Below are positions 1 to 64,000 of a stretch of 64,000 nt of DNA, piece after piece; position 1 is the first letter of the stretch; every line of letters begins with the position of its first letter. A program made the position numbers and the translations under genes. The stretch spans positions 62,001-126,000 of the forward strand of contig JAJRZQ010000003.1 in NCBI GenBank assembly GCA_024275165.1, given 5' to 3'. The stretch comes from a bacterium. GTDB taxonomy: Bacteria > SAR324 > XYD2-FULL-50-16. The notes below the pieces were generated by a model. That model saw only the letters and a list, made by a program, of their open reading frames with translations, had not been told where the DNA came from and ran no database searches.

Positions 1-195
1 AAAGCGACCTTAACCGGGGTGGTCTTTATGGGCACCAACCTACAAGGGGCGAATTTTAAAAACGCGGTGCTGATCAGCGCCGATTTTACGGGGGCGCAAC
101 TTCAAGGGGCGGACTTTGCCGGAGCGGATTTGAGTCAAGCGGTTTGGAGCGATGGAACAATCTGTGGGGACAATAGCATTGGAACCTGCAAATAA
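1..195 (+). CDS. Pentapeptide-repeat protein, C-terminal fragment
   Basis: The open frame runs in from the window edge and ends at TAA 193-195, giving 64 residues with no start inside the window. The residues follow the A(D/N)Lxx pentapeptide pattern (for example NLQGA-NFKNA, DFTGA-QLQGA-DFAGA-DLSQA), which folds as a right-handed quadrilateral beta-helix. The tail, with SDGTIC and GDNSIGTC, matches the end common in secreted or lipoprotein pentapeptide-repeat proteins; the two cysteines could form a disulfide. The specific function is unknown, and the N-terminus, including any signal peptide, is missing. Confidence 0.85.
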   Translation, partial: KATLTGVVFMGTNLQGANFKNAVLISADFTGAQLQGADFAGADLSQAVWSDGTICGDNSIGTCK

Positions 196-215
196 CGGGG
201 CATAGAAAAAAAAGC

Positions 216-1103
216 ATGAAACCACAGTTATTGATTCTTGCTGCCGGAATGGGCAGCCGCTACCAGGGGTTAAAACAGTTGGACGGGTTCGGCCCCGCAG
301 GGGAAACCCTCATGGAATATAGCCTCTACGATGCCCAGAAAGCGGGGTTTTCCAAGGTAGTCTTTGTTATCCAAGAATCCTTTGCCGAGGCCTTTCGGCA
401 GAAGATCGCCCTCCCTTATTCTAAGCTTTTAGAAACCGAAGTCGTTTATCAATCCATCGACCGCTTGCCCCCCGGGGCCGCTCCGGTTTCCGACCGCACC
501 AAACCCTGGGGGACCGGGCATGCGGTGTGGTGCGCCCAAAAAGCCCTAAGCGCTCCTTTTGCGGTGATCAACGCCGATGATTTCTACGGGTCGCAATCCT
601 TTCAACTCCTCGCTGATTTTTTGAGTCCGCAGGATTCGCATAGCCCCGAGTTTGCGCTGGCCGCTTACCGACTCAAGCAAACCTTAAGCGAGCAGAACCC
701 CGTAAACCGGGGGATTGTTCAGCATCAAGCGGGCAGGGTGACGGGCATAGAGGAGGCCATCGGTTTAAAGCTTGTAAACCATCAAGCACAAGACGAACAG
801 GGGCGGGTTTGGCCCCTAGACAGCCCGGTTTCGATGAATTGCTGGGGCTTTAGCCTAAAACTCTTTACTTTATTGGAACAAGAATTTTCTCTGTTTTTAA
901 AAACTCAAGGGAGGGAGCAAAACAGTGAATTTTTTCTTCCTGCCGTTGTGGATCAGGCCTTAAAAACCGGCGCGGCCCAGGTAAGCTTGCTGCAAAGCCC
1001 TGAAAGCTGGATTGGGGTCACCCACCGAGCGGACCGAGCAAGGGCAAAAAAGGCTTTAGCCCAGAGGGTTCAAAGGGGAGATTACCCCAGCCCCCTTTTG
1101 TAA
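216..1103 (+). CDS. Sugar-phosphate nucleotidyltransferase (UTP-glucose-1-phosphate uridylyltransferase-like)
   Basis: The 295-residue protein has the GT-A nucleotidyltransferase fold. The N-terminal nucleotide loop reads LILAAGMGSRYQGLKQLDGF (residues 5-24) and is followed by GPAGETLMEYSLYDA. The acidic metal site is INADDFYG near residue 122, and PWGTGHAVW near residue 97 is the usual base/sugar-contact region. Such enzymes transfer a nucleotidyl group from NTP to a sugar 1-phosphate. This compact form, ending in EFFLPAVVD and a short tail, is common in bacteria and its substrate is usually unassigned. The start is ATG at 216, 20 bases after the preceding stop, with only a weak A-rich leader. 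Nucleotide and sugar specificity cannot be read from the sequence. Confidence 0.8.
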   Translation: MKPQLLILAAGMGSRYQGLKQLDGFGPAGETLMEYSLYDAQKAGFSKVVFVIQESFAEAFRQKIALPYSKLLETEVVYQSIDRLPPGAAPVSDRTKPWGTGHAVWCAQKALSAPFAVINADDFYGSQSFQLLADFLSPQDSHSPEFALAAYRLKQTLSEQNPVNRGIVQHQAGRVTGIEEAIGLKLVNHQAQDEQGRVWPLDSPVSMNCWGFSLKLFTLLEQEFSLFLKTQGREQNSEFFLPAVVDQALKTGAAQVSLLQSPESWIGVTHRADRARAKKALAQRVQRGDYPSPLL

Positions 1104-1222
1104 TTCAGGGTTTTCAAGAGAAAAAAATAAGACTATAACTGAATGAAGAATCCCCCAAAAACCCCATCCCTAAACTTTTTCAGCTTTTCGGGGCGGGAAA
1201 TTCAATCCCGGACCCCCCACAA

Positions 1223-1234
1223 GCCCCTAGGGGC
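1223..1234. repeat. Perfect 12-bp palindrome upstream of ptsN-like gene
   Basis: GCCCCTAGGGGC is a perfect palindrome 22 bases before the PTS EIIA start codon. A smaller hairpin, CGGGA...TCCCG (1194-1210), lies just upstream. Together they could be the terminator of the upstream gene or an operator. No T-tract follows either stem, so the role is undecided. Confidence 0.35.
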
Positions 1235-1256
1235 CTAAATTAATTTTCTAAGGCAC

Positions 1257-1727
1257 ATGCAACTCCATAAATACCTAAACCCCCAATTGATTGTAACGAA
1301 CCTGCAGGCAGGCAATAAGGAAGAAGCCCTCACCTTAATGGTACGCGCCTTGGCCCTGAACAAGGCTGAAATCATCGACCCCGGGAGCCTGCTCAACGCT
1401 TTGCTGGAGCGAGAAAAGCTCTCCACGACCGGTATCGGCGCCGGCGTTGCCGTGCCCCATTGCAAAAGCCCGCAGGTCAAGGATCTGGTCATTTTGCTGG
1501 CCTGTTCCCCTGAAGGGGTGGACTTCGCCGCCTTAGACAAGCAACCCTGTCATCTCTTTTTTCTTCTTGTTGCCCCTGAGGACTCGCAATCTGAGCATTT
1601 AAAAGCCTTGGCGAAAATCGCTCGCTACGCCAAAGACGCCGGCATTCGGGATCAACTGTTATCCAAGACCACGCCGCAAGAACTCTTCGACTTCATTGTC
1701 GAACAAGAAAAACAAGAGTCTGGATGA
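1257..1727 (+). CDS. ptsN: PTS EIIA, fructose/nitrogen type (PtsN-like)
   Basis: This 156-residue protein has the EIIA-Fru/Ntr fold. The phospho-accepting histidine is His68 in GVAVPHCK, preceded by TTGIGAG. Free-standing EIIA proteins of this kind accept phosphate from HPr or NPr and act as regulators of potassium, nitrogen or phosphate metabolism rather than transporters. No EIIB/EIIC permease is nearby, which supports a regulatory role. The stop overlaps the next start (ATGA, 1724-1727), so this gene and the EIIA-Man gene are translationally coupled. In many proteobacteria ptsN sits by rpoN, hprK or rapZ; none is visible here. The AAGG before ATG 1257 is a plausible ribosome site. Confidence 0.85.
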   Translation: MQLHKYLNPQLIVTNLQAGNKEEALTLMVRALALNKAEIIDPGSLLNALLEREKLSTTGIGAGVAVPHCKSPQVKDLVILLACSPEGVDFAALDKQPCHLFFLLVAPEDSQSEHLKALAKIARYAKDAGIRDQLLSKTTPQELFDFIVEQEKQESG

Positions 1728-2116
1728 CGCGCATTCTCTTAATAACCCATGGGGACTTAGGCAAGGTCTTTGTCGAGGTGGCGCAGGGGATTCTTAAAAA
1801 ATCGGTTGCCATCGACCTCTTGAGTTTTCAAGAGGAGCAAAGCCAAGAAGAGTTTTCCAAGGCCTTGCAAAAAATGATCGAACACTATCCACAAGAAGAC
1901 CAGATTTTGATCTTAACCGACCTGTTTGGGGGAACCCCCTCCAACCTCGCGATTCCCTACCTGGAAAAAAACCGCATTGAAGTGATTACGGGCCTCAACT
2001 TAGCAATGCTCTTGCATCTGGTCGCGGGCTGCAACACCAAATCCTTTATCGAGCTTTGCCAGGGGGCGCGCAAGGCGGGACTGGATTCGGTCGTGCGTGC
2101 CGGGGACTTCTTATGA
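1724..2116 (+). CDS. PTS EIIA, mannose family
   Basis: The 130-residue protein matches EIIA-Man domains. His9 in LLITHGDLG is the expected phosphorylation site, and ILTDLFGGTPSNLA (about residues 63-76) is the family signature; ITGLNLAMLL follows. Single-domain EIIA-Man proteins without a permease occur next to ptsN, hprK or ptsH in deltaproteobacterial-type genomes as part of a regulatory phosphorelay. The gene overlaps ptsN by 4 bp upstream and the following membrane-protein gene by 4 bp (ATGA at 2113-2116), making a tight three-gene unit. Confidence 0.88.
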   Translation: MTRILLITHGDLGKVFVEVAQGILKKSVAIDLLSFQEEQSQEEFSKALQKMIEHYPQEDQILILTDLFGGTPSNLAIPYLEKNRIEVITGLNLAMLLHLVAGCNTKSFIELCQGARKAGLDSVVRAGDFL

Positions 2117-2508
2117 ACGAACCAAACCCCTTACTCGCTCAGCGGTTCGCCGCTCGTTTGCTGAACTTGTGGGTTGTCTTTTGTGTTTTGGCGCTCATTC
2201 AGGCCGCAACGGGGTTGACGCCTCCCCCTGCTTGGCCTGCTTGGATCCTTTACGAGGGGCTGTGCATTCTTTTTGGCGGCCTCAGCCTGGGGCGATTTTT
2301 GCTCCGCTTGCGACTGCGCGCCAAGCCACAGCCACAGCCCCCCCTTTGGTGGTCGCCCCGCCCCCAAAACCCGTTACCTTCTAAGTCGCGGCTCCTGGGG
2401 CGGGAGTTGCTTTTATGGCTGCTTTTGCCTGGGGTGATTTTGAGCCTGCCCTTTGGTCCACCTTGGCATGACCGCCTGACTGGAGTGCGGCCCTACCAAG
2501 CTCCATAG
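2113..2508 (+). CDS. Small hypothetical membrane protein
   Basis: A longer reading is possible from 2056, but ATG 2113 overlaps the upstream stop as ATGA, so I chose it (131 residues). Three hydrophobic stretches are visible: about residues 17-34 (LWVVFCVLALIQAATGL), 42-63, and 97-113 (LLLWLLLPGVILSLPF). A proline- and arginine-rich loop lies between the second and third. I do not recognise a family. Its position behind two EIIA genes suggests it is co-expressed with them, but nothing shows a functional link. Confidence 0.6.
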   Translation: MNEPNPLLAQRFAARLLNLWVVFCVLALIQAATGLTPPPAWPAWILYEGLCILFGGLSLGRFLLRLRLRAKPQPQPPLWWSPRPQNPLPSKSRLLGRELLLWLLLPGVILSLPFGPPWHDRLTGVRPYQAP

Positions 2509-2527
2509 GCAAGGGGGACTGTTCTTG

Positions 2528-3844
2528 ATGAAAAAGACCTTCCATATCCGTTGCCCCATTCACGGGACCATGCCCTTTACCGCCGCTGAAATGGCCTTGA
2601 TCAACAGCCGTTATCTGCAACGGTTGCGCAGCATTACCCAGTTGGGCTTTGCGGGTTTGGTCTTTCCCGGGGCGACCCATACCCGCTTCTCCCACTCCTT
2701 GGGGGCTTGCCACTTAGCCGGCAAGGTCTTTGATCAACTCCTGCAAAGCACTTCAGAGGAGTTGGAAGCTCATTACTCTTCTGATTCTCTCCAGTATTTC
2801 AAACGGCTTTTGCGCTATGCCGCCTTGCTGCACGATGTAGGGCACCCTCCCTTTTCCCACGCGGCGGAGCAGGCCTTGCCGGCCCTGGCTAAAGTCTCTC
2901 TCCCCGACTTTTTACAGGCAGAGGCGAATCGGCAAGCCACGCATGAAGACTTCACCTACGCGACTCTCTGGCAACTCGCCAAGGGGGAGGGGCTTTTATC
3001 CCAAGAAGAGGCCTACGATGTAATCTCTATTTTATCCAACAAGGTCAAACCAAGCCAACGGATGCTTTCGCAGGGGGGCAAGCCCTTGATTTTTTCTCTC
3101 CTCAGCCAATTGATCAACGGAGAGATTGACGTTGACCGCATGGACTACTTGCAACGGGATTCCTTATATGCCGGGGTGCCCTACGGGAAATTTGACCTCG
3201 AACGCTTGATCGGTAGTTTTTCCTGCTCTTTAGAGCCTTCCATCAACCGCTTTTTACTCACCTTAGACGCTGAAGACATCGCCACCTACGAAAACTTCAT
3301 GCTCGCCAGGATGCACATGTTCTACCAGATTTACTTTCACAAAACCCTGGGCGCCTTTACCCATTACATTACCCAAGTCTTTGCCCAAAAAGAAATCGAC
3401 CTTGCCTTTGACGGCACCTTGGAAAACTACCTTTCCATCAATGAAAACGGCTTGAAAGAAGAAATCCGCCAAGCAGCGAAAAGCAAAAAATGGGCACGAC
3501 GGATTCAGTTTAGAACCCCTGCCAAAACCCTGCTGCGGGTCAAGAATGGGGATCCGGCTCGTTTGGAAAAACTACGCAAAGCCCAAGAGATTTTACTCCA
3601 GCAGGGTCTGGAATGTTTCAGCGTTCACAGCTATAATCAATATAGCAGTCAACTCCAAGGCGAAGCCGTCAACCCCCACAGCGTGATGGTGGTGGAAAAG
3701 GAGTTGGGCAAACGGCGTTTTGCCCCTTTAGCCGAGCGCAGCAGCCTTTTGGGCACCCAGCCCAAACGCATTGAGGTGCATCAGCTTTATATCGTCAGCG
3801 AGCAACTCGACCAAGCTTTAAAAATTTTAGAAGAGAAGCTATGA
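2528..3844 (+). CDS. HD-superfamily phosphohydrolase (SAMHD1/YwfO-like)
   Basis: This 438-residue protein belongs to the COG1078 group of HD phosphohydrolases, related to dNTP triphosphohydrolases. Metal ligands are visible as HTRFSHSLG (His), LLHDVGHPPFSHAAE (His-Asp) and, later, INGEIDVDRMDYLQRD (Asp). ATG 2528 is taken as the start; a TTG at 2525 precedes it, and GGGGG lies about 11 bases upstream. The stop overlaps the pyrC start (ATGA, 3841-3844), so the two are probably co-translated. Linkage with pyrC suggests nucleotide metabolism, but the substrate is not determined by sequence. Confidence 0.85.
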   Translation: MKKTFHIRCPIHGTMPFTAAEMALINSRYLQRLRSITQLGFAGLVFPGATHTRFSHSLGACHLAGKVFDQLLQSTSEELEAHYSSDSLQYFKRLLRYAALLHDVGHPPFSHAAEQALPALAKVSLPDFLQAEANRQATHEDFTYATLWQLAKGEGLLSQEEAYDVISILSNKVKPSQRMLSQGGKPLIFSLLSQLINGEIDVDRMDYLQRDSLYAGVPYGKFDLERLIGSFSCSLEPSINRFLLTLDAEDIATYENFMLARMHMFYQIYFHKTLGAFTHYITQVFAQKEIDLAFDGTLENYLSINENGLKEEIRQAAKSKKWARRIQFRTPAKTLLRVKNGDPARLEKLRKAQEILLQQGLECFSVHSYNQYSSQLQGEAVNPHSVMVVEKELGKRRFAPLAERSSLLGTQPKRIEVHQLYIVSEQLDQALKILEEKL

Positions 3845-4908
3845 AAAGCTTAACCCTAACCCGACCCGATGACTTTCACCTCCATTTGCGGGACCAACCC
3901 TTCTTAGAGGTAACCGTACCTCCAACGGCCAAGCATTTTGCTCGCGCCTTGGTGATGCCCAACCTCCAACCGCCGATTACGACCTTGGAAAAATTAGGTT
4001 ATTACAAAAAGCGCATCCTAGCCGCGGCCGAAGGGTATGACTTCACCCCCTTGATGACCCTGTACCTCACCGAACAAAGTGATCCTATGGAAATCAAGCG
4101 CGGCTTCGCAGAAGGCTTGGTCACCGCCGTAAAAATCTACCCCCAAGGAGCGACCACCCATTCGGAAGCCGGGGTGCGTGATTTAAAAAAAACCGACGCG
4201 GTTTTTCAGGTCATGGAGCAAATCGGGATGCCCCTCTCGATTCACGGCGAGGTAGTCGATCCGGCCATTGACATCTTTGATCGGGAGAAGGTTTTTTTAG
4301 AGCGGGTTTTGGCCCCTTTGCGGGCCGACTTCCCCGCCTTAAAGATCATCTTAGAGCATATCACCACCAAAGAGGCCGTCGACTTTGTAACCGAGGCCCA
4401 GGGCCCCATAGCGGCCAGCATTACGGCCCATCACCTGCACCTGGACCGCAACGACCTGCTGGCCGGCGGGATTCGCCCCCATTTTTATTGCCTGCCCATT
4501 GTCAAACGGGCAGAGCACAAAGAGGCTTTGATTGAGGCGGCCACGAGCGGCAACCCGAAATTTTTTCTCGGCACGGATTCGGCCCCCCATGCCCAAGCCG
4601 CTAAAGAGACGGCCTGCGGGTGCGCCGGGGTTTACTCCGCCCCCGTTGCCCTCGGGGCCTATTTAGAGGTCTTTGAGCAACGCGGGGCCTTGGATCGCTT
4701 CGAGGCTTTTGCGAGTTTTTACGGCGCCGACTTCTACGGCTTGCCTCGCAATCCGGGAAAGATCACGATGGTCAAAGAAGATTTAGAAGTACCGGAGTTT
4801 TTTGTTTACGGTTGTGAAGTGGTAATGCCCTTTCGGAGTGAGGCAAAGGTCGCCTGGAAACCCAAAGGGGATCAATTGTTTAAAGAAGAGGACTGGGAAG
4901 AGGAATAA
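3841..4908 (+). CDS. pyrC: Dihydroorotase, class II (homodimeric type)
   Basis: This enzyme interconverts carbamoyl-aspartate and dihydroorotate in pyrimidine synthesis. At 355 residues it is slightly longer than E. coli PyrC. The zinc-binding HxH lies in DDFHLHLRD near the N-terminus. The lysine expected to be carboxylated is in TAVKIYPQGATTHSEAGV, further ligands are in SIHGEV and ILEHITT, and the catalytic Asp is in LGTDSAPHA. It overlaps the HD gene by 4 bp. A second pyrimidine gene, pyrF, lies 26 kb away in the same window but is not linked. Confidence 0.95.
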   Translation: MKSLTLTRPDDFHLHLRDQPFLEVTVPPTAKHFARALVMPNLQPPITTLEKLGYYKKRILAAAEGYDFTPLMTLYLTEQSDPMEIKRGFAEGLVTAVKIYPQGATTHSEAGVRDLKKTDAVFQVMEQIGMPLSIHGEVVDPAIDIFDREKVFLERVLAPLRADFPALKIILEHITTKEAVDFVTEAQGPIAASITAHHLHLDRNDLLAGGIRPHFYCLPIVKRAEHKEALIEAATSGNPKFFLGTDSAPHAQAAKETACGCAGVYSAPVALGAYLEVFEQRGALDRFEAFASFYGADFYGLPRNPGKITMVKEDLEVPEFFVYGCEVVMPFRSEAKVAWKPKGDQLFKEEDWEEE

Positions 4909-4921
4909 AACCTCGCTCAGA

Positions 4922-4940
4922 GGGTTATAGATTATAACCC
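4922..4940. terminator. Convergent hairpin between pyrC and the SDR gene
   Basis: GGGTTATA-GAT-TATAACCC is a perfect 8-bp stem with a 3-base loop. It sits between the convergent pyrC and SDR genes and includes the SDR stop codon. There is no long T-run on either side, so it may be a weak or bidirectional transcription end rather than a classical terminator. Confidence 0.4.
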
Positions 4941-5647
4941 CCGCTGACAATCAGGTTGCTGCCGGTGAGATAGGCGGATTCATCCCGCAAGAGCAAATCC
5001 AACAGGCAATAAAGGTCTTCATAGGTGCCTAAACGGCCTTGAGGGATCGAGTCACAGGGGTCGCCCGCTTCGGTGACGATGGTGTTGAACAGGTGCCCCG
5101 GGCTGATGACATTGGCGCTGATTTGATCTTGCCCCCATTGCTTGGCCAGGCTTTTTGTCAGGCTGATCAGGCCCAGCTTGGCGATGTGATAGGCAAAGGC
5201 TTCCGCGGAAGCGACCCGCTCCCCGTAGGCGTAGGCAAAGTTGATGATGCGGGCGTTGCCCTGGGCCTTTAATAGAGGGTAAAAGGCTTTGGAAAGCAAA
5301 AAAACCGAATCGAGGTTGTTGGCGATCACGGAGCGAAACTCCTCATAGGAAGTCTCTAAAATTGGGGCTTGGTGCCAATCCCCGACCACATTGATCAAGG
5401 CAAAGAGGCGGCCCCGTTCTCGCTCGACTTGCGCCCTCATCCGTTCCACCTGCGCAGGATCGGTAACATCGCCTTGCGCAGGGCGCGCTTGGGGGAATTC
5501 CGCTAAAATTTCGTCAATCCCTGAGCGGTTTTTTCGATAACCTAAAAAGACCTCCGCCCCGCAACCTAAAAGGTAGCGGGCCAGCCCGGCGCCGGTTCTC
5601 GTAGCCGCGGCGGTAATCAAAACACTTTTCCCCGCAAGATCCAACAT
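4925..5647 (-). CDS. Short-chain dehydrogenase/reductase with degenerate motifs
   Basis: The start is ATG at 5647 with AAGGA nine bases upstream; a longer open frame to 5743 would run into the purF control region. The 240 residues show an SDR Rossmann fold: the cofactor loop reads LITAAATRTGAGLA, Tyr and Lys are in YHIAK, and VISPGH and LTGSNLIVSGGY follow at the C-terminus. Two features differ from classical SDRs. The first glycine of TGxxxGxG is Ala, and the residue about 13 before the Tyr, normally the catalytic Ser, is Ala. The RTGAG loop recalls pteridine reductase-type SDRs (PTR1/FolM), which is a guess. The gene is divergent from purF. Confidence 0.75.
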   Translation of the reverse strand: MLDLAGKSVLITAAATRTGAGLARYLLGCGAEVFLGYRKNRSGIDEILAEFPQARPAQGDVTDPAQVERMRAQVERERGRLFALINVVGDWHQAPILETSYEEFRSVIANNLDSVFLLSKAFYPLLKAQGNARIINFAYAYGERVASAEAFAYHIAKLGLISLTKSLAKQWGQDQISANVISPGHLFNTIVTEAGDPCDSIPQGRLGTYEDLYCLLDLLLRDESAYLTGSNLIVSGGYNL

Positions 5648-5733
5648 ACAAAATCCTTCATTGCCCCGAATGATAGAGGGCAAAAAAAATAAAATCCCTA
5701 AAAGGGAGTTTCGGTGATTGGCAATTTTTCCTA

Positions 5734-5746
5734 AGTTTGCCAAACT
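5734..5746. promoter_or_regulatory. Inverted repeat AGTTTG-C-CAAACT upstream of purF
   Basis: A perfect 6-1-6 inverted repeat lies 35 bases before the purF start and 87 before the divergent SDR start. The same sequence, extended to 15 bp, recurs upstream of nuoA. That placement, between divergent promoters and again at the nuo promoter, is what a dimeric regulator's operator would look like. No regulator gene is adjacent. Confidence 0.5.
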
Positions 5747-5780
5747 GACCTTCTTTTTTCAAGCTCAGTTCAAGGGTCCT

Positions 5781-7253
5781 ATGTGTGGTGTATTTGGTAT
5801 AATTGGTCACCCTGAAGGCAAGCAGATCTTTCCTTCCGTATTGATGTCGCTGCAACACCGGGGGCATGACGCCGCAGGCATGGCCGGCTTGGTCGCCCGC
5901 GACCCCAACACCATTGACACGGTCAAGGGAGCGGGGAAAATTTCCGATATTTTAACCACCGAAGCTTTAGAAAAGTTTATCGGCAAGGGTTTTATCGGGC
6001 ATACCCGCTATTCGACCCGAAATGAGGCCAAAAGCCTTAGGGAGATTCACCCCCACTGGGCGCAATCCATGATGGGGCGGATCGTGATCGTCACCAACGG
6101 GGATTTGACCAACATGGATGAATTGCGGGCTCATGTCGCCCGCCAGAAAGTGAAGGTCTATACCCGCAACGACGCCGAGATGATCGCCGCCTTGATCAAT
6201 ATCGAGATGCGCCTTCACAACAAGCAGATGCCCGAAGCGATTGAGGCGGTCATGAACCAGGTCCAGGGAGGTTATGCCGCCTTGGTGATGAATGAGGACG
6301 ATGAAAAGCTTTATGCCTTTCGCGACCCCTGGGGGATTCGCCCCCTGCACCTTTGTGATTTTAAGATCAACGGCATCCGCTCTTGGGGGGTGGCCAGCGA
6401 AACCTGCGCCTTTGACATCATCCAACGCTTTAATCTGGCGAAGTATCCAGAACAAAAGGTTCAAGCCAAGGCGCGCGAGGTGCGCCCGGGGGAAATCTTG
6501 GTTTTGGGGGCCGAGGGGGCGCAAAGTACCAGTTCCTTTGCTCAAGCCCGTAAAGAAAGCATTGGTTGTGTTTTTGAGGCCATCTATTTTTCTCGCCCAG
6601 ACAGCAAAATGAGAAACGAGAGCTTTCAGGTCGTTCGCGAGCGCATGGGGGCAGAGCTTTTTCGTGAAAGACCGATAGACGCCGACCTCGTCGCCGCGGT
6701 GCCTAAGGGAGGAATCCCCGCGGCAGTGGGCTACGCCAAAGAATCGGGTTTGCCTTATTCCATCGCCATTTTAGAAGAACCCATCACCGGGGGGTTGAGA
6801 AGCTTCATCACCAACGCGAAAGACCGCCAAGCCTTTGCCCGCATGAAATATAGCGTCTTGTGCGATGTGGTGAAGGATCAACGGATTGTGGTCATTGACG
6901 ACTCCATTGTCCGCGGTACCACGGCCAAACTCTTGGTCAAAAGCCTTTTTCTCGCCGGCGCCAAAGAGGTGCATGTACGCATTCCCGCGCCGGCCTACGA
7001 CTACCCTTGCCACTACGGCATTGAGACCAAAGACCCCAAAAGCTTAATCAGCCATGGGCGCAGCGAAGAAGAAATCGGAAAGGTGTTGGGCTCCACCAGT
7101 TTGCATTACCTTTCTTTAGAGGGGCTGTATAAGGCGATTGGTCAAGATCGCCGTCTTTTTTGCGATGAATGCCTTTCCGCCAAAAGCCCCATTACAGGCC
7201 GCATGGTGACGCAACCCAATATAAACTCCCCTTCTATTTTGACCGAGCCGTAA
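5781..7253 (+). CDS. purF: Amidophosphoribosyltransferase (glutamine PRPP amidotransferase)
   Basis: The product catalyses the first committed step of purine synthesis. The start was set at ATG 5781 because the mature enzyme needs Cys directly after Met (MCGVFGIIGH, the N-terminal nucleophile); an upstream in-frame ATG at 5718 would block this. AAGGG is four bases before the ATG. The glutaminase domain shows SLQHRGHDAAG and GHTRYST. The phosphoribosyltransferase domain has the PRPP loop VVIDDSIVRGTTAK. The length is 490 residues, normal for the family, and no propeptide is predicted. CDECL near the C-terminus is a further cysteine pair. Confidence 0.96.
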   Translation: MCGVFGIIGHPEGKQIFPSVLMSLQHRGHDAAGMAGLVARDPNTIDTVKGAGKISDILTTEALEKFIGKGFIGHTRYSTRNEAKSLREIHPHWAQSMMGRIVIVTNGDLTNMDELRAHVARQKVKVYTRNDAEMIAALINIEMRLHNKQMPEAIEAVMNQVQGGYAALVMNEDDEKLYAFRDPWGIRPLHLCDFKINGIRSWGVASETCAFDIIQRFNLAKYPEQKVQAKAREVRPGEILVLGAEGAQSTSSFAQARKESIGCVFEAIYFSRPDSKMRNESFQVVRERMGAELFRERPIDADLVAAVPKGGIPAAVGYAKESGLPYSIAILEEPITGGLRSFITNAKDRQAFARMKYSVLCDVVKDQRIVVIDDSIVRGTTAKLLVKSLFLAGAKEVHVRIPAPAYDYPCHYGIETKDPKSLISHGRSEEEIGKVLGSTSLHYLSLEGLYKAIGQDRRLFCDECLSAKSPITGRMVTQPNINSPSILTEP

Positions 7254-7278
7254 AAAAATATAAAAAACCTTTCATCAA

Positions 7279-7311
7279 AAGTTTGCCAAACTTGTCTAAA
7301 CCCTATATTCT
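7279..7311 (+). promoter_or_regulatory. Probable nuo promoter overlapped by the purF-type inverted repeat
   Basis: TTGCCA (7283-7288), a 17-base spacer and TATTCT (7306-7311) form a sigma70-like promoter about 60 bases before nuoA. The -35 box lies inside AAGTTTG-C-CAAACTT (7279-7293), a perfect 15-bp inverted repeat whose 13-bp core also occurs before purF. A protein bound here would cover the -35 box, so repression is the simplest reading. The promoter and operator roles are inferred. Confidence 0.5.
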
Positions 7312-7372
7312 CGCCACTGTTTTGAGCCTTGTTCATACGAAACTGAAACTAGACCTTTTTTGATAGGGAATC

Positions 7373-7774
7373 ATGCTCGCAAATTTTGGCTACATCCTCA
7401 TTTTTCTTTTGGTCGGCGCCGCCTTTGTGGGGCTGAATGTCGTGATCGCCATCCTTTTAAGCCCCTATGCGCCCAGCGAAGAGAAAAGCAAGATTTACGA
7501 TTGCGGCGAGCGCGCGATTGGAACCGGTTTTGTCCAGTTCAATATGCGATTTTACCTGGTCGCCTTGGTTTTTGTGATTTTCGATGTGGAAATCGCGTTC
7601 ATGTACCCCATTACCGCCGTCTTTAAGGAAATGCTGTTTAGCGGCTGGGGCTGGCTCGCCTTTGTGGAGATTTCCCTTTTCGTCATTATTCTTTTGGTTG
7701 GCTTTGTATACGCATGGAGCGTTGGCGGCCTGGATTGGGTCCGCAAGGAAACCGGTACTAAGGAGGGAAGCTAA
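7373..7774 (+). CDS. nuoA: NADH-quinone oxidoreductase subunit A
   Basis: This small membrane subunit of complex I has 133 residues and three transmembrane helices (about residues 7-29, 62-84 and 91-113). The conserved matrix-side loop with YDCGE and the second helix [14 protein letters not shown], with its conserved acidic residues, are both present. It opens an 11-gene nuo operon. AGGGA lies just upstream of the ATG. A Lys/Thr-rich tail ends five bases before nuoB. Confidence 0.95.
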
Positions 7775-7778
7775 GCCC

Positions 7779-8267
7779 ATGAAACGAAATCTATTAAACA
7801 CCCTGCCCGACGGAGTGGTGATTGCCACGGTGGATGACCTCTTGAACAAGGCTAGGGCCAACAGTCTATTTTATCTGCTCTTTGGCCTCGCTTGCTGCGG
7901 GATCGAGATGATGCAGACCGGTGGCCCCCGAGGCGACTTGGATCGCTTTGGCTCCGTGCCCCGCGCCACCCCTCGTCAAGCGGATTTGATGATTGTCGCG
8001 GGTACCGTGACCTTGAAAATGGCGGCCCGAGTCAAGGCCCTGTACGAGCAAATGCCGGAGCCGAAATATGTAATCAGCATGGGGAGCTGTTCGAATTCCG
8101 GCGGGCTCTTTCAACCCGGTTACTCGGTATTGCACGGGGTGGATCGGGTGATTCCCGTTGATGTGTACCTGCCCGGTTGCCCCCCTCGCCCCGAGGCCTT
8201 GACCAGCGCCTTGATCGAGATCCAAAAAAAGATCAAGGCGGAAAAATACCTAAGGAAGCAAGCCTAG
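7779..8267 (+). CDS. nuoB: NADH-quinone oxidoreductase subunit B
   Basis: This peripheral-arm subunit holds the terminal N2 4Fe-4S cluster that passes electrons to quinone. The start ATG 7779 has AGGAGGG upstream; longer in-frame readings run back inside nuoA. The 162 residues include the tandem ligands Cys39-Cys40 (ACCGIEMM), Cys104 in GSCSNSGG and Cys134 in [11 protein letters not shown], so the cluster site is complete. Confidence 0.96.
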
Positions 8268-8269
8268 TC

Positions 8270-8809
8270 ATGAATACCCAAGACGCGTTCCAACTGATTC
8301 AAGCCAAGGTTTCAGCGCCGATTCAACTGCTCGAAGGCCCGACCCCTTCCATCTTGGTGCGGCCGCAAGGGCTGGTCGAGGTCTTGACCTTTGCCAAAGA
8401 AGACCCCCAACTCGACTGCCAGGTCCTAACCTGCCAAACCGGGAGCCATCAAGAGGATGAAATTCGGCTCTTTTACCACCTCTTAAGCCATGAGCAAAAC
8501 CACCTCTTTGTTTTTGAGTGCCCTGTGCCCTTGAGCGACCCCAAGGCGCCGAGCGTGACCTCCTTGTGGCCGGCGGCGAACTGGCTGGAGCGAGAAACCT
8601 ATGATTTGTTGGGGGTTCATTTTGAAGGCCATCCCGACTTGCGCCGGATCATGCTCCCCGAAGATTGGGAAGGCTTTCCCTTGCGAAAAGACTATGTGAC
8701 CCCGACCTCCTATCATGACAGCGGTTTTGATCTAACCGTTGACAACCGCCCCAGCGCGATCACCCAGAGCTTCAACTTGAGCAAAGGCGACGAGAAAGAA
8801 GATGAATAA
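8270..8809 (+). CDS. nuoC: NADH-quinone oxidoreductase subunit C
   Basis: This is the 30-kDa subunit of the complex I connecting arm. ATG 8270 was chosen because it follows nuoB directly; in-frame sequence upstream lies within nuoB. The protein has 179 residues with the family signature [20 protein letters not shown] followed by ILMPEDW-type sequence and PLRKDY. It is a separate polypeptide, not the CD fusion found in E. coli, and overlaps nuoD by 8 bp. Confidence 0.94.
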
Positions 8810-9923
8810 GGAACTGACCACGCAATTCATGACCATCAACATGGGTCCGCAGCATCCCTCGACCCATGGCGTCATTCGTTTTATCATCGACACCGACGGC
8901 GAAATCATCCATCGTTGCGACCCCGATATCGGCTATTTGCATCGCTCCATTGAAAAAATCGCCGAAAAGGTGACCTGGCAGGGCTTTGTCCCCTATACGG
9001 ATCGGGTGGATTACCTCTGCGCCATGAACGCCAATTGGGCTTATTCCATGGCCGTGGAAAAGATGATTGGAGTCGAGGCGCCCCGTCGAGCGGAGTTCAT
9101 CCGAGTGATTGTCGCCGAACTCAATCGCATTTCCAGTCACCTCATCGCCATCGGCACCACCGCGATGGATATGGGGGCCTTTACCCCTTTTATCCAACTC
9201 CTACGGGAGCGAGAATACATCAACGACCTACTGGAAATGGCTTCCGGCGCTCGCCTGACCTACAACTATATCTGCATCGGCGGGGTCATGGCCGACTTGC
9301 CCTTAGGTTGGAGCGAAAAATGCGAGGAGTTCATCCATCACTTTGACCTGGCCATGGAGCAAATGAACCGCCTGGTCACCTACAACCAGATTTTTATCAA
9401 CCGCATGGCCAACTTGGCGGTGGTCTCCCCCCAAATGGCGCAAGCTTACAACTTAGTCGGGCCAAACCTGAGAGCCAGCGGGATCAAACGAGATGTGCGC
9501 CGCGATGCGCCCTATTCGGTCTACCCGGAGCTGGATTTTGAAATCCCCGTGGGCAAAGGACTCGAAGGAGAGGTCGGCGACTGCTATGATCGCTTCTTTG
9601 TGCGGGTGGAAGAGATTCGAGAATCCTTGCGCATCCTACGCCAATGCCTCAAGATGATCCCCGAGGGGGAGGTTATGGCCAAGGTGAAAAAAACCATCAA
9701 GCCACCGGCTGGCCATTATTATGTACGCCATGAGACCCCCAGGGGGGATACCGGTTATTTTATCCAATCCGACGGAACCACTTCACCCTATCGCTTAAAA
9801 ATTCGCTCCGGCAGTTTTACGGGCATGAGCATCATTGGCGAACTGGCCAAGGGAACCTTCATCGCCGATCTGGTGGCGATTATCGGCTCTTTGGATGTTG
9901 TCGCGCCTGAACTGGACCGCTAA
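8802..9923 (+). CDS. nuoD: NADH-quinone oxidoreductase subunit D
   Basis: This 49-kDa subunit forms the quinone-binding pocket with NuoB. The 373 residues begin with [10 protein letters not shown] near residue 14, which carries the quinone-site His. The region continues through VGRTDR-like YTDRVDYL and [12 protein letters not shown], and ends in [12 protein letters not shown], the conserved C-terminal Asp-Arg. The normal NiFe-hydrogenase cysteines are absent, as expected for complex I. nuoH follows 18 bases later, with no nuoE, F or G in between. Confidence 0.96.
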
Positions 9924-9941
9924 GAAAGGCAGAACACAAAA

Positions 9942-11159
9942 ATGGAAACATTATTCCTGGACTTAGGTTTACCCCACACCCTCTCCAGCTTTTTGGCGAT
10001 GACGGTTTGGGCGGTTCTCCTCATTCATTTTCTCGCCATTTACGCCGGGGTTACCTCCTGGGTGGAGCGGCGGGTCGCCGCCAAGATGCAATCTCGCGTC
10101 GGCCCTAACCGAGTGGGGCCGCAGGGGATTTTGCAGTGGTTGGCAGACGGGGTCAAACTGATTTTAAAAGAATCCATCGACCCCGAGGGGGCGGATCGCT
10201 TTATGTTTTACTTAGCCCCCTTCTTGATGGTTTGCGGGGTCTTTGCCACCTTCGTGGTACTGCCTTGGGGTAGTTTTATTATTCCCGCTGATTTAAATGT
10301 AGGCATCTTATACCTCATCTCCATCACCGCCTTGGTGGTGATTGGCATTCTCATGGCCGGTTGGGCCTCCAACAGCAAATGGGCTCTTTTGGGGGGGATG
10401 CGCTCGGCAGCCCAAATCGTCACTTATGAAATCCCCGTGGCCATGGGCCTCTTACCGGCCATCATGGCAGCGGGCAGCCTCCAGATGGGGCATTTGATGG
10501 CGGCGCAGGGGTGGGCCCCCTGGGAGTGGTTTGCCTTTCAAAACCCCTTTGCCGCCCTGAGCTTTTTTCTCTTTTTTATCGGCAGCATCGCGGAATCCAA
10601 CCGAATTCCCTTTGATCTGCCCGAGGCGGAATCCGAACTGGTCGCCGGGTACTTTACCGAATACTCCGGTTTTAAGTTTGCCGCCTTTAGTCTCGCCGAG
10701 TTTGGCAATACCTGGGTCGTTGGGGCCGTGACCGCCGCGGTGTTTTTAGGAGGCGGCAACCTCCCCGCGTTCCTTGGGGAGAGCGCGATTTTAAGCCTGG
10801 TGGTATTCACCGCTAAAACCCTGTTTGCGGTTTTTTTACTCATGTGGATTCGCTGGACGCTGCCCCGCTTCCGCATTGACCAGATGATGGATTTTAGTTG
10901 GAAATACATGCTGCCCTTAGCCTTTGTCGCCTTTTTTGGGCAGGCAATCTATATGATGCTCACTTATGAATCGGCCATGGCGCAGCAGATAATTAGTCAC
11001 GGTATGTTTTTAGTCTTTTTGCTGGTTCTTTTTAAGTTTACTGGGCGAGTGATGCTCAATGTACGAGAACAATTGTCCCCAGTTAATTCACCGGCCAGCG
11101 ACCTTGTCGCTCCCGCTCAACCGACAGTTGAGACAGAGGCCCAAGCAGTTACGGAATAA
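9942..11159 (+). CDS. nuoH: NADH-quinone oxidoreductase subunit H
   Basis: This membrane subunit links the quinone pocket to the proton channel. It shows [20 protein letters not shown], the loop [21 protein letters not shown] and the acidic [20 protein letters not shown], all diagnostic. About eight membrane helices are visible. At 405 residues it is longer than usual; the extra part is a Pro/Thr/Glu-rich C-terminal tail of roughly 35 residues with no predicted function. Confidence 0.95.
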
Positions 11160-11164
11160 CAGGC

Positions 11165-11776
11165 ATGAACCAATATTTTCATAACATGATCAACGGCATT
11201 CAAACCGTTTTTGAAGGGATGAGCATTACCCTGGCCAGTATGTTTCAGGGCCCGGCAACCGTGGAATATCCCGATGTCGATGTGCGCAGCGTTGACAGCA
11301 TTCGCGTCGGCCTAAAGGGGAAAAGGGGCTACAAGGGGAACCTGCGTGGCATGCCCGAAAATTACCGAGGGATTTTAGATGTGGACATGTCCATCTGCAC
11401 CGCCTGCTTAATCTGCATGAAGGCTTGCCCCATCGACTGTATCGCCATCACCAATGTAAAGTGCGACAAGCGCAAACTGCAAGGCAAAAACGGCAAACCG
11501 GCAGCGCAAACCAGAGCGGCGACCCGTTTTGACATCGACATCGCCAAATGCATGTTTTGCGGCCTCTGCGTGGAGCCTTGCCCCACGGGGGCGATTTTCC
11601 ACACCAATGAGTTTGAGATGAATCGAGATAACCTAGAGGGTTTGATCTTGCGCTTTGTCGCCCCGGAAGAAGCGGAAAAAGCCAGCAAGCGGGCCGCGGA
11701 AATCGCGGTAGAACAAGCGGAAAAAAAGGCGGCCCTGGCCAAGGAAAAAGCCGCTGCCAAAGGAGAAGACTCATGA
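11165..11776 (+). CDS. nuoI: NADH-quinone oxidoreductase subunit I (2 x 4Fe-4S)
   Basis: This ferredoxin-like subunit bridges the peripheral arm to NuoB. The 203 residues contain two complete cluster motifs: Cys78-81-84-88 (CTACLICMKACP) and Cys129-132-135-139 (CMFCGLCVEPCP). A 35-residue Lys/Ala/Glu-rich tail (AEKKAALAKEKAAAK) is unusual. In a complex without NuoE, F or G this subunit would be the outermost iron-sulfur carrier and a candidate docking surface for ferredoxin; that is inference. It overlaps nuoJ by 4 bp. Confidence 0.95.
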   Translation: MNQYFHNMINGIQTVFEGMSITLASMFQGPATVEYPDVDVRSVDSIRVGLKGKRGYKGNLRGMPENYRGILDVDMSICTACLICMKACPIDCIAITNVKCDKRKLQGKNGKPAAQTRAATRFDIDIAKCMFCGLCVEPCPTGAIFHTNEFEMNRDNLEGLILRFVAPEEAEKASKRAAEIAVEQAEKKAALAKEKAAAKGEDS

Positions 11777-12276
11777 ACCTGCCTGAGCTGTTTTTCTACC
11801 TCTTTGCCGGGGTAACCGTAGGGTTCGCGGTGGTGGTGGCCTTTTCCACCAACCTGCTGCACTCTGCCTTTACCTTGTTTTTCTTGCTCTTTTTTATGGC
11901 CGGGTTCTACGCCCTTTTAGGGGGTGATTTTCTCGCCATGGTACAATTGATGGTTTACGCGGGGGGAATCAATGTCTTGTTGATCTTCGGGACCATGTTG
12001 ACTGCCGATGTGGCTCAGCCCGAACGCTCCAACCTCTCCTTCCAAGGCGTCTTGACCTTTTTTTCAGGGGTCGCCTTTACCGCTGTTTTGCTGGCTGTAT
12101 TTGAGCATACCACCTGGCCTCTCTTAGAGCAGCCCGCAGAGGTCGGCCCCACGACCATTGATATTGGCAAGCTTTTATTGAAAGAATATGTACTCCCCTT
12201 TGAAGTCATCAGCTTTTTATTGGTTGCGGCTATGGTAGGGGCAATCATGGTGGTTAAGGGAGGCAAGGAACAATGA
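11773..12276 (+). CDS. nuoJ: NADH-quinone oxidoreductase subunit J
   Basis: A 167-residue membrane subunit with five hydrophobic segments. The conserved MVQLMVYAGGINVLLIFGTML helix (around residues 56-76) is diagnostic for NuoJ/ND6. It overlaps nuoI upstream and nuoK downstream by 4 bp each (ATGA type), consistent with coupled translation. Confidence 0.94.
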   Translation: MNLPELFFYLFAGVTVGFAVVVAFSTNLLHSAFTLFFLLFFMAGFYALLGGDFLAMVQLMVYAGGINVLLIFGTMLTADVAQPERSNLSFQGVLTFFSGVAFTAVLLAVFEHTTWPLLEQPAEVGPTTIDIGKLLLKEYVLPFEVISFLLVAAMVGAIMVVKGGKEQ

Positions 12277-12584
12277 CATTGCAAGCTTATCTGATCGTCT
12301 CTGCCGTCTTGTTTTCTTTAGGGGCGGTTATGTTTGTCTCGAAAAGAAACACCATCGCTATTTTAATGGGGGTGGAGCTGGTTTTAAACGCCGCGGCCCT
12401 AAACTTCGTCGCCTTTGCTTACTTTACGCCCTCTCAGGCCAGCCAACTGGACGGGCAGATTTTTGCCATTTTCATTATTCTTCTCGCCGCCGCCGAAGCA
12501 GTGGTGGCTTTGGGAATCGCTTTGGCCGCTTACAAGGCCTATCGCCACATTCAAGCCGATCAATTGGTCGCCTTGAAGGGATAA
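12273..12584 (+). CDS. nuoK: NADH-quinone oxidoreductase subunit K
   Basis: This is a 103-residue, three-helix antiporter-like subunit. The two helix glutamates important for proton transfer are present in MGVELVLNAAALNFVAF and in AAAEAVVALGIALA. The size and order between nuoJ and nuoL are canonical. Confidence 0.95.
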   Translation: MTLQAYLIVSAVLFSLGAVMFVSKRNTIAILMGVELVLNAAALNFVAFAYFTPSQASQLDGQIFAIFIILLAAAEAVVALGIALAAYKAYRHIQADQLVALKG

Positions 12585-12606
12585 TTTTAGAACGATCAAG
12601 GGATTT

Positions 12607-14748
12607 ATGGACTTCATCCAATTTGCCGTTCCTCTCATCCCCCTTTTCCCCCTTGGGGGCGCTTTGATTTTGGGCCTCTTCGGCAAAAAAATCCAAGCGA
12701 GCTTAGGGGAGAGCCTCACTGGGATACTCGGCTGCGCGGCCCCCCTCTTTGCCGCGGCATTGGCTTTTGCGAGCTTTTTTCTGTTCTTGGGGCTCCCTAT
12801 CGAGAGTCGCTTGATCCGAGTGGATTTGGCCCCTTGGGTCAGCGTCGCTGATTTTCAGATTGCCTGGGCCTTTCGCTACGATGCCTTGAGCGCCTTTATG
12901 CTCTTGATCATCACGGGAATCGGCAGCTTGATCCATATCTACAGCTTGGGTTACATGCAGGGTGACCGCTCCTTTTGGCGATTTTTCTCCTATATCAACC
13001 TCTTTTTAGGGGCCATGCTGCTTTTGGTCTTGGGCGACAACCTCTTGGTCATGTTTTTGGGTTGGGAAGGGGTAGGGCTTTGTTCTTACCTTTTGATCGG
13101 CTTTTGGTTCGACCATACAGAATACGCCGCCGCGGGCAAAAAAGCCTTTTTGTTCAACCGAATTGGGGACTTGGGTTTTCTTGTTGGGGTGATATTGCTG
13201 GTCTTGTACAGTTCCTTAAATTGGGATGTCGTTACTTTAAGCTTTAGCGAATTACAAGACCGCACCAGCGTCTTAGCTCGATTTACGGTCTGGCAATGGC
13301 CCCTGCTGGAAGTGGTGGCCATCTCCTTTTTCATCGGCGCCATGGGAAAGTCGGCCCAATTTCCGCTTTATGTTTGGCTCCCCGACGCCATGGCAGGGCC
13401 GACCCCTGTTTCTGCCCTCATTCACGCCGCCACCATGGTGACCGCCGGGGTGTACATGATTGGCCGGATGTTCTTTATTTATAGTGCCGCCCCCCATGCC
13501 CTAGGCTTTATCGCCCTCATCGCGGGCATCACTTGCCTGCTCGCCGCCACCATCGGCATGGCCCAGCACGATATCAAAAAAGTCTTGGCCTATTCCACGG
13601 TGAGCCAGCTCGGTTACATGTTCATTGCCATGGGGGCCGGCGCCTTCAGCTATGGCCTGTTTCACCTCCTGACCCATGCCGCCTTCAAGGCCGCCCTCTT
13701 CATGGGCGCCGGCTCGGTGATCATCGCCTTGCATCACGAGCAGGATATGCGCAAGATGGGCGGGTTATTGAAAAAAATGCCGATCACCGGTTACTCCTTT
13801 ATCGCCGCGACCTTAGCCATTATGGGGTTTCCCTTGACCAGCGGGTTCTTTTCCAAAGACGAAATTTTAGAAGCCGCCTTTACCGAGGCCGGGGTAGGGA
13901 TCTGGGCCCTCGGTTTCATCGCGGCGGGAATTACCAGCTTTTACATGTGGCGACTTGTATTTATGACCTTTTTCGGGCAATATCGCGGCGAAGAGCAAGA
14001 CTATGAGCGTTGCAGAGAACAACCGAAAAAAACGGTGCTGCCCATCGCGATTTTAGCTGCCGCCGCTTTGCTTTTGGGGTTTCTCAATGTCCCCGATTTC
14101 ATGGGGGGCGGCGAACGCTTTAGCAAGTACCTGCAACCGGTAGTGGTCAACTTAGAGGATCAAGCGCCCCCTCTACCGGCGCATGCGGCCATGGAGACGG
14201 CTCCATCCACCTCAACAGAACAACCCGCTCTAGAGGATCACGACCTCACCCAACACCCGGGCCCCATCGACCACACCACCTTGGAATGGAGCTTGACGGT
14301 TGCGACGGTTCTTTGGTCCTTTTTCACCGCCTTTCTGGCTTGGTATTTTTATCTGAAAAACCCCCAAGCCCGCGAGAAGTTGATGAGCAAGGCAAGCCCT
14401 CAGGCACTTTTTACCCTGCTCAACAACAAGTATTTCGTGGATGAACTCTACGACACCATTATTGTAGAGCCCTTGCAAAAGCTCTATCGCTTCTTAGCCA
14501 AGTTCGACCAACTCGTTGTGGATGGAATGGTGAACGGAGCTGGGCACTTAGGCCGAATTTCCGGTCAGGTTGTCGGACTTTTTGACAATAAAATCATCGA
14601 CGGCATCGTCAACGAGGTGGCATGGTTCTGCCAACTCGGTGGGCGAGGCTTTAGCCTGATGCAGTCGGGCAGGATTCAAGCCCTGGTGGGGGCCTCCATG
14701 CTCTTGTTCGCGACTGCTATAACTCTTTTGATTCTCTTTTTGGGTTAG
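12607..14748 (+). CDS. nuoL: NADH-quinone oxidoreductase subunit L
   Basis: This is the distal antiporter-like proton pump subunit, 713 residues. The core shows GWEGVGLCSYLLIGFW, MGKSAQFPLYVWLPDAMAGP, STVSQLGYMF and LFHLLTHAAFKAALFMGAGS, with the conserved pump Glu and Lys positions. The C-terminal region carries the long lateral helix and last transmembrane helix typical of NuoL. A loop around residues 515-555 is rich in Pro, Thr and acidic residues. It lies 22 bases after nuoK. Confidence 0.95.
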   Translation: MDFIQFAVPLIPLFPLGGALILGLFGKKIQASLGESLTGILGCAAPLFAAALAFASFFLFLGLPIESRLIRVDLAPWVSVADFQIAWAFRYDALSAFMLLIITGIGSLIHIYSLGYMQGDRSFWRFFSYINLFLGAMLLLVLGDNLLVMFLGWEGVGLCSYLLIGFWFDHTEYAAAGKKAFLFNRIGDLGFLVGVILLVLYSSLNWDVVTLSFSELQDRTSVLARFTVWQWPLLEVVAISFFIGAMGKSAQFPLYVWLPDAMAGPTPVSALIHAATMVTAGVYMIGRMFFIYSAAPHALGFIALIAGITCLLAATIGMAQHDIKKVLAYSTVSQLGYMFIAMGAGAFSYGLFHLLTHAAFKAALFMGAGSVIIALHHEQDMRKMGGLLKKMPITGYSFIAATLAIMGFPLTSGFFSKDEILEAAFTEAGVGIWALGFIAAGITSFYMWRLVFMTFFGQYRGEEQDYERCREQPKKTVLPIAILAAAALLLGFLNVPDFMGGGERFSKYLQPVVVNLEDQAPPLPAHAAMETAPSTSTEQPALEDHDLTQHPGPIDHTTLEWSLTVATVLWSFFTAFLAWYFYLKNPQAREKLMSKASPQALFTLLNNKYFVDELYDTIIVEPLQKLYRFLAKFDQLVVDGMVNGAGHLGRISGQVVGLFDNKIIDGIVNEVAWFCQLGGRGFSLMQSGRIQALVGASMLLFATAITLLILFLG

Positions 14749-14784
14749 CCTGATGCGCCCTGGATCGTTGAAAAACCGAGGTTT

Positions 14785-16296
14785 ATGATGCTGGATCATA
14801 TCATTTCATGGGTTGTCTTTTTGCCTCTTTTGGGCATTCCCCTGGTTTTCGCCTTACCCAAGGACAAGGGTAAATGGGTCGCCTTGGGGGTTACTCTAAT
14901 CGACTTCATTATAGCGATGCCTCTCTTTGCGGGGTTCAACAAAAGCATTGCCGGGATATCGAATGCCCAGCAGATGCAATTTGTGGAACGCCACGACTGG
15001 ATTCCCAGCTTGGGAGCATTCTACTATGTTGGAGTGGACGGCTTGAGCATCACCATGATTCTTTTGACCCTCTTAATCGGGGTCCTGGCTACCTTGGCGA
15101 GCTGGAACATCAATAAGTCCCAACGGGGTTACTTCTCGATGTTTTTGCTCTTGCAAAGTGCCATGCTGGGCGTTTTTGTCGCCTTGGATTTAGTGTTGTT
15201 TTTCCTCTTTTGGGAACTCATGCTTTTCCCCATGTACTTCCTCATTGGGGTCTGGGGCGGGCCGCGACGCGTTTACGCGGCGATCAAGTTCTTTTTATTC
15301 ACTCTCTTAGGCGGCGTGGGCATGTTGCTCTCCTTTATCGCCATGTGGTATTTTGCTCCAGGGGGCCGTACCTTTGATATCATTGAGATCATGACTCGCG
15401 TTGCCGAAGGCGGCGTCTTTACGGGACCCGATATTTTTGGGATGCCCTTTGCCAAGGTGATCTTTGTGGTCTTGTTTATCGGCTTTGCCATCAAGGTGCC
15501 CATCTTCCCCTTCCATACTTGGTTGCCCGACGCCCATGTGGAGGCTCCAACCGCCATTTCGGTTATTTTAGCCGGGGTTTTGCTCAAAATGGGTACCTAC
15601 GGATTTTTACGGATCAACTTTCCCCTTTTTCCCGATGCCTTTGAATGGTTTCGAGACACCCTGGTCACCTTAGCGATCATCAATATCATCTATGGGGCCT
15701 TATGCGCCTTGGCGCAAAAGGACTTAAAAAAGATGGTCGCTTATTCCTCGATCAGTCATATGGGGTTTATCTTGCTGGGGCTGGCCGCCGCGACCCCCCA
15801 AGGGCTCAACGGGGCCATGTTGCAAATGTTCAACCACGGCACCATTACCGCCATGCTCTTCTTGTTGGTTGGGGTGGTTTATGACCGCGCCCATCACCGA
15901 GAAATCAACGGCTTCGGAGGCCTTGCCGCCGTAACCCCCGTTTATGCCGCCTTGACCAGTATCGCCTTCATGGCGGCTATTGGTCTGCCCGGTCTCTCCG
16001 GATTCATTAGTGAATTTTTGATTTTAGCGGGCTCCTTTAAGGTCTATCAGGTACCGACGATCTTGGCCGGAACCGGAATTATCTTAGGCGCGGGTTATAT
16101 GCTCTGGTCGTACCAAAGGGTCTTTTTTGGCCCCATCAACGAAAAATATAAAGAAATGACCGATGTCAAGCTCGTTGAGGTTTTAAGTCTGGCCCCTTTG
16201 GTGGTGATCACCGTTTATTTGGGGATTTTTCCAAACAGCATCATCGCCTATTTCGAGGTTTCCTTAAACCACATCTCGCGGCTTTTGCTGCCTTAA
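14785..16296 (+). CDS. nuoM: NADH-quinone oxidoreductase subunit M
   Basis: This is an antiporter-like proton pump subunit, 503 residues, with about 14 helices. Diagnostic stretches are FWELMLFPMYFLIGVWGG, PFHTWLPDAHVEAPTAISV, AGVLLKMGTYGFLRINFPLF and SSISHMGFILLGL. Two ATGs stand in tandem (14785 and 14788); GAGG at 14778 is better spaced for the second. The 36-base gap from nuoL has no terminator. Confidence 0.95.
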   Translation: MMLDHIISWVVFLPLLGIPLVFALPKDKGKWVALGVTLIDFIIAMPLFAGFNKSIAGISNAQQMQFVERHDWIPSLGAFYYVGVDGLSITMILLTLLIGVLATLASWNINKSQRGYFSMFLLLQSAMLGVFVALDLVLFFLFWELMLFPMYFLIGVWGGPRRVYAAIKFFLFTLLGGVGMLLSFIAMWYFAPGGRTFDIIEIMTRVAEGGVFTGPDIFGMPFAKVIFVVLFIGFAIKVPIFPFHTWLPDAHVEAPTAISVILAGVLLKMGTYGFLRINFPLFPDAFEWFRDTLVTLAIINIIYGALCALAQKDLKKMVAYSSISHMGFILLGLAAATPQGLNGAMLQMFNHGTITAMLFLLVGVVYDRAHHREINGFGGLAAVTPVYAALTSIAFMAAIGLPGLSGFISEFLILAGSFKVYQVPTILAGTGIILGAGYMLWSYQRVFFGPINEKYKEMTDVKLVEVLSLAPLVVITVYLGIFPNSIIAYFEVSLNHISRLLLP

Positions 16297-16328
16297 GCTG
16301 ACCTAAGGAAGAACCGAAGGCATACACC

Positions 16329-17762
16329 ATGATCAATACGCTACCCTATCTCGCACTCATCCCCTCCCACCTGTTGGTGGGTTTGGCGGTGCTTTTTTTC
16401 TTTATCGGCAAAGCCATCCCGGGCTTGAAGCGATTCTCGCCCGCCCCCTTCTTTTTTCTGGTGCTCTTGGCCGCTTTTATTTTAGAAGGCCTGCAAGAGG
16501 GGAGTCACTCCATCTTTTTTGAGATGATGGAGGTTGACAGTTTCTCCCGCATGTTCAATCAGATCTTTTTTCTCGTGAGCGCCTTGATTCTGTTTATGAT
16601 CCAGCATTCCGGCGAAATGGACCGCGGCAACGACTGGGAAAATTTCGGCCTGCTCTCGACCTTGCTTTTGGGCATGATGTTCATGACCGGGGCAACCCAT
16701 TTGTTGATGGCGGTCATTGCGATTGAATTGGTCTCCTTACCGAGCTATTTGTTGGTCGCTGTCAACCGCAAGGATTTCGCCAGTAAAGAGGCCAGTTTAA
16801 AATATGTTCTCTTTGGCTCCTTTGCCACCGGGATCATGCTTTATGGCATGTCGCTGCTCTTTGGTCTAACGGGCTCTTTAGTCTTTTCTGAAATCTGGAA
16901 AGGGCTTTTGAAGGTCGAGCTGATCAACAGCCCCATCTATATTTTAGCCCTCTTTATGACTTTGGGAGGCATCTCCTTTAAAATCGCGGCAGTTCCCTTT
17001 CATTTTTGGTGTCCCGATGCCTATCAAGCGGCCCCGACACCGATTACCGCCTTTTTGTCGGTCGCTCCCAAGCTCGCCGGCTTTGCTCTCTTGCTGCGTT
17101 TGCTCTTTGAGCATTACGGGATTCAACAAGCGGGCTTAGGAGGGATGATCTCCCTCATCGCCATGCTGACCATGACCGTAGGGAACTTAGCGGCCTTAAG
17201 GCAAAAAAACATGAAACGGCTGATGGCGTACAGCTCGATCAGTCACGCCGGTTTTCTCCTCATGGGAGTGGCCAGCATGGACGAGGTGGGGCGGCAAGCC
17301 GTTTATTTCTACATCCCCATTTATATTTTAATGAATCTAGGCGCCTTCCTCGCCTTGATTTATATGGCGAAAGATGAACATTTTGACCTCTCCGACTATA
17401 AGGGAATGATCAAAAGAGCTCCTGTTTTAGTGACCTTTTTTGCCATCTGTCTGCTCTCTTTAGTGGGGGTGCCCCCCTTTGCCGGGTTTATCGGCAAGTT
17501 TTATCTCTTTAAGGCGGCTATGGGCCAAAACCTCTGGCTTTTGGTCTTTGTTGGCGGGGCCAATTCCGTAATCAGCTTGGTCTATTATGTCAATATCTTA
17601 AAGATTATGATTCTTGATGATCCGGACCAAAATACGGTACTCGTTGAGCATAAACCCATTCCCTTGACCTTATTGGGCATGTTATCGGTTCCCTTGGTCT
17701 TTTTCGGCATCTATTGGAACCCCTTACTCCACTGGGCAGAGGGAATTTTACTATTTCGTTGA
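16329..17762 (+). CDS. nuoN: NADH-quinone oxidoreductase subunit N
   Basis: This is the third antiporter-like subunit, 477 residues, and the last gene of the operon. Evidence includes IELVSLPSYLLVA, FKIAAVPFHFWCPDAYQAAP, TPITAFLSVAPKLAGFALLL and YSSISHAGFLLMG, together with GVPPFAGFIGKFYLFKAA. The gene is followed within 10 bases by a stem-loop terminator, marking the operon end. Confidence 0.95.
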   Translation: MINTLPYLALIPSHLLVGLAVLFFFIGKAIPGLKRFSPAPFFFLVLLAAFILEGLQEGSHSIFFEMMEVDSFSRMFNQIFFLVSALILFMIQHSGEMDRGNDWENFGLLSTLLLGMMFMTGATHLLMAVIAIELVSLPSYLLVAVNRKDFASKEASLKYVLFGSFATGIMLYGMSLLFGLTGSLVFSEIWKGLLKVELINSPIYILALFMTLGGISFKIAAVPFHFWCPDAYQAAPTPITAFLSVAPKLAGFALLLRLLFEHYGIQQAGLGGMISLIAMLTMTVGNLAALRQKNMKRLMAYSSISHAGFLLMGVASMDEVGRQAVYFYIPIYILMNLGAFLALIYMAKDEHFDLSDYKGMIKRAPVLVTFFAICLLSLVGVPPFAGFIGKFYLFKAAMGQNLWLLVFVGGANSVISLVYYVNILKIMILDDPDQNTVLVEHKPIPLTLLGMLSVPLVFFGIYWNPLLHWAEGILLFR

Positions 17763-17770
17763 TATCAAAG

Positions 17771-17797
17771 AAAAAGAGTCGAAAGGCTCTTTTTTTT
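17771..17797 (+). terminator. Intrinsic terminator of the nuo operon
   Basis: AAAAAGAGTC-GAAA-GGCTCTTTTT forms a 10-bp stem with one T-G wobble and a stable GAAA tetraloop, and the stem runs into eight T residues. It starts 8 bases after the nuoN stop. Confidence 0.85.
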
Positions 17798-17830
17798 ATA
17801 GTAAAACCTATGTAAATACCAGGGAAAGAG

Positions 17831-17859
17831 TTGACTAAAGCGGGCTGAAAACCTAAGAT
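17831..17859 (+). promoter_or_regulatory. Sigma70-like promoter of the PFOR gene
   Basis: TTGACT (17831-17836), exactly 17 bases, then TAAGAT (17854-17859) is a strong housekeeping-type promoter 80 bases upstream of the PFOR start. It follows the nuo terminator, so PFOR is transcribed separately from nuo. The leader contains CCGCA (17881) and TGCGG (17904), which could pair in the mRNA. Confidence 0.65.
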
Positions 17860-17939
17860 AAATCGACTCGGTAAAAAAACCCGCACCCCTTCCAAAAAGA
17901 ATCTGCGGATTTTCCAATCACCCCATCCAAAAGTACTCC

Positions 17940-20900
17940 TTGAAGCAGAAGAGCGATACCAAACCGCAAAGCGATCTCAGCCAGCGCCCCAAGTATCCGG
18001 GCACACCGATAACCACCAACGGAAATACCCTGGTTTCATATTACACGGAAGCCCGCATGTGCGAAGCCGGGATTTTTTACCCTATTACCCCTTCTACGGA
18101 AATGGGTGAGGTCTTCCAGCAATCCTTTGCCAACGGCGAACTCAATGTGTTTGGAGTCGCTAAAATCGCCCTTGAGGCCGAGGGGGAACACGCGGCTCAA
18201 GGCGGCTCCATCGCCGCTGCCGTTGCGGGAAAACGAACCGTCAACTTTACCAGCGGTCAAGGCATCCCCTATGGGAGCGAGCAATATTATCACGCCCCCG
18301 GCAAGCTCGTTACCATGACCATGAACATTTCGGCTCGCGCCTTGACCAAATCCGCTTTGAATGTCCATTGCGGTCACGACGATGTTTACTCCGTCTTAGA
18401 TACGGGCTGGACCATGCTTTTTGCCAAGGATGCCCAGCAAGCCTCGGATCAAGCGATTATTTTGCGCCGGGTCAACGAGCTGGCCCTAACCCCGGGAATG
18501 AATATTCAAGACGGGTTTTTGACCAGTCACTTAGAGCGGACCTTTCACATCCCAGAAGCAGAACTGTTGCGTGAGTTTTTAGGTCGCCCCGAAGATATCA
18601 TCAATTGCCCCACACCGGCCCAAAAAGAACTTTTCGGCCCCAAGCGCCGCCGAATTCCCATCATGATGGACTTAAAAAACCCCCTCTTGATTGGCTCGGT
18701 TCAAAACCAAGAACATTACATGAACGGGGTCATTGCCCGGCGCAACAACTTTGTTGAGCCCATCTTGGGCTTTTTAGAAGAAGCCTATCAAGATTTTGCG
18801 AAGCTTACGGGTCGTCATTACGGCTTGATCAGCGAGTATCGCTGCGAGGATGCCTCTACGGTTTTTATCTCTTTAGGAAGCAGCGCTGAAAACATTGAGG
18901 CGGCTGTGGATCACCTTCGAGAAACCAGAGGGGAAAAGGTGGGAGTGATCCATCTCAATGTCATTCGCCCCTTCCCTGAAAAAGCGATTATCGAGGCTTT
19001 ACGAGGCAAAAAAAATGTCATCGTCTTAGAGCGCATGGATGATCAAATGTCGAGCGACAACCCCATGGCTCGCGATATCCGCACCGCTCTCGGCAAAGCC
19101 CTCACCAACTCCACCGAGCAGGCTTACGACTACTTACCGGCCCTGACCCAAGCAGAAACCCCCCGGATTTTTTCAGGGGTCTATGGTTTGGGAAGTCGCG
19201 ACTTCCGCCCCGAAGGTATTTTTGGCGCCTATGAGTTTGTTACCGGAAAAATCCCCCGCCAAGACGGGAAACGAGCCGATCAAGGGGTCAGCCTCTTTTA
19301 TGTGGGGGTGAATCACCCCTACGCGGTGATCAGTAAAGAAACCCCCAGCCTCTTGCCTGAAGGCTCCATTGCCATCCGCTTTCATTCCATCGGCGGTTGG
19401 GGGGCCATCACCACGGGGAAAAACCTCGGCGAAATTCTTGGTGAACTCTCAGGCTACATCGCCAAACGGGATGACCGGAAAAATGAATTTGGCGAATTGG
19501 AAGAGGTCTACCACATCAGCGCCAACCCAAAATACGGTTCGGAAAAGAAAGGAGCCCCCACCAATTACTTTTTGGCCGCCGGGCCAGAACGAATTCGGGT
19601 CAATTGCGACTTAAAGCATGTCACCGCCGTTCTCTGCTGTGACCCTAAAGCCTTTACCCATACCAACCCCTTAGAGGGAATGGATATCGGCGGAGCCTTG
19701 ATCCTCGAAACCAACGAAACGACCAGCGAAGGGATGTGGAGCCGCATCCCCAAAAAATATCGCCAAGAAATCTACGATAAAAAAATTCGGGTTTTTGGTC
19801 TCTCCGGGTTTCAGGTCGCTTATGAAGCCACGGATCGCCCCGACCTGCAATACCGCATGCAGGGCAACAGTTTTTTAGGGGCCTTTTTTAAGGTTTCCAG
19901 CTTTTTAAAGGACAACCATATCCCAGAAGAAGAATTCTTAAGCACGGTTGAGGCGCAATACAATAAAAAATTCGGTCGCTTTGGCGAGTCCGTGGTGGCC
20001 TCCAACATGCAAGTCATGAACAACGGGTTCAAGCGGGTATGGGAAGTGACCCCAGGCCCCATTGACGCCCCGGATCGCTCTTCCATGCGGGGTGAATCCC
20101 TCTTGCCCGCCAGTGGCTTGGGCCGTTTCAATACCAGCAATGAGGGCCAGCCGGAACGGGCTCCGGTGTTCAGCCTCGCTAAATACGATAGTGAATTCCG
20201 CTCCGGTTACGGCTACAATCAACCGGCTTCCGCCTTGGCGGCGACAGGCTCTATGGCCGCGGCCACGGCGGCGACCAGTTCTAAGTATGTCGCGCGCCGC
20301 CGGGTGCCGATCTTTTTTCCCGAAAACTGCACCCAATGCATGGAATGTATCGAGTCCTGCCCCGATACCGCGCTGCCCAACGGCGCTCAAGATATCTCCA
20401 AGGTGATCCGAACCGCCATCACCCATTATGTCAGCGACGCCCAACAGCGAGAAACCCTGCTCGAAGCCGTGGACTCCCTAGACGGTGCCTGCCGCACCCG
20501 TATGCTCACCGAGGTGACTGAAAACAAGCAGGAGGCAAAACCCTTTGCCCAGATACTCCAAGAAGAACTGACCCGTCACTTTGCCGCAGATTCCTCCTTA
20601 GAGCAAGGCTTAGCCGAACTCAACCAGATTATGGTCAGCCTTCCTTTGGCTTACGCAAAATCACGCAGCATCTTTGAAATCCCGGAGAAAAAGAAAAAAG
20701 GAGACGGCGGCCTCTTTATGATCATGGTGAGCGACCTCTGCAAAGGCTGCGGCGAATGCGTCGTGGAGTGCGGAGAAAAAGAAGCCCTGGCCATGGTGGA
20801 GGAAACCGAAGAAATCAACGGCAAACACGCAAGCCAAATCCGCTTTTTGGACCTCTTACCCGATACAAGCGAAAAATTCTTGGGCAAATTTGACGCCGCC

Positions 20901-22568
20901 AACCCCATGGAGGTCAAAGCGGTGCAGTTGAAAAATCACCTCATGGTGCGCACCAACTACGATGCTTTGGTTTCTGGAGACGGTGCTTGCGCCGGTTGCG
21001 GAGAAAAATCCATTTTGCGCTCGGTCGCCAGCATCACCGAAGCCTATATGCGCCCCCTCTACCATACCAAGGCAAACCGCTTGGATGAAAAGGCCAAGGC
21101 CTTAAAGGAAAAGGGGCTCAAAGCGCTGGAAGCGATGCAGCAAAAGGACCCCGAAAGCTACCAATGGTGGAGCCTCGCCATCACCCATTTACTGATGGGC
21201 CTGGGCGGGGAAACGACCCAAGACAGTCAAGCCCGCAAAGAAGCCCTGTTTCAAGGCACGGATCAAGACCTCGTCAATGCCTTGAGCTTGGTCTTAAAAC
21301 AAGACGCCTTTAACCATCGCGACTTACGCGCGCTGGACGGTCGGCATGAAAACGGGATGTCGGTGATGATGATGACGGGGGCCACCGGTTGCAACACCGT
21401 GTACGGCTCCACCCATCCCAACAACCCTCATGCTTACCCCTGGATGAACAGTCTTTTTCAAGACTCCAGCACCCTGGCCTGGATTTTAGGGGAAACCATG
21501 ATCATGGATCACTCCAAGCGAAGTGTTTTGCCCGAACGCTTAACCGACCTGCTCTTGAGCGGCGGGAAAATGGACGAGAGCACTTATTTCAAGTTCACCC
21601 ACTTTAGCGATATTCATATGACCGATTTAGAGGTCAATGAACTGCCCAAGGTTTGGGCCGTGGGGGGAGATGGCGCTTTTGGAGATATCGGGTTCCAAAA
21701 CCTCTCTAAATCCATCTTGCAGAATCGCCCCAATGTCATGTTTGTAATGCTCGACACCCAGGTTTATTCCAATACGGGGGGGCAAAATTCCGATTCTTCA
21801 GTGATGCCCGGCGGTTTTGACATGAATCAGTTTGGTCACGCCACCGAGGGCAAGCTCACAGAGCGCAAGGAACTGGCGAGTATCTTTATGTCCGGTCACG
21901 GCAGCCCCTATATCGCTTCGGTGAGCATGGCCAATTCCGCCAACCTCTATAAAGCCATCTTAGATGGGTTGCATTATCGCGGCAGCGCCTACTTTCAGAG
22001 CTTCACCACCTGCCAGCCGGAACACGGAGTAGGCGACGACATGGCGACCAAACAGGCGCAAATGATTCGTGATTCTCGCGGGGCCCCGGAATATGTTTTC
22101 AACCCCAGTCAGGGTGAAATGTACAACGAGGCCTTAAGCCTCAAAGGCAACCCAGACGCGACTCGCGACTGGCGGCAGAAAACCGTCCCCAAAAGCAAAG
22201 AGAAGTACAACTATACGGTTGCCCATTGGGCCGCGACCGAGGCTCGTTTTCGCAAGCACCTGTTCAAGGTGAAAAATGGAGAGGAAAAAAATATGATCCA
22301 CCTGGATGATATTTTAAAGAAAATCACTCAAAATGATGTGATTTTCCGTTACTTCTTGGACCCGAACCATCGCGCCTATATTCCCTTAAACGGGGTTTAT
22401 ATGATGGTGGAACAGGGAGAGAAGATGGTCCCCATGGGCTTGAGCCGCCAGATGGTTCTGTTTTGCGTGGAACGGCGCAAGAACTGGCATATGCTGCAAA
22501 GCATGGCAGGGATTGTAAATGAGGATTACCAAGCTCAAAAAGAGTACCTTCAGAGCTTCAAAGCCTAA
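17940..22568 (+). CDS. nifJ: Pyruvate:ferredoxin (flavodoxin) oxidoreductase, single chain, extra long
   Basis: This enzyme oxidatively decarboxylates pyruvate to acetyl-CoA and reduces ferredoxin. All PFOR domains are fused: the pyruvate domain with YPITPSTEMGE near residue 47, the gamma domain from about residue 450, a ferredoxin-like domain with CTQCMECIESCP (about 797-808) and CKGCGECVVEC (about 934), the proximal cluster motif CAGCGE (about 1016), and the TPP motif GGDGAFGDIGF (about 1240) with VYSNTGGQNS. At 1542 residues it is some 350 longer than classical PFORs; extra sequence lies between the two ferredoxin motifs, after CAGCGE and at the C-terminus. TTG 17940 is the only usable start upstream of conserved sequence, with a weak ribosome site. 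The true oxoacid is not proven. Confidence 0.9.
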   Translation: MKQKSDTKPQSDLSQRPKYPGTPITTNGNTLVSYYTEARMCEAGIFYPITPSTEMGEVFQQSFANGELNVFGVAKIALEAEGEHAAQGGSIAAAVAGKRTVNFTSGQGIPYGSEQYYHAPGKLVTMTMNISARALTKSALNVHCGHDDVYSVLDTGWTMLFAKDAQQASDQAIILRRVNELALTPGMNIQDGFLTSHLERTFHIPEAELLREFLGRPEDIINCPTPAQKELFGPKRRRIPIMMDLKNPLLIGSVQNQEHYMNGVIARRNNFVEPILGFLEEAYQDFAKLTGRHYGLISEYRCEDASTVFISLGSSAENIEAAVDHLRETRGEKVGVIHLNVIRPFPEKAIIEALRGKKNVIVLERMDDQMSSDNPMARDIRTALGKALTNSTEQAYDYLPALTQAETPRIFSGVYGLGSRDFRPEGIFGAYEFVTGKIPRQDGKRADQGVSLFYVGVNHPYAVISKETPSLLPEGSIAIRFHSIGGWGAITTGKNLGEILGELSGYIAKRDDRKNEFGELEEVYHISANPKYGSEKKGAPTNYFLAAGPERIRVNCDLKHVTAVLCCDPKAFTHTNPLEGMDIGGALILETNETTSEGMWSRIPKKYRQEIYDKKIRVFGLSGFQVAYEATDRPDLQYRMQGNSFLGAFFKVSSFLKDNHIPEEEFLSTVEAQYNKKFGRFGESVVASNMQVMNNGFKRVWEVTPGPIDAPDRSSMRGESLLPASGLGRFNTSNEGQPERAPVFSLAKYDSEFRSGYGYNQPASALAATGSMAAATAATSSKYVARRRVPIFFPENCTQCMECIESCPDTALPNGAQDISKVIRTAITHYVSDAQQRETLLEAVDSLDGACRTRMLTEVTENKQEAKPFAQILQEELTRHFAADSSLEQGLAELNQIMVSLPLAYAKSRSIFEIPEKKKKGDGGLFMIMVSDLCKGCGECVVECGEKEALAMVEETEEINGKHASQIRFLDLLPDTSEKFLGKFDAANPMEVKAVQLKNHLMVRTNYDALVSGDGACAGCGEKSILRSVASITEAYMRPLYHTKANRLDEKAKALKEKGLKALEAMQQKDPESYQWWSLAITHLLMGLGGETTQDSQARKEALFQGTDQDLVNALSLVLKQDAFNHRDLRALDGRHENGMSVMMMTGATGCNTVYGSTHPNNPHAYPWMNSLFQDSSTLAWILGETMIMDHSKRSVLPERLTDLLLSGGKMDESTYFKFTHFSDIHMTDLEVNELPKVWAVGGDGAFGDIGFQNLSKSILQNRPNVMFVMLDTQVYSNTGGQNSDSSVMPGGFDMNQFGHATEGKLTERKELASIFMSGHGSPYIASVSMANSANLYKAILDGLHYRGSAYFQSFTTCQPEHGVGDDMATKQAQMIRDSRGAPEYVFNPSQGEMYNEALSLKGNPDATRDWRQKTVPKSKEKYNYTVAHWAATEARFRKHLFKVKNGEEKNMIHLDDILKKITQNDVIFRYFLDPNHRAYIPLNGVYMMVEQGEKMVPMGLSRQMVLFCVERRKNWHMLQSMAGIVNEDYQAQKEYLQSFKA

Positions 22569-22649
22569 ACAACAAAATAGTTTGTGCTGTTGCGGCGGAT
22601 TTTGCGCCCAAAGAACCCGCAACAGTTCTGACAACTTGAGCCCTCCCCA

Positions 22650-22682
22650 AAAACAACAAACCCCGCTCAAGGCGGGGTTTGT
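22650..22682 (-). terminator. Terminator of the minus-strand unknown gene
   Basis: ACAAACCCCGC-TCAAG-GCGGGGTTTGT is a perfect 11-bp stem (22656-22682). Read on the minus strand it is followed by a T-rich stretch (TGTTTTTGGGG), and it lies 33 bases beyond the stop of the gene at 22715-23524. On the plus strand it lacks a T-tract. Confidence 0.65.
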
Positions 22683-22695
22683 CAAGAGTCTGAAA

Positions 22696-22716
22696 CCGAC
22701 AAAAGTCGGCTTTTTT
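22696..22716 (+). terminator. Intrinsic terminator after PFOR
   Basis: CCGAC-AAAA-GTCGG-C followed by six T residues is a short but classical plus-strand terminator, placed between the convergent PFOR gene and the minus-strand gene. It touches the stop codon of the latter. Confidence 0.7.
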
Positions 22717-23524
22717 AGGCTCGGCTTTGTTGCAGGTCCGCGGCAATCTTGGTTTCCACCAATTCCAAGGCCTTTGCCCGCACCACACTCCGATTGCTCA
22801 GCAGGGTGCGGAGGCTGTCTTTTTCATGGTCTTCTCGATTCTTCCCGTACAACCTCAAGCAAATTCTAAAAATCGCTTTCAGGCGGCGTTCCAGTAAGGA
22901 AGGGCTTGCGCCTGGGTCGGTAATATCCTTTCGCAAGAGACGAATCTCTTCTAAACTCAACCCTTGGATGAGCTGGCGCACAACCTGATTGAAGATAGCT
23001 GCCGAAGCGGAATCTAAAAAGTGGTCCGACATGGCAAAGAATTCTTCAACCTGACGGATCTTATTGATGATCCGGTCCTCTTTGCGGATAATCTCGCCAA
23101 GTCGTTCCGCAAAGGCCTTTTTTAAATCAATAGAGGGAAAGGGTTTGATCTCTGCCTTACTGAAGTCTTTCGGCTTTTCCGCCTGACGAAAGAAGTAGTT
23201 TTGCGCTAATCGGGGATCAAAAAATACCCAAAAAACCCCTTTTTTATTGGCTAAACCAATGATGGGTTTTTCCAAAAAAACATAAAGCGGTTTCTTCCCC
23301 TGAAAGTAATGCTGAAAATTGGCCCAATCCAATTCAAAGACAAAAGCTTTCGACAAATCCTTAGCGATCCGCTCATTTTGAATATAGGTCCATTTGCAAC
23401 CTTCTAAGTTCATTTTCACCACTTGACTGAACGCTTCTCTTAAACGCTCGCAATGCTGGTTTAAAATAGGACTTAAAATACTATATTGGGCTTCTATGCT
23501 AATCTGAAAGGTCGCTTCGAGCAT
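22715..23524 (-). CDS. Hypothetical protein downstream of flhA
   Basis: This 269-residue, largely alpha-helical soluble protein belongs to no family I can name. There is no signal peptide and there are no clear membrane segments. The centre has hydrophobic strands (YVFLEKPIIGLANKKGVFWV) and the C-terminal half is charged and helical. ATG 23524 has AAAGGA four bases upstream and a good sigma70-like promoter of its own. It lies on the same strand as, and 112 bases beyond, the flagellar flhA gene, so a role in flagellar assembly or control is possible but unsupported by motif. Confidence 0.65.
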   Translation of the reverse strand: MLEATFQISIEAQYSILSPILNQHCERLREAFSQVVKMNLEGCKWTYIQNERIAKDLSKAFVFELDWANFQHYFQGKKPLYVFLEKPIIGLANKKGVFWVFFDPRLAQNYFFRQAEKPKDFSKAEIKPFPSIDLKKAFAERLGEIIRKEDRIINKIRQVEEFFAMSDHFLDSASAAIFNQVVRQLIQGLSLEEIRLLRKDITDPGASPSLLERRLKAIFRICLRLYGKNREDHEKDSLRTLLSNRSVVRAKALELVETKIAADLQQSRA

Positions 23525-23547
23525 GATTCCTTTATGCTGTTTAATTC

Positions 23548-23576
23548 ATTAGACCCGATTGGCCAAGGAATTTCAA
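23548..23576 (-). promoter_or_regulatory. Sigma70-like promoter for the gene downstream of flhA
   Basis: On the minus strand TTGAAA (23576-23571), a 17-base spacer and TCTAAT (23553-23548) lie 24 bases before the ATG. This suggests the gene is transcribed independently of the flagellar genes. Confidence 0.6.
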
Positions 23577-23596
23577 TAGAAGATACAAAGCTTAGC

Positions 23597-23640
23597 TTGA
23601 GCGCGATAACTTACGATTTAAGGGAGGGGGCGGCGCTCAA
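23597..23640. repeat. 8-bp inverted repeat around the flhA stop
   Basis: TTGAGCGC (23597-23604) and GCGCTCAA (23633-23640) are perfect inverted copies separated by 28 bases, the second overlapping the flhA stop codon. It may be a transcript 3'-end structure. The loop is long and no T-tract follows. Confidence 0.3.
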
Positions 23641-25721
23641 TAGGCCATTTCAATGGTTCCTAAAGACTCCACTTGAACCTCGGGACTGATTTCAGTATGG
23701 GCTAAAACCACCAGGTTTGGAATATTTCTTTCGGTCAGCCGTTTTACATGAGGTCGCACCTTCGACCCCACCAAAAGAACGGGCTGATAATTATACATGT
23801 TAAAGGCTTCGATTCCACCTTGAATCGAATCAATGACCTTCTGGGCCGAACTGGGATCCAACCCCAGATAACTGCCTTGGGCGGTCTCTTGCACGGCCTC
23901 GGCAAGAATATTTTCCATCTCTTGGTCTAAGGTCATCACCGGTACCACCCCCTCATCATTTTGATATTGACGGGTAATATTGCGGGCTAACCCAGCGCGA
24001 ACCTCTTCGAGTAAAAGATCGGGCAGTTTGGTATATTGGGCCGCGTCCGCTAAAAGTTCTAAAATACTATGCAGATCACGAATCGAGACCCCTTCCTTCA
24101 ACAAGCCTTGCAGCACTCGCTGCACAATGCCCAGCCCCAGCATATCGGGAATCAATTCTTCGACCAATTTCGGATCGTTTTCGTTCACCTTATCCAGTAA
24201 TTTCTGCACCTGTTGCCGCCCTAAAAACTCCGCGGCATGACTTTTGATGATTTCGGTGATATGGGTACTGATCACCGTGGGAATGTCCACCACCGTATAG
24301 CCCGCGATTTGGGCCGTTTCCCGGTCGGCTTCGGAGATCCACAGAGCAGGCAAGCCAAAGGCGGGCTCTAGGGTTTGCACCCCGTCAATTTGATCATCCA
24401 CACCGCCTGCCTCCATAGCCAGGTAATGCTCCATCATCATTTCCCCCTTGCCGACCTCGATCCCTTTGATAATCGCCGAATAGGCCCCGGGCTCTAATTG
24501 CAGGTTATCTTTAATATGAATCGGGGGGACGATAAAACCCATGTCCAACGCGATTTGGCGGCGAATTGCCTTTACCCGGTCTAAAAGCTCGCCATCTTGC
24601 TCTGGATCAACGAGAGGAATCAAGGCATAGCCTAACTCTAGCCCTAGAGTATCAATCGGCAAGAGATCGGCAATACTTTCTGCCGACTCTTCCGTGGCGG
24701 AGGTTTCTTCGCTTTCCACCCGGTTTGCTTCCACCTCAACCAATCGGGTTTTGGCCTTAAAGCCCTGCTGAGATAAAACCCCGGTGACCAAAGCCATGAT
24801 CAAAAAGGTCGCGGTGGGCATTCCCGGAACCATGCCAAATACCGTAAGGGTGCCGCTGGCCATGGCCAAGGCTAGGGGATTGCCAAAAAGCTGAATCCCT
24901 AAATCCACCCCCAAACGGTTTTGCGCCCCTGCCTTGGCCGTCACGATCCCCGCCGCAATCGAGATAATAATGGCGGGGATTTGGCTCACCAAACCATCCC
25001 CAATCGTCAAACTGGTAAAGGTTTGCGCCGCGTTACCGATTTCCATGCTGTAATAGATCACCCCCAAGATCAAACCACCGATGATATTGATACCGGTGAT
25101 GATCAAGCCGGCAATGGCGTCCCCCCGCACAAACTTCGAGGCCCCGTCCATGGCCCCAAAAAAATCAGCTTCCCGTTGAATTTCTCTACGACGCTCTTGG
25201 GCAACCTGCTCGCTGATGATGCCTGCGTTTAAATCCGCGTCAATGGCCATCTGCTTTCCGGGCATGGCATCTAAGGTAAAACGGGCCGCTACTTCGGCAA
25301 TCCGCCCCGAACCTTTGGTGATGACCATGAAGTTGATCAAAACCAAGATCAAAAAGACGATAATCCCAATAAAATAATTTCCCCCCACCACGAAGCTGCC
25401 AAAGGCCTCGATCACATGCCCAGCCGCGCTGGTGCCTTGCTTCCCATTGGTTAAAATCGCCCGGGTACTGGCGACATTCAAGGACAAGCGAAAGAGGGTG
25501 GTCACGAGTAAAACACTGGGGAAAACAGAGAAATCAAGCGGCTTGAGACTGTATAAAGCGACAAAGAGAATCAATACGCTAAAGGTGATATTCACGGCAA
25601 AAAGAATATCGAGAACCATTGCCGGCAAGGGCAAGATCATCACCGCTAAAATCCCGATGACCCCCGTAGCGAGATAGGCATCGGCATTAAATAGCCTATT
25701 TTCTTTGGCTAATACAGCCAT
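23637..25721 (-). CDS. flhA: Flagellar biosynthesis protein FlhA
   Basis: This is the large inner-membrane component of the flagellar type III export gate; its cytoplasmic domain forms a nonameric ring that sorts substrates. The protein has 694 residues with about eight N-terminal helices (residues 15-310) and a soluble C-terminal domain. The FHIPEP-type loop is clear in VTTLFRLSLNVASTRAIL and in GSGRIAEVAARFTLDAMPGK followed by DADLNAG. Size and domain order are normal. flhB lies 40 bases upstream. Confidence 0.96.
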   Translation of the reverse strand: MAVLAKENRLFNADAYLATGVIGILAVMILPLPAMVLDILFAVNITFSVLILFVALYSLKPLDFSVFPSVLLVTTLFRLSLNVASTRAILTNGKQGTSAAGHVIEAFGSFVVGGNYFIGIIVFLILVLINFMVITKGSGRIAEVAARFTLDAMPGKQMAIDADLNAGIISEQVAQERRREIQREADFFGAMDGASKFVRGDAIAGLIITGINIIGGLILGVIYYSMEIGNAAQTFTSLTIGDGLVSQIPAIIISIAAGIVTAKAGAQNRLGVDLGIQLFGNPLALAMASGTLTVFGMVPGMPTATFLIMALVTGVLSQQGFKAKTRLVEVEANRVESEETSATEESAESIADLLPIDTLGLELGYALIPLVDPEQDGELLDRVKAIRRQIALDMGFIVPPIHIKDNLQLEPGAYSAIIKGIEVGKGEMMMEHYLAMEAGGVDDQIDGVQTLEPAFGLPALWISEADRETAQIAGYTVVDIPTVISTHITEIIKSHAAEFLGRQQVQKLLDKVNENDPKLVEELIPDMLGLGIVQRVLQGLLKEGVSIRDLHSILELLADAAQYTKLPDLLLEEVRAGLARNITRQYQNDEGVVPVMTLDQEMENILAEAVQETAQGSYLGLDPSSAQKVIDSIQGGIEAFNMYNYQPVLLVGSKVRPHVKRLTERNIPNLVVLAHTEISPEVQVESLGTIEMAY

Positions 25722-25761
25722 ATCTTCTTTCTATCTTTTGGTTTGAGACAATCATTTTAAG

Positions 25762-26826
25762 CTAACGCTTTTTCTTCACCCTGTAAACGAAGGCAAGAAT
25801 TTCCGCCATGACGCGGTAAAATTCTTCGGGAACCTCGTCCCCAATCTCGGCTTGATAATAAACCCCCCGAGCCACCAAGGGGTTTTCATAAACCACTACA
25901 TCCCGCTCCCGAGCGATTTCAATAATCCGCAAAGCTATAAAATCAGCGCCTTTAGCGATAATTCTCGGAGCGGTCATCACCTCTCGGTCATAGACTAAGG
26001 CCACGGCAAAGTGGGTGGGATTGGTCACCACCACATCCGCCTTAGGGACTTCTTGCATCATCCGCGCCTTACTCATCTCTTGCTGAACCTGACGAATGCG
26101 GGCTTTGATTTGCGGGTCCCCTTCGGATTGTTTCATCTCCTCTTTAAGGTCTTGCTTGGACATCTTCAGCTTTTGCTCTAGATTCCACCGTTGGAACATA
26201 AAATCAAAAGCGGCCATCACCACCAGGGCCAAAAAAAGACGAAAGGCAAAAATCCCAATCAGGTTCATGGACTCATGGAGTAAAATCCTCGGATCAGCGG
26301 CAATCAAGGCCTTCATCGGCTCTAAGTTTTCCATAAAAGTGACATACCCAATATAGCCGATCACCCCCATCTTAAATAAGGACTTGGCCAGCTCACTGAC
26401 CGCTTGGGAGGAAAACATTCTTCCTAAGCCTTTGATGGGGCTGAGCTTATCTAATTTCGGCTCCAGGGGTTTTAAGGTGAGGTTCACCCCCACCTGAATC
26501 ACACTAGCAAAGACCCCGACAAAAAGTACGGCAATAAAAAAAGGCACGGTGATCAGCGCCGCTTTGCCCAAGACATCGCTAAAGAGCCGCCCTACCAGGT
26601 TGTTGTCTAGCTCCGCGTATTTGTTGATCCCCTGGAGAGACTCTCTCATGATCTCTTCCCAGGTGATTTGAAAAAAACTCCCCCCAGCCCAAAAAACAAG
26701 CAAAAAAGCGCCGAGCAAAAAGGCGGAGGCCACCTCCTTGGAATAGGCTACTTGCCCCTCTTTCCTCGCGTCGTCGCGCCGTTTTTGCGAGGGGGCTTCG
26801 GTTTTTTCTTGAGCTTCTTCAGCCAT
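25762..26826 (-). CDS. flhB: Flagellar biosynthesis protein FlhB
   Basis: This export-gate protein switches substrate specificity from hook to filament through self-cleavage. The 354-residue protein has a cytoplasmic N-terminus (EKTEAPSQKRRDDARKEGQV), four transmembrane helices between about residues 33 and 210, and a cytoplasmic C-domain with the autocleavage motif NPTH at Asn269 (VVVTNPTHFAVAL). Its ATG directly abuts the fliR stop (TAA-ATG), so translation is coupled. Confidence 0.96.
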   Translation of the reverse strand: MAEEAQEKTEAPSQKRRDDARKEGQVAYSKEVASAFLLGAFLLVFWAGGSFFQITWEEIMRESLQGINKYAELDNNLVGRLFSDVLGKAALITVPFFIAVLFVGVFASVIQVGVNLTLKPLEPKLDKLSPIKGLGRMFSSQAVSELAKSLFKMGVIGYIGYVTFMENLEPMKALIAADPRILLHESMNLIGIFAFRLFLALVVMAAFDFMFQRWNLEQKLKMSKQDLKEEMKQSEGDPQIKARIRQVQQEMSKARMMQEVPKADVVVTNPTHFAVALVYDREVMTAPRIIAKGADFIALRIIEIARERDVVVYENPLVARGVYYQAEIGDEVPEEFYRVMAEILAFVYRVKKKR

Positions 26827-27615
26827 TTACTTCCCCATGATACTCAGCAAATCCACAATGCCTTGACCGGTCTGCTGAAAAATCCCCACCATGCTCATGA
26901 CGATATAGGGCATGGTGATCAACAGCAAAAGCATCCCTAAGGTAATGGTCAAGGGAAAGCCCACGATAAATACATTAAACTGCGGCATGCTGCGCGCCAT
27001 AAAGCCTAAAATGGCGTTGGCTAAAAGAAGGGCAACAATAATGGGAGCCCCTAAGCGCAGGCCGACTAAAAAAATCTCTCCCATGAGGGTTATCAGGTAG
27101 TCTACCTTGGTCTGGGACTGAAAGACAAACCCCCCCAGGGCAATCTGGTCATAACTGGCAGATAGGGCCTCAATAAAATAATGATGACCGTCAATGGTCA
27201 CAAAAATCAAGGTGGCCACCAAAGTCTTAAAACTCGCGATAATACTGGTCTGGTTTTGGGTCTGGGGATCGACTACATTGGCCATGGAAAAACCCATCTG
27301 AAACCCGATGACGCTTCCGGCAAAGTCAACGGCGGCGAAAAACACCCGAGGAACAATCCCTAAAAGCAACCCGATCATCAATTCCTTTAAAACCAAAAGC
27401 CCATACAAGGCAACGGAGAAATTGACCGTAAGATGGAGTGGAGACACCACATTCGCCATGACTAAAGACATCATGAAAATCAGGTAAACCCGAATGGGCC
27501 GAGGCACATTCTGGGCGCTGATAATGGGTGCCGTAATGAACAACCCCGAAACACGAACCAAAACCAAAAAGAAGTTCAGGTAGAGTTCCGGGGTAAAATC
27601 GAGGAGGTGGGTCAT
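26827..27615 (-). CDS. fliR: Flagellar biosynthesis protein FliR
   Basis: This is a membrane component of the export-gate core, which assembles with FliP and FliQ. The 262 residues form about six helices with ELYLNFFLVLVRVSGLF at the N-terminus, PRPIRVYLIF, GFQMGFSMANVVDP and FIVGFPLTITLGMLLL. FliP and FliQ are usually just upstream; here the upstream gene is a DksA-type protein instead, so they must be elsewhere. GAGG lies eight bases before the ATG. Confidence 0.94.
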   Translation of the reverse strand: MTHLLDFTPELYLNFFLVLVRVSGLFITAPIISAQNVPRPIRVYLIFMMSLVMANVVSPLHLTVNFSVALYGLLVLKELMIGLLLGIVPRVFFAAVDFAGSVIGFQMGFSMANVVDPQTQNQTSIIASFKTLVATLIFVTIDGHHYFIEALSASYDQIALGGFVFQSQTKVDYLITLMGEIFLVGLRLGAPIIVALLLANAILGFMARSMPQFNVFIVGFPLTITLGMLLLLITMPYIVMSMVGIFQQTGQGIVDLLSIMGK

Positions 27616-27642
27616 ATCCCAAACCTCATCAAGGAGAGGGGG

Positions 27643-28050
27643 TTAAAAGTCAGAACCTTCCATGCTGCTGCTGACCCCGAGCTTCGGGGTAGGTAGCTCG
27701 ACAACCAAATCGTTCCCTTTGGTGCGTTCTTCTTCGCTTTTGCACTCAATGCAAAGACGGGTAAAGGGGAGGGTCATCAAACGGGGCTTCCCGATTTCTT
27801 GACCGCATTCTTTGCATTCGCCATAGCTTTCGTCTTCAATGCGTTCTAAGGCTTCTTTGATTTGCTGTAATTTTAGCCGATCCCGTTCGCCAAGGAGTTG
27901 ATAAAGCTCTCGATCACGCTCTTCCGAGGCGTAATCAATACTATCGCCGACATCATGGGTAATCGAATTATCAGAATTTTTCCGATCCAACTCAATTTCT
28001 TGAATGATCTCTTGCTGCATTTCAATGAGTTTTGCTTTGATGTCTTTCAT
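27643..28050 (-). CDS. DksA/TraR-family zinc-finger protein
   Basis: The C4 zinc finger reads CKECG, 17 intervening residues after the second cysteine, then CIEC; an acidic helical coiled coil (about residues 1-80) precedes it. DksA-type proteins enter the RNA polymerase secondary channel and adjust initiation with ppGpp. An upstream ATG at 28086 would add 12 residues; I prefer 28050 because family members start with such a helix. The residues DVGDSIDYASEERDRE hold the acidic tip expected for this group. It sits 27 bases before fliR, so it probably shares the flagellar transcript. Confidence 0.88.
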   Translation of the reverse strand: MKDIKAKLIEMQQEIIQEIELDRKNSDNSITHDVGDSIDYASEERDRELYQLLGERDRLKLQQIKEALERIEDESYGECKECGQEIGKPRLMTLPFTRLCIECKSEEERTKGNDLVVELPTPKLGVSSSMEGSDF

Positions 28051-28117
28051 GATTTCTATCCAAAGGGAGATTTCGGCTCTCCTCATCTCTGATCAGGGGG
28101 CCGATTCAATGTGAAAT

Positions 28118-28147
28118 ATTATATAAAACCTCCCCCCCAAAAGGCAA
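28118..28147 (-). promoter_or_regulatory. Sigma70-like promoter of dksA-fliR-flhB-flhA
   Basis: On the minus strand TTGCCT (28147-28142), an 18-base G-rich spacer and a perfect TATAAT (28123-28118) lie upstream of the DksA-type gene. I saw no sigma54-type GG/GC element here, so these flagellar genes may have housekeeping rather than class-specific control. Confidence 0.6.
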
Positions 28148-28190
28148 GGCATTTCTACCGAAAAGCTCCTTTTTAAGGCCGCTATAGGGT

Positions 28191-29294
28191 TTAAGCCAAG
28201 GCCTTTTTTAAGCGATCCGTATTCGCCACCGCAAAACCCAACAACTCATCGGCTAAGACAAGATTGATCATCGCCTCGACAATGGGAACCGCGCGAGGCA
28301 GCACACAGGGGTCGTGACGCCCTTGAGCAATAAAACGGACGGGCTCTAAGCTTTGCGTTACCGTTTCCTGCTCCATAAACAGGGTGGCGGTCGGTTTAAA
28401 AAAAAGTTGCCCGTAAAGCTCATCCCCGCTGGTAATGCCCCCTAAAACACCACCTGCCTTATTGTCTGGGGTAGTAACCCGACCTTGCTTTAAGATAAAG
28501 GGGTCGTTATGCTCGCTCCCTTTCATCTGCGCCGCTGCCGCGCCTAAACCAAAGCCGATACTGCGGGTCGCGGGAATCGACATCAAGCCCTGGGCGATTC
28601 GCGCCGTTATTTTATCAAATACCGGGGAGCCCAACCCCGCGGGGAGCCCCCGCACCAAAAAGGCCAAGCCTCCGCCCAAACTGTTTCCTTCTCGCTTTGC
28701 CTGCGCGATGGCAGCGTACATTTTTTCCGCCGCCACGGGGTCGGGGCAGCGCACCGCGTTGGCTTCGATCTGATCCAAGGTTACCTGCAAGGGATTGATT
28801 TCCCCTTGAATCTGGTGAATGACCTCCACCCAAGCTAAAGTAGTGGAGCCGACTAGAGTGAACAAAAGTTTTTTGGCAATCGCCCCGGCAGCGACTCTCG
28901 CCGCCGTTTCCCGATTGCTCGCTCGCCCGCCCCCGCGATGATCGCGCAGACCGTAACGCGCTTGATAGGTATAATCGGCATGACTGGGGCGAAAGAGTTC
29001 GGCGAGGTTGTCGTAGGATTTGGATTTAGCGTCCTCATTTAAAATCAGCAGGCCAATGCTGGTGCCGAGGGTCACCCCGTCTTTTACCCCCGAAAGAATT
29101 TGCACCTGATCCGCTTCTTTTCTAGCGGTGGTGATTTTGCTCTGTCCGGGCTTTCTCCGGTCTAATTCAACTTGAATCTCTTCTCGGCTGATTTCCAAGC
29201 CCGCCGGGCAACCATCGAGTATCGCCCCAATTCCCCCGCCATGCGACTCCCCAAAGGTAGTGAGGCAAAATATATTCCCAAAACTGTTCCCCAT
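28191..29294 (-). CDS. aroC: Chorismate synthase
   Basis: This catalyses the last shikimate-pathway step, from EPSP to chorismate, with reduced FMN. All three signatures are present: FGESHGGGIGAILDGCPAG near the N-terminus, RPSHADYTYQARYGLRDHRG in the middle with GGGRASNRETAARVAAGA following, and RHDPCVLPRAVPIVEAM near the C-terminus. The length of 367 residues is normal. Its ATG overlaps the bpt stop by one base (TAATG), so the two are translationally coupled. Confidence 0.96.
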   Translation of the reverse strand: MGNSFGNIFCLTTFGESHGGGIGAILDGCPAGLEISREEIQVELDRRKPGQSKITTARKEADQVQILSGVKDGVTLGTSIGLLILNEDAKSKSYDNLAELFRPSHADYTYQARYGLRDHRGGGRASNRETAARVAAGAIAKKLLFTLVGSTTLAWVEVIHQIQGEINPLQVTLDQIEANAVRCPDPVAAEKMYAAIAQAKREGNSLGGGLAFLVRGLPAGLGSPVFDKITARIAQGLMSIPATRSIGFGLGAAAAQMKGSEHNDPFILKQGRVTTPDNKAGGVLGGITSGDELYGQLFFKPTATLFMEQETVTQSLEPVRFIAQGRHDPCVLPRAVPIVEAMINLVLADELLGFAVANTDRLKKALA

Positions 29295-29986
29295 TATTCG
29301 CTTTCATCCTCAGGAGGGGCCCACTGGCCTCGAATTAAGAGCTCATAGGGGCGAAAGCGATTTTTATAACTCATGGCCTGACAATCTTGCACCCAAAAAC
29401 CCAAATGCAGGTAATCCAATTCTAAATCCTTGCAGAGTTCCAACTCCCGTAAAATCGAATAGGTGCCCAGACTGCGGTCTTGATAGGCGGGGTCAAAGGC
29501 AAAATAAACACTGCTCATGGAGTTGATTAAAATATCCACCCAGCCCACCCCGATCAAACGACCCTCCAACTCATAGCGCATCATCCAGGTATTAAAGGCG
29601 GTGTTGGATAAAAAATTTCGGAACTCCTCTTCACTCCCAGCGTTGTCATAGCGTTCTTGAGTAAACTTCACATAAAGTTGAAACGCTTCTTCATCAAAGC
29701 AACTGGGGCTGCGTAAAATCACCAGATCTTGATTTTTCCTCAATAAGCGCCGTTGCGACTTGCTGGGAGTAAACCGCTCGGATTGAATCCGCAAGGAGAT
29801 GCATTCACTGCAATCTTGGCAATTGTTTTTATAAAAAATCGAGCCGCTGCGACGAAACCCCTGATTGAGCAGGTTTTCATAGGCATAAGGGTCCAGCAAC
29901 CTCGACTGAATCAGGTAGCTGATCCATTCTTTGCCTTCAAGGTAGGGGCACTCGCCGTTACTGGCTTCAAAAAGGGAAAACTCCAT
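29294..29986 (-). CDS. bpt: Leucyl/arginyl-tRNA--protein transferase
   Basis: The enzyme attaches leucine or arginine to N-terminal Asp/Glu of proteins, making them N-degron substrates for ClpAP/ClpS. The 230 residues show the family pattern: CPYLEGKEW, GFRRSGSIFYKNNCQDCSEC with paired cysteines, then RFTPSKSQRRLLRKNQDL. In the C-terminal half, GNAT-like sequence LIGVGWVDIL and SVYFAFDP occur, and LHLGFWVQDCQAMSYKNRF is the family's end block. Bpt and Ate are hard to separate by sequence, so the donor amino acid is uncertain. Confidence 0.88.
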   Translation of the reverse strand: MEFSLFEASNGECPYLEGKEWISYLIQSRLLDPYAYENLLNQGFRRSGSIFYKNNCQDCSECISLRIQSERFTPSKSQRRLLRKNQDLVILRSPSCFDEEAFQLYVKFTQERYDNAGSEEEFRNFLSNTAFNTWMMRYELEGRLIGVGWVDILINSMSSVYFAFDPAYQDRSLGTYSILRELELCKDLELDYLHLGFWVQDCQAMSYKNRFRPYELLIRGQWAPPEDESE

Positions 29987-30018
29987 AAATGAGGAATCAA
30001 GTTGGGTTTGTCTTTTAA

Positions 30019-30031
30019 AGCAATCATTGCT
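30019..30031. promoter_or_regulatory. 6-1-6 inverted repeat upstream of bpt
   Basis: AGCAAT-C-ATTGCT is a perfect inverted repeat with a one-base centre, 33 bases from the bpt start in the divergent region. It has the same geometry as the purF/nuo repeat but a different sequence. Operator function is a guess. Confidence 0.3.
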
Positions 30032-30115
30032 ATCTTAGAATCTGAAGCATAGATGTATGCCTTCAGCCTCTTTTAATAGGCTAATTGCTTTCATGGCATT
30101 GGATCAAGAAAAATC

Positions 30116-30134
30116 TGCCTTATTCAGTAAGGCA
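30116..30134 (+). promoter_or_regulatory. Leader hairpin before the HTH/coiled-coil gene
   Basis: TGCCTTA-TTCAG-TAAGGCA forms a perfect 7-bp stem in the probable 5' leader, 35 bases before ATG 30169. A smaller one, AGCCT...AGGCT (30065-30082), precedes it. No T-tract follows, so attenuation is not evident. Confidence 0.3.
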
Positions 30135-30168
30135 TGGAAATCAAAAAACCAATTTTTCAAAGGGCAAC

Positions 30169-30696
30169 ATGGCTAAAAGCATCGCGGAACAAGTAGCGGA
30201 GTATTTGACCAAGCACCCAGAAACGGACAATCAAGAGCTTTACGCTGCCTTCCCCCAAGTGCGCTCCAACACCCTGCGCCATTACAAATCAAAGTTTCAA
30301 GGCCCCCAAGCGAGTAACAAAGCCAACCCCAAGGCCAAAACAGCTCCAACCACGCCAGGCAAAAAAGCGACCAAGGCGCACAGCCAAGCCAACGCCGCTG
30401 CCGCCAAATCGGCCAAACCCAAAAACGACCTGGAAAAGCGCTTAGCAAAACTCGAAAAGGAAGTGAATCGCTTAGGTCAACTCATCGAGAACAAACACCC
30501 CTTTAAAGATATGCTTTCCCAAACCACGGGAACCCTCGATAAGGTTTTAAAGGATTTAGAAGAAAACCTAGGCAACCTAAAAGCCAAGGTGCAGGGGAAT
30601 TACATGAACGATCTACGCCTTGAAGAACTGCAACAGATGATTACCCAACGGGTCAGTCAATTTGTGCAAAGCCTGAAAAAAGGTGGCAAACCTTGA
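30169..30696 (+). CDS. Hypothetical HTH-like / coiled-coil protein
   Basis: ATG 30169 with AAGGG five bases upstream was preferred to an in-frame start at 30085. The 175 residues have three parts. Residues 1-43 look like a small helical, possibly DNA-binding unit (EYLTKHPETDNQELYAAFPQ followed by RSNTLRHYKSKF). Residues 44-87 are an Ala/Lys/Pro-rich low-complexity linker. From about 88 on is a long amphipathic coiled coil (LEKRLAKLEKEVNRLGQLIE). I know of no family name. The end overlaps pyrF (TTGA at 30693-30696), so pyrF translation probably depends on it. Confidence 0.7.
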   Translation: MAKSIAEQVAEYLTKHPETDNQELYAAFPQVRSNTLRHYKSKFQGPQASNKANPKAKTAPTTPGKKATKAHSQANAAAAKSAKPKNDLEKRLAKLEKEVNRLGQLIENKHPFKDMLSQTTGTLDKVLKDLEENLGNLKAKVQGNYMNDLRLEELQQMITQRVSQFVQSLKKGGKP

Positions 30697-31625
30697 TTGT
30701 TGAGCGTTTATTTCACTGCATCGACGAAAAAACCAGCCCCGTTGTCGCTGGATTGGACCCGGTTTTAGAGCAAATCCCTCCCTTTTTGCTCAAAAAAGCG
30801 AAAAACCGCCTCGGAGACAATCAAGCCGCTGTTGTAGCCGCGCTTTTAACCTTTAACCTAAGCCTTTTAGAGGTACTCGCCCCCTTAGTGCCCGCAGTTA
30901 AACTGCAAAAAGCCTGCTATGAGGTCTATGGCGCGCCGGGGATCGACTGCTTTGAGCAGACCGCAAAAAAAGCCCAAGCATTGGGTTTAATCGTTATTGA
31001 CGACTCCAAACGAGGGGACATCGGTTCCACAGCGGGGTTATACGCCCAAGCCCTACTCGGGAAAGATCGCCCCGCTGATTTCGCCACCGTCAACCCCTAC
31101 CTGGGCTGGGACGGAATCGACCCCTTTCTCGCTCTCTGCAAAAAAAATGACCGAGGCCTCTTCTTGCTGGTACGAACCTCCAACCCCAGCGCGGCGCAAT
31201 ACCAAGAAGCCAGGACCCCCAAAGGCCCCCTCTATGAAGCGATTGCCCAAGACTTAGAAGAGCGTGCCCAAAATTGGCTCGGGGCCCGGGGATTTTCTCC
31301 CCTCGGGGCCGTGGTGGGGGCCACCTGGCCAAAAGAACAAACCCGGTTACGAAAATTAATGCCCCATTGCCTTTTTCTCGTTCCCGGGTACGGGGCTCAA
31401 GGGGCTAAGGGAAAAGAGGTGATGCCTAGTTTTAACCCCCAAGGCTATGGGGCCTTGATCAATTCTTCCAGAGGCATTATCTTCGCCTATAAACGCCCTG
31501 ATTTGCCCTCTTCCTTACAGGGGGACGAAAATTTTGCCCAAGCCGCGGCTTGGGCAGCCAGTGAAATGCGCAAGGATCTTTTGCACAACCTTGCTCAAGC
31601 TGGAAAACTCCCATCAAACTGGTAA
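30693..31625 (+). CDS. pyrF: Orotidine 5'-phosphate decarboxylase, type 2
   Basis: This enzyme makes UMP from OMP, the last step of de novo pyrimidine synthesis. The 310-residue length and VVAGLDPVLEQIPPF opening mark the longer 'type 2' subfamily. The catalytic motif is VIDDSKRGDIGSTA near residue 103, and TVNPYLGWDGIDPF and LVPGYGAQG follow. The start is TTG 30693, overlapping the preceding stop by three bases; no ATG fits the conserved N-terminus. Confidence 0.93.
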   Translation: MIVERLFHCIDEKTSPVVAGLDPVLEQIPPFLLKKAKNRLGDNQAAVVAALLTFNLSLLEVLAPLVPAVKLQKACYEVYGAPGIDCFEQTAKKAQALGLIVIDDSKRGDIGSTAGLYAQALLGKDRPADFATVNPYLGWDGIDPFLALCKKNDRGLFLLVRTSNPSAAQYQEARTPKGPLYEAIAQDLEERAQNWLGARGFSPLGAVVGATWPKEQTRLRKLMPHCLFLVPGYGAQGAKGKEVMPSFNPQGYGALINSSRGIIFAYKRPDLPSSLQGDENFAQAAAWAASEMRKDLLHNLAQAGKLPSNW

Positions 31626-31628
31626 GCC

Positions 31629-32453
31629 TTGAACTTGTCTTATCTCTTTTGGCTCGTTGTCTTTTTGATTTTTAGCGGCTGGTTGCTCTCTGCCGTAGCT
31701 TTTTACAAGCTTAAAGAACGCTGGCACGCCTTAGGGGAGCGGCTGCTCTTTTCAGGGCTCGCCGCCCAGTTGCTCTACATCGTGGCCGCCTATATCGAGT
31801 TGGATCTAACCCCCTTTAAAAACCTTGCCGGACTGTTTTTGTTCGGCAGTCTTTTAGTCCTCCTTCTTTATTTTCTCTTGGATTTCTTTTTTGCCAATCC
31901 CATCTTTGAGGTGATCTTTCCTCCCTTGACTCTCTTTTTTATGCTGCTTTCCATGCTCTTGACCAGTCAGTGGATTCAAGCCGAAACCTTTTTAGAAGAA
32001 ATTCCCGTTTTTGGGCATTTCATCCTCTCCATTCACGCGGGCTTAACCATGTTGGGTTATTTATTGTTTGGGGTGGCGAGCATGACAAGCATTTATTTTT
32101 TAGTGGCGGAGCGGCAGATCAAAGCGAAAACCATTCATCTCATCGACTCCAAGGGCCCAAGCCTCGGATTTTTAGATCGGCTCAACCATGGGGTGATCGC
32201 CACGGGCTTTGTTTTTATCACCGTAGGTCTGTTGGTGGGGATCACGATGAAGGTGCTGACCCACGCGGCACCTCCAGAACTAAACCTCCGTCAAGGGCTG
32301 CCTCTACTGACTTGGCTGGTTTATGCCGGTTTTTTGCTGGACCGGAGCATTCAAGGCTTGAGCTTAAAAACCGCCGCCCTATGGGCAATCGGCGGTTTTT
32401 TTGTGGTGATGGCAAGCTTTGCCTATGAGATCCATCTACTGGTCAACCGCTAA
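31629..32453 (+). CDS. CcsA/HemX-type cytochrome c assembly membrane protein
   Basis: This 274-residue integral membrane protein has eight predicted helices and resembles the cytochrome c assembly family (CcsA/CcmC/HemX). Support comes from its size, the helix pattern and conserved-type histidines on the membrane surface, in VFGHFILSIHAGLTMLGYLLFG and in KVLTHAAPPE. CcsA proteins handle heme export and ligation; HemX-like members tune glutamyl-tRNA reductase. The WWD (WGxxWxWD) signature is not obvious, so HemX-like is the better guess. The start is TTG 31629, three bases after pyrF. The 3' end carries a strong terminator structure inside the coding region and overlaps the convergent gene by 18 bp. 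Confidence 0.7.
   Translation: MNLSYLFWLVVFLIFSGWLLSAVAFYKLKERWHALGERLLFSGLAAQLLYIVAAYIELDLTPFKNLAGLFLFGSLLVLLLYFLLDFFFANPIFEVIFPPLTLFFMLLSMLLTSQWIQAETFLEEIPVFGHFILSIHAGLTMLGYLLFGVASMTSIYFLVAERQIKAKTIHLIDSKGPSLGFLDRLNHGVIATGFVFITVGLLVGITMKVLTHAAPPELNLRQGLPLLTWLVYAGFLLDRSIQGLSLKTAALWAIGGFFVVMASFAYEIHLLVNR
32366..32402 (-). terminator. Strong bidirectional terminator inside the CcsA/HemX-like gene
   Basis: AAAAACCGCCG (32366-32376) pairs perfectly with CGGCGGTTTTT (32390-32400), with an inner GCCC/GGGC stem, and seven T residues end the plus-strand side. On the minus strand it sits 34 bases after the stop of the gene at 32436 and runs into TTTTTAAGC. It lies within codons for TAALWAIGGFF of the plus-strand gene. 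Confidence 0.7.
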
Positions 32454-33326
32454 AGAGGGCGGTTGGGAGTCTTCTAAACACATCTGCCCTTGCTGGTGAC
32501 GCAGCCAGCGCAAGGCCTCGCTCTGAGCCTTGCAAAAAGCGGACAATGCCTTTTTATCTTCTCGGTTCACCTTCAAGACCAAAAAAATTTGAGGGCGGCT
32601 CTCCTGTTTTTTCTTCTCCTCTTTGAGAGCCCAAAAGGGGGTAAAAAATAAATTCTCCATCTCTTGCAAGACCGCTTGGGCAAGATGAAGCAACTCCTTG
32701 CGCTCTTTTTTGGCCAAAATGGCGCTGTAGGGGCCGGCAGCCTGAATCGCCTGACTCAAAGGTAGCTGTACCTCCTCTTTTGCCAAGGCGAGGTTCAACT
32801 GGTGCAACAGACTTTGAAAAAAAGGGATCGCCTCTTGCCCTCCCGCATACCGATGGGGCAAGGGGGGCAAGCGGCGGGGAATGGATTCAGGGTCTAATTT
32901 TTGTTGCAGCATCCGGTATTCGATTCGTTTATTCTTCCATTCCCCCAACAACATGGCGGCGCTGTTTTGCCGGATCACCATCAAGGGCAGGCCTGCTCGC
33001 TGGCAGAGGGCAAACAGGTCGGCCCCTTGCTTCTCACTCCCTAAAACCAAGGCTTGACTCACCCCTTCCGCCAAGCTCTTTTTCCCCCAGTCACGCAGGT
33101 CAAGCGTATCGTCTGGAAGCAGTTGCAAGACCAAAAAACGCACCGCCTCCCCTGCCGGAGTCGAAAAATCCCACTGCAACGCGCTTTTCCCCACCGGGGG
33201 AAGCATTGCCAAGCTCAGCCAGCAACTCCATCCCTTTTGCGGGGGAAACATCCCTTCGCCATCGGCCCGATTTTGCCTCCATAACCAACTGGCAAGCCGC
33301 CCCTCATCCCCGTTGTATTCAAACAT
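32436..33326 (-). CDS. Hypothetical protein
   Basis: The 296-residue soluble protein belongs to no family I recognise. It has no signal peptide or membrane helix; it is rich in Leu, Gln and Trp, with a Lys/Glu stretch (ALKEEKKKQESRPQ) before a C-terminal basic helix. GGAGG four bases before ATG 33326 is a strong ribosome site inside the end of the upstream gene, which it overlaps by 8 bp. It is the last gene of a YggT-unknown-unknown unit and converges on the CcsA/HemX-like gene. Confidence 0.6.
   Translation of the reverse strand: MFEYNGDEGRLASWLWRQNRADGEGMFPPQKGWSCWLSLAMLPPVGKSALQWDFSTPAGEAVRFLVLQLLPDDTLDLRDWGKKSLAEGVSQALVLGSEKQGADLFALCQRAGLPLMVIRQNSAAMLLGEWKNKRIEYRMLQQKLDPESIPRRLPPLPHRYAGGQEAIPFFQSLLHQLNLALAKEEVQLPLSQAIQAAGPYSAILAKKERKELLHLAQAVLQEMENLFFTPFWALKEEKKKQESRPQIFLVLKVNREDKKALSAFCKAQSEALRWLRHQQGQMCLEDSQPPSLAVDQ
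32444..32465. terminator. Hairpin in the convergent overlap
   Basis: CAACCGC-TAAAGAGG-GCGGTTG is a perfect 7-bp stem that spans both stop codons of the convergent pair. It has no T-tract. The main transcript end is more likely the stronger hairpin at 32366-32402. Confidence 0.35.
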
Positions 33327-34371
33327 TTTGCCTCCAGCCTAAAATCTGCCTCGCTAAATACTTTTCTAAGCGAAAAGCGAGAGCGAGGCCCCCAGTCCCT
33401 TGGGGGAAAATCCGCAACTCTGTACTGGTAAGTTCTATTTCCAATTCCCAACCGCGACGCAAATCCACGCATAAAACCCGCCAAAGGTCTCGCCCCATGC
33501 GCTGGAAATTACCAAAGAGTTTCAAGGGGCCTTGCCCCGAGGTCATGGCTTTTACCAGGGCATCGAGGCGGTACATCGGGCGCGGAAAGGAAAAAACCCA
33601 CCCCTCCCCCTTCACCTGAAGCGACCGCCCCTGGGGCTCAAAAGAGCAAAAGGCCTCAACCAAGGCTTGGACTTCTTGCCTCATTGCTTGGTGCAAGGGC
33701 TTTACAACCTCGTAGAACTCTCGCAAGCGCAAGCCTTCACCAAAAATCCACCCTTCGCTGATCACCCGCAAGCGGCCCAGGCCTCCGGCTTGCAAACGCC
33801 CCCTCACCGAGGTCAGGTTCAAGGCGTCCCCCTGGTTTGCCGCCAAAAGGCTCAACAACTCGGCGGCAAGGGAGCCTTTTGCCTGCCCTCTCAGGGAAAA
33901 ACCCAATTCGCCTTGTTGCCCCGGTTGTTCTTTAAGGTAATGGAATTCTTCTAAGTTCAGGCTGTTGCCTACCCGCAGTAAGGCGGCATGATCCAAGCGG
34001 CAGGCCTGCAACCAGCGAGAGGATTCCAATGCCTTGACCCAGCGCTGGCGCGCTTTTGCCTCCCCCCAGGCAAACAACGGCCAGGGGCCTTCTCCAACGC
34101 ATTGCAGCAAAACCTTGGGCCAGCCCTCATCCCCGCTCCAGCAAGCGAACTGCCCGTCCGCGTCGAGTAAGAAATTACTGCCCAATTCAGCATTCACTTC
34201 AAGGAAAAAAAACTGATTGCGGTCTTCGCCTGCTAGGTCTAACAGGCCCGGGGGGAAAATCGGCAACAGGCTGGCCGAGAAAAAACGCTCCTCGGCAAGG
34301 GCCAAAAAGGCAAAGCCCTCTGGACTGGCCTCCAGCCCCATCCAGGCCTGTAGGCGTTCGAGCAAAGACAT
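33319..34371 (-). CDS. Hypothetical protein
   Basis: A 350-residue protein without recognisable domains. It has no signal peptide or transmembrane segment. The sequence is rich in Gly, Leu, Trp and Arg, and the second half alternates as beta strands (LRVISEGWIFGEG; LQVKGEGWVFSFPRPMYRL). The gene follows yggT with one base between stop and start and overlaps the next gene by 8 bp, so all three are probably one transcript. Confidence 0.6.
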   Translation of the reverse strand: MSLLERLQAWMGLEASPEGFAFLALAEERFFSASLLPIFPPGLLDLAGEDRNQFFFLEVNAELGSNFLLDADGQFACWSGDEGWPKVLLQCVGEGPWPLFAWGEAKARQRWVKALESSRWLQACRLDHAALLRVGNSLNLEEFHYLKEQPGQQGELGFSLRGQAKGSLAAELLSLLAANQGDALNLTSVRGRLQAGGLGRLRVISEGWIFGEGLRLREFYEVVKPLHQAMRQEVQALVEAFCSFEPQGRSLQVKGEGWVFSFPRPMYRLDALVKAMTSGQGPLKLFGNFQRMGRDLWRVLCVDLRRGWELEIELTSTELRIFPQGTGGLALAFRLEKYLARQILGWRQNV

Positions 34372-34372
34372 C

Positions 34373-34975
34373 TCAGATCACCCTCAACTGGCTCAAACGA
34401 TATGCCGCGAGAGCCAAATAATGACTGGCCAAATAACAAGCCAAGGCTAAAACCAAGGGGGAAAGGTCAATTTTTGCGCGAGGCAAGAAGCGCTGCAAGG
34501 GGGTTAAAAAAGGGTCCAGCACAACATAAAGGCTGCGTAGAATCGGGTTGTTCAACGAAGGCCCGACTAAGCCCAACCCAAACCAAAGGATACTTAAAAA
34601 AAAGAAAAACCAGGCCAAATGCCCCAATACCTTAAATCCAGCAAAACCAAGATAAATCAATAGATTAAACAAACTAGCCTGGACTGCCAACTCCCCCAGC
34701 AAAAAGGCCCCCAGGCTACGAATCAAACCGGGAAGAACAATTTCCCCAAACAGCACGGTCATCAAAGCCAAGTAAGCGGCTAGGGGACGCAAAACCCGAG
34801 GGCTGATACGGCCTGCCCAGTCCCATAAAGGCAGGGTGTAAGCTTGAATAAAACGAACCAGGGGGTTATTCGGGTCTGGCGCCACCCAACTTAAGATAAA
34901 AGCGGCGATGTGCAACCAAAAATAAAATCGTATCCCCCATTCTACAGCGGTCGCCAGAAGTTGAACTGCCTCCAT
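34373..34975 (-). CDS. YggT-family membrane protein
   Basis: The 200 residues contain two YggT repeats, each a pair of helices with a conserved loop: ILSWVAPDPNNPLVRFIQAY, then TLPLWDWAGRISP, in the first half, and NNPILRSLYVVLDPFLTPL, then QRFLP, in the second. YggT proteins are small inner-membrane proteins of unclear role, linked in some bacteria to division, plastid/cyanobacterial thylakoid organisation or potassium homeostasis. It starts the unit that includes two unknown soluble proteins. Confidence 0.82.
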   Translation of the reverse strand: MEAVQLLATAVEWGIRFYFWLHIAAFILSWVAPDPNNPLVRFIQAYTLPLWDWAGRISPRVLRPLAAYLALMTVLFGEIVLPGLIRSLGAFLLGELAVQASLFNLLIYLGFAGFKVLGHLAWFFFFLSILWFGLGLVGPSLNNPILRSLYVVLDPFLTPLQRFLPRAKIDLSPLVLALACYLASHYLALAAYRLSQLRVI

Positions 34976-34981
34976 GATAGG

Positions 34982-35458
34982 TTAACTCATCAAGCTGTGC
35001 CACAGTTCTTCATCCGCGCGCTCCGTAAAACGGCAACCAATTTTAAAGCCGCCTTTGCAGGGGATGGCCCGCATCACCTCAAATTCAAAATCCAATACCG
35101 AACCCCCAGCTTGATGCTCATCTTTGATGGAAGCCGTTAAGAGGCAACCGGGCTCGATTTCTTCTTTAGAAAGAAAACTCAAGCCCCCAGCAGAGTAATC
35201 ATACAAGGAGTAGAGATGTTCTTTATAACCTTCGACAAGGGCGATTTTGCCCCGGGCCCGATAGCGCTGGTCATTGCGATGCCCGGCAAAGGCTTCTTCG
35301 GCTAAGGCCTCGTCTTCAAAATCAAATCCTTCAACCATCACCTTTTGTAGGTAAGTGGGCTCCACCGCGGTGATCATAATGGGATAGCGTCCCTGGAGGC
35401 GCAGCGGCTCATGTAAATGGATTTTTCCTTCAATGTAGGTGCCCTTAATGGAAAACAT
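34982..35458 (-). CDS. PilZ-domain protein (c-di-GMP receptor), copy 1
   Basis: The 158-residue protein has the c-di-GMP-binding signature: a basic QRYRARG start (RxxxR), YDYSAGGLSFLS (D/NxSxxG) and IGCRF late in the domain (from about residue 62). The N-terminal 35 residues (GTYIEGKIHLHEPLRLQG) look like a small beta unit of the kind found in AF2212-type antitoxins, which is inference. It is a paralogue of the PilZ protein at 39437-39904. No partner such as a diguanylate cyclase is nearby. Confidence 0.82.
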   Translation of the reverse strand: MFSIKGTYIEGKIHLHEPLRLQGRYPIMITAVEPTYLQKVMVEGFDFEDEALAEEAFAGHRNDQRYRARGKIALVEGYKEHLYSLYDYSAGGLSFLSKEEIEPGCLLTASIKDEHQAGGSVLDFEFEVMRAIPCKGGFKIGCRFTERADEELWHSLMS

Positions 35459-35503
35459 AAATCCTCTCGTTTTCGTTTCCCCAACCTACCCCGGCAAGGG
35501 CCT

Positions 35504-36091
35504 TCAAGTCAAAGGGGGCTTTTGCCCTACCACACAAGAATGCATGGGTAAAATATCATGGGCCTCTACCTGGGTAAAACCCTGCGTCGTGAGTTGCGCC
35601 TCAATCGCTTGGGGAGTAACCCGAATTTTTTGCGGTGGCCCCATAGGGGTCTCAATGGGGAGCCAATCGACAATCAGGACTTTGCCCCCGGGCCTTAAAA
35701 TCCGCAAAACCTCTTGGAGCATCCGCGCCGGTTCATGGAGCTCATGGTGCAGATTGATCATCATTGCGGCGTCTCCCACTTCATCCTCTAGGGGGGTGGC
35801 GGCTTCTTGCATCTTGCAGGGGATGATGCGCCCTTCTTTCACCTCTTTTAAATTTTCCGCCATCCACTCCAGCATGGTGTCTTTAATATCCAAGGCCAGC
35901 ACCTTGCCTTGGGGCATGAATTTTAAAAATTCCTTGGAAAAAAACCCCGTGCCCGCTCCAATATCAATTAAGCTTGTCCAGGATTCCTCCCCCCCTAAGG
36001 CCTCCCACATAGTTTGAGTGGGTTGAATTTCCAATCTTTTTGGATCGTTTAACTTATCCAGCCATTTGGTGTTGAATTTGATTTCTGTCAT
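35504..36091 (-). CDS. Class I SAM-dependent methyltransferase
   Basis: The 195-residue protein has a Rossmann-like SAM fold. The SAM-binding motif I is LIDIGAGTGFFSKEF near residue 34. Other features are ALDIKDTMLEWM (acidic end of strand 2), NLHHELHEPARMLQEVLRIL and RPGGKVLIVDWLP. It is of the UbiE/arsenite-type small methyltransferase group; the substrate cannot be inferred. The gap of about 45 bases separates it from the PilZ gene on the same strand. Confidence 0.8.
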   Translation of the reverse strand: MTEIKFNTKWLDKLNDPKRLEIQPTQTMWEALGGEESWTSLIDIGAGTGFFSKEFLKFMPQGKVLALDIKDTMLEWMAENLKEVKEGRIIPCKMQEAATPLEDEVGDAAMMINLHHELHEPARMLQEVLRILRPGGKVLIVDWLPIETPMGPPQKIRVTPQAIEAQLTTQGFTQVEAHDILPMHSCVVGQKPPLT

Positions 36092-36214
36092 TTTAATTTT
36101 CTTCTTTAAAGTATCGTTATTTGAGTTTTGCCCTCAGAAAAGAAGTTTACAACTCCTTTCCCGCTTTGTCTCTAGTTGAACCAGCGCACCGCAAAAACAT
36201 AAGCCAGACCGCCC

Positions 36215-37333
36215 TTACAACAGGGCCGCCAAACGAGCCAAGGCTTGCCGGTAGGTGGTTTTGTCTTGTTCCATCAGCAAATAACGCCGTTTACAGGCCA
36301 AGGCAGCTACCCCGGTGGAGCCGGAACCCGCAAAGGGGTCTAAAACCAGCCCCCCCTCCGGGCAAGTGAGTTGAATCAAGGTTTGCAGCAATTTAACGGG
36401 CTTTTGCGCGGCGTGCAGGCCCCCTTCCCCCTTGGCCAGCCCAGCGTAGATCACATTGTCGTAACCTCCTGTGCCCTCTTTGAAACCCGCAGAATTCATC
36501 GCCCCAACGCCATATTGCCGCATGTTGTCGGCAAGGGTAGTGGGATAAGGTTTAAAACACCAGATCACGGGCTCAAAGAGGGGGGCTAAATTACCGACTC
36601 GCCAGCCCTCCCACTGAGTCGCGGAGGCGAAATCTCCCCTTTTTTTAAAAACCTGGGCCAACCGTTGGGCTAAAAACGGGGCCTTGGGCTTGACCCAAGC
36701 GAGCTGATCGCGCAGGTTAAAGCCCGCGTCTTCTAAAGCCACGATACAGCGCGGGGCATATCTGCGCCCCGCAAAAATCATTGCCGAAGCACCGGGTTTT
36801 AAGACTCGCAACCATTGACTCGCCCAACTTAAGCACCATTGGTAATATTGCTTGGGAATCTCTTTATCTTTGAGCGACCACCCGTTAATGGGTTTTCTCC
36901 GTTTCGCAAAAACCTTCCCCGCCTGCTGCTGCGCCTTGCTCTGCCCCAGCAACGCCCGGTTGCGGTTTTCATGCAATACATCCCATTCCTCTAAGGAGAT
37001 CCCGTAAGGGATATCCGAAAGAATCATATCCACCGAGTTTTCCGGTAAACTTGCCAGCAATTGGATACTGTCCCCCTGCCAAACCCCCTCGGCTGCCTCA
37101 GGGGATAGGGATACAGGTTTGTTTTGCTGGTTCCCGATTTGCGCTAAAAACTGCCGCAGGCGCTCTTGTGGCTCGGGAAGTAAAGCGAAGCTCCCCTCAC
37201 TCACCCGCTCCAACAACTCTAAGGAGACCCCTAATTTTCGAGCCAAGGCGGGCTGGGTCAAGCCGGTTAAGCTTTGCGCCTCTTGTAAAAGCTTTTGGAT
37301 ATTGGTTTTTGCAGAGGCGGCGAAACGAGACAA
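36215..37333 (-). CDS. Orphan DNA methyltransferase (beta-class, N6-A or N4-C) with HTH domain
   Basis: The 372 residues begin with a small helix-turn-helix (GLTQPALARKLGVSLELLE). Motif IV is SDIPYG (a variant of DPPY) near residue 106, and motif I is DPFAGSGSTGVAA near residue 335, so motif IV precedes motif I, which is the beta-class order. FxGxG of motif I is intact. No restriction endonuclease is adjacent, so it is an orphan. Related DIPYG enzymes occur in phages and mobile elements, but no other phage gene is nearby. The start is TTG 37333 with AGGA about seven bases upstream. Target site and base are unknown. Confidence 0.85.
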   Translation of the reverse strand: MSRFAASAKTNIQKLLQEAQSLTGLTQPALARKLGVSLELLERVSEGSFALLPEPQERLRQFLAQIGNQQNKPVSLSPEAAEGVWQGDSIQLLASLPENSVDMILSDIPYGISLEEWDVLHENRNRALLGQSKAQQQAGKVFAKRRKPINGWSLKDKEIPKQYYQWCLSWASQWLRVLKPGASAMIFAGRRYAPRCIVALEDAGFNLRDQLAWVKPKAPFLAQRLAQVFKKRGDFASATQWEGWRVGNLAPLFEPVIWCFKPYPTTLADNMRQYGVGAMNSAGFKEGTGGYDNVIYAGLAKGEGGLHAAQKPVKLLQTLIQLTCPEGGLVLDPFAGSGSTGVAALACKRRYLLMEQDKTTYRQALARLAALL

Positions 37334-37508
37334 AGGGGGTTCCTACTCCTTAGGGTTAAAAAAGACTCCTGAAATATAACCGGAAGAAGTCATAACTTCA
37401 AGGCGCATTCAGGGCACACCGTTTATTATTTTATTTCTTTGCTATGCTAAAAAAACCGCATCTGCTAGCTTTTGAAAAAGTATTTTTCCCCCGAAATTTG
37501 AATATCCC

Positions 37509-39413
37509 ATGCCTCGACTCAATAGCCTTGAAGCAAAATTTATGCTCATGATGACGCTGCTGGTACTCTTTACCACAGCCCTGGCTTATTTTGCCTTTGA
37601 GAGGTTACTGCAGGGTATCGAAAACGAACTAGGCACCCTCTTTACGGAAAAACAGGTTTTATATGACCGAGAACGCAGCCTGCGACCTACTTTACGAGAA
37701 CTCACCCTAGCTCGAAAACTAGCCCAATCCCCACTCATCCACTCTTGGGTGCGAGAAGAAAACAACCCTCTTTTAAAACAACAAGCCCTGAGGGAACTTG
37801 AGGGCTATCGTCAACTTTTTAGCGATCGCAGCTATTTTATCGGCATCGCCTCTTCTGAAAATTATTACTTTGCCGACGCAAAAAAACACAATTCCCCCAC
37901 TCGCTATCGCCTGCATGAAGACGCGCCTGAAAATCAATGGTTTTTTAAAACCCTGCGGCAAAGCCAGCCCTGCTTGTTCAATGTGGATTATGATGAGCGC
38001 CTTGACCTGACCAAGGTATGGATCAACTGCGTTATCCGCTCCAAAGGCAAAGCCATCGGGGTCATCGGCACGGGGCTGGATTTAACCCAATTCATCCAGC
38101 AGGTTATCCATGACTCCCAAAAAGGAATCAGTAATTTTTTTATTGATGCCTCAGGGGCCATTCAAACCCATAAAGACATCTCCCTCATTGATTTTCGTTC
38201 GATCTCTAAAAGTATTGTGGAGCGAAAAACCCTCTACCACCTCCTCGAATTGCCAGAGGAGCGGCAACAGGTGCGGCAGATTCTCCAGGGCCTAAAAACA
38301 AACCCCAATAAACAGGTCGAGACCCTCATCCTCCATTTTGAGGGACAACCCCACATGGCGGGCTTCGCTTACCTTTCTCAATTGGGATGGTATAATGTCA
38401 CCCTCTTGGAAATGGGTTCCTGGCATGATATTCACTCTTATATCCCCTTAATCTTGTTGATGGCTTCCGCTTTGTTGCTCTTGGCTTTTTTAGCGGCCTG
38501 GGCCAGCAAGTGGCTGGTTTTGGATCGAGTCCGCCACTTAGCGGAGGGCACCCGCAAAATCAGCCAAGGCGATTACGACCTCACCTATATCGACCCCACC
38601 CCCGACGAACTGGGTCGGCTCAGCCAAAACTTCAACAAGATGGCAAAGCAAATTCAGAGCTACACCCAAGGGCTGGAGCAGAAAGTCAAAAAGCGCACCC
38701 GTGAACTCGAACAGGCGAACCTAGAAAAAGATCGCTTTTTTGCCCTCTTAGCCCACGACCTGCGCGGCCCCATCGGCACCCTCTCCACCTTATTGCAGCA
38801 CGATGCCGCTGGAGACTTTTCCCCCGAGATCTACCACCAAGCCTGCAACACCGCGCAGGCGACCTACAACCTTTTAGAAGAAGTCCTCTTATGGGTGCAA
38901 AGCCAACGAGGCCAATTGGCCTTTGAGCCCACCCAGGTCAGTTTGAACGAATTAATCCACCAAGCCTTAGAAACCCTCGGCCCCCAAGCCCAAGAAAAGT
39001 CGATTGTCTGCCGGTTTCATCCCAGGGAAAACTACAGCGTCTTAGCCGATGCCTTTATGATCTCCACCCTGCTGCGCAACCTTTTGCACAACGCCATTAA
39101 ATTCACCCCCCAGGGGGGCCGAGTCGAGGTGAAAATCCAAGAAAAAGGGGATCAATGGGAAGTCGCCATCTTAGATAACGGGACGGGAATCAGCGAAGCC
39201 AGGCAGGCCGACCTCTTTTCTCCGCAAGCGGCAATGAACACCACCCGAGGAACAAACAACGAGGCCGGCAGCGGGCTGGGGCTGACCCTGTGCCAAAACT
39301 TCGCGGCCCAACACGGGAGTCAAATCCAGGTGAGTTCTCAACTCGGGGAGGGAAGCCGCTTTAGCTTTACCCTCACCAAGGCGGAGGCCCAACCGCCAGA
39401 TTCTACCGAATAA
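37509..39413 (+). CDS. Membrane sensor histidine kinase
   Basis: The 634-residue protein has an N-terminal helix (residues 11-30), a periplasmic region of about 280 residues of PDC/Cache type, and a second helix near residues 313-335. A HAMP domain and a coiled coil follow (about 336-400). The phospho-accepting His416 is in LLAHDLRGPIG. The ATPase domain has LLRNLLHNAIKFTP (N box), DNGTGI and GSGLGLTLC. No response regulator is adjacent, so the partner is unknown. Confidence 0.9.
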   Translation: MPRLNSLEAKFMLMMTLLVLFTTALAYFAFERLLQGIENELGTLFTEKQVLYDRERSLRPTLRELTLARKLAQSPLIHSWVREENNPLLKQQALRELEGYRQLFSDRSYFIGIASSENYYFADAKKHNSPTRYRLHEDAPENQWFFKTLRQSQPCLFNVDYDERLDLTKVWINCVIRSKGKAIGVIGTGLDLTQFIQQVIHDSQKGISNFFIDASGAIQTHKDISLIDFRSISKSIVERKTLYHLLELPEERQQVRQILQGLKTNPNKQVETLILHFEGQPHMAGFAYLSQLGWYNVTLLEMGSWHDIHSYIPLILLMASALLLLAFLAAWASKWLVLDRVRHLAEGTRKISQGDYDLTYIDPTPDELGRLSQNFNKMAKQIQSYTQGLEQKVKKRTRELEQANLEKDRFFALLAHDLRGPIGTLSTLLQHDAAGDFSPEIYHQACNTAQATYNLLEEVLLWVQSQRGQLAFEPTQVSLNELIHQALETLGPQAQEKSIVCRFHPRENYSVLADAFMISTLLRNLLHNAIKFTPQGGRVEVKIQEKGDQWEVAILDNGTGISEARQADLFSPQAAMNTTRGTNNEAGSGLGLTLCQNFAAQHGSQIQVSSQLGEGSRFSFTLTKAEAQPPDSTE

Positions 39414-39436
39414 AGGCCCTTTTTTTTAAAGCGGTC

Positions 39437-39904
39437 TCAACCCCAAAACATTTGCAACCCATGCCATAGGTCTTCATCGAATTGATCGAGGAAACGGCAA
39501 CCAACCCGCACTCCTTTTTCGGTCGGGAGCAGGCTGCGAATCTCTAAATCAATTTCCATCAAAATTGTATCGGGATTAAAAGGGTCGGTAATCCCCGCCT
39601 GCACAACCCCTTGGTAGGCAAAGTCACTAGGCGCCGTAAAACTTAAGCCTCCTTGCGAGTAATCATAAAGAGGATAGCTCTTGTGCGCCCCCTCATGAAG
39701 CACCGCGATCATGCCATCGGCCATAAATCGCTCGTGCTGGCGATGACGGTTTTCAGAAGAGGCGCTTTTATTTTCGAGCCCAGGGGAATCAAACCCGCCC
39801 GGGCTGTAGCAAGTGACTAAGACCTGTGCCCGCTCCGGCAACTGGGACTGAGCCCCTTCAATGATCAACTTTCCTTGACGATATTTAGCTTTGACGCTCA
39901 ACAT
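39437..39904 (-). CDS. PilZ-domain protein (c-di-GMP receptor), copy 2
   Basis: This 155-residue paralogue of the 34982-35458 protein shares the N-terminal small beta unit (KAKYRQGKLIIEGAQ), the basic start RHRQHERF, the YDYSQGGLSFTA motif and the ending VGCRFLDQFDEDLWHGL. The first copy ends CRFTERADEELWHSL, so they align end to end. GGGAG precedes the ATG. The gene is convergent with the histidine kinase. Two such copies within 5 kb suggest local duplication. Confidence 0.8.
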   Translation of the reverse strand: MLSVKAKYRQGKLIIEGAQSQLPERAQVLVTCYSPGGFDSPGLENKSASSENRHRQHERFMADGMIAVLHEGAHKSYPLYDYSQGGLSFTAPSDFAYQGVVQAGITDPFNPDTILMEIDLEIRSLLPTEKGVRVGCRFLDQFDEDLWHGLQMFWG

Positions 39905-40026
39905 AACAATCTCCCTCCGCTAAAATTCAGCGTAGCGAGCCCTCAAACAGGGGTCAACTTTTTTTCAGGTTTTATCTTGCCCTGCTTTCTTTAAGTCCCC
40001 TTTGAGGTTGTAAAAATCGCCTTGAA

Positions 40027-40302
40027 TTATTTTGCCGCAGGAGGGGGAACATTCGGGCCCACGCGCATCGCGACCGCCTTGATGCGGTCTAAGGTGATGG
40101 CCAATCCAGACTGTTTTAAACGCAGTAATTCGGCGTTTACCGCAGCCGCTTGGTTGTCGTTTTGGCAATAATGCCGTGCCCAGTTATTGCACTTTTCAAA
40201 GGTATCTAAGCTTACCGAACCCTCTTGGGCATTTTCTTGGGCCATGACCAAGGAAGCGGTAAAGAGCGACGCGGCCAAAAGCACAGGCAGTATCTTTTTC
40301 AT
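40027..40302 (-). CDS. Small secreted protein with CX7C pair
   Basis: The start ATG 40302 has GGAG six bases upstream; a further ATG at 40317 would only add MMEIH. The 91-residue protein has a signal peptide, MKKILPVLLAASLFTASLVMA, cleaved before QE (21 residues). The mature part is about 70 residues and has one cysteine pair (EKCNNWARHYCQN), probably disulfide-bonded in the periplasm. It is helical and ends in PPPAAK. I recognise no family. Neighbours on both sides are unrelated. Confidence 0.6.
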   Translation of the reverse strand: MKKILPVLLAASLFTASLVMAQENAQEGSVSLDTFEKCNNWARHYCQNDNQAAAVNAELLRLKQSGLAITLDRIKAVAMRVGPNVPPPAAK

Positions 40303-40559
40303 ATGGATCTCCATCAAGTCGATTCTTTTTCGGGGCTTTTGTCGGCCTAGCCCCTCTGGTTCAAGTTATAGAGCCTTTAAACACAAAGACCCTGAAAAGG
40401 GGCCTAGAGTAACCCGCCAAATCAATAAACACAGGGAATGGATTGAGTTCAGAAGCTAAAATAAACCTCCCCCTCCTTAAAAACTGAAACAGACCCAAGG
40501 GGCTCTTCCAGAAATTTCTTATCTGTAAAAGCAATGCAAGTAAATTGCCACGCTTTGGT

Positions 40560-41546
40560 TTACCGGGCCTCGAGGGGGAAATGGCAGGCAACAAGGTGCG
40601 CCGAGTCCCCCCGCAAGGGTTGGAGCAAGGGCTCAAGCCCTTTACATTTTTCCTCTACCCGGGGGCAACGAGGGTGAAATTTACAGCCTAAAGGCAATTG
40701 AATCAAGCTGGGGATCTCTCCTTGTACCCCCTGGAGCTGTTGCGCCTGAGCCGGGTCCGGCTTAGGGATAGAATCCAGCAACACCTGGGTATAGGGATGC
40801 CCCGCCCGGTCTCGAATCGTATCTCGACTGCCTTGCTCCATAATTTGCCCCAAATAGGCCACGGCGATCTTCTGGCTGATAAAAAAGATCACATGAATGT
40901 CATGGGCAATAAAAAGGTAACTGACCCCGAGCCTCTCTTGCAAGTCCTTCAATAGATTCAGCACCTGGGCTTGAATCGAGACATCCAAAGCGCTGACCGG
41001 CTCATCGGCAATGATCAACTTCGGGTTTAAGGCTAAAGCCCGCGCAATGCCGATGCGTTGCCTTTGCCCCCCCGAAAACTCATGGGGAAAGCGACTTTTT
41101 ACCCGCACATCCAACCCCACAAGCTCCAGCAGTCTTGCCAATTCCTTGGCTCTTTGGGCCCGGCTGGGCTTGGTGGCGATATCTAAGGGCTCTAAGATAA
41201 TATCCTCCACCGTCATCCGGGAATTGAGGCTATCTTGAGGGTCTTGGAAAATCATCTGCATGGCGCGGCGATGGCGGATCATCTCAGAAAAGCTCAACCC
41301 GCTCAAGGGCTGGCCCAAAAAAGTGACCTCCCCTTGGTCGGCCGGCAAAAGCTGCATGACTAAGCGGGCGAGGGTCGATTTTCCCGAACCCGATTCCCCC
41401 ACCAAACCTAAGGTCTCCCCTGCCGCTAAGGTAAACGAAATCCCATTCACCGCGTGAATCCGTTCCTTTTTTTTGCTCAAAAAGCTTCCCTTAAGCTCAA
41501 AGGCCTTGTGCAGGTTTTCCACCCTTAACAGCGGGGGTCGATTCAT
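40560..41546 (-). CDS. Oligopeptide/dipeptide ABC transporter ATPase (OppF/DppF type)
   Basis: The 328-residue protein has Walker A GESGSGKSTLAR, Q-loop MIFQDPQDSL, signature FSGGQRQRIGIARAL and Walker B LIIADEPVSALDVS. The C-terminal oligopeptide-transporter extension has GCKFHPRCPRVEEKC, the four-cysteine-type element of this subfamily. It overlaps the partner OppD-type gene by 4 bp. No permease or binding protein gene is adjacent, so it must serve permeases encoded elsewhere. Confidence 0.92.
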   Translation of the reverse strand: MNRPPLLRVENLHKAFELKGSFLSKKKERIHAVNGISFTLAAGETLGLVGESGSGKSTLARLVMQLLPADQGEVTFLGQPLSGLSFSEMIRHRRAMQMIFQDPQDSLNSRMTVEDIILEPLDIATKPSRAQRAKELARLLELVGLDVRVKSRFPHEFSGGQRQRIGIARALALNPKLIIADEPVSALDVSIQAQVLNLLKDLQERLGVSYLFIAHDIHVIFFISQKIAVAYLGQIMEQGSRDTIRDRAGHPYTQVLLDSIPKPDPAQAQQLQGVQGEIPSLIQLPLGCKFHPRCPRVEEKCKGLEPLLQPLRGDSAHLVACHFPLEAR

Positions 41547-42538
41547 TGGGGGGCTCCTGGGAAGTGGCAGGCCGCTTGCTGGGTCTCCCCGAAAAAGCGA
41601 CTTTCCGGCTCGACTTGCCTACAGATTTCTTGGGTTCGGTCGCAACGATTTTGAAAAGGGCAACCAGGGGGAAACTCCCCTAAAGCAGGCACGGTGCCGG
41701 GAATCACCTCCAAACGAGCCGCCCTGCCTGCAGTCAGGCTTTGAATCGAGCGCATCAACCCCTGGGTATAGGGGTGTTGGGGATGGGCAAAGAGTTCCTC
41801 CACCTGAGCCGACTCTACAATCTGCCCCCCGTACAGGACTAAAACACGCTCACAAACTTGAGCGATTACCCCTAAGTCGTGGGTGATCATCATCAAGGCC
41901 ATCCCCTGTTGCGCTCTTAAGTCTCGCAGAAGATTTAATATTTGCGCCTGAATGGTTACATCCAAGGCCGTAGTGGGTTCATCGGCGATCAAGAGTTTCG
42001 GGTTCCCCGCCAAGGCGAGGGCGATCATCACCCGCTGTTTCATCCCCCCCGAGAGTTGGTGGGGAAAGGCGCTCCAACGGCGGGCGGGGTCTGAAAGCCC
42101 CACCTGAGTGAGGAGTTCCACGGCCCGCCGCTTGGCCTCTTGGCCCATCAAGCCCTGGCGGGCAATGGTTTCTGCGAGCTGAGCCCCGATGGTGAGTACC
42201 GGGTTGAGGCTAGTCATGGGGTCTTGAAAGATCATCGCCATCTGGGCCCCCCGATACTTCCGAAAGGCGGTGGGGCTTAAGGAAAAAAGTTCTTGTTCCC
42301 CTTCCCACCAAAGCTCTCCGGCTTCAATTTGGCCTAAGGGTGTCGGGATTAAACGCATCAGGCTCAAACTGGTGACCGATTTCCCGGAACCCGATTCCCC
42401 GATCACCCCTAGGGCCTCTCCTGCGCGAATAGAAAAAGACACCCCTCGCACAACAGGCACAGCCTTCCCCCCCACCTGAAAGCTGGTCACTAGATTTTTT
42501 ACTTGAAGCAGATGCCCGTTCCTGGGAGAATTTTTCAT
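41543..42538 (-). CDS. Oligopeptide/dipeptide ABC transporter ATPase (OppD/DppD type)
   Basis: The 331-residue protein shows GESGSGKSVTSLSLMR (Walker A), MIFQDPMTSLNP (Q-loop), LSGGMKQRVMIALAL (signature) and LLIADEPTTALDVT (Walker B). GCPFQNRCDRTQEIC near the C-terminus is the oligo-HPY region. It pairs with the downstream OppF-type gene as an ATPase heterodimer. Confidence 0.92.
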   Translation of the reverse strand: MKNSPRNGHLLQVKNLVTSFQVGGKAVPVVRGVSFSIRAGEALGVIGESGSGKSVTSLSLMRLIPTPLGQIEAGELWWEGEQELFSLSPTAFRKYRGAQMAMIFQDPMTSLNPVLTIGAQLAETIARQGLMGQEAKRRAVELLTQVGLSDPARRWSAFPHQLSGGMKQRVMIALALAGNPKLLIADEPTTALDVTIQAQILNLLRDLRAQQGMALMMITHDLGVIAQVCERVLVLYGGQIVESAQVEELFAHPQHPYTQGLMRSIQSLTAGRAARLEVIPGTVPALGEFPPGCPFQNRCDRTQEICRQVEPESRFFGETQQAACHFPGAPQ

Positions 42539-42574
42539 GATAAAAAAATTTAGCAGCTACGAAGGGAGCCGTCC

Positions 42575-43645
42575 ATGAGCGATTTCGCCCACAAATTAGA
42601 TCGCCTCTTTACCCAGGCCTTGACCGATCAAGTCTTTCCCGGTGCCGAGTTATTGTTTACCCGCCGCAAAGAGGTCATCGCTCATCAAGCTTGGGGCAAG
42701 CGATCCTTAAGCGACAACAAAGAACTCCGCTTGGGGGCTTGGTTTGATTTGGCCAGCCTGACCAAGCCCTTGGTTACGGGAACTAGTTTATTGCTGTTGG
42801 CAGAAGAGGGGGAACTCTTTTTATCCGACCGTTTGGCCCATTTTCTTCCCAGTTTCAACACCGGGCCCATGCACGATGTCACCTTGATGGACTTGATCAC
42901 CCATCGCTCGGGCCTCTCCGCTTGGGAGCCGCTTTTTGAGCCTCATTTTAATAAAACCGAAGCTTTGGCCAGGTTAATGAAGCTTCAGCCGCAAAGTCAA
43001 CCAAGGAGCCAGGTGGTTTATTCCTGCCTGAATTACCTTTTACTCGCCCAAGTGGTGCGCAAGGTAACAAAGATGAGCTTGCAGGAATATTTTAAGCAAA
43101 AGGTCATTCTCCCCTTTCAGCTGGAGGGGTTAAGCTTCGCCCCTCCTCGGGCCGATTGCCCGCCCACTTCTTATTGCAGCCACCGTAAACGGCTTTTGCA
43201 AGGCGAGGTGCAAGATCAAAATGCCGCCCTCTTTGGTGAGGATGCGGGCAACGCGGGGCTTTTTGGTACGGCTTTGGGGGTCTGGGATTTGGCACAAGCT
43301 TATTTTGACCAACCCTTTCGTTTCGCCAAACCCCTTTTCAGCCCTGTCGGTCAAGCCCTGGCCAAAAGAAACCAAAACCCTCTTCCCCTTTTCCCTCGGG
43401 CGATTGGATGGGATTACCGCCACCAGCAAGGCTACCAGAGCGCCGGGGACTTCATGCCCTTGGGTAGCTTGGGGCATTTGGGCTTTACGGGCACGAGTTG
43501 CTGGTTTCACCCTTCTTCAGGGGTTTCCGTGATTCTTTTGACCCATCGAGTTCAGATCGATATCCAAGAGACTACGCAAAAAATCCGTAATTTCCGCCCA
43601 CGATTGCACAATCTGTTGCTTTCTCACCTGGATTTCACGCCCTAA
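42575..43645 (+). CDS. Serine hydrolase, beta-lactamase (class C / penicillin-binding) family
   Basis: The 356 residues have the SxxK nucleophile in FDLASLTKPLVTG, the second motif YSCLNYLLLAQ (YxN/YSDLN-like) and the third motif in GHLGFTGTSCWFHPSSGV. This family includes esterases, peptidases and PBP4-like enzymes; the substrate is unknown. No signal peptide is evident, so a cytoplasmic role is likely. The gene is divergent from the Opp ATPases, with GGGAG before ATG 42575, and its function may be tied to peptide use, but that is only proximity. Confidence 0.8.
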   Translation: MSDFAHKLDRLFTQALTDQVFPGAELLFTRRKEVIAHQAWGKRSLSDNKELRLGAWFDLASLTKPLVTGTSLLLLAEEGELFLSDRLAHFLPSFNTGPMHDVTLMDLITHRSGLSAWEPLFEPHFNKTEALARLMKLQPQSQPRSQVVYSCLNYLLLAQVVRKVTKMSLQEYFKQKVILPFQLEGLSFAPPRADCPPTSYCSHRKRLLQGEVQDQNAALFGEDAGNAGLFGTALGVWDLAQAYFDQPFRFAKPLFSPVGQALAKRNQNPLPLFPRAIGWDYRHQQGYQSAGDFMPLGSLGHLGFTGTSCWFHPSSGVSVILLTHRVQIDIQETTQKIRNFRPRLHNLLLSHLDFTP

Positions 43646-43687
43646 AGGGCTATTTTGTAATACTATTTTTATTCACCCTCTTGCGCC

Positions 43688-45862
43688 ATGAGTACAACTT
43701 CCCTCCTCCACCAGCTTTCCCAATTACGCAGGCTGACCCAGCAAAAGCCCGATGACCTCAACTCCTTTTTGGAAATGGCCTGGTGCCTGTACCAACTTAG
43801 GAAATACGAACAGGGTTTGGAAGCGGCCCGCAAGGCTCTGGGGCTCTCCCCCTTGAACACGGATGGGCATTACATCTCTGCCCGCTGCCGTATGGCTTTA
43901 GGCGACCGGGAACTCGCCCGCACCGATTTGGCGCGCGCAATCACCACCAATGAGCAACACCTTCCTAGTTGGGCTGCTTTGGCCGAACTAGAAAGCCTAC
44001 GAGGGCAAGATACAGAAGCCTTAACCTGCTGGGAAAAGGTGATCGCCCTCCAACCGGCCCATACCCAGGCTTGGCAATGCATTGCCTCCTTACGGCTTGG
44101 TTTGGGCGATATTGCGGGGGCCCTAAAGGCCTACCAACAAGCCTTAAGCGTAGAGGCAAATAATCCCGCCGCTTTAGAGGGGTTAGGCATGGCCTTCATG
44201 CGCCAAGGCCACTTTCAAGAAGCCCTCAAGGCCTACCAAGAGGCCCAAGCCATCAACCCCCATAACCCAGGCCTGTGGAACAATCTCGGCAATTGCCATT
44301 TAAAGCTGCAACAGATTGAAGCCGCGGAAGAAGCCTATAAAAAGGCGCTCCGGCTTGCTCCTGAAAAGGGGGATTACTGGTATAATCTAGGCGAACTGCT
44401 CTTTTTGTACGCTTCCCCCCATGCCGCCTTAGAGGCCTTGAGTCATGCCTGCAAGCTCAACCCCAACGACTTGGAAGCCCTTTATTATTTGGCGCAGGCC
44501 CAAGAGGAAAAGCAGCCTCAAGCCGCGATTCAAAGTTATGAAAAGCTTTTGCAGGCCGGGAAATCCACCCCGGAAGTCATCCCCGCCTTAGCCCGTCTGT
44601 ACCGACGCACCAATCAGGCCGCAAAGGAGAAAACCACCCGAGCCAGCTTGGCCAAGGCCAACCCCTACGATTTAGAAAACAATCAAGCCCTCTTGCAACT
44701 CACCTTAAAAGAAGGAAAACGCGACGAAGCCTTATCCCTTTTAGAAGACCTCCCCCTACAAGGCAAGGCTGCTGCCGACCTCTGGTTCCAACTCAGCGTG
44801 GGGTTTAAGCTTGAAAACAACTTGGAAAAAGAACTCGATTGCCTCGAAGAGACTCTAAAACTCGATGAAGGCTTTAACCTGGCCTGGCTTGCCTTAGCGA
44901 GAATCACCCTCCGGCAAAAACTGACAAAAAAAGCGTGGCTTTACTTCCAGCGGTCTCAAGTGCGGGATATAGAGTTTGCCGATCAACTCCTTCCCGCGCT
45001 CTTCCCCCTTCAAGAATGGCAGGCCATCTTTAGCCTCTTGGAACTGCAACGGCCTTTTTTGCTTCTTTCCCCTCGGCTTTGGGAAAAATACCTTTCCCTG
45101 TTTCGTCGTTACAACCAAAAAGACCGCTTAGCCGCTTGGTCTGACCGAGTTTTTAACCGCTGGGGCGGCCTTTGGAGCGAACGGCGGGCCTGGGCCGCCT
45201 ACTGGCTGCGCCAAGGCCGCCTGCAACTGGCTCAATCCTTTATCGACCTCCTGCTGCAAGAAGGAGACGACTCGGCCCTAACCAAATCCCTGGAATTCCG
45301 CTCCAACATGCAAAGACTAAAACCCGAACAGTTGGAGCAATGGATAAAAAAACAACTGGAGGCAAACCTCAAGCAAGCGGTCCATCAGCAAATCGCCGGG
45401 GAATGGCATGCCCTCAACCAAAGGGAGGAAGAGGCGAAAAAAGCTTGGGCAACCTGGACCGAGCTTCAACCCGCTTGCCCCGACCCGGACCTCGCCTTAG
45501 CCGAATTGGCCGTGAAACAAACCAATTGGCCCCAAGCAGAGGCCCATTTATCCCGAGCAGAAGCAAAGGGCGCCCAAAACCATCGCTTTTTCAACTTAAA
45601 GGCAAAGCTCTTGCTGGAACAAGGTGAAGCAACCCAAGCCCTGGACTGCTTATTCCGCTCCACGACCCAAAGGACAAAGTCCGCAGAAGAATTCGGCACC
45701 CTGGCCCGCTGCTATTTTGCCATGGAAAATTTTTCCAAGGGCCGTTGCTACGCGGTCAAAGCCCAAGCCAAGGAGCGAAAGAACCCTCTCTGGAAGGCCT
45801 TGCGGGCCAAGATTGAAAGGGCCATGCAAACCCCCTCGAAAAACCAATCGAACCCGCAATGA
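43688..45862 (+). CDS. TPR-repeat protein
   Basis: The 724 residues are largely tetratricopeptide-like helical pairs (e.g. GLWNNLGNCHLKLQQIEAAE, EALKAYQEAQAINPHNP, ALKAYQQALSVEANNP). Clear TPR units run from about residue 20 to 300; the rest is more divergent helical repeat. There is no signal peptide or membrane helix, so a cytoplasmic scaffold is likely. It resembles TPR proteins near secretion or motility genes but has no such neighbour here. It converges with the lipoprotein gene. Confidence 0.82.
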   Translation: MSTTSLLHQLSQLRRLTQQKPDDLNSFLEMAWCLYQLRKYEQGLEAARKALGLSPLNTDGHYISARCRMALGDRELARTDLARAITTNEQHLPSWAALAELESLRGQDTEALTCWEKVIALQPAHTQAWQCIASLRLGLGDIAGALKAYQQALSVEANNPAALEGLGMAFMRQGHFQEALKAYQEAQAINPHNPGLWNNLGNCHLKLQQIEAAEEAYKKALRLAPEKGDYWYNLGELLFLYASPHAALEALSHACKLNPNDLEALYYLAQAQEEKQPQAAIQSYEKLLQAGKSTPEVIPALARLYRRTNQAAKEKTTRASLAKANPYDLENNQALLQLTLKEGKRDEALSLLEDLPLQGKAAADLWFQLSVGFKLENNLEKELDCLEETLKLDEGFNLAWLALARITLRQKLTKKAWLYFQRSQVRDIEFADQLLPALFPLQEWQAIFSLLELQRPFLLLSPRLWEKYLSLFRRYNQKDRLAAWSDRVFNRWGGLWSERRAWAAYWLRQGRLQLAQSFIDLLLQEGDDSALTKSLEFRSNMQRLKPEQLEQWIKKQLEANLKQAVHQQIAGEWHALNQREEEAKKAWATWTELQPACPDPDLALAELAVKQTNWPQAEAHLSRAEAKGAQNHRFFNLKAKLLLEQGEATQALDCLFRSTTQRTKSAEEFGTLARCYFAMENFSKGRCYAVKAQAKERKNPLWKALRAKIERAMQTPSKNQSNPQ

Positions 45863-45894
45863 ATTGAGTTGTAGAGGCTTGAACCCTGAAACTT

Positions 45895-45914
45895 CCGCGC
45901 GGGTCGCGGCGCGG
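45895..45914. terminator. GC-rich hairpin between convergent genes
   Basis: CCGCGC (45895-45900) pairs with GCGCGG (45909-45914) across an 8-base loop; the flanking TT/AA extends it with a bulge. It lies between the convergent TPR gene and the lipoprotein gene that ends the Big2 operon. There is no T-tract. Confidence 0.35.
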
Positions 45915-45934
45915 GAACTTTGCTCGACCGGCGC

Positions 45935-46828
45935 TCAATAACGCACCGTAAACTCGGTTAGGGTACAAAGGCTGCGGTGCAGGGTGTTGTAAGGGTCGGT
46001 TTGCCCTGCCAAGGCCTTACATGCTTCGGTCTCCAAGACCGAGGTGCGGTGGGTGGTCAAGACAGAAAGGGTTGCGGGCTTGAGCCCTCGAGCTACGATT
46101 TCATCTCGAACCGCGGTCAACCAAGTCACCGCTTGAGCCGCCTCTGTCGTATTGCTGACCAGCACAGGCAGCGGAGCCGCATAGGTGGTATAGTCCGCCC
46201 CATCCAGGCGAAAACCCACAATCTCGACCGAGGCGGCCACCCGAGGGGTATCGGTCAAGCTATTGCCAAAACTGGCACAACCCGCGGGAGTGGGCCGCAC
46301 TAAGCAAACTCGCTTCATCTGAATGGCAATCGACCCGTTTGCCAATTCTTTGACAGCGTAGCTTTTTTCAGAAAGGCCAAAATAGATTCCCGCCCCCGCG
46401 TTGCCCCCCTTACCGACTTGGGAAACGCTCGCCGGTCGTTTTCTCAACCCCACGGCAAGAACCTGAAAGCGTTTTGAATTCACCGGAGGGAGTTCTATGG
46501 TAATCACGCTTTGGTTTAGGGGTAAATCATAGATGGTAAAATAGTTTTGGGAATTGACCATGGCCTGACCAAATATCTGATAGATATCATCACTTTGGAT
46601 TTGATCCAGGCTCCAAGGAATGGCCCCTTCGTTCAACACCAAAGGGCCGATCATCAAGGCTTTGACTTCCGGGTCGATATTCACCCCCGGGACCAAAGCC
46701 CCCCCCACTTGCATCTGTCTTTGCAACTGAGTGACATCCACCGTCAAGGTTTGCTTTGCCGGTTGGTCATTCAACCCCTTGCAAGCAACAAGGAGGAGCA
46801 GAGGAAAAATCCACCATAACTTGTTCAT
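45935..46828 (-). CDS. Lipoprotein, last gene of the Big2/FecR operon
   Basis: The 297-residue precursor has a signal peptide with lipobox LLVAC and lipidated Cys16. The mature part is mainly beta in character (VITIELPPVNSKRFQVLAVG; VEIVGFRLDGADYTTYA) and has four further cysteines near the C-terminus. I recognise no domain. Its start is one base beyond the stop of the outer-membrane barrel gene, so it may be an accessory lipoprotein of that protein. Confidence 0.7.
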   Translation of the reverse strand: MNKLWWIFPLLLLVACKGLNDQPAKQTLTVDVTQLQRQMQVGGALVPGVNIDPEVKALMIGPLVLNEGAIPWSLDQIQSDDIYQIFGQAMVNSQNYFTIYDLPLNQSVITIELPPVNSKRFQVLAVGLRKRPASVSQVGKGGNAGAGIYFGLSEKSYAVKELANGSIAIQMKRVCLVRPTPAGCASFGNSLTDTPRVAASVEIVGFRLDGADYTTYAAPLPVLVSNTTEAAQAVTWLTAVRDEIVARGLKPATLSVLTTHRTSVLETEACKALAGQTDPYNTLHRSLCTLTEFTVRY

Positions 46829-46829
46829 C

Positions 46830-48032
46830 TTAAAAATCCTTATCCAGGCTGATTCCCACCACCTGCCTTTGGTACACAGCCCAGTTTGATCTGTTTTCTA
46901 CATAGGTAACTTGACCCGTCAGTTTATACCCCTGCGGTAGATCATGGTATGACTTTAAGGTCAATTCCATCGGAGTTTCGATATGGCGCGGCGCCGAACC
47001 GGTACTTGGGTTGTCTTGATACTGCCGATATTCCAGCCCCACATTCAGCCCTAGGCTCCAGGAGGGAAGCATTTTTTCCCGCCAGGACCAATCCGCGCTG
47101 AGGTATTGATGATCCCCTCGAAATATGCCTTCTGTACGGGTTCCCAGGGCATATTGCTCCCGGTAGCTGTAAACGCGCCCGCGCTCCACCTCTTTTAAGT
47201 CCCACCTTAAACTGAGGTCACGCCCATCCGTCCGCAGAGGGGAGGCAAAATCAATCAAATCGACCTGGGCGATCAGCATCAAGATTCGCTTACTCCCATA
47301 ACGATTTAAGGAAAGATAACGCATCCCCGTGGCAAAACTATTGCGCATCAAAAAATCGTACCCCCCCCGGTTTTGCTTGCGAAACTCATAGGCAAACAAC
47401 CAAGCGGCCCCATCAGCGAGTTCAAAACCCTGCTCGGCCTGTAAAAAAACCTGCTCGCTCGCTAAATCAGGATGGTACTTGGAGTAATAATCCAATTGCA
47501 GGCCCAACGCTCCACCAAACCCCCACAATCCATCCCAATTCGCTTGGGCCGAGGCTTCTAGAAGTTGATCGGCCTGCCTGGAGTTGAGAGTGACCCCGTC
47601 GCCGAGTTGATCCAACCCAGGGTTGCTGTCATACAACAACGCCAAGTTGGTCGTGTAATCCTTGACCCGCAGACTGGGCCAGAAACTCTTTGTTTCCCCC
47701 AACAAAGGATAATAAGCCACATCGTAGCTTTGGACGCTCTGCGCCCCGGAGCGGTCCTTGGCGGTGATTAAAATCCGATTGTTGCCTTGAACCAAGATGA
47801 AAGCCCCCCCAATCACCACCCGTTTGCCTTTGTCAAAGGGCACGGGTTTCCCGTTCAAGGTTAGAGCGACAATCTCTTGATCCCCTTCAATGATAAACAG
47901 GGCGCGCAGCACCTTATCTTTTGCCGAGGAGAGCGGTCGCAGCCCCAAAGACTGAATTTTCGGCGCGGCGGCCCAGAGCGTTCCCGTACCCAAGTAGGCC
48001 CAAAGGGCGATGATGATCCAACCTCGTTTCAT
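46830..48032 (-). CDS. Predicted outer-membrane beta-barrel protein
   Basis: The start is ATG 48032; a TTG at 48044 would add four residues, and FecR ends two bases upstream. The 400-residue product has a signal peptide ending near TLWAAAP. A Ig-like segment (about 24-100; GNNRILITAKDRSGAQSV) precedes a region of alternating polar/hydrophobic strands rich in aromatic residues (LALLYDSNPGL, LGLQLDYYSKYH, YLSADWSW). It ends LDKDF, the terminal Phe typical of barrels recognised by BamA. Possible roles include export or anchoring of the Big2 proteins; none is shown. Confidence 0.65.
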   Translation of the reverse strand: MKRGWIIIALWAYLGTGTLWAAAPKIQSLGLRPLSSAKDKVLRALFIIEGDQEIVALTLNGKPVPFDKGKRVVIGGAFILVQGNNRILITAKDRSGAQSVQSYDVAYYPLLGETKSFWPSLRVKDYTTNLALLYDSNPGLDQLGDGVTLNSRQADQLLEASAQANWDGLWGFGGALGLQLDYYSKYHPDLASEQVFLQAEQGFELADGAAWLFAYEFRKQNRGGYDFLMRNSFATGMRYLSLNRYGSKRILMLIAQVDLIDFASPLRTDGRDLSLRWDLKEVERGRVYSYREQYALGTRTEGIFRGDHQYLSADWSWREKMLPSWSLGLNVGLEYRQYQDNPSTGSAPRHIETPMELTLKSYHDLPQGYKLTGQVTYVENRSNWAVYQRQVVGISLDKDF

Positions 48033-48033
48033 A

Positions 48034-48942
48034 TTATTTTTCAAAGGTAATCAAGACCTGGGTCGTGTCATTCAGCGGTCGTTGTTTCCAATCCTTTCGA
48101 TGAGGGTCAATGAAAAGAAGCTGGTCATTGAGCCACACCACATTTTTCAATTTTTCTTTTTCCTTCTTCTCAACCAAGGTGAAAAAAGCATGCTCCGCAA
48201 AGGGAGCTTTTTCCTTTTTCCGTTTGAGTTGATCTTCTTTCCAATCTTCCAAATCGATCAAGCGCAAAGCGGTCAGCCGTTCTAGGGGCCATAAGCCAAC
48301 TCCACGCGCCTCCCAAATACTGGGGGAGTCAAGGCTTTTTGGGATCTGTAGGGATTTTTCATCCGCCAAGCGCACCCGAGTCACCCCGGCCATCGCGGCA
48401 GCCTGCCCCGGTTGGAGAGACTGGCTCCCCCCTCGGGTAGCCCGTAACTGGCACTTTCCCTTTTTCCCTACAACCAGGGTACTGCCGGGGCCAACAGCCA
48501 AACGAATCGCGCTGCCGCCAAAGGCCCGCAAGACCCCAAAAGGGGTTTTCAGCTGGACCTCCTCGCCGCCGAGCTCCATCAAGGCTTGCCCATGCGCCAA
48601 AACCAAATGACCCTCTTGGCGCCCTTGCCAAGGCTGCGCCAATAAAATCGAGTTGCCCCCTAAAGTGAGCTTTCCCCCTTGGGGCAGCGTCAACTCGACT
48701 GCCGCTTTCGGCTGGAGCCAAAGCAAGTCACCGATAAAAAGTTTGGTCTTCGGCTTGGCGCGGATTAATTTTCCGGCACGAAAAAGAGAAAACCTCCCCC
48801 GCAGGGTCGTAAGGGGAAAAGAAAGCGCCACCTCGGCAGGGGGCTTTACCTGAGCGGTCTCCTCGGGCTGGGGCGACGAACCGGAACAAGCGACTAAAAC
48901 CCAGGTAAAAAGCGCTAAAAAGAAGAAGGATGGAAACTTCAT
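48034..48942 (-). CDS. FecR-domain lipoprotein
   Basis: The 302-residue protein has a signal peptide and lipobox VLVAC, with lipidated Cys19. FecR-like beta repeats are visible from about residue 45 to 190: RGRFSLFRAGKLIRAKPKTK, GDLLWLQPKAAVELTLPQGG, HGQALMELGGEEVQLKTPFG, with FGVLRAFGGSAIRLAVG. FecR domains occur in periplasmic sensors and in surface proteins with Big2 or LysM repeats. A Lys/Glu-rich linker (LKRKKEKAPFAE) leads to a short C-terminal strand region. Its ATG overlaps the upstream stop by 4 bp. Confidence 0.75.
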   Translation of the reverse strand: MKFPSFFFLALFTWVLVACSGSSPQPEETAQVKPPAEVALSFPLTTLRGRFSLFRAGKLIRAKPKTKLFIGDLLWLQPKAAVELTLPQGGKLTLGGNSILLAQPWQGRQEGHLVLAHGQALMELGGEEVQLKTPFGVLRAFGGSAIRLAVGPGSTLVVGKKGKCQLRATRGGSQSLQPGQAAAMAGVTRVRLADEKSLQIPKSLDSPSIWEARGVGLWPLERLTALRLIDLEDWKEDQLKRKKEKAPFAEHAFFTLVEKKEKEKLKNVVWLNDQLLFIDPHRKDWKQRPLNDTTQVLITFEK

Positions 48943-51900
48943 TTTACATAAACCGAAAAATAGTAACTCTTTGCGCCCAGCTTTGCCTCAATCGTGGCAG
49001 CGCCTTGCCCCATGGCGGTGATCAGCCCCTTGCTGCCCAACCGGTTATTTACGGCAACGATTGAGGGATTACTGGAACGCCATTGGGCGGTTTGGGTTGC
49101 CTCAAAACTGACTTCTGTACCGCTGGCAGAATAAAAGCCCTTCACCGCGAGCGAGGCTGTCTCGCCGGGAGAAAAAATCACCCCGGTTGTGCCTGAGGGT
49201 TCCACCTTGGTGATATCGCTGCTCAAGACGGTTACCGCCGCGGTTAAGGAAAGCGCCGCATTATCGGGGCCCGTCACGGTAATATTGGCGCTGCCTATGC
49301 CCAAAGCGCGCAATTGGCCTCGCTGACCCGGGCTGTTGTCCACCGCCACCACCGTGGGATTGCTGCTGGTCCAGTAGACCGCCTCACCGAGTTCATACTG
49401 TACCCCATTCGCCGTGGCATAGAGTTTTAAGAGGCCTTCGCCTTGTTGCGTCAAGGTCAGGCTCGTCTTGCTGAAGGCAACGCTGGAGGGATTCATCTCC
49501 GTCGCCACGGCAGTGGCTGTCTTCCCCTGAAAATAGGCGGTAATCGTCGCGCTGGCCTTGTTGACTAAGGGGTAGAGTTTTCCCTTTTCTCCCCTTACGC
49601 TGCTCACCTGAATCAGAGTGGGGGCACTGGAGTCCCAATGCGCCGCTTCGGTTACATCCACCGTGGCGTCATTGCTGTAGGTAGCCAGCAACTTTAACCG
49701 ATAATGAGTATTTGACAAAACCGCCAGCGTACTGCTTTCCATGGCCAGACTGACTAAAGTCGCCTGATTGGGCTTCAAGTAGCTCGCCGCCCGCTCGCTG
49801 CCCACCTGCGCATAGACCTTACCCCCCTGGTTTTGGGTTAAGGCCATCCAGCCTCGATAATCCCCCTCATTATAGATGGGGTTGAGGCTCGCGCCCTGCG
49901 CGTCCTCTTGCCAAAATACCGCTTGGGGGGTGACATCGAGGTTTTGTAAAAAAGAACCACTTTGATACACCGCTTCCACCCCCCACTTTTGATATTCCCC
50001 CAAGACATGCCCCGGCAAATTCGGATGAGGGTTGAGGTAGGACAAAGCCAAATCGCTCACCGTAAGACTTTGGGTGCTCTTTACGGTAGAAGGCGTACCC
50101 AAGGGATCATGGGTAAAAGAAGCGGATAGAGTCAGGCTGCCTGCCTGCATCCCCTTTAAAGCTCCCGCTTTTTTGCCTCCCGTTTGGATCGTCACCGCCG
50201 TGCCGCCTGGCTGCCAATCCACCTGATCGGTGACATCCAATAAAAGTTGGGACCCCGTGGTCGTATAGCGGGCAATCGCTTTTAAATTTTGCTCTGCCCC
50301 AATGGGGAAGGGGTTCGGCACCGGAGATTGCTCTAAACTGCTCAAGCTATAGGTGGCCAGCGTCAACTGCGTTGTCCCCACGACCCCGGCAAAGCTTGCC
50401 GTAACCGTCGCGCTTCCAGTGGCCGCGCCATGGATGCGCCCTTTGTGCCCGGAGCGGTTATCCACCTGGAACAATGCCGTATTCCCACTTGTCCATACCG
50501 CTTCTTCGGTGACCTCTTGCTTAAAGAGTTTTGTGCCGTCGCTCCAGGTGGCCAAGGCGCGCAGCCTTCCCTCATAGCCCTTGGGCCAAGTGGGGCTAGG
50601 GGGAAAGAGTTCCACCTTGGTCAAGCTGTAGCTGCTGGGCACAACGCTCCAGTCTCGGGTTGCCGTAACCCCGCCATAGGTCGCGCTGATCTGCGTTGTG
50701 CCGGCTTTGAGTTGAACCAAGCGCCCCCCCTGGCCCGGTAGATTGCTCACCTTGGCAATGGAAGAATCCGAGCTGCGCCAAGTGACCTGATCACTCAAAT
50801 CTTGGGTAAAGGCCCCCACCGGGCTGGCAAATCGCCCTATGGCCTTGAGTTTAAGATGGCTGCCGATTTGAGAAGAGGTCTCTAAAGGGGTGATCTGGAT
50901 TTCCTCCAAGCCCTCTAAGTGAGAGCGAAGCGCAAGCTGGGTTGACCCCTGACTGGTCAAATAATTCAGCCTCGCGGTAACGGTGACCGCGCGCGAGATA
51001 TTGCTGGGAATCAAGCTGGGGAACACCTCCCCCTTGCATTTTACATCATTGCAAACCGTAACGATGGAGCTGTCACTACTCTCCCAAGAGACCTGATCGG
51101 TCACCTCCATCAAGTTGACCTGCCCCCCCTGATTAAAAGCGGCAAAGGCTTTTAGTTTTAAGCCTATTCCAGCGGCAAGCAGGGGGTTTTCCGGGGCAAT
51201 GCTGATGCGGGTCAAGGTCTGGCTTTGGGGGGTGACCTTTGCGTAGGTCGCGGCTCCGTTATTGATGGAACTGCCCAATTTTGGAGTAATCAAGGAGGGG
51301 GTTCCCGATGAGTTTGCCAAGGCAACCCCTCGCCCTTTGCTCCCCTCTTGGTTGCTCACCGCCCAAAAACTGTTGTCCACCGCCCAGGTAACCTGGTCGG
51401 TTACCTCTTGAATCGTGCCATCACTTAAAAAAGCCAGGGCCGTAAATTGCAGTTCATCCCCAGTTTGCCGGTAGGACTCCAAAGGGTAGGCCTTCACCCC
51501 CCCCGAATAATGAGCGGTATTGAGGTTGACGGCGGTCAAGCTCAGCGTGCTGCTGCCCGTAACCCCGCCATAGGTGGCACTGATCACGCTGCTGCCGGCG
51601 GCCAGATTGGTTGTTTTGCCGGGGGTCACGCTCATCGCTTCAATCGTAGCGACTGCTGGGCTGGCGCTGCTCCAAGTCACAAAATTGGTGACATCCGACT
51701 TAATCCCATCGGCAAAAAAAGCATAGGCCTTGAACTCGGTATTTGGGGTAATGGGCTGGGCATAACTTGGATTGATGGGCTCAACCTGAATCGCCTGCAA
51801 CTCCGCTGGGGTAACCGTGACAGGCAAACTCCCCACCACGCCTTCTAAATTGGCGGAAATCAGGGTTTGCCCGTGACTTTTCGCGCTCACCAAGCCCTTA

Positions 51901-52184
51901 GCCGAGGTGTTGTTCACCATCGCGATATAGGGCGCGGTGCTGATCCAGGTCACGCTTTGGGTCACATCTTTTTTGCTGCCGTCCGAATAGGCCCCCTCAG
52001 CGGTAACCTGGACCTGCCCCGGGTTCCCTAAGGTGGTCTGCGCCGCGGCCAAGACGAGGCTGACCAGCACCACCCCCGTAGCATTGCCTTGAGGCGTCTT
52101 CGCCTTTTGCTTGCAGGCCGTTGCCCCCAGCAAAAGACCGAAGAAAACCCACAACAGAGAAATGTTTCGCAAAGCTTTCAACAT
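48939..52184 (-). CDS. Big2-repeat lipoprotein, 11 repeats
   Basis: The 1081 residues begin with a signal peptide and a probable lipobox GATAC (Cys24). The rest is about 11 tandem bacterial Ig-like (Big2) repeats of 80-100 residues. Each has the pattern (F/Y)SDG...(D/E)VT..VTW.SS...VA.V.N...G..........GSATI.A. The protein is a likely stalk or adhesin on the cell surface. Repeat 4 alone carries a cysteine pair (CNDVKCKG), which recurs at repeat 4 of the paralogue encoded at 52791-56006. There is no obvious C-terminal anchor or ligand domain. Confidence 0.85.
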   Translation of the reverse strand: MLKALRNISLLWVFFGLLLGATACKQKAKTPQGNATGVVLVSLVLAAAQTTLGNPGQVQVTAEGAYSDGSKKDVTQSVTWISTAPYIAMVNNTSAKGLVSAKSHGQTLISANLEGVVGSLPVTVTPAELQAIQVEPINPSYAQPITPNTEFKAYAFFADGIKSDVTNFVTWSSASPAVATIEAMSVTPGKTTNLAAGSSVISATYGGVTGSSTLSLTAVNLNTAHYSGGVKAYPLESYRQTGDELQFTALAFLSDGTIQEVTDQVTWAVDNSFWAVSNQEGSKGRGVALANSSGTPSLITPKLGSSINNGAATYAKVTPQSQTLTRISIAPENPLLAAGIGLKLKAFAAFNQGGQVNLMEVTDQVSWESSDSSIVTVCNDVKCKGEVFPSLIPSNISRAVTVTARLNYLTSQGSTQLALRSHLEGLEEIQITPLETSSQIGSHLKLKAIGRFASPVGAFTQDLSDQVTWRSSDSSIAKVSNLPGQGGRLVQLKAGTTQISATYGGVTATRDWSVVPSSYSLTKVELFPPSPTWPKGYEGRLRALATWSDGTKLFKQEVTEEAVWTSGNTALFQVDNRSGHKGRIHGAATGSATVTASFAGVVGTTQLTLATYSLSSLEQSPVPNPFPIGAEQNLKAIARYTTTGSQLLLDVTDQVDWQPGGTAVTIQTGGKKAGALKGMQAGSLTLSASFTHDPLGTPSTVKSTQSLTVSDLALSYLNPHPNLPGHVLGEYQKWGVEAVYQSGSFLQNLDVTPQAVFWQEDAQGASLNPIYNEGDYRGWMALTQNQGGKVYAQVGSERAASYLKPNQATLVSLAMESSTLAVLSNTHYRLKLLATYSNDATVDVTEAAHWDSSAPTLIQVSSVRGEKGKLYPLVNKASATITAYFQGKTATAVATEMNPSSVAFSKTSLTLTQQGEGLLKLYATANGVQYELGEAVYWTSSNPTVVAVDNSPGQRGQLRALGIGSANITVTGPDNAALSLTAAVTVLSSDITKVEPSGTTGVIFSPGETASLAVKGFYSASGTEVSFEATQTAQWRSSNPSIVAVNNRLGSKGLITAMGQGAATIEAKLGAKSYYFSVYVK

Positions 52185-52187
52185 ACC

Positions 52188-52790
52188 TTATTCCAAATGC
52201 ACCGCGCCTTGGCGGAGAATTTTCCAACCCTGCCCGCTCCAGCGGGCTAAACTACTCGGCGGCCCCCCTGGGGTTTGGCCTCCATCCAAATAAAAATCAA
52301 CTTCTTCACCCCAGTCACGCAAAATCGGGGCGATCTCCCTCTGGGGGGCTGCCCCGCTCCGGTTCGCGCTCGTCCCCACCAAGGGAACCCCGCACAAACG
52401 AATCAAGGCTTGCGCCTGCGGGTCCGCCGTCATGCGAAAGGCCAATTCCTTGCCCCCTTGATTCAACCCCGCGGCCAAACCAGGCTTTACCGGCAAAATC
52501 AAGGTCAAGGGCCCGGGCCAATAACTTCGCGCCGCGGCGGCTTCAGCCTCCTCTCGAAAAAAAGCCCAAGCACGCAGCTGCTCCCAACCATCCACCAAGA
52601 CCAGCAAGGGCTCTGTCTTTTGACGGGCTTTTAATTGATAAACCCGCTCTACCGCAATCTCGTCGTCTGCCCTGCAACCTAAGGCGTAGTAGGTTTCGGT
52701 GGGAAAAACCAAAAGCTTCCCCCCCTGAGCGCAAGCTTGTACCAAGCTTTGTTGTTGCTCCCCCTTTAAGGGAAGCGACCAACAAACCAC
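52188..52790 (-). CDS. Sua5/YrdC/YciO-family threonylcarbamoyl-AMP synthase-like protein
   Basis: This 200-residue single-domain protein has the YrdC fold: LLVFPTETYYALGCRADD, then AVERVYQLKARQKTEPLLVL, YWPGPLTLILP and GVPLVGTSANRSG. Such enzymes make threonylcarbamoyl-AMP for the universal t6A tRNA modification (TsaC/Sua5). The start is GTG 52790, whose first base follows the TAG of the Big2 gene upstream with no gap. No other t6A gene is near. That a housekeeping enzyme sits between two Big2 genes, three bases from each, is odd. Confidence 0.82.
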   Translation of the reverse strand: MVCWSLPLKGEQQQSLVQACAQGGKLLVFPTETYYALGCRADDEIAVERVYQLKARQKTEPLLVLVDGWEQLRAWAFFREEAEAAAARSYWPGPLTLILPVKPGLAAGLNQGGKELAFRMTADPQAQALIRLCGVPLVGTSANRSGAAPQREIAPILRDWGEEVDFYLDGGQTPGGPPSSLARWSGQGWKILRQGAVHLE

Positions 52791-55700
52791 CTACCAAACC
52801 ACGACCAGCGTGGAAACGCTTTGGTTCCCCCATTGAGCGGTAATGGTCGCTCTTCCCTTTGCCCGTCCGGAAACCAAACCCTTTTCCCCAGGGCGATTGC
52901 TCACCGAAGCAACCTCTGGGGCCGAACTACTCCAAATAACCGCCTCATTGACCTTGAGGCTGCTGATCATCCCCCCGGCGCTGGTAAAAGTCCCTGTCGC
53001 GTTTAATTGCAACCGGCGCAACTCGGCCAGACTGGCGTTTTGAGGGTTGATGCTCAAACCAGATAAATTACGACTTTCTAAAGTAAGGCTGACTGAGCCC
53101 TGCACCCCGCCCCAGTCTGCCCGCACGGGCATCGTTCCGGCGGCGAGGGGGTACAAAAGGCCCTGCTCCCCCTCTTGATTGGAGACGACCCCCACTGTCG
53201 GTGCCGTGGTGGACCAGGTTACCACCTCGGTGAGGTCCTGCACGGTTCCATCGCTGTAGACCCCCACAGCGTGCAAGGGGTGAGACAGCGCCAAGGGAAA
53301 GGTTCCGGCCGCGGGGGTGATTTCAATGCTGCTTAAAGTCGGCGCCTTAATAGCCACCACGCCACCGCTAGCCGATAAAACAGCCCCATGCCGCGCCTGA
53401 ACCTGCAACGAGCTGCTCACCGCCAAAGCCTCTACCACCCCCTTTTGCCCTTTACCGTGCAAGACTTTGGCAGCGGTGGAGGAGGCCGTCCATAAAACCG
53501 AATCGGTGATGTCGCGAATGGTTCCATCGGAAAAGGTTCCCAGGGCTTTGAAGTGGCCCCGACTCCCAACCGTAAGGTTGAAGTTTGTCGGGGTTACTTG
53601 AATCGAAGAGAGGGTTGCCCCATCGGCGTTCAAAGTCGTTGTTCCCTGCGCCGTTCCCAGGCTCGCCGTAATCGAGGCGGCGCTAGCCGCTTTGCGATAT
53701 ACCGCCAAGCCCGCCTCGGCCATGCCGTTTTCCACCGGCACATCGGTGCGTTCTAAAGCGGGGTTTAAGTTCGACCAAGCCACGCTACTCGTTAGATCCA
53801 CCCCCCACAGCAAACCGCCGGAGGTCTTGAATTCACCTAAAGCATGCAGGGGGAGCTGAAACCCCGCGGAAAGCCGATCATACTGAGGGGTCAGATGAAT
53901 CTTGCTGAGGCTGCTCGCATCCACGGTAACGGCCAGGCTCGCTGTTTTGGTCACCGAGGCGTTATCCTTCCAAGAAGCCGTAAGGGTCGCGCTTCCCGCC
54001 CCTAGGGTTTGGGCTACCCCTTGGCTCCCCGGCTGGTTGCTGATCCGAATCACCGCGGGATTGCTGCTGAACCAGGTTGCCTCTTGGGTCAAGTCTTCGT
54101 GGGAATAGGTAGTTCCATTGATAAACTCTCCTTGAGCCTGAAACCGCAAGGTGACCCCAACCGGCAGGGTGGAAACCAAAGGGGTAAGGAATAAATTATT
54201 GTAGGCGTAGCTTGCCGCTGACTTGACCGTTACCGTGGCCGTCCCCGTTACCGTGCCGGAAGTCGCCGTCATGGTCGAAGTTCCCGCCAAGACCCCCGTC
54301 ACCAAGCCTTCACGCCCTACAGCGTTGCTCACCCTAGCGGTCGCAGCGGAACTGCTCGACCAATTCACCGCTGGCGTCATATCGACCGCGTAACTATCGC
54401 TGCCATTGCTGTAGATCCCTATAGCTTTTAGAGGCATGAGCCCCTTTTCACTCATTAGGCTGGAGGGAGTATCCACCGTTAAACTGGTCAGGCTATAGCC
54501 GCTGCTTGAGACCGTGAAATTTGATTTTGCCGAGACCCCTTGACTGATGGCCTGGATGGAAACCGCTCCCGCGCCCAGATAAGTGAGTTTTCCTTTGTGC
54601 CCCCCTTGGTTGCTTACATGGAGAATCGTCTTATCGCTGCTGCTCCACTCCACCCGTTCGGTGACCTCAAGCTTATAGCGAGCCGTACCGTCCAAATAGG
54701 TTCCATAGGCGCGCAATTGTTGCACGGAGCCCGTGGTAAGCTTGCGATCATTCGGAGTCACACTCAAGTCAACCAATTGAGCGGTCGTAGGTAAAACCGT
54801 CAGGGTTAGACTGATGGTCTTGAGCGTATTGGCCCCCGCTGCCGTGATGACCACCGTTCCCGGGGCCACCGCGGTAACCGCCCCCTGGCAGGGGGCCGCG
54901 TTGCACACCGTCGCGATGGTGGAGTCCGAGCTGGTCCAGCTTAAAGAAGAGGTGATCTCTTGATGGGTATAGCTCGAAACCCCATCAAAATAAATCCCCA
55001 CTCCCTTTAAGTAAAAAGTTGAGCCCACCTGCAAAGCCGAAAGAGCCGGTTCAATGGCAATGGAGCTTAAGCTTTGAGTCCCGACCTTCACCGTTGCAGA
55101 GCCACTCGTCGCCCCTAAGGCAGCGCTTAAAACCGAGGTTCCGGCAGCCAAGCCCGTTACCTCGCCACGATACCCCCGAAAGTTGCTGACGGTTGCAGTG
55201 GCTGGGGTCGCGCTGCTCCATAGGGAGCTCTCGGTTAAATCTTGTTTTTTCCCGCTCGCTAAAATCCCCATGGCCTTAAACCGTACCGCGCTTTGAGCCG
55301 CGACATCGCTAAAGCTAGGGGTGAGCCCGAGACTGGAGAGGGTATCGCTGTTAAAAGTGAGGCTGCTGGTGCCGGAAATCTGATTGAAGCTTGCGGTAAT
55401 CTCGGTCGTTCCCGCGCTCACCGAAGTCGCCCGACCGGCGTCTTCATAAGCGTTGCCGATCAAGGCAACGCTTACAGCCGAACTGCTCCAGGTGACATAG
55501 GGGGTTAAATCCACGGTGAGCCCATCCGAATAAACCCCCGTGGCGCTAAATTGAACCTCCGGGGTCAAGGATAAGGCTAAACTGGGCTGGTAAGGAGAGA
55601 CTTCAATCGAGCTGAGCGCGGCATCGGTGATCTCTAAGGTCGTGGTTCCCGTGACGCCTTGGTAGGTGGAGGAAATGGTTACCGTGCCGGGCTGTAGAGG

Positions 55701-56006
55701 GAATAAAGTTCCCCTGAGGTGGTCGCCCCCCGCTACATTGACGATCTTTGCAAGCTGGGTATCCGAAACGCTCCAGCTTGCCTGCTCGGTTACATTCGCG
55801 TCCGCGCTCACCGTATAAACCGCGGTTGCCGTATATTGCACCTGAATGCCTTTGGGCACAATGGAATAAGAAGCGGAGATGGAGATGCTATCTAGTTTGT
55901 CTTCCTTTTTGGTCAAGGAGGACTTACACGAAAAGACCAAAGCCAGGGCCAGGATCAAGCCCAAAAGGCGAAAGAGCTTTCCGGTTCGGTTAGCGCGCTT
56001 TTTCAT
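52791..56006 (-). CDS. Big2-repeat lipoprotein, 11 repeats (paralogue)
   Basis: The 1071 residues start with a signal peptide and lipobox LVFSC (Cys27). About 11 Big2 repeats follow, with the same register as the 48939-52184 protein. The fourth repeat holds the same unique cysteine pair (CNAAPCQG), where the other reads CNDVKCKG. Typical repeat text is GVYSDGTVQDLTEVVTW and SVSNRPGEKGLVSG. The two most likely arose by whole-gene duplication. Presumed surface location; ligand unknown. Confidence 0.85.
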   Translation of the reverse strand: MKKRANRTGKLFRLLGLILALALVFSCKSSLTKKEDKLDSISISASYSIVPKGIQVQYTATAVYTVSADANVTEQASWSVSDTQLAKIVNVAGGDHLRGTLFPLQPGTVTISSTYQGVTGTTTLEITDAALSSIEVSPYQPSLALSLTPEVQFSATGVYSDGLTVDLTPYVTWSSSAVSVALIGNAYEDAGRATSVSAGTTEITASFNQISGTSSLTFNSDTLSSLGLTPSFSDVAAQSAVRFKAMGILASGKKQDLTESSLWSSATPATATVSNFRGYRGEVTGLAAGTSVLSAALGATSGSATVKVGTQSLSSIAIEPALSALQVGSTFYLKGVGIYFDGVSSYTHQEITSSLSWTSSDSTIATVCNAAPCQGAVTAVAPGTVVITAAGANTLKTISLTLTVLPTTAQLVDLSVTPNDRKLTTGSVQQLRAYGTYLDGTARYKLEVTERVEWSSSDKTILHVSNQGGHKGKLTYLGAGAVSIQAISQGVSAKSNFTVSSSGYSLTSLTVDTPSSLMSEKGLMPLKAIGIYSNGSDSYAVDMTPAVNWSSSSAATARVSNAVGREGLVTGVLAGTSTMTATSGTVTGTATVTVKSAASYAYNNLFLTPLVSTLPVGVTLRFQAQGEFINGTTYSHEDLTQEATWFSSNPAVIRISNQPGSQGVAQTLGAGSATLTASWKDNASVTKTASLAVTVDASSLSKIHLTPQYDRLSAGFQLPLHALGEFKTSGGLLWGVDLTSSVAWSNLNPALERTDVPVENGMAEAGLAVYRKAASAASITASLGTAQGTTTLNADGATLSSIQVTPTNFNLTVGSRGHFKALGTFSDGTIRDITDSVLWTASSTAAKVLHGKGQKGVVEALAVSSSLQVQARHGAVLSASGGVVAIKAPTLSSIEITPAAGTFPLALSHPLHAVGVYSDGTVQDLTEVVTWSTTAPTVGVVSNQEGEQGLLYPLAAGTMPVRADWGGVQGSVSLTLESRNLSGLSINPQNASLAELRRLQLNATGTFTSAGGMISSLKVNEAVIWSSSAPEVASVSNRPGEKGLVSGRAKGRATITAQWGNQSVSTLVVVW

Positions 56007-56019
56007 GTCGTCCTCTTTT

Positions 56020-57093
56020 TCACTCGGTAATCGTGTATACTTTGGTTTGTACTTGGCCCTTGTAACGGGCGGTAAGGGTAACTGTTCCGGCCTTTAAGGC
56101 CGTTAAACGACCTGAATGAGCCCAGTCATTGGCCACCTGCGCAAGCTGGTCGTCAGAACTGGTCCAGGTTGCCTGTTCGGTCACATCTAAGCTGGTATTG
56201 TCGCTTAAGGCAATATGTAAACTAAGCTGCGCCTCGGCCCCAATGGGAACCCGCGTTTCCAAGGGCAAAATCGTCATCGAAGAGAGACTGGCCGAAGTCA
56301 GGGTATAGCTCGCAAAGGCATAGGTTGTCGGCAAATAGGCCGCTACCGTCTTCACTCCCGCGGTCGTTAGGTACAGGCTCCCCGCAGAGGCGACCTCATA
56401 CCCCGAAACCGCCCCGGTAGAGTACCAGGTCGCCGCGTCGGTCACATCCAGCACGGTGTTGTCGCTTAAAGTAGCCAAGGCCTTAAAGCGCACCACATGA
56501 CCCACCGGTAGGGAGGTCGGGGGAGAAAGAGTCATACTGGAAACCGTAGCGCTGCTCACGCTCAAGGTGGCACTTCCCGCAACCTGCCCTAAAGTCGCCG
56601 TCACCGTAACGGTGCCCGCGCTCAACCCGTAGACCTTCCCCCGCTCTTTCGCGTTCAAGTGAACCTGGGCCACCGCGGTATTGGAGCTGCTCCACAAGAC
56701 GCTCGCGGTTAAATCCTGGGTGCTGCCATCGGAAAACACTCCAATGGCTTTCAACTGCTTGGATAGGTTCGGCAAGGTCACGGGGTTTAAGGGTTGAATC
56801 TCAATGCGGCTCAAGGCCCCTGAAATTTCTCTCACCGCCATGCGCCCGCTGCGGTTGGTGGTTCCCGCCAAAATTTGCCCTTCCCCATTGCCTTTGCGGA
56901 TAAAACTTCCGGCCTTTTCAAAGGGGCGCGGTTGCAGCGCCGCGGTTAAGCTGGTCCACTGGGCCAAATGCCCCACTGCTTGTTTATACCCATTCGAATC
57001 GAGTAAAAAAGCGGAAAAGGAGACCAAGGAATCAAGCATGACTTTGGGCTCTTTCGGGCTGACCTCAAGTCGTTGGTGCGTCCCTGTGTTCAC
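56020..57093 (-). pseudogene. C-terminal half of a Big2-repeat protein, split from its lipoprotein half by an in-frame TAA
   Basis: These 357 residues contain about four Big2 repeats (GVFSDGSTQDLTASVLWSSS; LSDNTSLDVTEQATWTSS) but no signal peptide. GTG 57093 could start translation, but the frame is continuous with the upstream open frame (57100-58254) apart from one TAA at 57102-57100. The joined sequence, SGST-stop-ATVNTGTHQRLEVSP, keeps the Big2 register across the stop, with the next repeat beginning at LEVSP. A CAA-to-TAA change would explain it. It may be a broken gene, a sequencing or assembly error, or readthrough. Alone it would stay in the cytoplasm. Confidence 0.7.
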
Positions 57094-57099
57094 CGTTGC

Positions 57100-58254
57100 T
57101 TAGGTACTCCCCGAGAGGGTGACCGGAACTGTCAAGGCTTGGGTAAAACTGGCGCTGAGGGTACTGCTTCCCGTTGCTTTGGCTTGAGTCAAACTGGGGT
57201 TCATGCTGCCCATGCTCACTACCGTCGGCGCGGAACTCGTCCAAGTCGATTGCTCGGTGACCTCTTTAGCGTAATAGACGCTCCCCACCGAGACCACTGC
57301 CCAGGCCCTTAAATTTTCTTGACTCCCCACCACCCATTGGGGCGCCTGGGGCCAAACCTCCACTTCTTGCAGCGTCCCCGCCACTGCCGTGCCGGTCAAA
57401 CTGGCGCTCAAGCCGCCGATGGAGGCGCTCAAACTGATGGCCCCCGCAGCTGCGGGAGTAAAATAAGCGTTCCCTTTTGGGGTATAACTGAGCGCGCCGC
57501 CGGTCGCGCTCCAATCCACCTGGTCGGATAAATCCCGCACCTGATTGCCCGCATAGACCCCTATGGCCCGCACTCGTTCTGGAATCTTTTCAATCCAAAG
57601 CGTTGAAACAGGCTCTAGGGTTAAGGACAACAGCCCCGCTTGGGTCACCGTAGAAGTCAAGGTCGCCCGCAAACCGAAGAGATCGGCCGTAATCACAGCC
57701 GAGCCTTGAGCCAAAGGGCTTAAGCGGCCTTTGTTCCCCTCGCTGTCGGAAACACTGGCCACGGTTGTATCACTGCTCGACCAACTCGCTAAATTCGAGA
57801 CATCTTGGGTGGCGTCGTTACTCAATACCGCGACCGCGGTCAAGGTGGCGTCTTGATCAATATAATAGCTGCTGCGGTCTGTGCTCACGCTCAGGCCGGT
57901 CACGCCGTAAACCGTTAGGGGAAGGCTTCTGGTCACTCCCTGATAACTGGCGTAAGCCACGACTTTGCCCGGCGCTTTAGCCTGCAACAAGCCGTTTTTT
58001 ACCAAAGAAAACTCCGCTACGGTTTTATCGCTGGTCCACCAGGTGGCCTCGGTGGTCAAGGCCGTTTCGCTCGCGTCTTTACCCACCGCCTTGGCACTGA
58101 ATTGCGTTTGTTCTTGCACCAGCATACTGGTTGAGGCGGGGCTCACCTCCAAATAGGCGATTGGCTGATCATCCGCGGTAACGGCCGCTTTGCGGCAGCC
58201 TAAAAATAAGCCCAAACAAAGCAGTAAAAATATAAAGTCTTTGACTAATTTCAT
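57100..58254 (-). pseudogene. N-terminal half of the split Big2-repeat lipoprotein
   Basis: The 384 residues begin with a signal peptide and a textbook lipobox FLGC (Cys20). Four Big2 repeats follow (VLSNDATQDVSNLASWSSSD; VYAGNQVRDLSDQVDWSA) and the frame ends ...VTLSGST then TAA. Without the stop the product would be about 744 residues with eight repeats, closer to its two 11-repeat neighbours. The shorter form could still be a functional exported lipoprotein, so the call of pseudogene is provisional. Confidence 0.65.
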
Positions 58255-58272
58255 GGGTTTAACATAGCCAGT

Positions 58273-61200
58273 TTACCACCGCCATTGCAAGCCGATGTTC
58301 CAGCCTAATTGGTAAAAATCCGGAGTAAGGGATAACTGCGGCATCCGAGGGTTATGAAAAGCCAATATATCTTCTCCACATAGGTCTTGATAAATCCACC
58401 AAGCTTCCACCCCCAAAGCCAGCAGGGTGAAAGCATCATAAATTTTTGCCTTTGCCAGGTGCCGCTTTTCGCTTTCTTGAGCGGCGGTAAGGGCCGCTGC
58501 CTGGCCGGCAAATTGGGTCGGGCTGCTTAAGGTGGCATATCCGGCGACCAGTTGCTCTGCTTCGCTTTGTTTTTGTGCTGCCAATTTTTGTTCCTGTTGG
58601 CCCTGGTACAACCCCAAAGCGAGGAGAGACCCCGTACCCACATGTTTCCAAAAACCTTGGGGTAGGTCGTCCCCCCAGGTCGCCTCATCGGGGCCGGGGC
58701 CTAAAAAGAGGGTGTAGCCCTCCCACAATAACCCGGCGACCAGCAAGGCGTCATAGCTGTTGTTTCGTTGGACGCTGCCTTCCAGTCGGCTCGCGTTGCT
58801 TGCCAATTGAGATCGCACGCTCTGCACCTCTGCGGGGGAGCCGGCGGTCGCGTAGGCGGCAAAAAGCTGCTCCCGCTCGCTTTGAGCGGCCTGATAGTTT
58901 TTTTGCTCCAATAAAGAAAGGTAAAGCCCGCTAAAGGCCAAAAGCAAGGGGGGCACATGCCGGGTTAGGGTCCTTTCTGTTTCTTTGCTCACCCAGGCGT
59001 TCGGGTCTTCGATCCCTCCGGCCAGTCGAGCCTCTTCCTCGGTTAGAATCCGCAACAAATAACTGGATTGGGCAAAGTTGTTTTTATCGTTATAGTCTTT
59101 GCCCTCCCCAAGTTGCACGCTCGCTTCTAGGCGGTAATCCCCCGGGGGTAAATCCGTTGGAATTGTAAACTCTTCACTCCAGTCCTCATCCCCTTTAGAT
59201 CGCAGAGAGTCAAATCTCCGCTCCAACCCAATCGAGGTTCGCGCGTCCCCTGCTGCCACCAGTTGATAAGAAACACTAAAGGCCCCGGCTTGCTCTATCC
59301 CATAATTTTTCAACACAAAATCTTGCTCAAAACTCTTGCCGGGCCACAAGGTCGTTCGCCGGGGGCGACCCTCTAAATCAATGGCCAAATCCAAGGGAAC
59401 CGGAGCAATATAAATCACCAAGCCGCTACTGCCTTGGTTGTTTTCTCGGCTCGCCTCTTCACCTTGGGTGGTTACTTCCGCGATGACCTGGTAACGCCCC
59501 GCGGCAAGATCGGGCAAACGCAAGCTTTTGTTGATTTCCCTTGCCGCTTGTTTGGGCAATAAGGCGGGGAATTCTTCTTCTTTAAAAATGGGGATTTTTT
59601 CCCCCTTTTCACTTTCCAAAAAATAGCGGATTCGATAGGGGCTGCTCTTGGCCAAGCCTTGGTTTAAGGGGCGAATCGCAAGCTCGATATCCATTCCGGG
59701 GTGTACCTGAGGCGGAGCTTTGGCCGCTACCTGGATGTATAAATCAGGCAAGGGCTCGCTGACTTCCAAGTCCATCCCGCTGATTAATTTATTGTCTTCC
59801 AGGCTCCACTCCCCTCGGTTTTCCACCTGCTCAACATGGACGATCAACCTATACTTAGCCGGGATCAAACCCACGGGCAGGGTCAACTTCTTTTGAAACT
59901 TAAAGGGCTCGGCCTCCGCCGCTAAGGATAAAAACCGATCTTTTTCCAAGATGTCAAAATTCATTCCCGCCTCGTTTTGCACAATATAGCTGACCACAAA
60001 ATCGCTGGAGGGCTTTTTCCCACTGTTGTTGACAATGAAGTCGAGGTAAATTTCTTGGCCCGGCTGCAACCCCTTAAAGCGAAAGGGGGTGGCAAAGGCA
60101 ATGCCCAAATCGGGCAACCCCTCTCTACGATGCTTTTCAATAGCCGCAAACAGAGCCTGTAAGGCGGCCTGATTCGTCGCCACCTGTTGCGCCTCCCCTT
60201 CATCTAAATCCGCCTCGTCTTTCACCTTTTCATAAGCTTCCAAGGCAGAGCCTATTGACTTTAAGTCTCGGGTAAGCGACAGTTCTTGCGTCAAGATATC
60301 CAGGTTTTTTAAGAGGTCCGGTTTTGGGGTCTCCAAGGTGTTTTGCGCCAAGAAATGCTCGACCGCTTGGGTATGTTGCTGGAGACCTCGACGGGCCAAC
60401 CCTAAATAATACTCCACCAAGGGGTAGCCGGGCATGAGGTTTTTTAAGGACTGAAAAGCGCTCAAGGCATCGCCGTACTTTTGCTTGTTCAGTAAAGAGA
60501 GCCCCAGGCGTTTAAACTCCTCTGCCAAAAAAGCCTCATCAGACTGCCCCGTGAGCTGGCTCGCCCCTGCCTTAATCTGAGACTTTAACTCTTGATTGAG
60601 GGCTAAGCGCGCTGAAAGACTGATCCGCCCTAAGCTTGCGGTCAACACATTCAACGCCGCCGCATCGTTCCCCTGTTCTGCGTACACCTTGGATAAGGAC
60701 AAGGAAAGGTTTAGGTTTTCCGGTTCTTCTTCCAATTGGGCGTTCAAGGCGTTGGTCACCTCCCCGGCTTGCCCCTGGGCGATATACATGGCAATGGCCT
60801 GATCTCGCTGGGCCAAATCCATCGCCTTTAACTCTTTTGCCTGTGCCAGGCCTGCTTTCGCCCCTAATTTGGGATCGGCGATATTTAAGCTTAAGGCCCC
60901 CAGCTTTGGGATTTGTACAAAATCCGCTACCTTCAGCCCTAAAAGCAACTCCTCTATCGGGGCCTCGGCGAGTTTAGGCAGGTCGGGCACCCCGCTGAAA
61001 ACCGCTCCAGAACGCCCCTCTCCATACTGATTCAAGGCATAAAGGCGGTAATAATAGGTCACCTTATTGCTCAGCCCCTGGTGGACGAATCCGCTTTTGA
61101 CCTGGGGAACGCGCTCCCATTCCCGCGCTTTTTGCTCCTTATCACGGCTCCAGCGCAGGTTATACCCCGTTGCCCCCTTGACCTCTTTCCAAGTCAGAGT

Positions 61201-62169
61201 TAAGCGCCCATCACCGGGTTTGACCTTGGCCTTGGGGCCCCTTGGGGGTCTGGGGTTCGGGGTAACCGCGACCTCATCGCTCAAGTCGCCCAAGCCAGCG
61301 GCCCCTACAGCGGCAATGGCATAATAATAGGGTTTGCCGTTATTTAACCCTTGATGGATAAAGTTGTTTTCTATGTTTTGAATCCGCTTTGCCCGTTCCG
61401 CGCTCACCCCCGGCTGATTGGACCAAAACAGGGTATAACTCCGCGCCCCTTGAATTCGGTTGTAGGAAAGCAATACTTTTTTATTCCCCCCCACGGCGAT
61501 TAAAATGGGCGCCGGAAGTTTGGTAAAAATATGCCCCCCCGTAATCTTCACCAATTTGCCGTTAACCCAAACCCCTACGCCTTGAATATAATCATTTCTC
61601 TGCTTTTTTAAAAGATCGCTCAACTCCTGCTTGCTGCCAAAGTGAATTTCTTTATCCTTTCCGGCCGACCGATCCGAAAGCACTACCTTTTGTTTATCCT
61701 TGAAAAAATCCATGGTTAAATTCTGGTAGTTGCTGCTTTTATCGGCAAAAATATTGTAATCCTTCCCGTACACCTTTAAAATAAGCTGGCGAAAGGGGGC
61801 CTTGAGCAAAAAGGCGGCGGGCAAGGAAAAGGAAAAGTCCAATTCCGACTTCGGCGGAACCACCGGCAGCTTCACCCCCCGCCACCTGCGTTCAACCCCT
61901 CCCTTCAGCAAAAGAATCGCTTGCAGCTCCGCCGGTTTGCTCCCTTGGTTTTTAATGGTGAAGAAAAATTCGAAATCTTGGTTTTCCGCGTTCCAGCTAA
62001 CCCGAATGGGGCTGGTGCTGACAGGAATCAATTTTGCCGCGGGGAGGCGGCCAGGGAGTAAAAGAGCCACTCCCAACATCCATAAGGTCGCGTGCCGAAT
62101 AAACCGCCCCCTGCCCTGAAATAAAAGCTTTTTTATTTTTAGCCAAATCGAGTTCGCTCCCTCAGGCAT
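58273..62169 (-). CDS. Large FN3 / TPR / CARDB envelope protein
   Basis: The 1298 residues have a long basic N-region and hydrophobic segment (residues 26-45), probably a signal peptide. An N-terminal Ig-like beta region follows (about 46-165). Two fibronectin type III domains (about 222-305 and 312-396) share YYYAIAAVGAAGLGDLS-like strands. A TPR-like helical part spans about 450-610. Three CARDB-type adhesion domains follow (about 686-803, 806-920 and 925-1040; e.g. LPDLGIAFATPFRFKGLQPG and LKNYGIEQAGAFSVSYQL). The C-terminal 230 residues have helices and end GWNIGLQWRW, as in outer-membrane strands. It is the largest gene of the operon and has no named family. Confidence 0.75.
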   Translation of the reverse strand: MPEGANSIWLKIKKLLFQGRGRFIRHATLWMLGVALLLPGRLPAAKLIPVSTSPIRVSWNAENQDFEFFFTIKNQGSKPAELQAILLLKGGVERRWRGVKLPVVPPKSELDFSFSLPAAFLLKAPFRQLILKVYGKDYNIFADKSSNYQNLTMDFFKDKQKVVLSDRSAGKDKEIHFGSKQELSDLLKKQRNDYIQGVGVWVNGKLVKITGGHIFTKLPAPILIAVGGNKKVLLSYNRIQGARSYTLFWSNQPGVSAERAKRIQNIENNFIHQGLNNGKPYYYAIAAVGAAGLGDLSDEVAVTPNPRPPRGPKAKVKPGDGRLTLTWKEVKGATGYNLRWSRDKEQKAREWERVPQVKSGFVHQGLSNKVTYYYRLYALNQYGEGRSGAVFSGVPDLPKLAEAPIEELLLGLKVADFVQIPKLGALSLNIADPKLGAKAGLAQAKELKAMDLAQRDQAIAMYIAQGQAGEVTNALNAQLEEEPENLNLSLSLSKVYAEQGNDAAALNVLTASLGRISLSARLALNQELKSQIKAGASQLTGQSDEAFLAEEFKRLGLSLLNKQKYGDALSAFQSLKNLMPGYPLVEYYLGLARRGLQQHTQAVEHFLAQNTLETPKPDLLKNLDILTQELSLTRDLKSIGSALEAYEKVKDEADLDEGEAQQVATNQAALQALFAAIEKHRREGLPDLGIAFATPFRFKGLQPGQEIYLDFIVNNSGKKPSSDFVVSYIVQNEAGMNFDILEKDRFLSLAAEAEPFKFQKKLTLPVGLIPAKYRLIVHVEQVENRGEWSLEDNKLISGMDLEVSEPLPDLYIQVAAKAPPQVHPGMDIELAIRPLNQGLAKSSPYRIRYFLESEKGEKIPIFKEEEFPALLPKQAAREINKSLRLPDLAAGRYQVIAEVTTQGEEASRENNQGSSGLVIYIAPVPLDLAIDLEGRPRRTTLWPGKSFEQDFVLKNYGIEQAGAFSVSYQLVAAGDARTSIGLERRFDSLRSKGDEDWSEEFTIPTDLPPGDYRLEASVQLGEGKDYNDKNNFAQSSYLLRILTEEEARLAGGIEDPNAWVSKETERTLTRHVPPLLLAFSGLYLSLLEQKNYQAAQSEREQLFAAYATAGSPAEVQSVRSQLASNASRLEGSVQRNNSYDALLVAGLLWEGYTLFLGPGPDEATWGDDLPQGFWKHVGTGSLLALGLYQGQQEQKLAAQKQSEAEQLVAGYATLSSPTQFAGQAAALTAAQESEKRHLAKAKIYDAFTLLALGVEAWWIYQDLCGEDILAFHNPRMPQLSLTPDFYQLGWNIGLQWRW

Positions 62170-62178
62170 CGTCGTTGA

Positions 62179-63153
62179 CTACCCCTTTTCAGTTAAACGG
62201 TATACTCCATCCCAATCCGCGGCAGGAGGTTTTTCTAAGAAAGTTTTGCATCTGACGACATAGGTCAAGCTGGGGCCATCCTTGGGATCAAGCTTTAAGG
62301 CCTGTTCAAAATCCGCCAAAGCCCCGGCAAAATCAAATTTTTTGTATTTTTCCAAGCCCTTTAGATATTGCGCCACTAGGTCGGCCTTAGGCCCTGGAGT
62401 CTGCCCCTTTTTGGCGATGAGGTCGTAGACGGTAATGGGCTCGTCTTTACCGACCACGGTGATTACATCCAACTCTCTGACATCAATCTGATCCTTGGCC
62501 ATGTCATAGGTCGCCTGGCTGATCATGCTGTAGTTTTTATAAAATTTATTCGCCCCTTCCAAACGGGCGGCAAGGTTTACCGCGTCCCCCATCATGGTAT
62601 AATCCATGCGGCTTTGACTCCCCATGTTGCCGACCACCATGGGGCCGGAGTTGATCCCCATCCGCACATGCAACAAGGGGCGGCCCTCGTCTAAGAGTTT
62701 TTTACGCATTTCGATCAGCCGGGTCTGCATCTCAACGGTAGCATGGCAACAACGCACCGCGTGATCGGGTTGGTCTAGGGGAGCCCCCCAAAAAGCGATG
62801 ATCGCGTCTCCTTCAAACTTATCGACCGTGCCGTCGTAAGCGGAAATGATATTACACATCTCGGTGAGATACTCGTTGAGCAGGGCGACCAACTCTTCGG
62901 GGGTGAGGCTCTCTGAAATGGTTGAAAAACCGGCAATATCGCTAAAATAAGCGGTCATTACCCTGCGTTCTCCCCCCAAACTTAGTTTGGTGGGGTCGTT
63001 GACCAAAGCCTCAATCACCGCGGGGCTTAAATATTGCCCAAAGGCGTTGGTAATGAAACTTTTTTGCTGTCTTTCTTGAATAAAAAGGTAGACATTGATC
63101 AAGATAAACCCGAGCAGGCCCGCAACTAAAGTATAGGCCATGGAAAATGCCAC
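62179..63153 (-). CDS. Class III adenylate/guanylate cyclase, cyclase half (frameshifted from CHASE2 half)
   Basis: The 324-residue open frame (GTG 63153) starts with a membrane helix (AYTLVAGLLGFILINVYLF) and has a full class III cyclase domain: AYFSDIAGFSTISESLTPEE (metal Asp), DKFEGDAIIAFWGAP and MGINSGPMVVGNMGSQSRMD, with DYTMMGDAVNLAARLEGANK. The C-terminal part is a TPR-like helical unit ending WDGVYRL, as in other CHASE2 cyclases. In this family the sensor and cyclase are one chain; here the frame changes at 63180-63190 (see the CHASE2 feature). The product makes cAMP or cGMP; the base cannot be told for sure. It starts the series of envelope genes. Confidence 0.85.
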   Translation of the reverse strand: MAFSMAYTLVAGLLGFILINVYLFIQERQQKSFITNAFGQYLSPAVIEALVNDPTKLSLGGERRVMTAYFSDIAGFSTISESLTPEELVALLNEYLTEMCNIISAYDGTVDKFEGDAIIAFWGAPLDQPDHAVRCCHATVEMQTRLIEMRKKLLDEGRPLLHVRMGINSGPMVVGNMGSQSRMDYTMMGDAVNLAARLEGANKFYKNYSMISQATYDMAKDQIDVRELDVITVVGKDEPITVYDLIAKKGQTPGPKADLVAQYLKGLEKYKKFDFAGALADFEQALKLDPKDGPSLTYVVRCKTFLEKPPAADWDGVYRLTEKG

Positions 63154-64000
63154 ATTAAGATAGACATAGGCCGCCCCGCAAAAAAGATATAAACCGCCAA
63201 CAAAAGGCCGGCTGCGAGATACCTTAATTTAGGCTCACTGATAAAGTGCAGGCTGATCAAAAGGATCATAAAAGACAGGGCTAAGGCGACCTCGCCTCCG
63301 GTGGAGACCGGGGCCAGGGGGGCGTTTTTCAAAATCGTCGCCACTTCATCGGCCATAATTTCAACCCCATACACCTCTCCGATGATGGTATCGAAAATAT
63401 CGTGGCTCACCTCGGAGGTATCTCCCAACAAGATGATCTTGCCCTCGATTCTAGATTTGAGTTCCGCGATTTCATCTTCATCCTCTCGATCCAGCTCTAA
63501 AATCGTCATCCCATCCACCCCAACCTCGGGAACACGGTGCAAAAAGGGATAACCCACGGGCAAAAGGGGATAATCGTTGATGAAGTCGTTGAAGCCATCT
63601 AGCCGTATCTGGTGGGGGCCGATGGTGAGCAGTCCCTTTTTGATTTTTGGCTCCACCCCCAAAGCCATGGCCACGGACAACACCGAAGCGGGCCACTCGT
63701 TATATTTTTCCGCCGCCTCGGGGTAGACCCGCAAGCGATTGAGCATATTGCCCGATTTGGTGTGATTGGAGTAGGCCGTAACCGTCGCTTTTTTAATAAC
63801 CTCGGTGGGATAGTTGATCTTGCTGATCTTTCCCTCCCGTAAAGCCAACATGGAGACTAAAATATTGTTCCCCGCTCGGGTAAGGCTTTTGGCGATGATC
63901 GGATCTTCATTATAGGAACTGGGAAAGTCCATCAGCATATCCACCATAACCACCTTAGCGCCTAATATCCTAAGGTTTTCTACGATAATCCCCACATCGG
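63126..64000 (-). CDS. CHASE2 sensor domain and membrane helices, partial (frameshifted from cyclase half)
   Basis: The open frame enters from the window edge (5' end missing) and ends at 63126. It has CHASE2-type sequence: ENLRILGAKVVMVDMLMDFP near the start, GKIILLGDTSEVSHDIFDT and YGVEIMADEVATILKNAP, then two membrane helices (VALALSFMILLISLHFIS; YLAAGLLLAVYIFFAG). Past FFAG the frame reads RPMSILMW and stops, while a -1 shift gives GAAYVYLNVAFSMAY, which continues into the cyclase. So CHASE2 and cyclase were one gene. A base change in the T6 or G4 run (63180-63192) or a sequencing error would account for it. Confidence 0.8.
   Translation of the reverse strand, partial: DVGIIVENLRILGAKVVMVDMLMDFPSSYNEDPIIAKSLTRAGNNILVSMLALREGKISKINYPTEVIKKATVTAYSNHTKSGNMLNRLRVYPEAAEKYNEWPASVLSVAMALGVEPKIKKGLLTIGPHQIRLDGFNDFINDYPLLPVGYPFLHRVPEVGVDGMTILELDREDEDEIAELKSRIEGKIILLGDTSEVSHDIFDTIIGEVYGVEIMADEVATILKNAPLAPVSTGGEVALALSFMILLISLHFISEPKLRYLAAGLLLAVYIFFAGRPMSILMWHFPWPIL

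Follow-up and report, generated by a model that had tools for sequence, protein, structure and literature searches.

Comparison with related genomes showed that the 18-kb gene run at the edge of the window was composite, as judged from gene order. Namely, a set of surface genes was located within an older operon of a CHASE2 cyclase gene and tsaC. The window was the whole 64-kb stretch of DNA analysed here (positions 62001-126000 of contig C17, in an assembly of 2.69 Mb and 47 contigs). The explanation that we favored, and considered somewhat probable, was that this unit combined the cyclase-tsaC operon with an outer-membrane-anchored module of Ig-like fibres served by a FecR/barrel core for assembly or display. 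The FecR, Ig-barrel and Cys lipoprotein genes were recognized as a conserved envelope module of three genes, in a lineage known here from assemblies alone. If the module displays cargo on the surface, it would provide a testable new route of surface-protein assembly in uncultured bacteria. The analysis also illustrated that tight gene spacing can mislead, since the cyclase and tsaC genes stemmed from another operon.

Organization of the gene run

Ten ORFs, all on the minus strand, extended from the window edge down to position 45935 and covered ~18 kb (Table 1). The intergenic spacings were 9, 18, 6, 13, 0, 3, -4, 1 and 1 nt, with the ATG of the barrel gene taken at 48032. The start of the first gene was at contig position 126361, which was 361 nt outside the window. 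Thus, the sequence-only reading was correct in describing nine or ten genes on one strand with junctions from a 4-bp overlap to 18 bp. Promoters and terminators separating the genes, which it had named as a finding that would reduce the run to unrelated neighbours, were not in excess inside the run. In a scan covering sigma-70-type promoters and simple intrinsic terminators only, we observed 9 promoter-like sites (8.8 expected from shuffled sequence) and 26 terminator-like sites (28.3 expected). On the basis of spacing only, the cyclase, tsaC and surface genes may be co-expressed. Searches of the 64-kb window for tRNA genes and Rfam families produced no match. No long direct or inverted repeats marking insertion ends were found, and the repeats detected were mainly Big2 units.

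The run itself was real, and the gene list given for it needed correction: tsaC had been omitted, the cyclase gene was split, and the first two Big2 ORFs belonged to one gene. The missed tsaC was a tRNA-modification gene located between the second and the third Big2 lipoprotein genes, and its TsaC/Sua5 membership was indicated by a TIGR00057 score above the curated cut-off. A second TsaC-like gene of this genome was on contig C21. Convergent to the operon, window positions 43688-45862 encoded a 724-aa TPR-rich protein that was syntenic with its G001 counterpart (25% identity).

Table 1. Features of the minus-strand gene run (window positions)
Feature	Position	Strand	Basis
CHASE2 part of class III cyclase gene	63126..63998, on to contig 126361	-	PF05226 1.9e-20, full 411-aa ORF
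Catalytic part of same cyclase gene and a TPR	62179..63153	-	PF00211 3.5e-23
Giant exported protein, 1298 aa	58273..62169	-	Pfam; orthologues in G007 and G009
Big2 lipoprotein, first part, 4 repeats, ends at in-frame TAA	57100..58254	-	Lipobox, repeats
Same Big2 gene, second part, 4 repeats	56020..57093	-	Same frame as 57100-58254 ORF; single 667-aa ORF in G007
Big2 lipoprotein, 11 repeats	52791..56006	-	Lipobox, repeats
tsaC, L-threonylcarbamoyladenylate synthase	52188..52790	-	TIGR00057 133.7 bits (cut-off 123.2); PF01300 3.1e-45
Big2 lipoprotein, 10 repeats by HMM	48939..52184	-	Lipobox, repeats
FecR-domain lipoprotein	48034..48942	-	Weak FecR match, family-supported
Ig-like domain and predicted outer-membrane barrel ending in Phe	46830..48032	-	14-member family alignment, alternation pattern
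Lipoprotein with conserved cysteines, third triad gene	45935..46828	-	14 aligned family members

The giant protein and the Big2 lipoproteins

The 1298-residue protein had been described as carrying FN3, TPR-like and CARDB domains, and Pfam recovered all of them, the TPR weakly. Its layout was an Ig-like N-terminal region, two fn3 domains, the weak TPR, CARDB repeats and C-terminal hairpin segments. A search of the genome contigs with the giant sequence alone had no match, and a contig search using the giant alignment matched two records. The orthologues in G007 and G009 were 34-35% identical to it across ~1000 aa. This protein would be an exported periplasmic scaffold that bridges the periplasm.

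The first two Big2 ORFs were in one frame and were parted by a TAA alone. The second of them was without a signal peptide and, taken alone, did not combine a lipobox with repeats; the other Big2 ORFs all had a lipobox and tandem PF02368 repeats. The earlier statement that the Big2 repeats were on lipoproteins held for the three ORFs with lipoboxes and not for this one taken alone. In G007, the counterpart of the split gene was one 667-aa ORF with 7 repeats, compared to 4+4 here. There were three Big2 lipoprotein genes in each genome, with 8, 11 and 10 repeats here and 7, 11 and 7 in G007. The repeat HMM counted 4+4+11+10 = 29 repeats in the cluster, in agreement with the previous figure of up to 30, and all Big_2 matches of the genome were inside this cluster. 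The lipoboxes and tandem Ig repeats suggest that the Big2 lipoproteins could form Ig fibres anchored in the outer membrane.

The FecR, Ig-barrel and Cys lipoprotein triad

Lipoboxes and signal peptides across the cluster proteins were assigned by sequence. The FecR lipoprotein of the sequence-only reading was recovered with an N-terminal signal peptide or lipobox, and its FecR match was weak (18.5 bits vs the Pfam cut-off of 24) and was carried by the family, where 12 of 13 members had the domain (best 1.3e-12). The next gene had been read as a barrel ending in Phe, and the C-terminal Phe was present in all 14 members of the barrel family. Pfam contained no barrel family matching the window protein, and the barrel prediction rested on the Phe and the alternation pattern. 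The window Cys lipoprotein had no Pfam family either, and two triad members are without a convincing Pfam or NCBIfam family. Profile searches against solved structures revealed relatives of neither the Cys lipoprotein nor the barrel, for which the best match was short (E 0.12). AlphaFold models of the Cys lipoprotein (single sequence, pLDDT 34) and of the barrel (two sequences, pLDDT 35) were uninformative.

Two known systems were considered for these genes and rejected. For FecI/FecR/FecA signalling, the FecR protein had an N-terminal signal peptide or lipobox, not a cytoplasmic anti-sigma N-terminus; Pfam revealed no sigma factor among the proteins of the cluster and no plug or TonB-dependent receptor in any of the 14 barrel-family members. 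The arrangement of a predicted barrel gene beside a lipoprotein gene was similar to that of Slam (SlipAM). However, PF04575 was matched by only one of the 14 barrel proteins, at an insignificant E of 0.01, and the N-terminal domain looked Ig-like rather than TPR.

Conservation of the surface genes in related genomes

In G007 (JABGPJ01), the giant, three Big2 lipoproteins, FecR, barrel and lipoprotein genes were found in the same order on one contig. In G009 (JAHJRI01), the same surface genes were on contigs C131 and C464, both of which ended inside the first Big2 gene. Its gene order was consistent with that of G007 rather than fully shown to be the same. Same-order co-occurrence in G007 and consistent content in G009 thus supported the assignment of these genes to an envelope module, with the Big2-containing order known from one sister genus only. 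Neither of the two surface runs had the cyclase or tsaC. Therefore, the gene set of the earlier reading was found to co-occur in relatives for the surface genes, and the cyclase was outside the conserved set.

Triads without Big2 or giant genes were present in G001, G002, G003, G004, G005, G006, G013 and G017, and G009 had such a triad as its second copy. The Cys lipoprotein family was detected in 17 of the 52 genomes of the phylum, and its gene was directly behind the barrel match in 18 of 19 places. Roughly one in three genomes of this small phylum had the triad, in most cases with no Big2 genes. Among 383 genomes searched, full-length barrel relatives were found within the phylum only, and the matches outside it were short stretches, mostly of the Ig-like part. 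The pairing of FecR with the barrel was constant while the secreted partners beside it varied, which suggested a display or assembly core. In this envelope core, the FecR protein and the Ig-barrel would serve to dock, assemble or display lipoproteins after their export.

Other family members differed in their surroundings. The triad barrel gene of G031 was split in two ORFs (L072:8101-9430), and represented another frame-broken copy of the family. The second Cys-lipoprotein gene of G001 (L078:9559-17377) adjoined a gene for a 2213-aa predicted lipoprotein and had no barrel.

The split cyclase gene and the older operon

The sensor-type nucleotide cyclase proposed previously was confirmed with respect to its domains and not as a single intact gene. 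CHASE2, membrane helices and a class III catalytic domain were all present, and the class III motifs were found in the catalytic ORF, but a frame break divided them into two ORFs that were in different frames and overlapped at 63126-63153. The Lys/Asp motifs suggest adenylate specificity. Eight orthologues were single ORFs of 687-716 aa that aligned across the break of the window copy, and the catalytic part was 66-74% identical to such intact orthologues. The stretch of residues lost between the two ORFs was, on our reading of the sequence, still encoded in the other frame. Thus, a one-base difference beside short homopolymers was the likely cause of the break, which may be either biological or an assembly error.

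In G001, G002 and G004, tsaC came 0-3 nt after the orthologous cyclase gene, and in G001, G003, G004, G006 and G009 the gene before this cyclase encoded an MtxA homologue. An mtxA gene followed by a CHASE2 cyclase gene is known in magnetotactic bacteria (PMC4439547, PMC5088516), and the same pairing was the usual neighborhood of the orthologues of the window cyclase. In contrast, the window genome had its mtxA on a separate contig (L099), and the cyclase adjoined the surface genes. In both G007 and G009, ~3 kb and two genes separated the giant gene from an MtxA-like paralogue on its upstream side (L043:4579-5523, L044:8074-9018).

The older arrangement was kept in G001. Its locus comprised RNase R-like, Tgt, dCTP deaminase, PanB and DAHP synthase genes (named from sequence by eye) and mtxA, and continued with the cyclase, tsaC, TPR and beta-lactamase-like genes in convergent orientation and a pair of opp-type genes. 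In the window genome, contig C28 carried the mtxA side of such a locus, and C17 carried the side with the cyclase, tsaC, TPR and opp genes, where the operon was still flanked by the TPR gene, the beta-lactamase-like gene and the opp genes. Here, the giant and two Big2 genes were located between the cyclase and tsaC, and the third Big2, FecR, barrel and lipoprotein genes were between tsaC and the TPR gene. Thus, the synteny with G001 showed the composite origin of the unit, not the order of events.

Alternative explanations

In the explanation that we favored, the module present on both sides of tsaC would form a composite transcription unit with the cyclase and tsaC. We also considered that a chance rearrangement put the surface genes in this operon and that the two gene sets have only a promoter in common, which was a possible but less probable reading. 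The synteny showing a composite origin and the adjacency to the cyclase in this genome only would agree with it, but it does not explain why the surface genes keep a conserved order among themselves. The sole difference from the favored reading was that it denies a selected benefit of the joining. It was rather doubtful that the locus is decaying, with two inactivating mutations, namely the break in the frame of the cyclase gene and the TAA of the first Big2 gene. Although both breaks had intact counterparts in relatives, the other reading frames were intact (two of them with >1000 codons), the sequence on either side of each break was still conserved, and one break was beside homopolymers, so that an assembly error was possible.

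It was unlikely that the CHASE2 cyclase belongs to a dedicated signalling system, sensing the FecR/barrel/Big2 apparatus and answering with cAMP. The earlier idea that the cyclase senses assembly received no support for the conserved module, because the orthologues paired with mtxA and tsaC without surface genes, and the module was without a cyclase in G007 and G009. The closest relatives do not support a dedicated cyclase, and the window copy was frame-broken. On the other hand, the surface genes were tightly spaced behind the cyclase, and both G015 and G023 had a distinct CHASE2 cyclase gene, behind which an Ig-barrel relative, a FecR protein and a large lipoprotein were encoded on the same strand. 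Different CHASE2 cyclases were also encoded near the barrel in G013, G027 and G042, with the two matches at most ~2 kb apart, and in two further places they were ~8 kb apart on opposite strands. By chance, 0.4 such pairs were expected. This was a rough and only indicative figure, for which we assumed genomes of 4 Mb that each have two CHASE2 genes and genes placed at random, and ignored shared ancestry. Given this looser CHASE2-FecR-barrel association in the phylum, a cyclase link may still exist. A broader version, in which FecR and the Ig-barrel are an undescribed outer-membrane display system of the phylum with interchangeable cargo (the Cys lipoprotein, Big2 fibres and PPC-domain lipoproteins), whose state a CHASE2 adenylate cyclase reads in several members, was quite improbable.

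Comparison with known systems and other loci

A literature search for a system combining Big2, FecR and a cyclase found none among the papers covered. In Campylobacterota, clusters of a CHASE2 adenylate cyclase, a phosphodiesterase, a FecR-domain outer-membrane protein and a TPR protein have been published (PMC9239204). These CHASE2-FecR-TPR clusters, which favor the signalling reading, resembled the window in that envelope proteins with FecR domains and TPRs were encoded next to a CHASE2 cyclase. However, the passages on them described no Big2 lipoproteins, giant protein or Ig-barrel/lipoprotein triad, and the cyclase adjacency in the window was derived. The Burkholderia BiofilmReg operon encodes a LysM-FecR protein with a CHASE2 histidine kinase (PMC5192318). 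Like the window, it combines a CHASE2 sensor and an envelope protein of the FecR type, but its sensor is a kinase rather than a cyclase, and barrel, Big2 and lipoprotein triad were undescribed there.

The family also had a distinct type of operon (L053:3134-11047, L052:2881-10574 and L055:6128-13905), in which the encoded proteins were an exported one with Big_5 or PEGA, a FecR protein and a long Big2 lipoprotein, with LamG in one case. Finally, very long TPR-CHAT proteins were encoded beside a giant homologue in G005 and beside the cyclase orthologue in G009 (L045:1980-8417, L085:2395-7929), and a similar protein was also present in G007.
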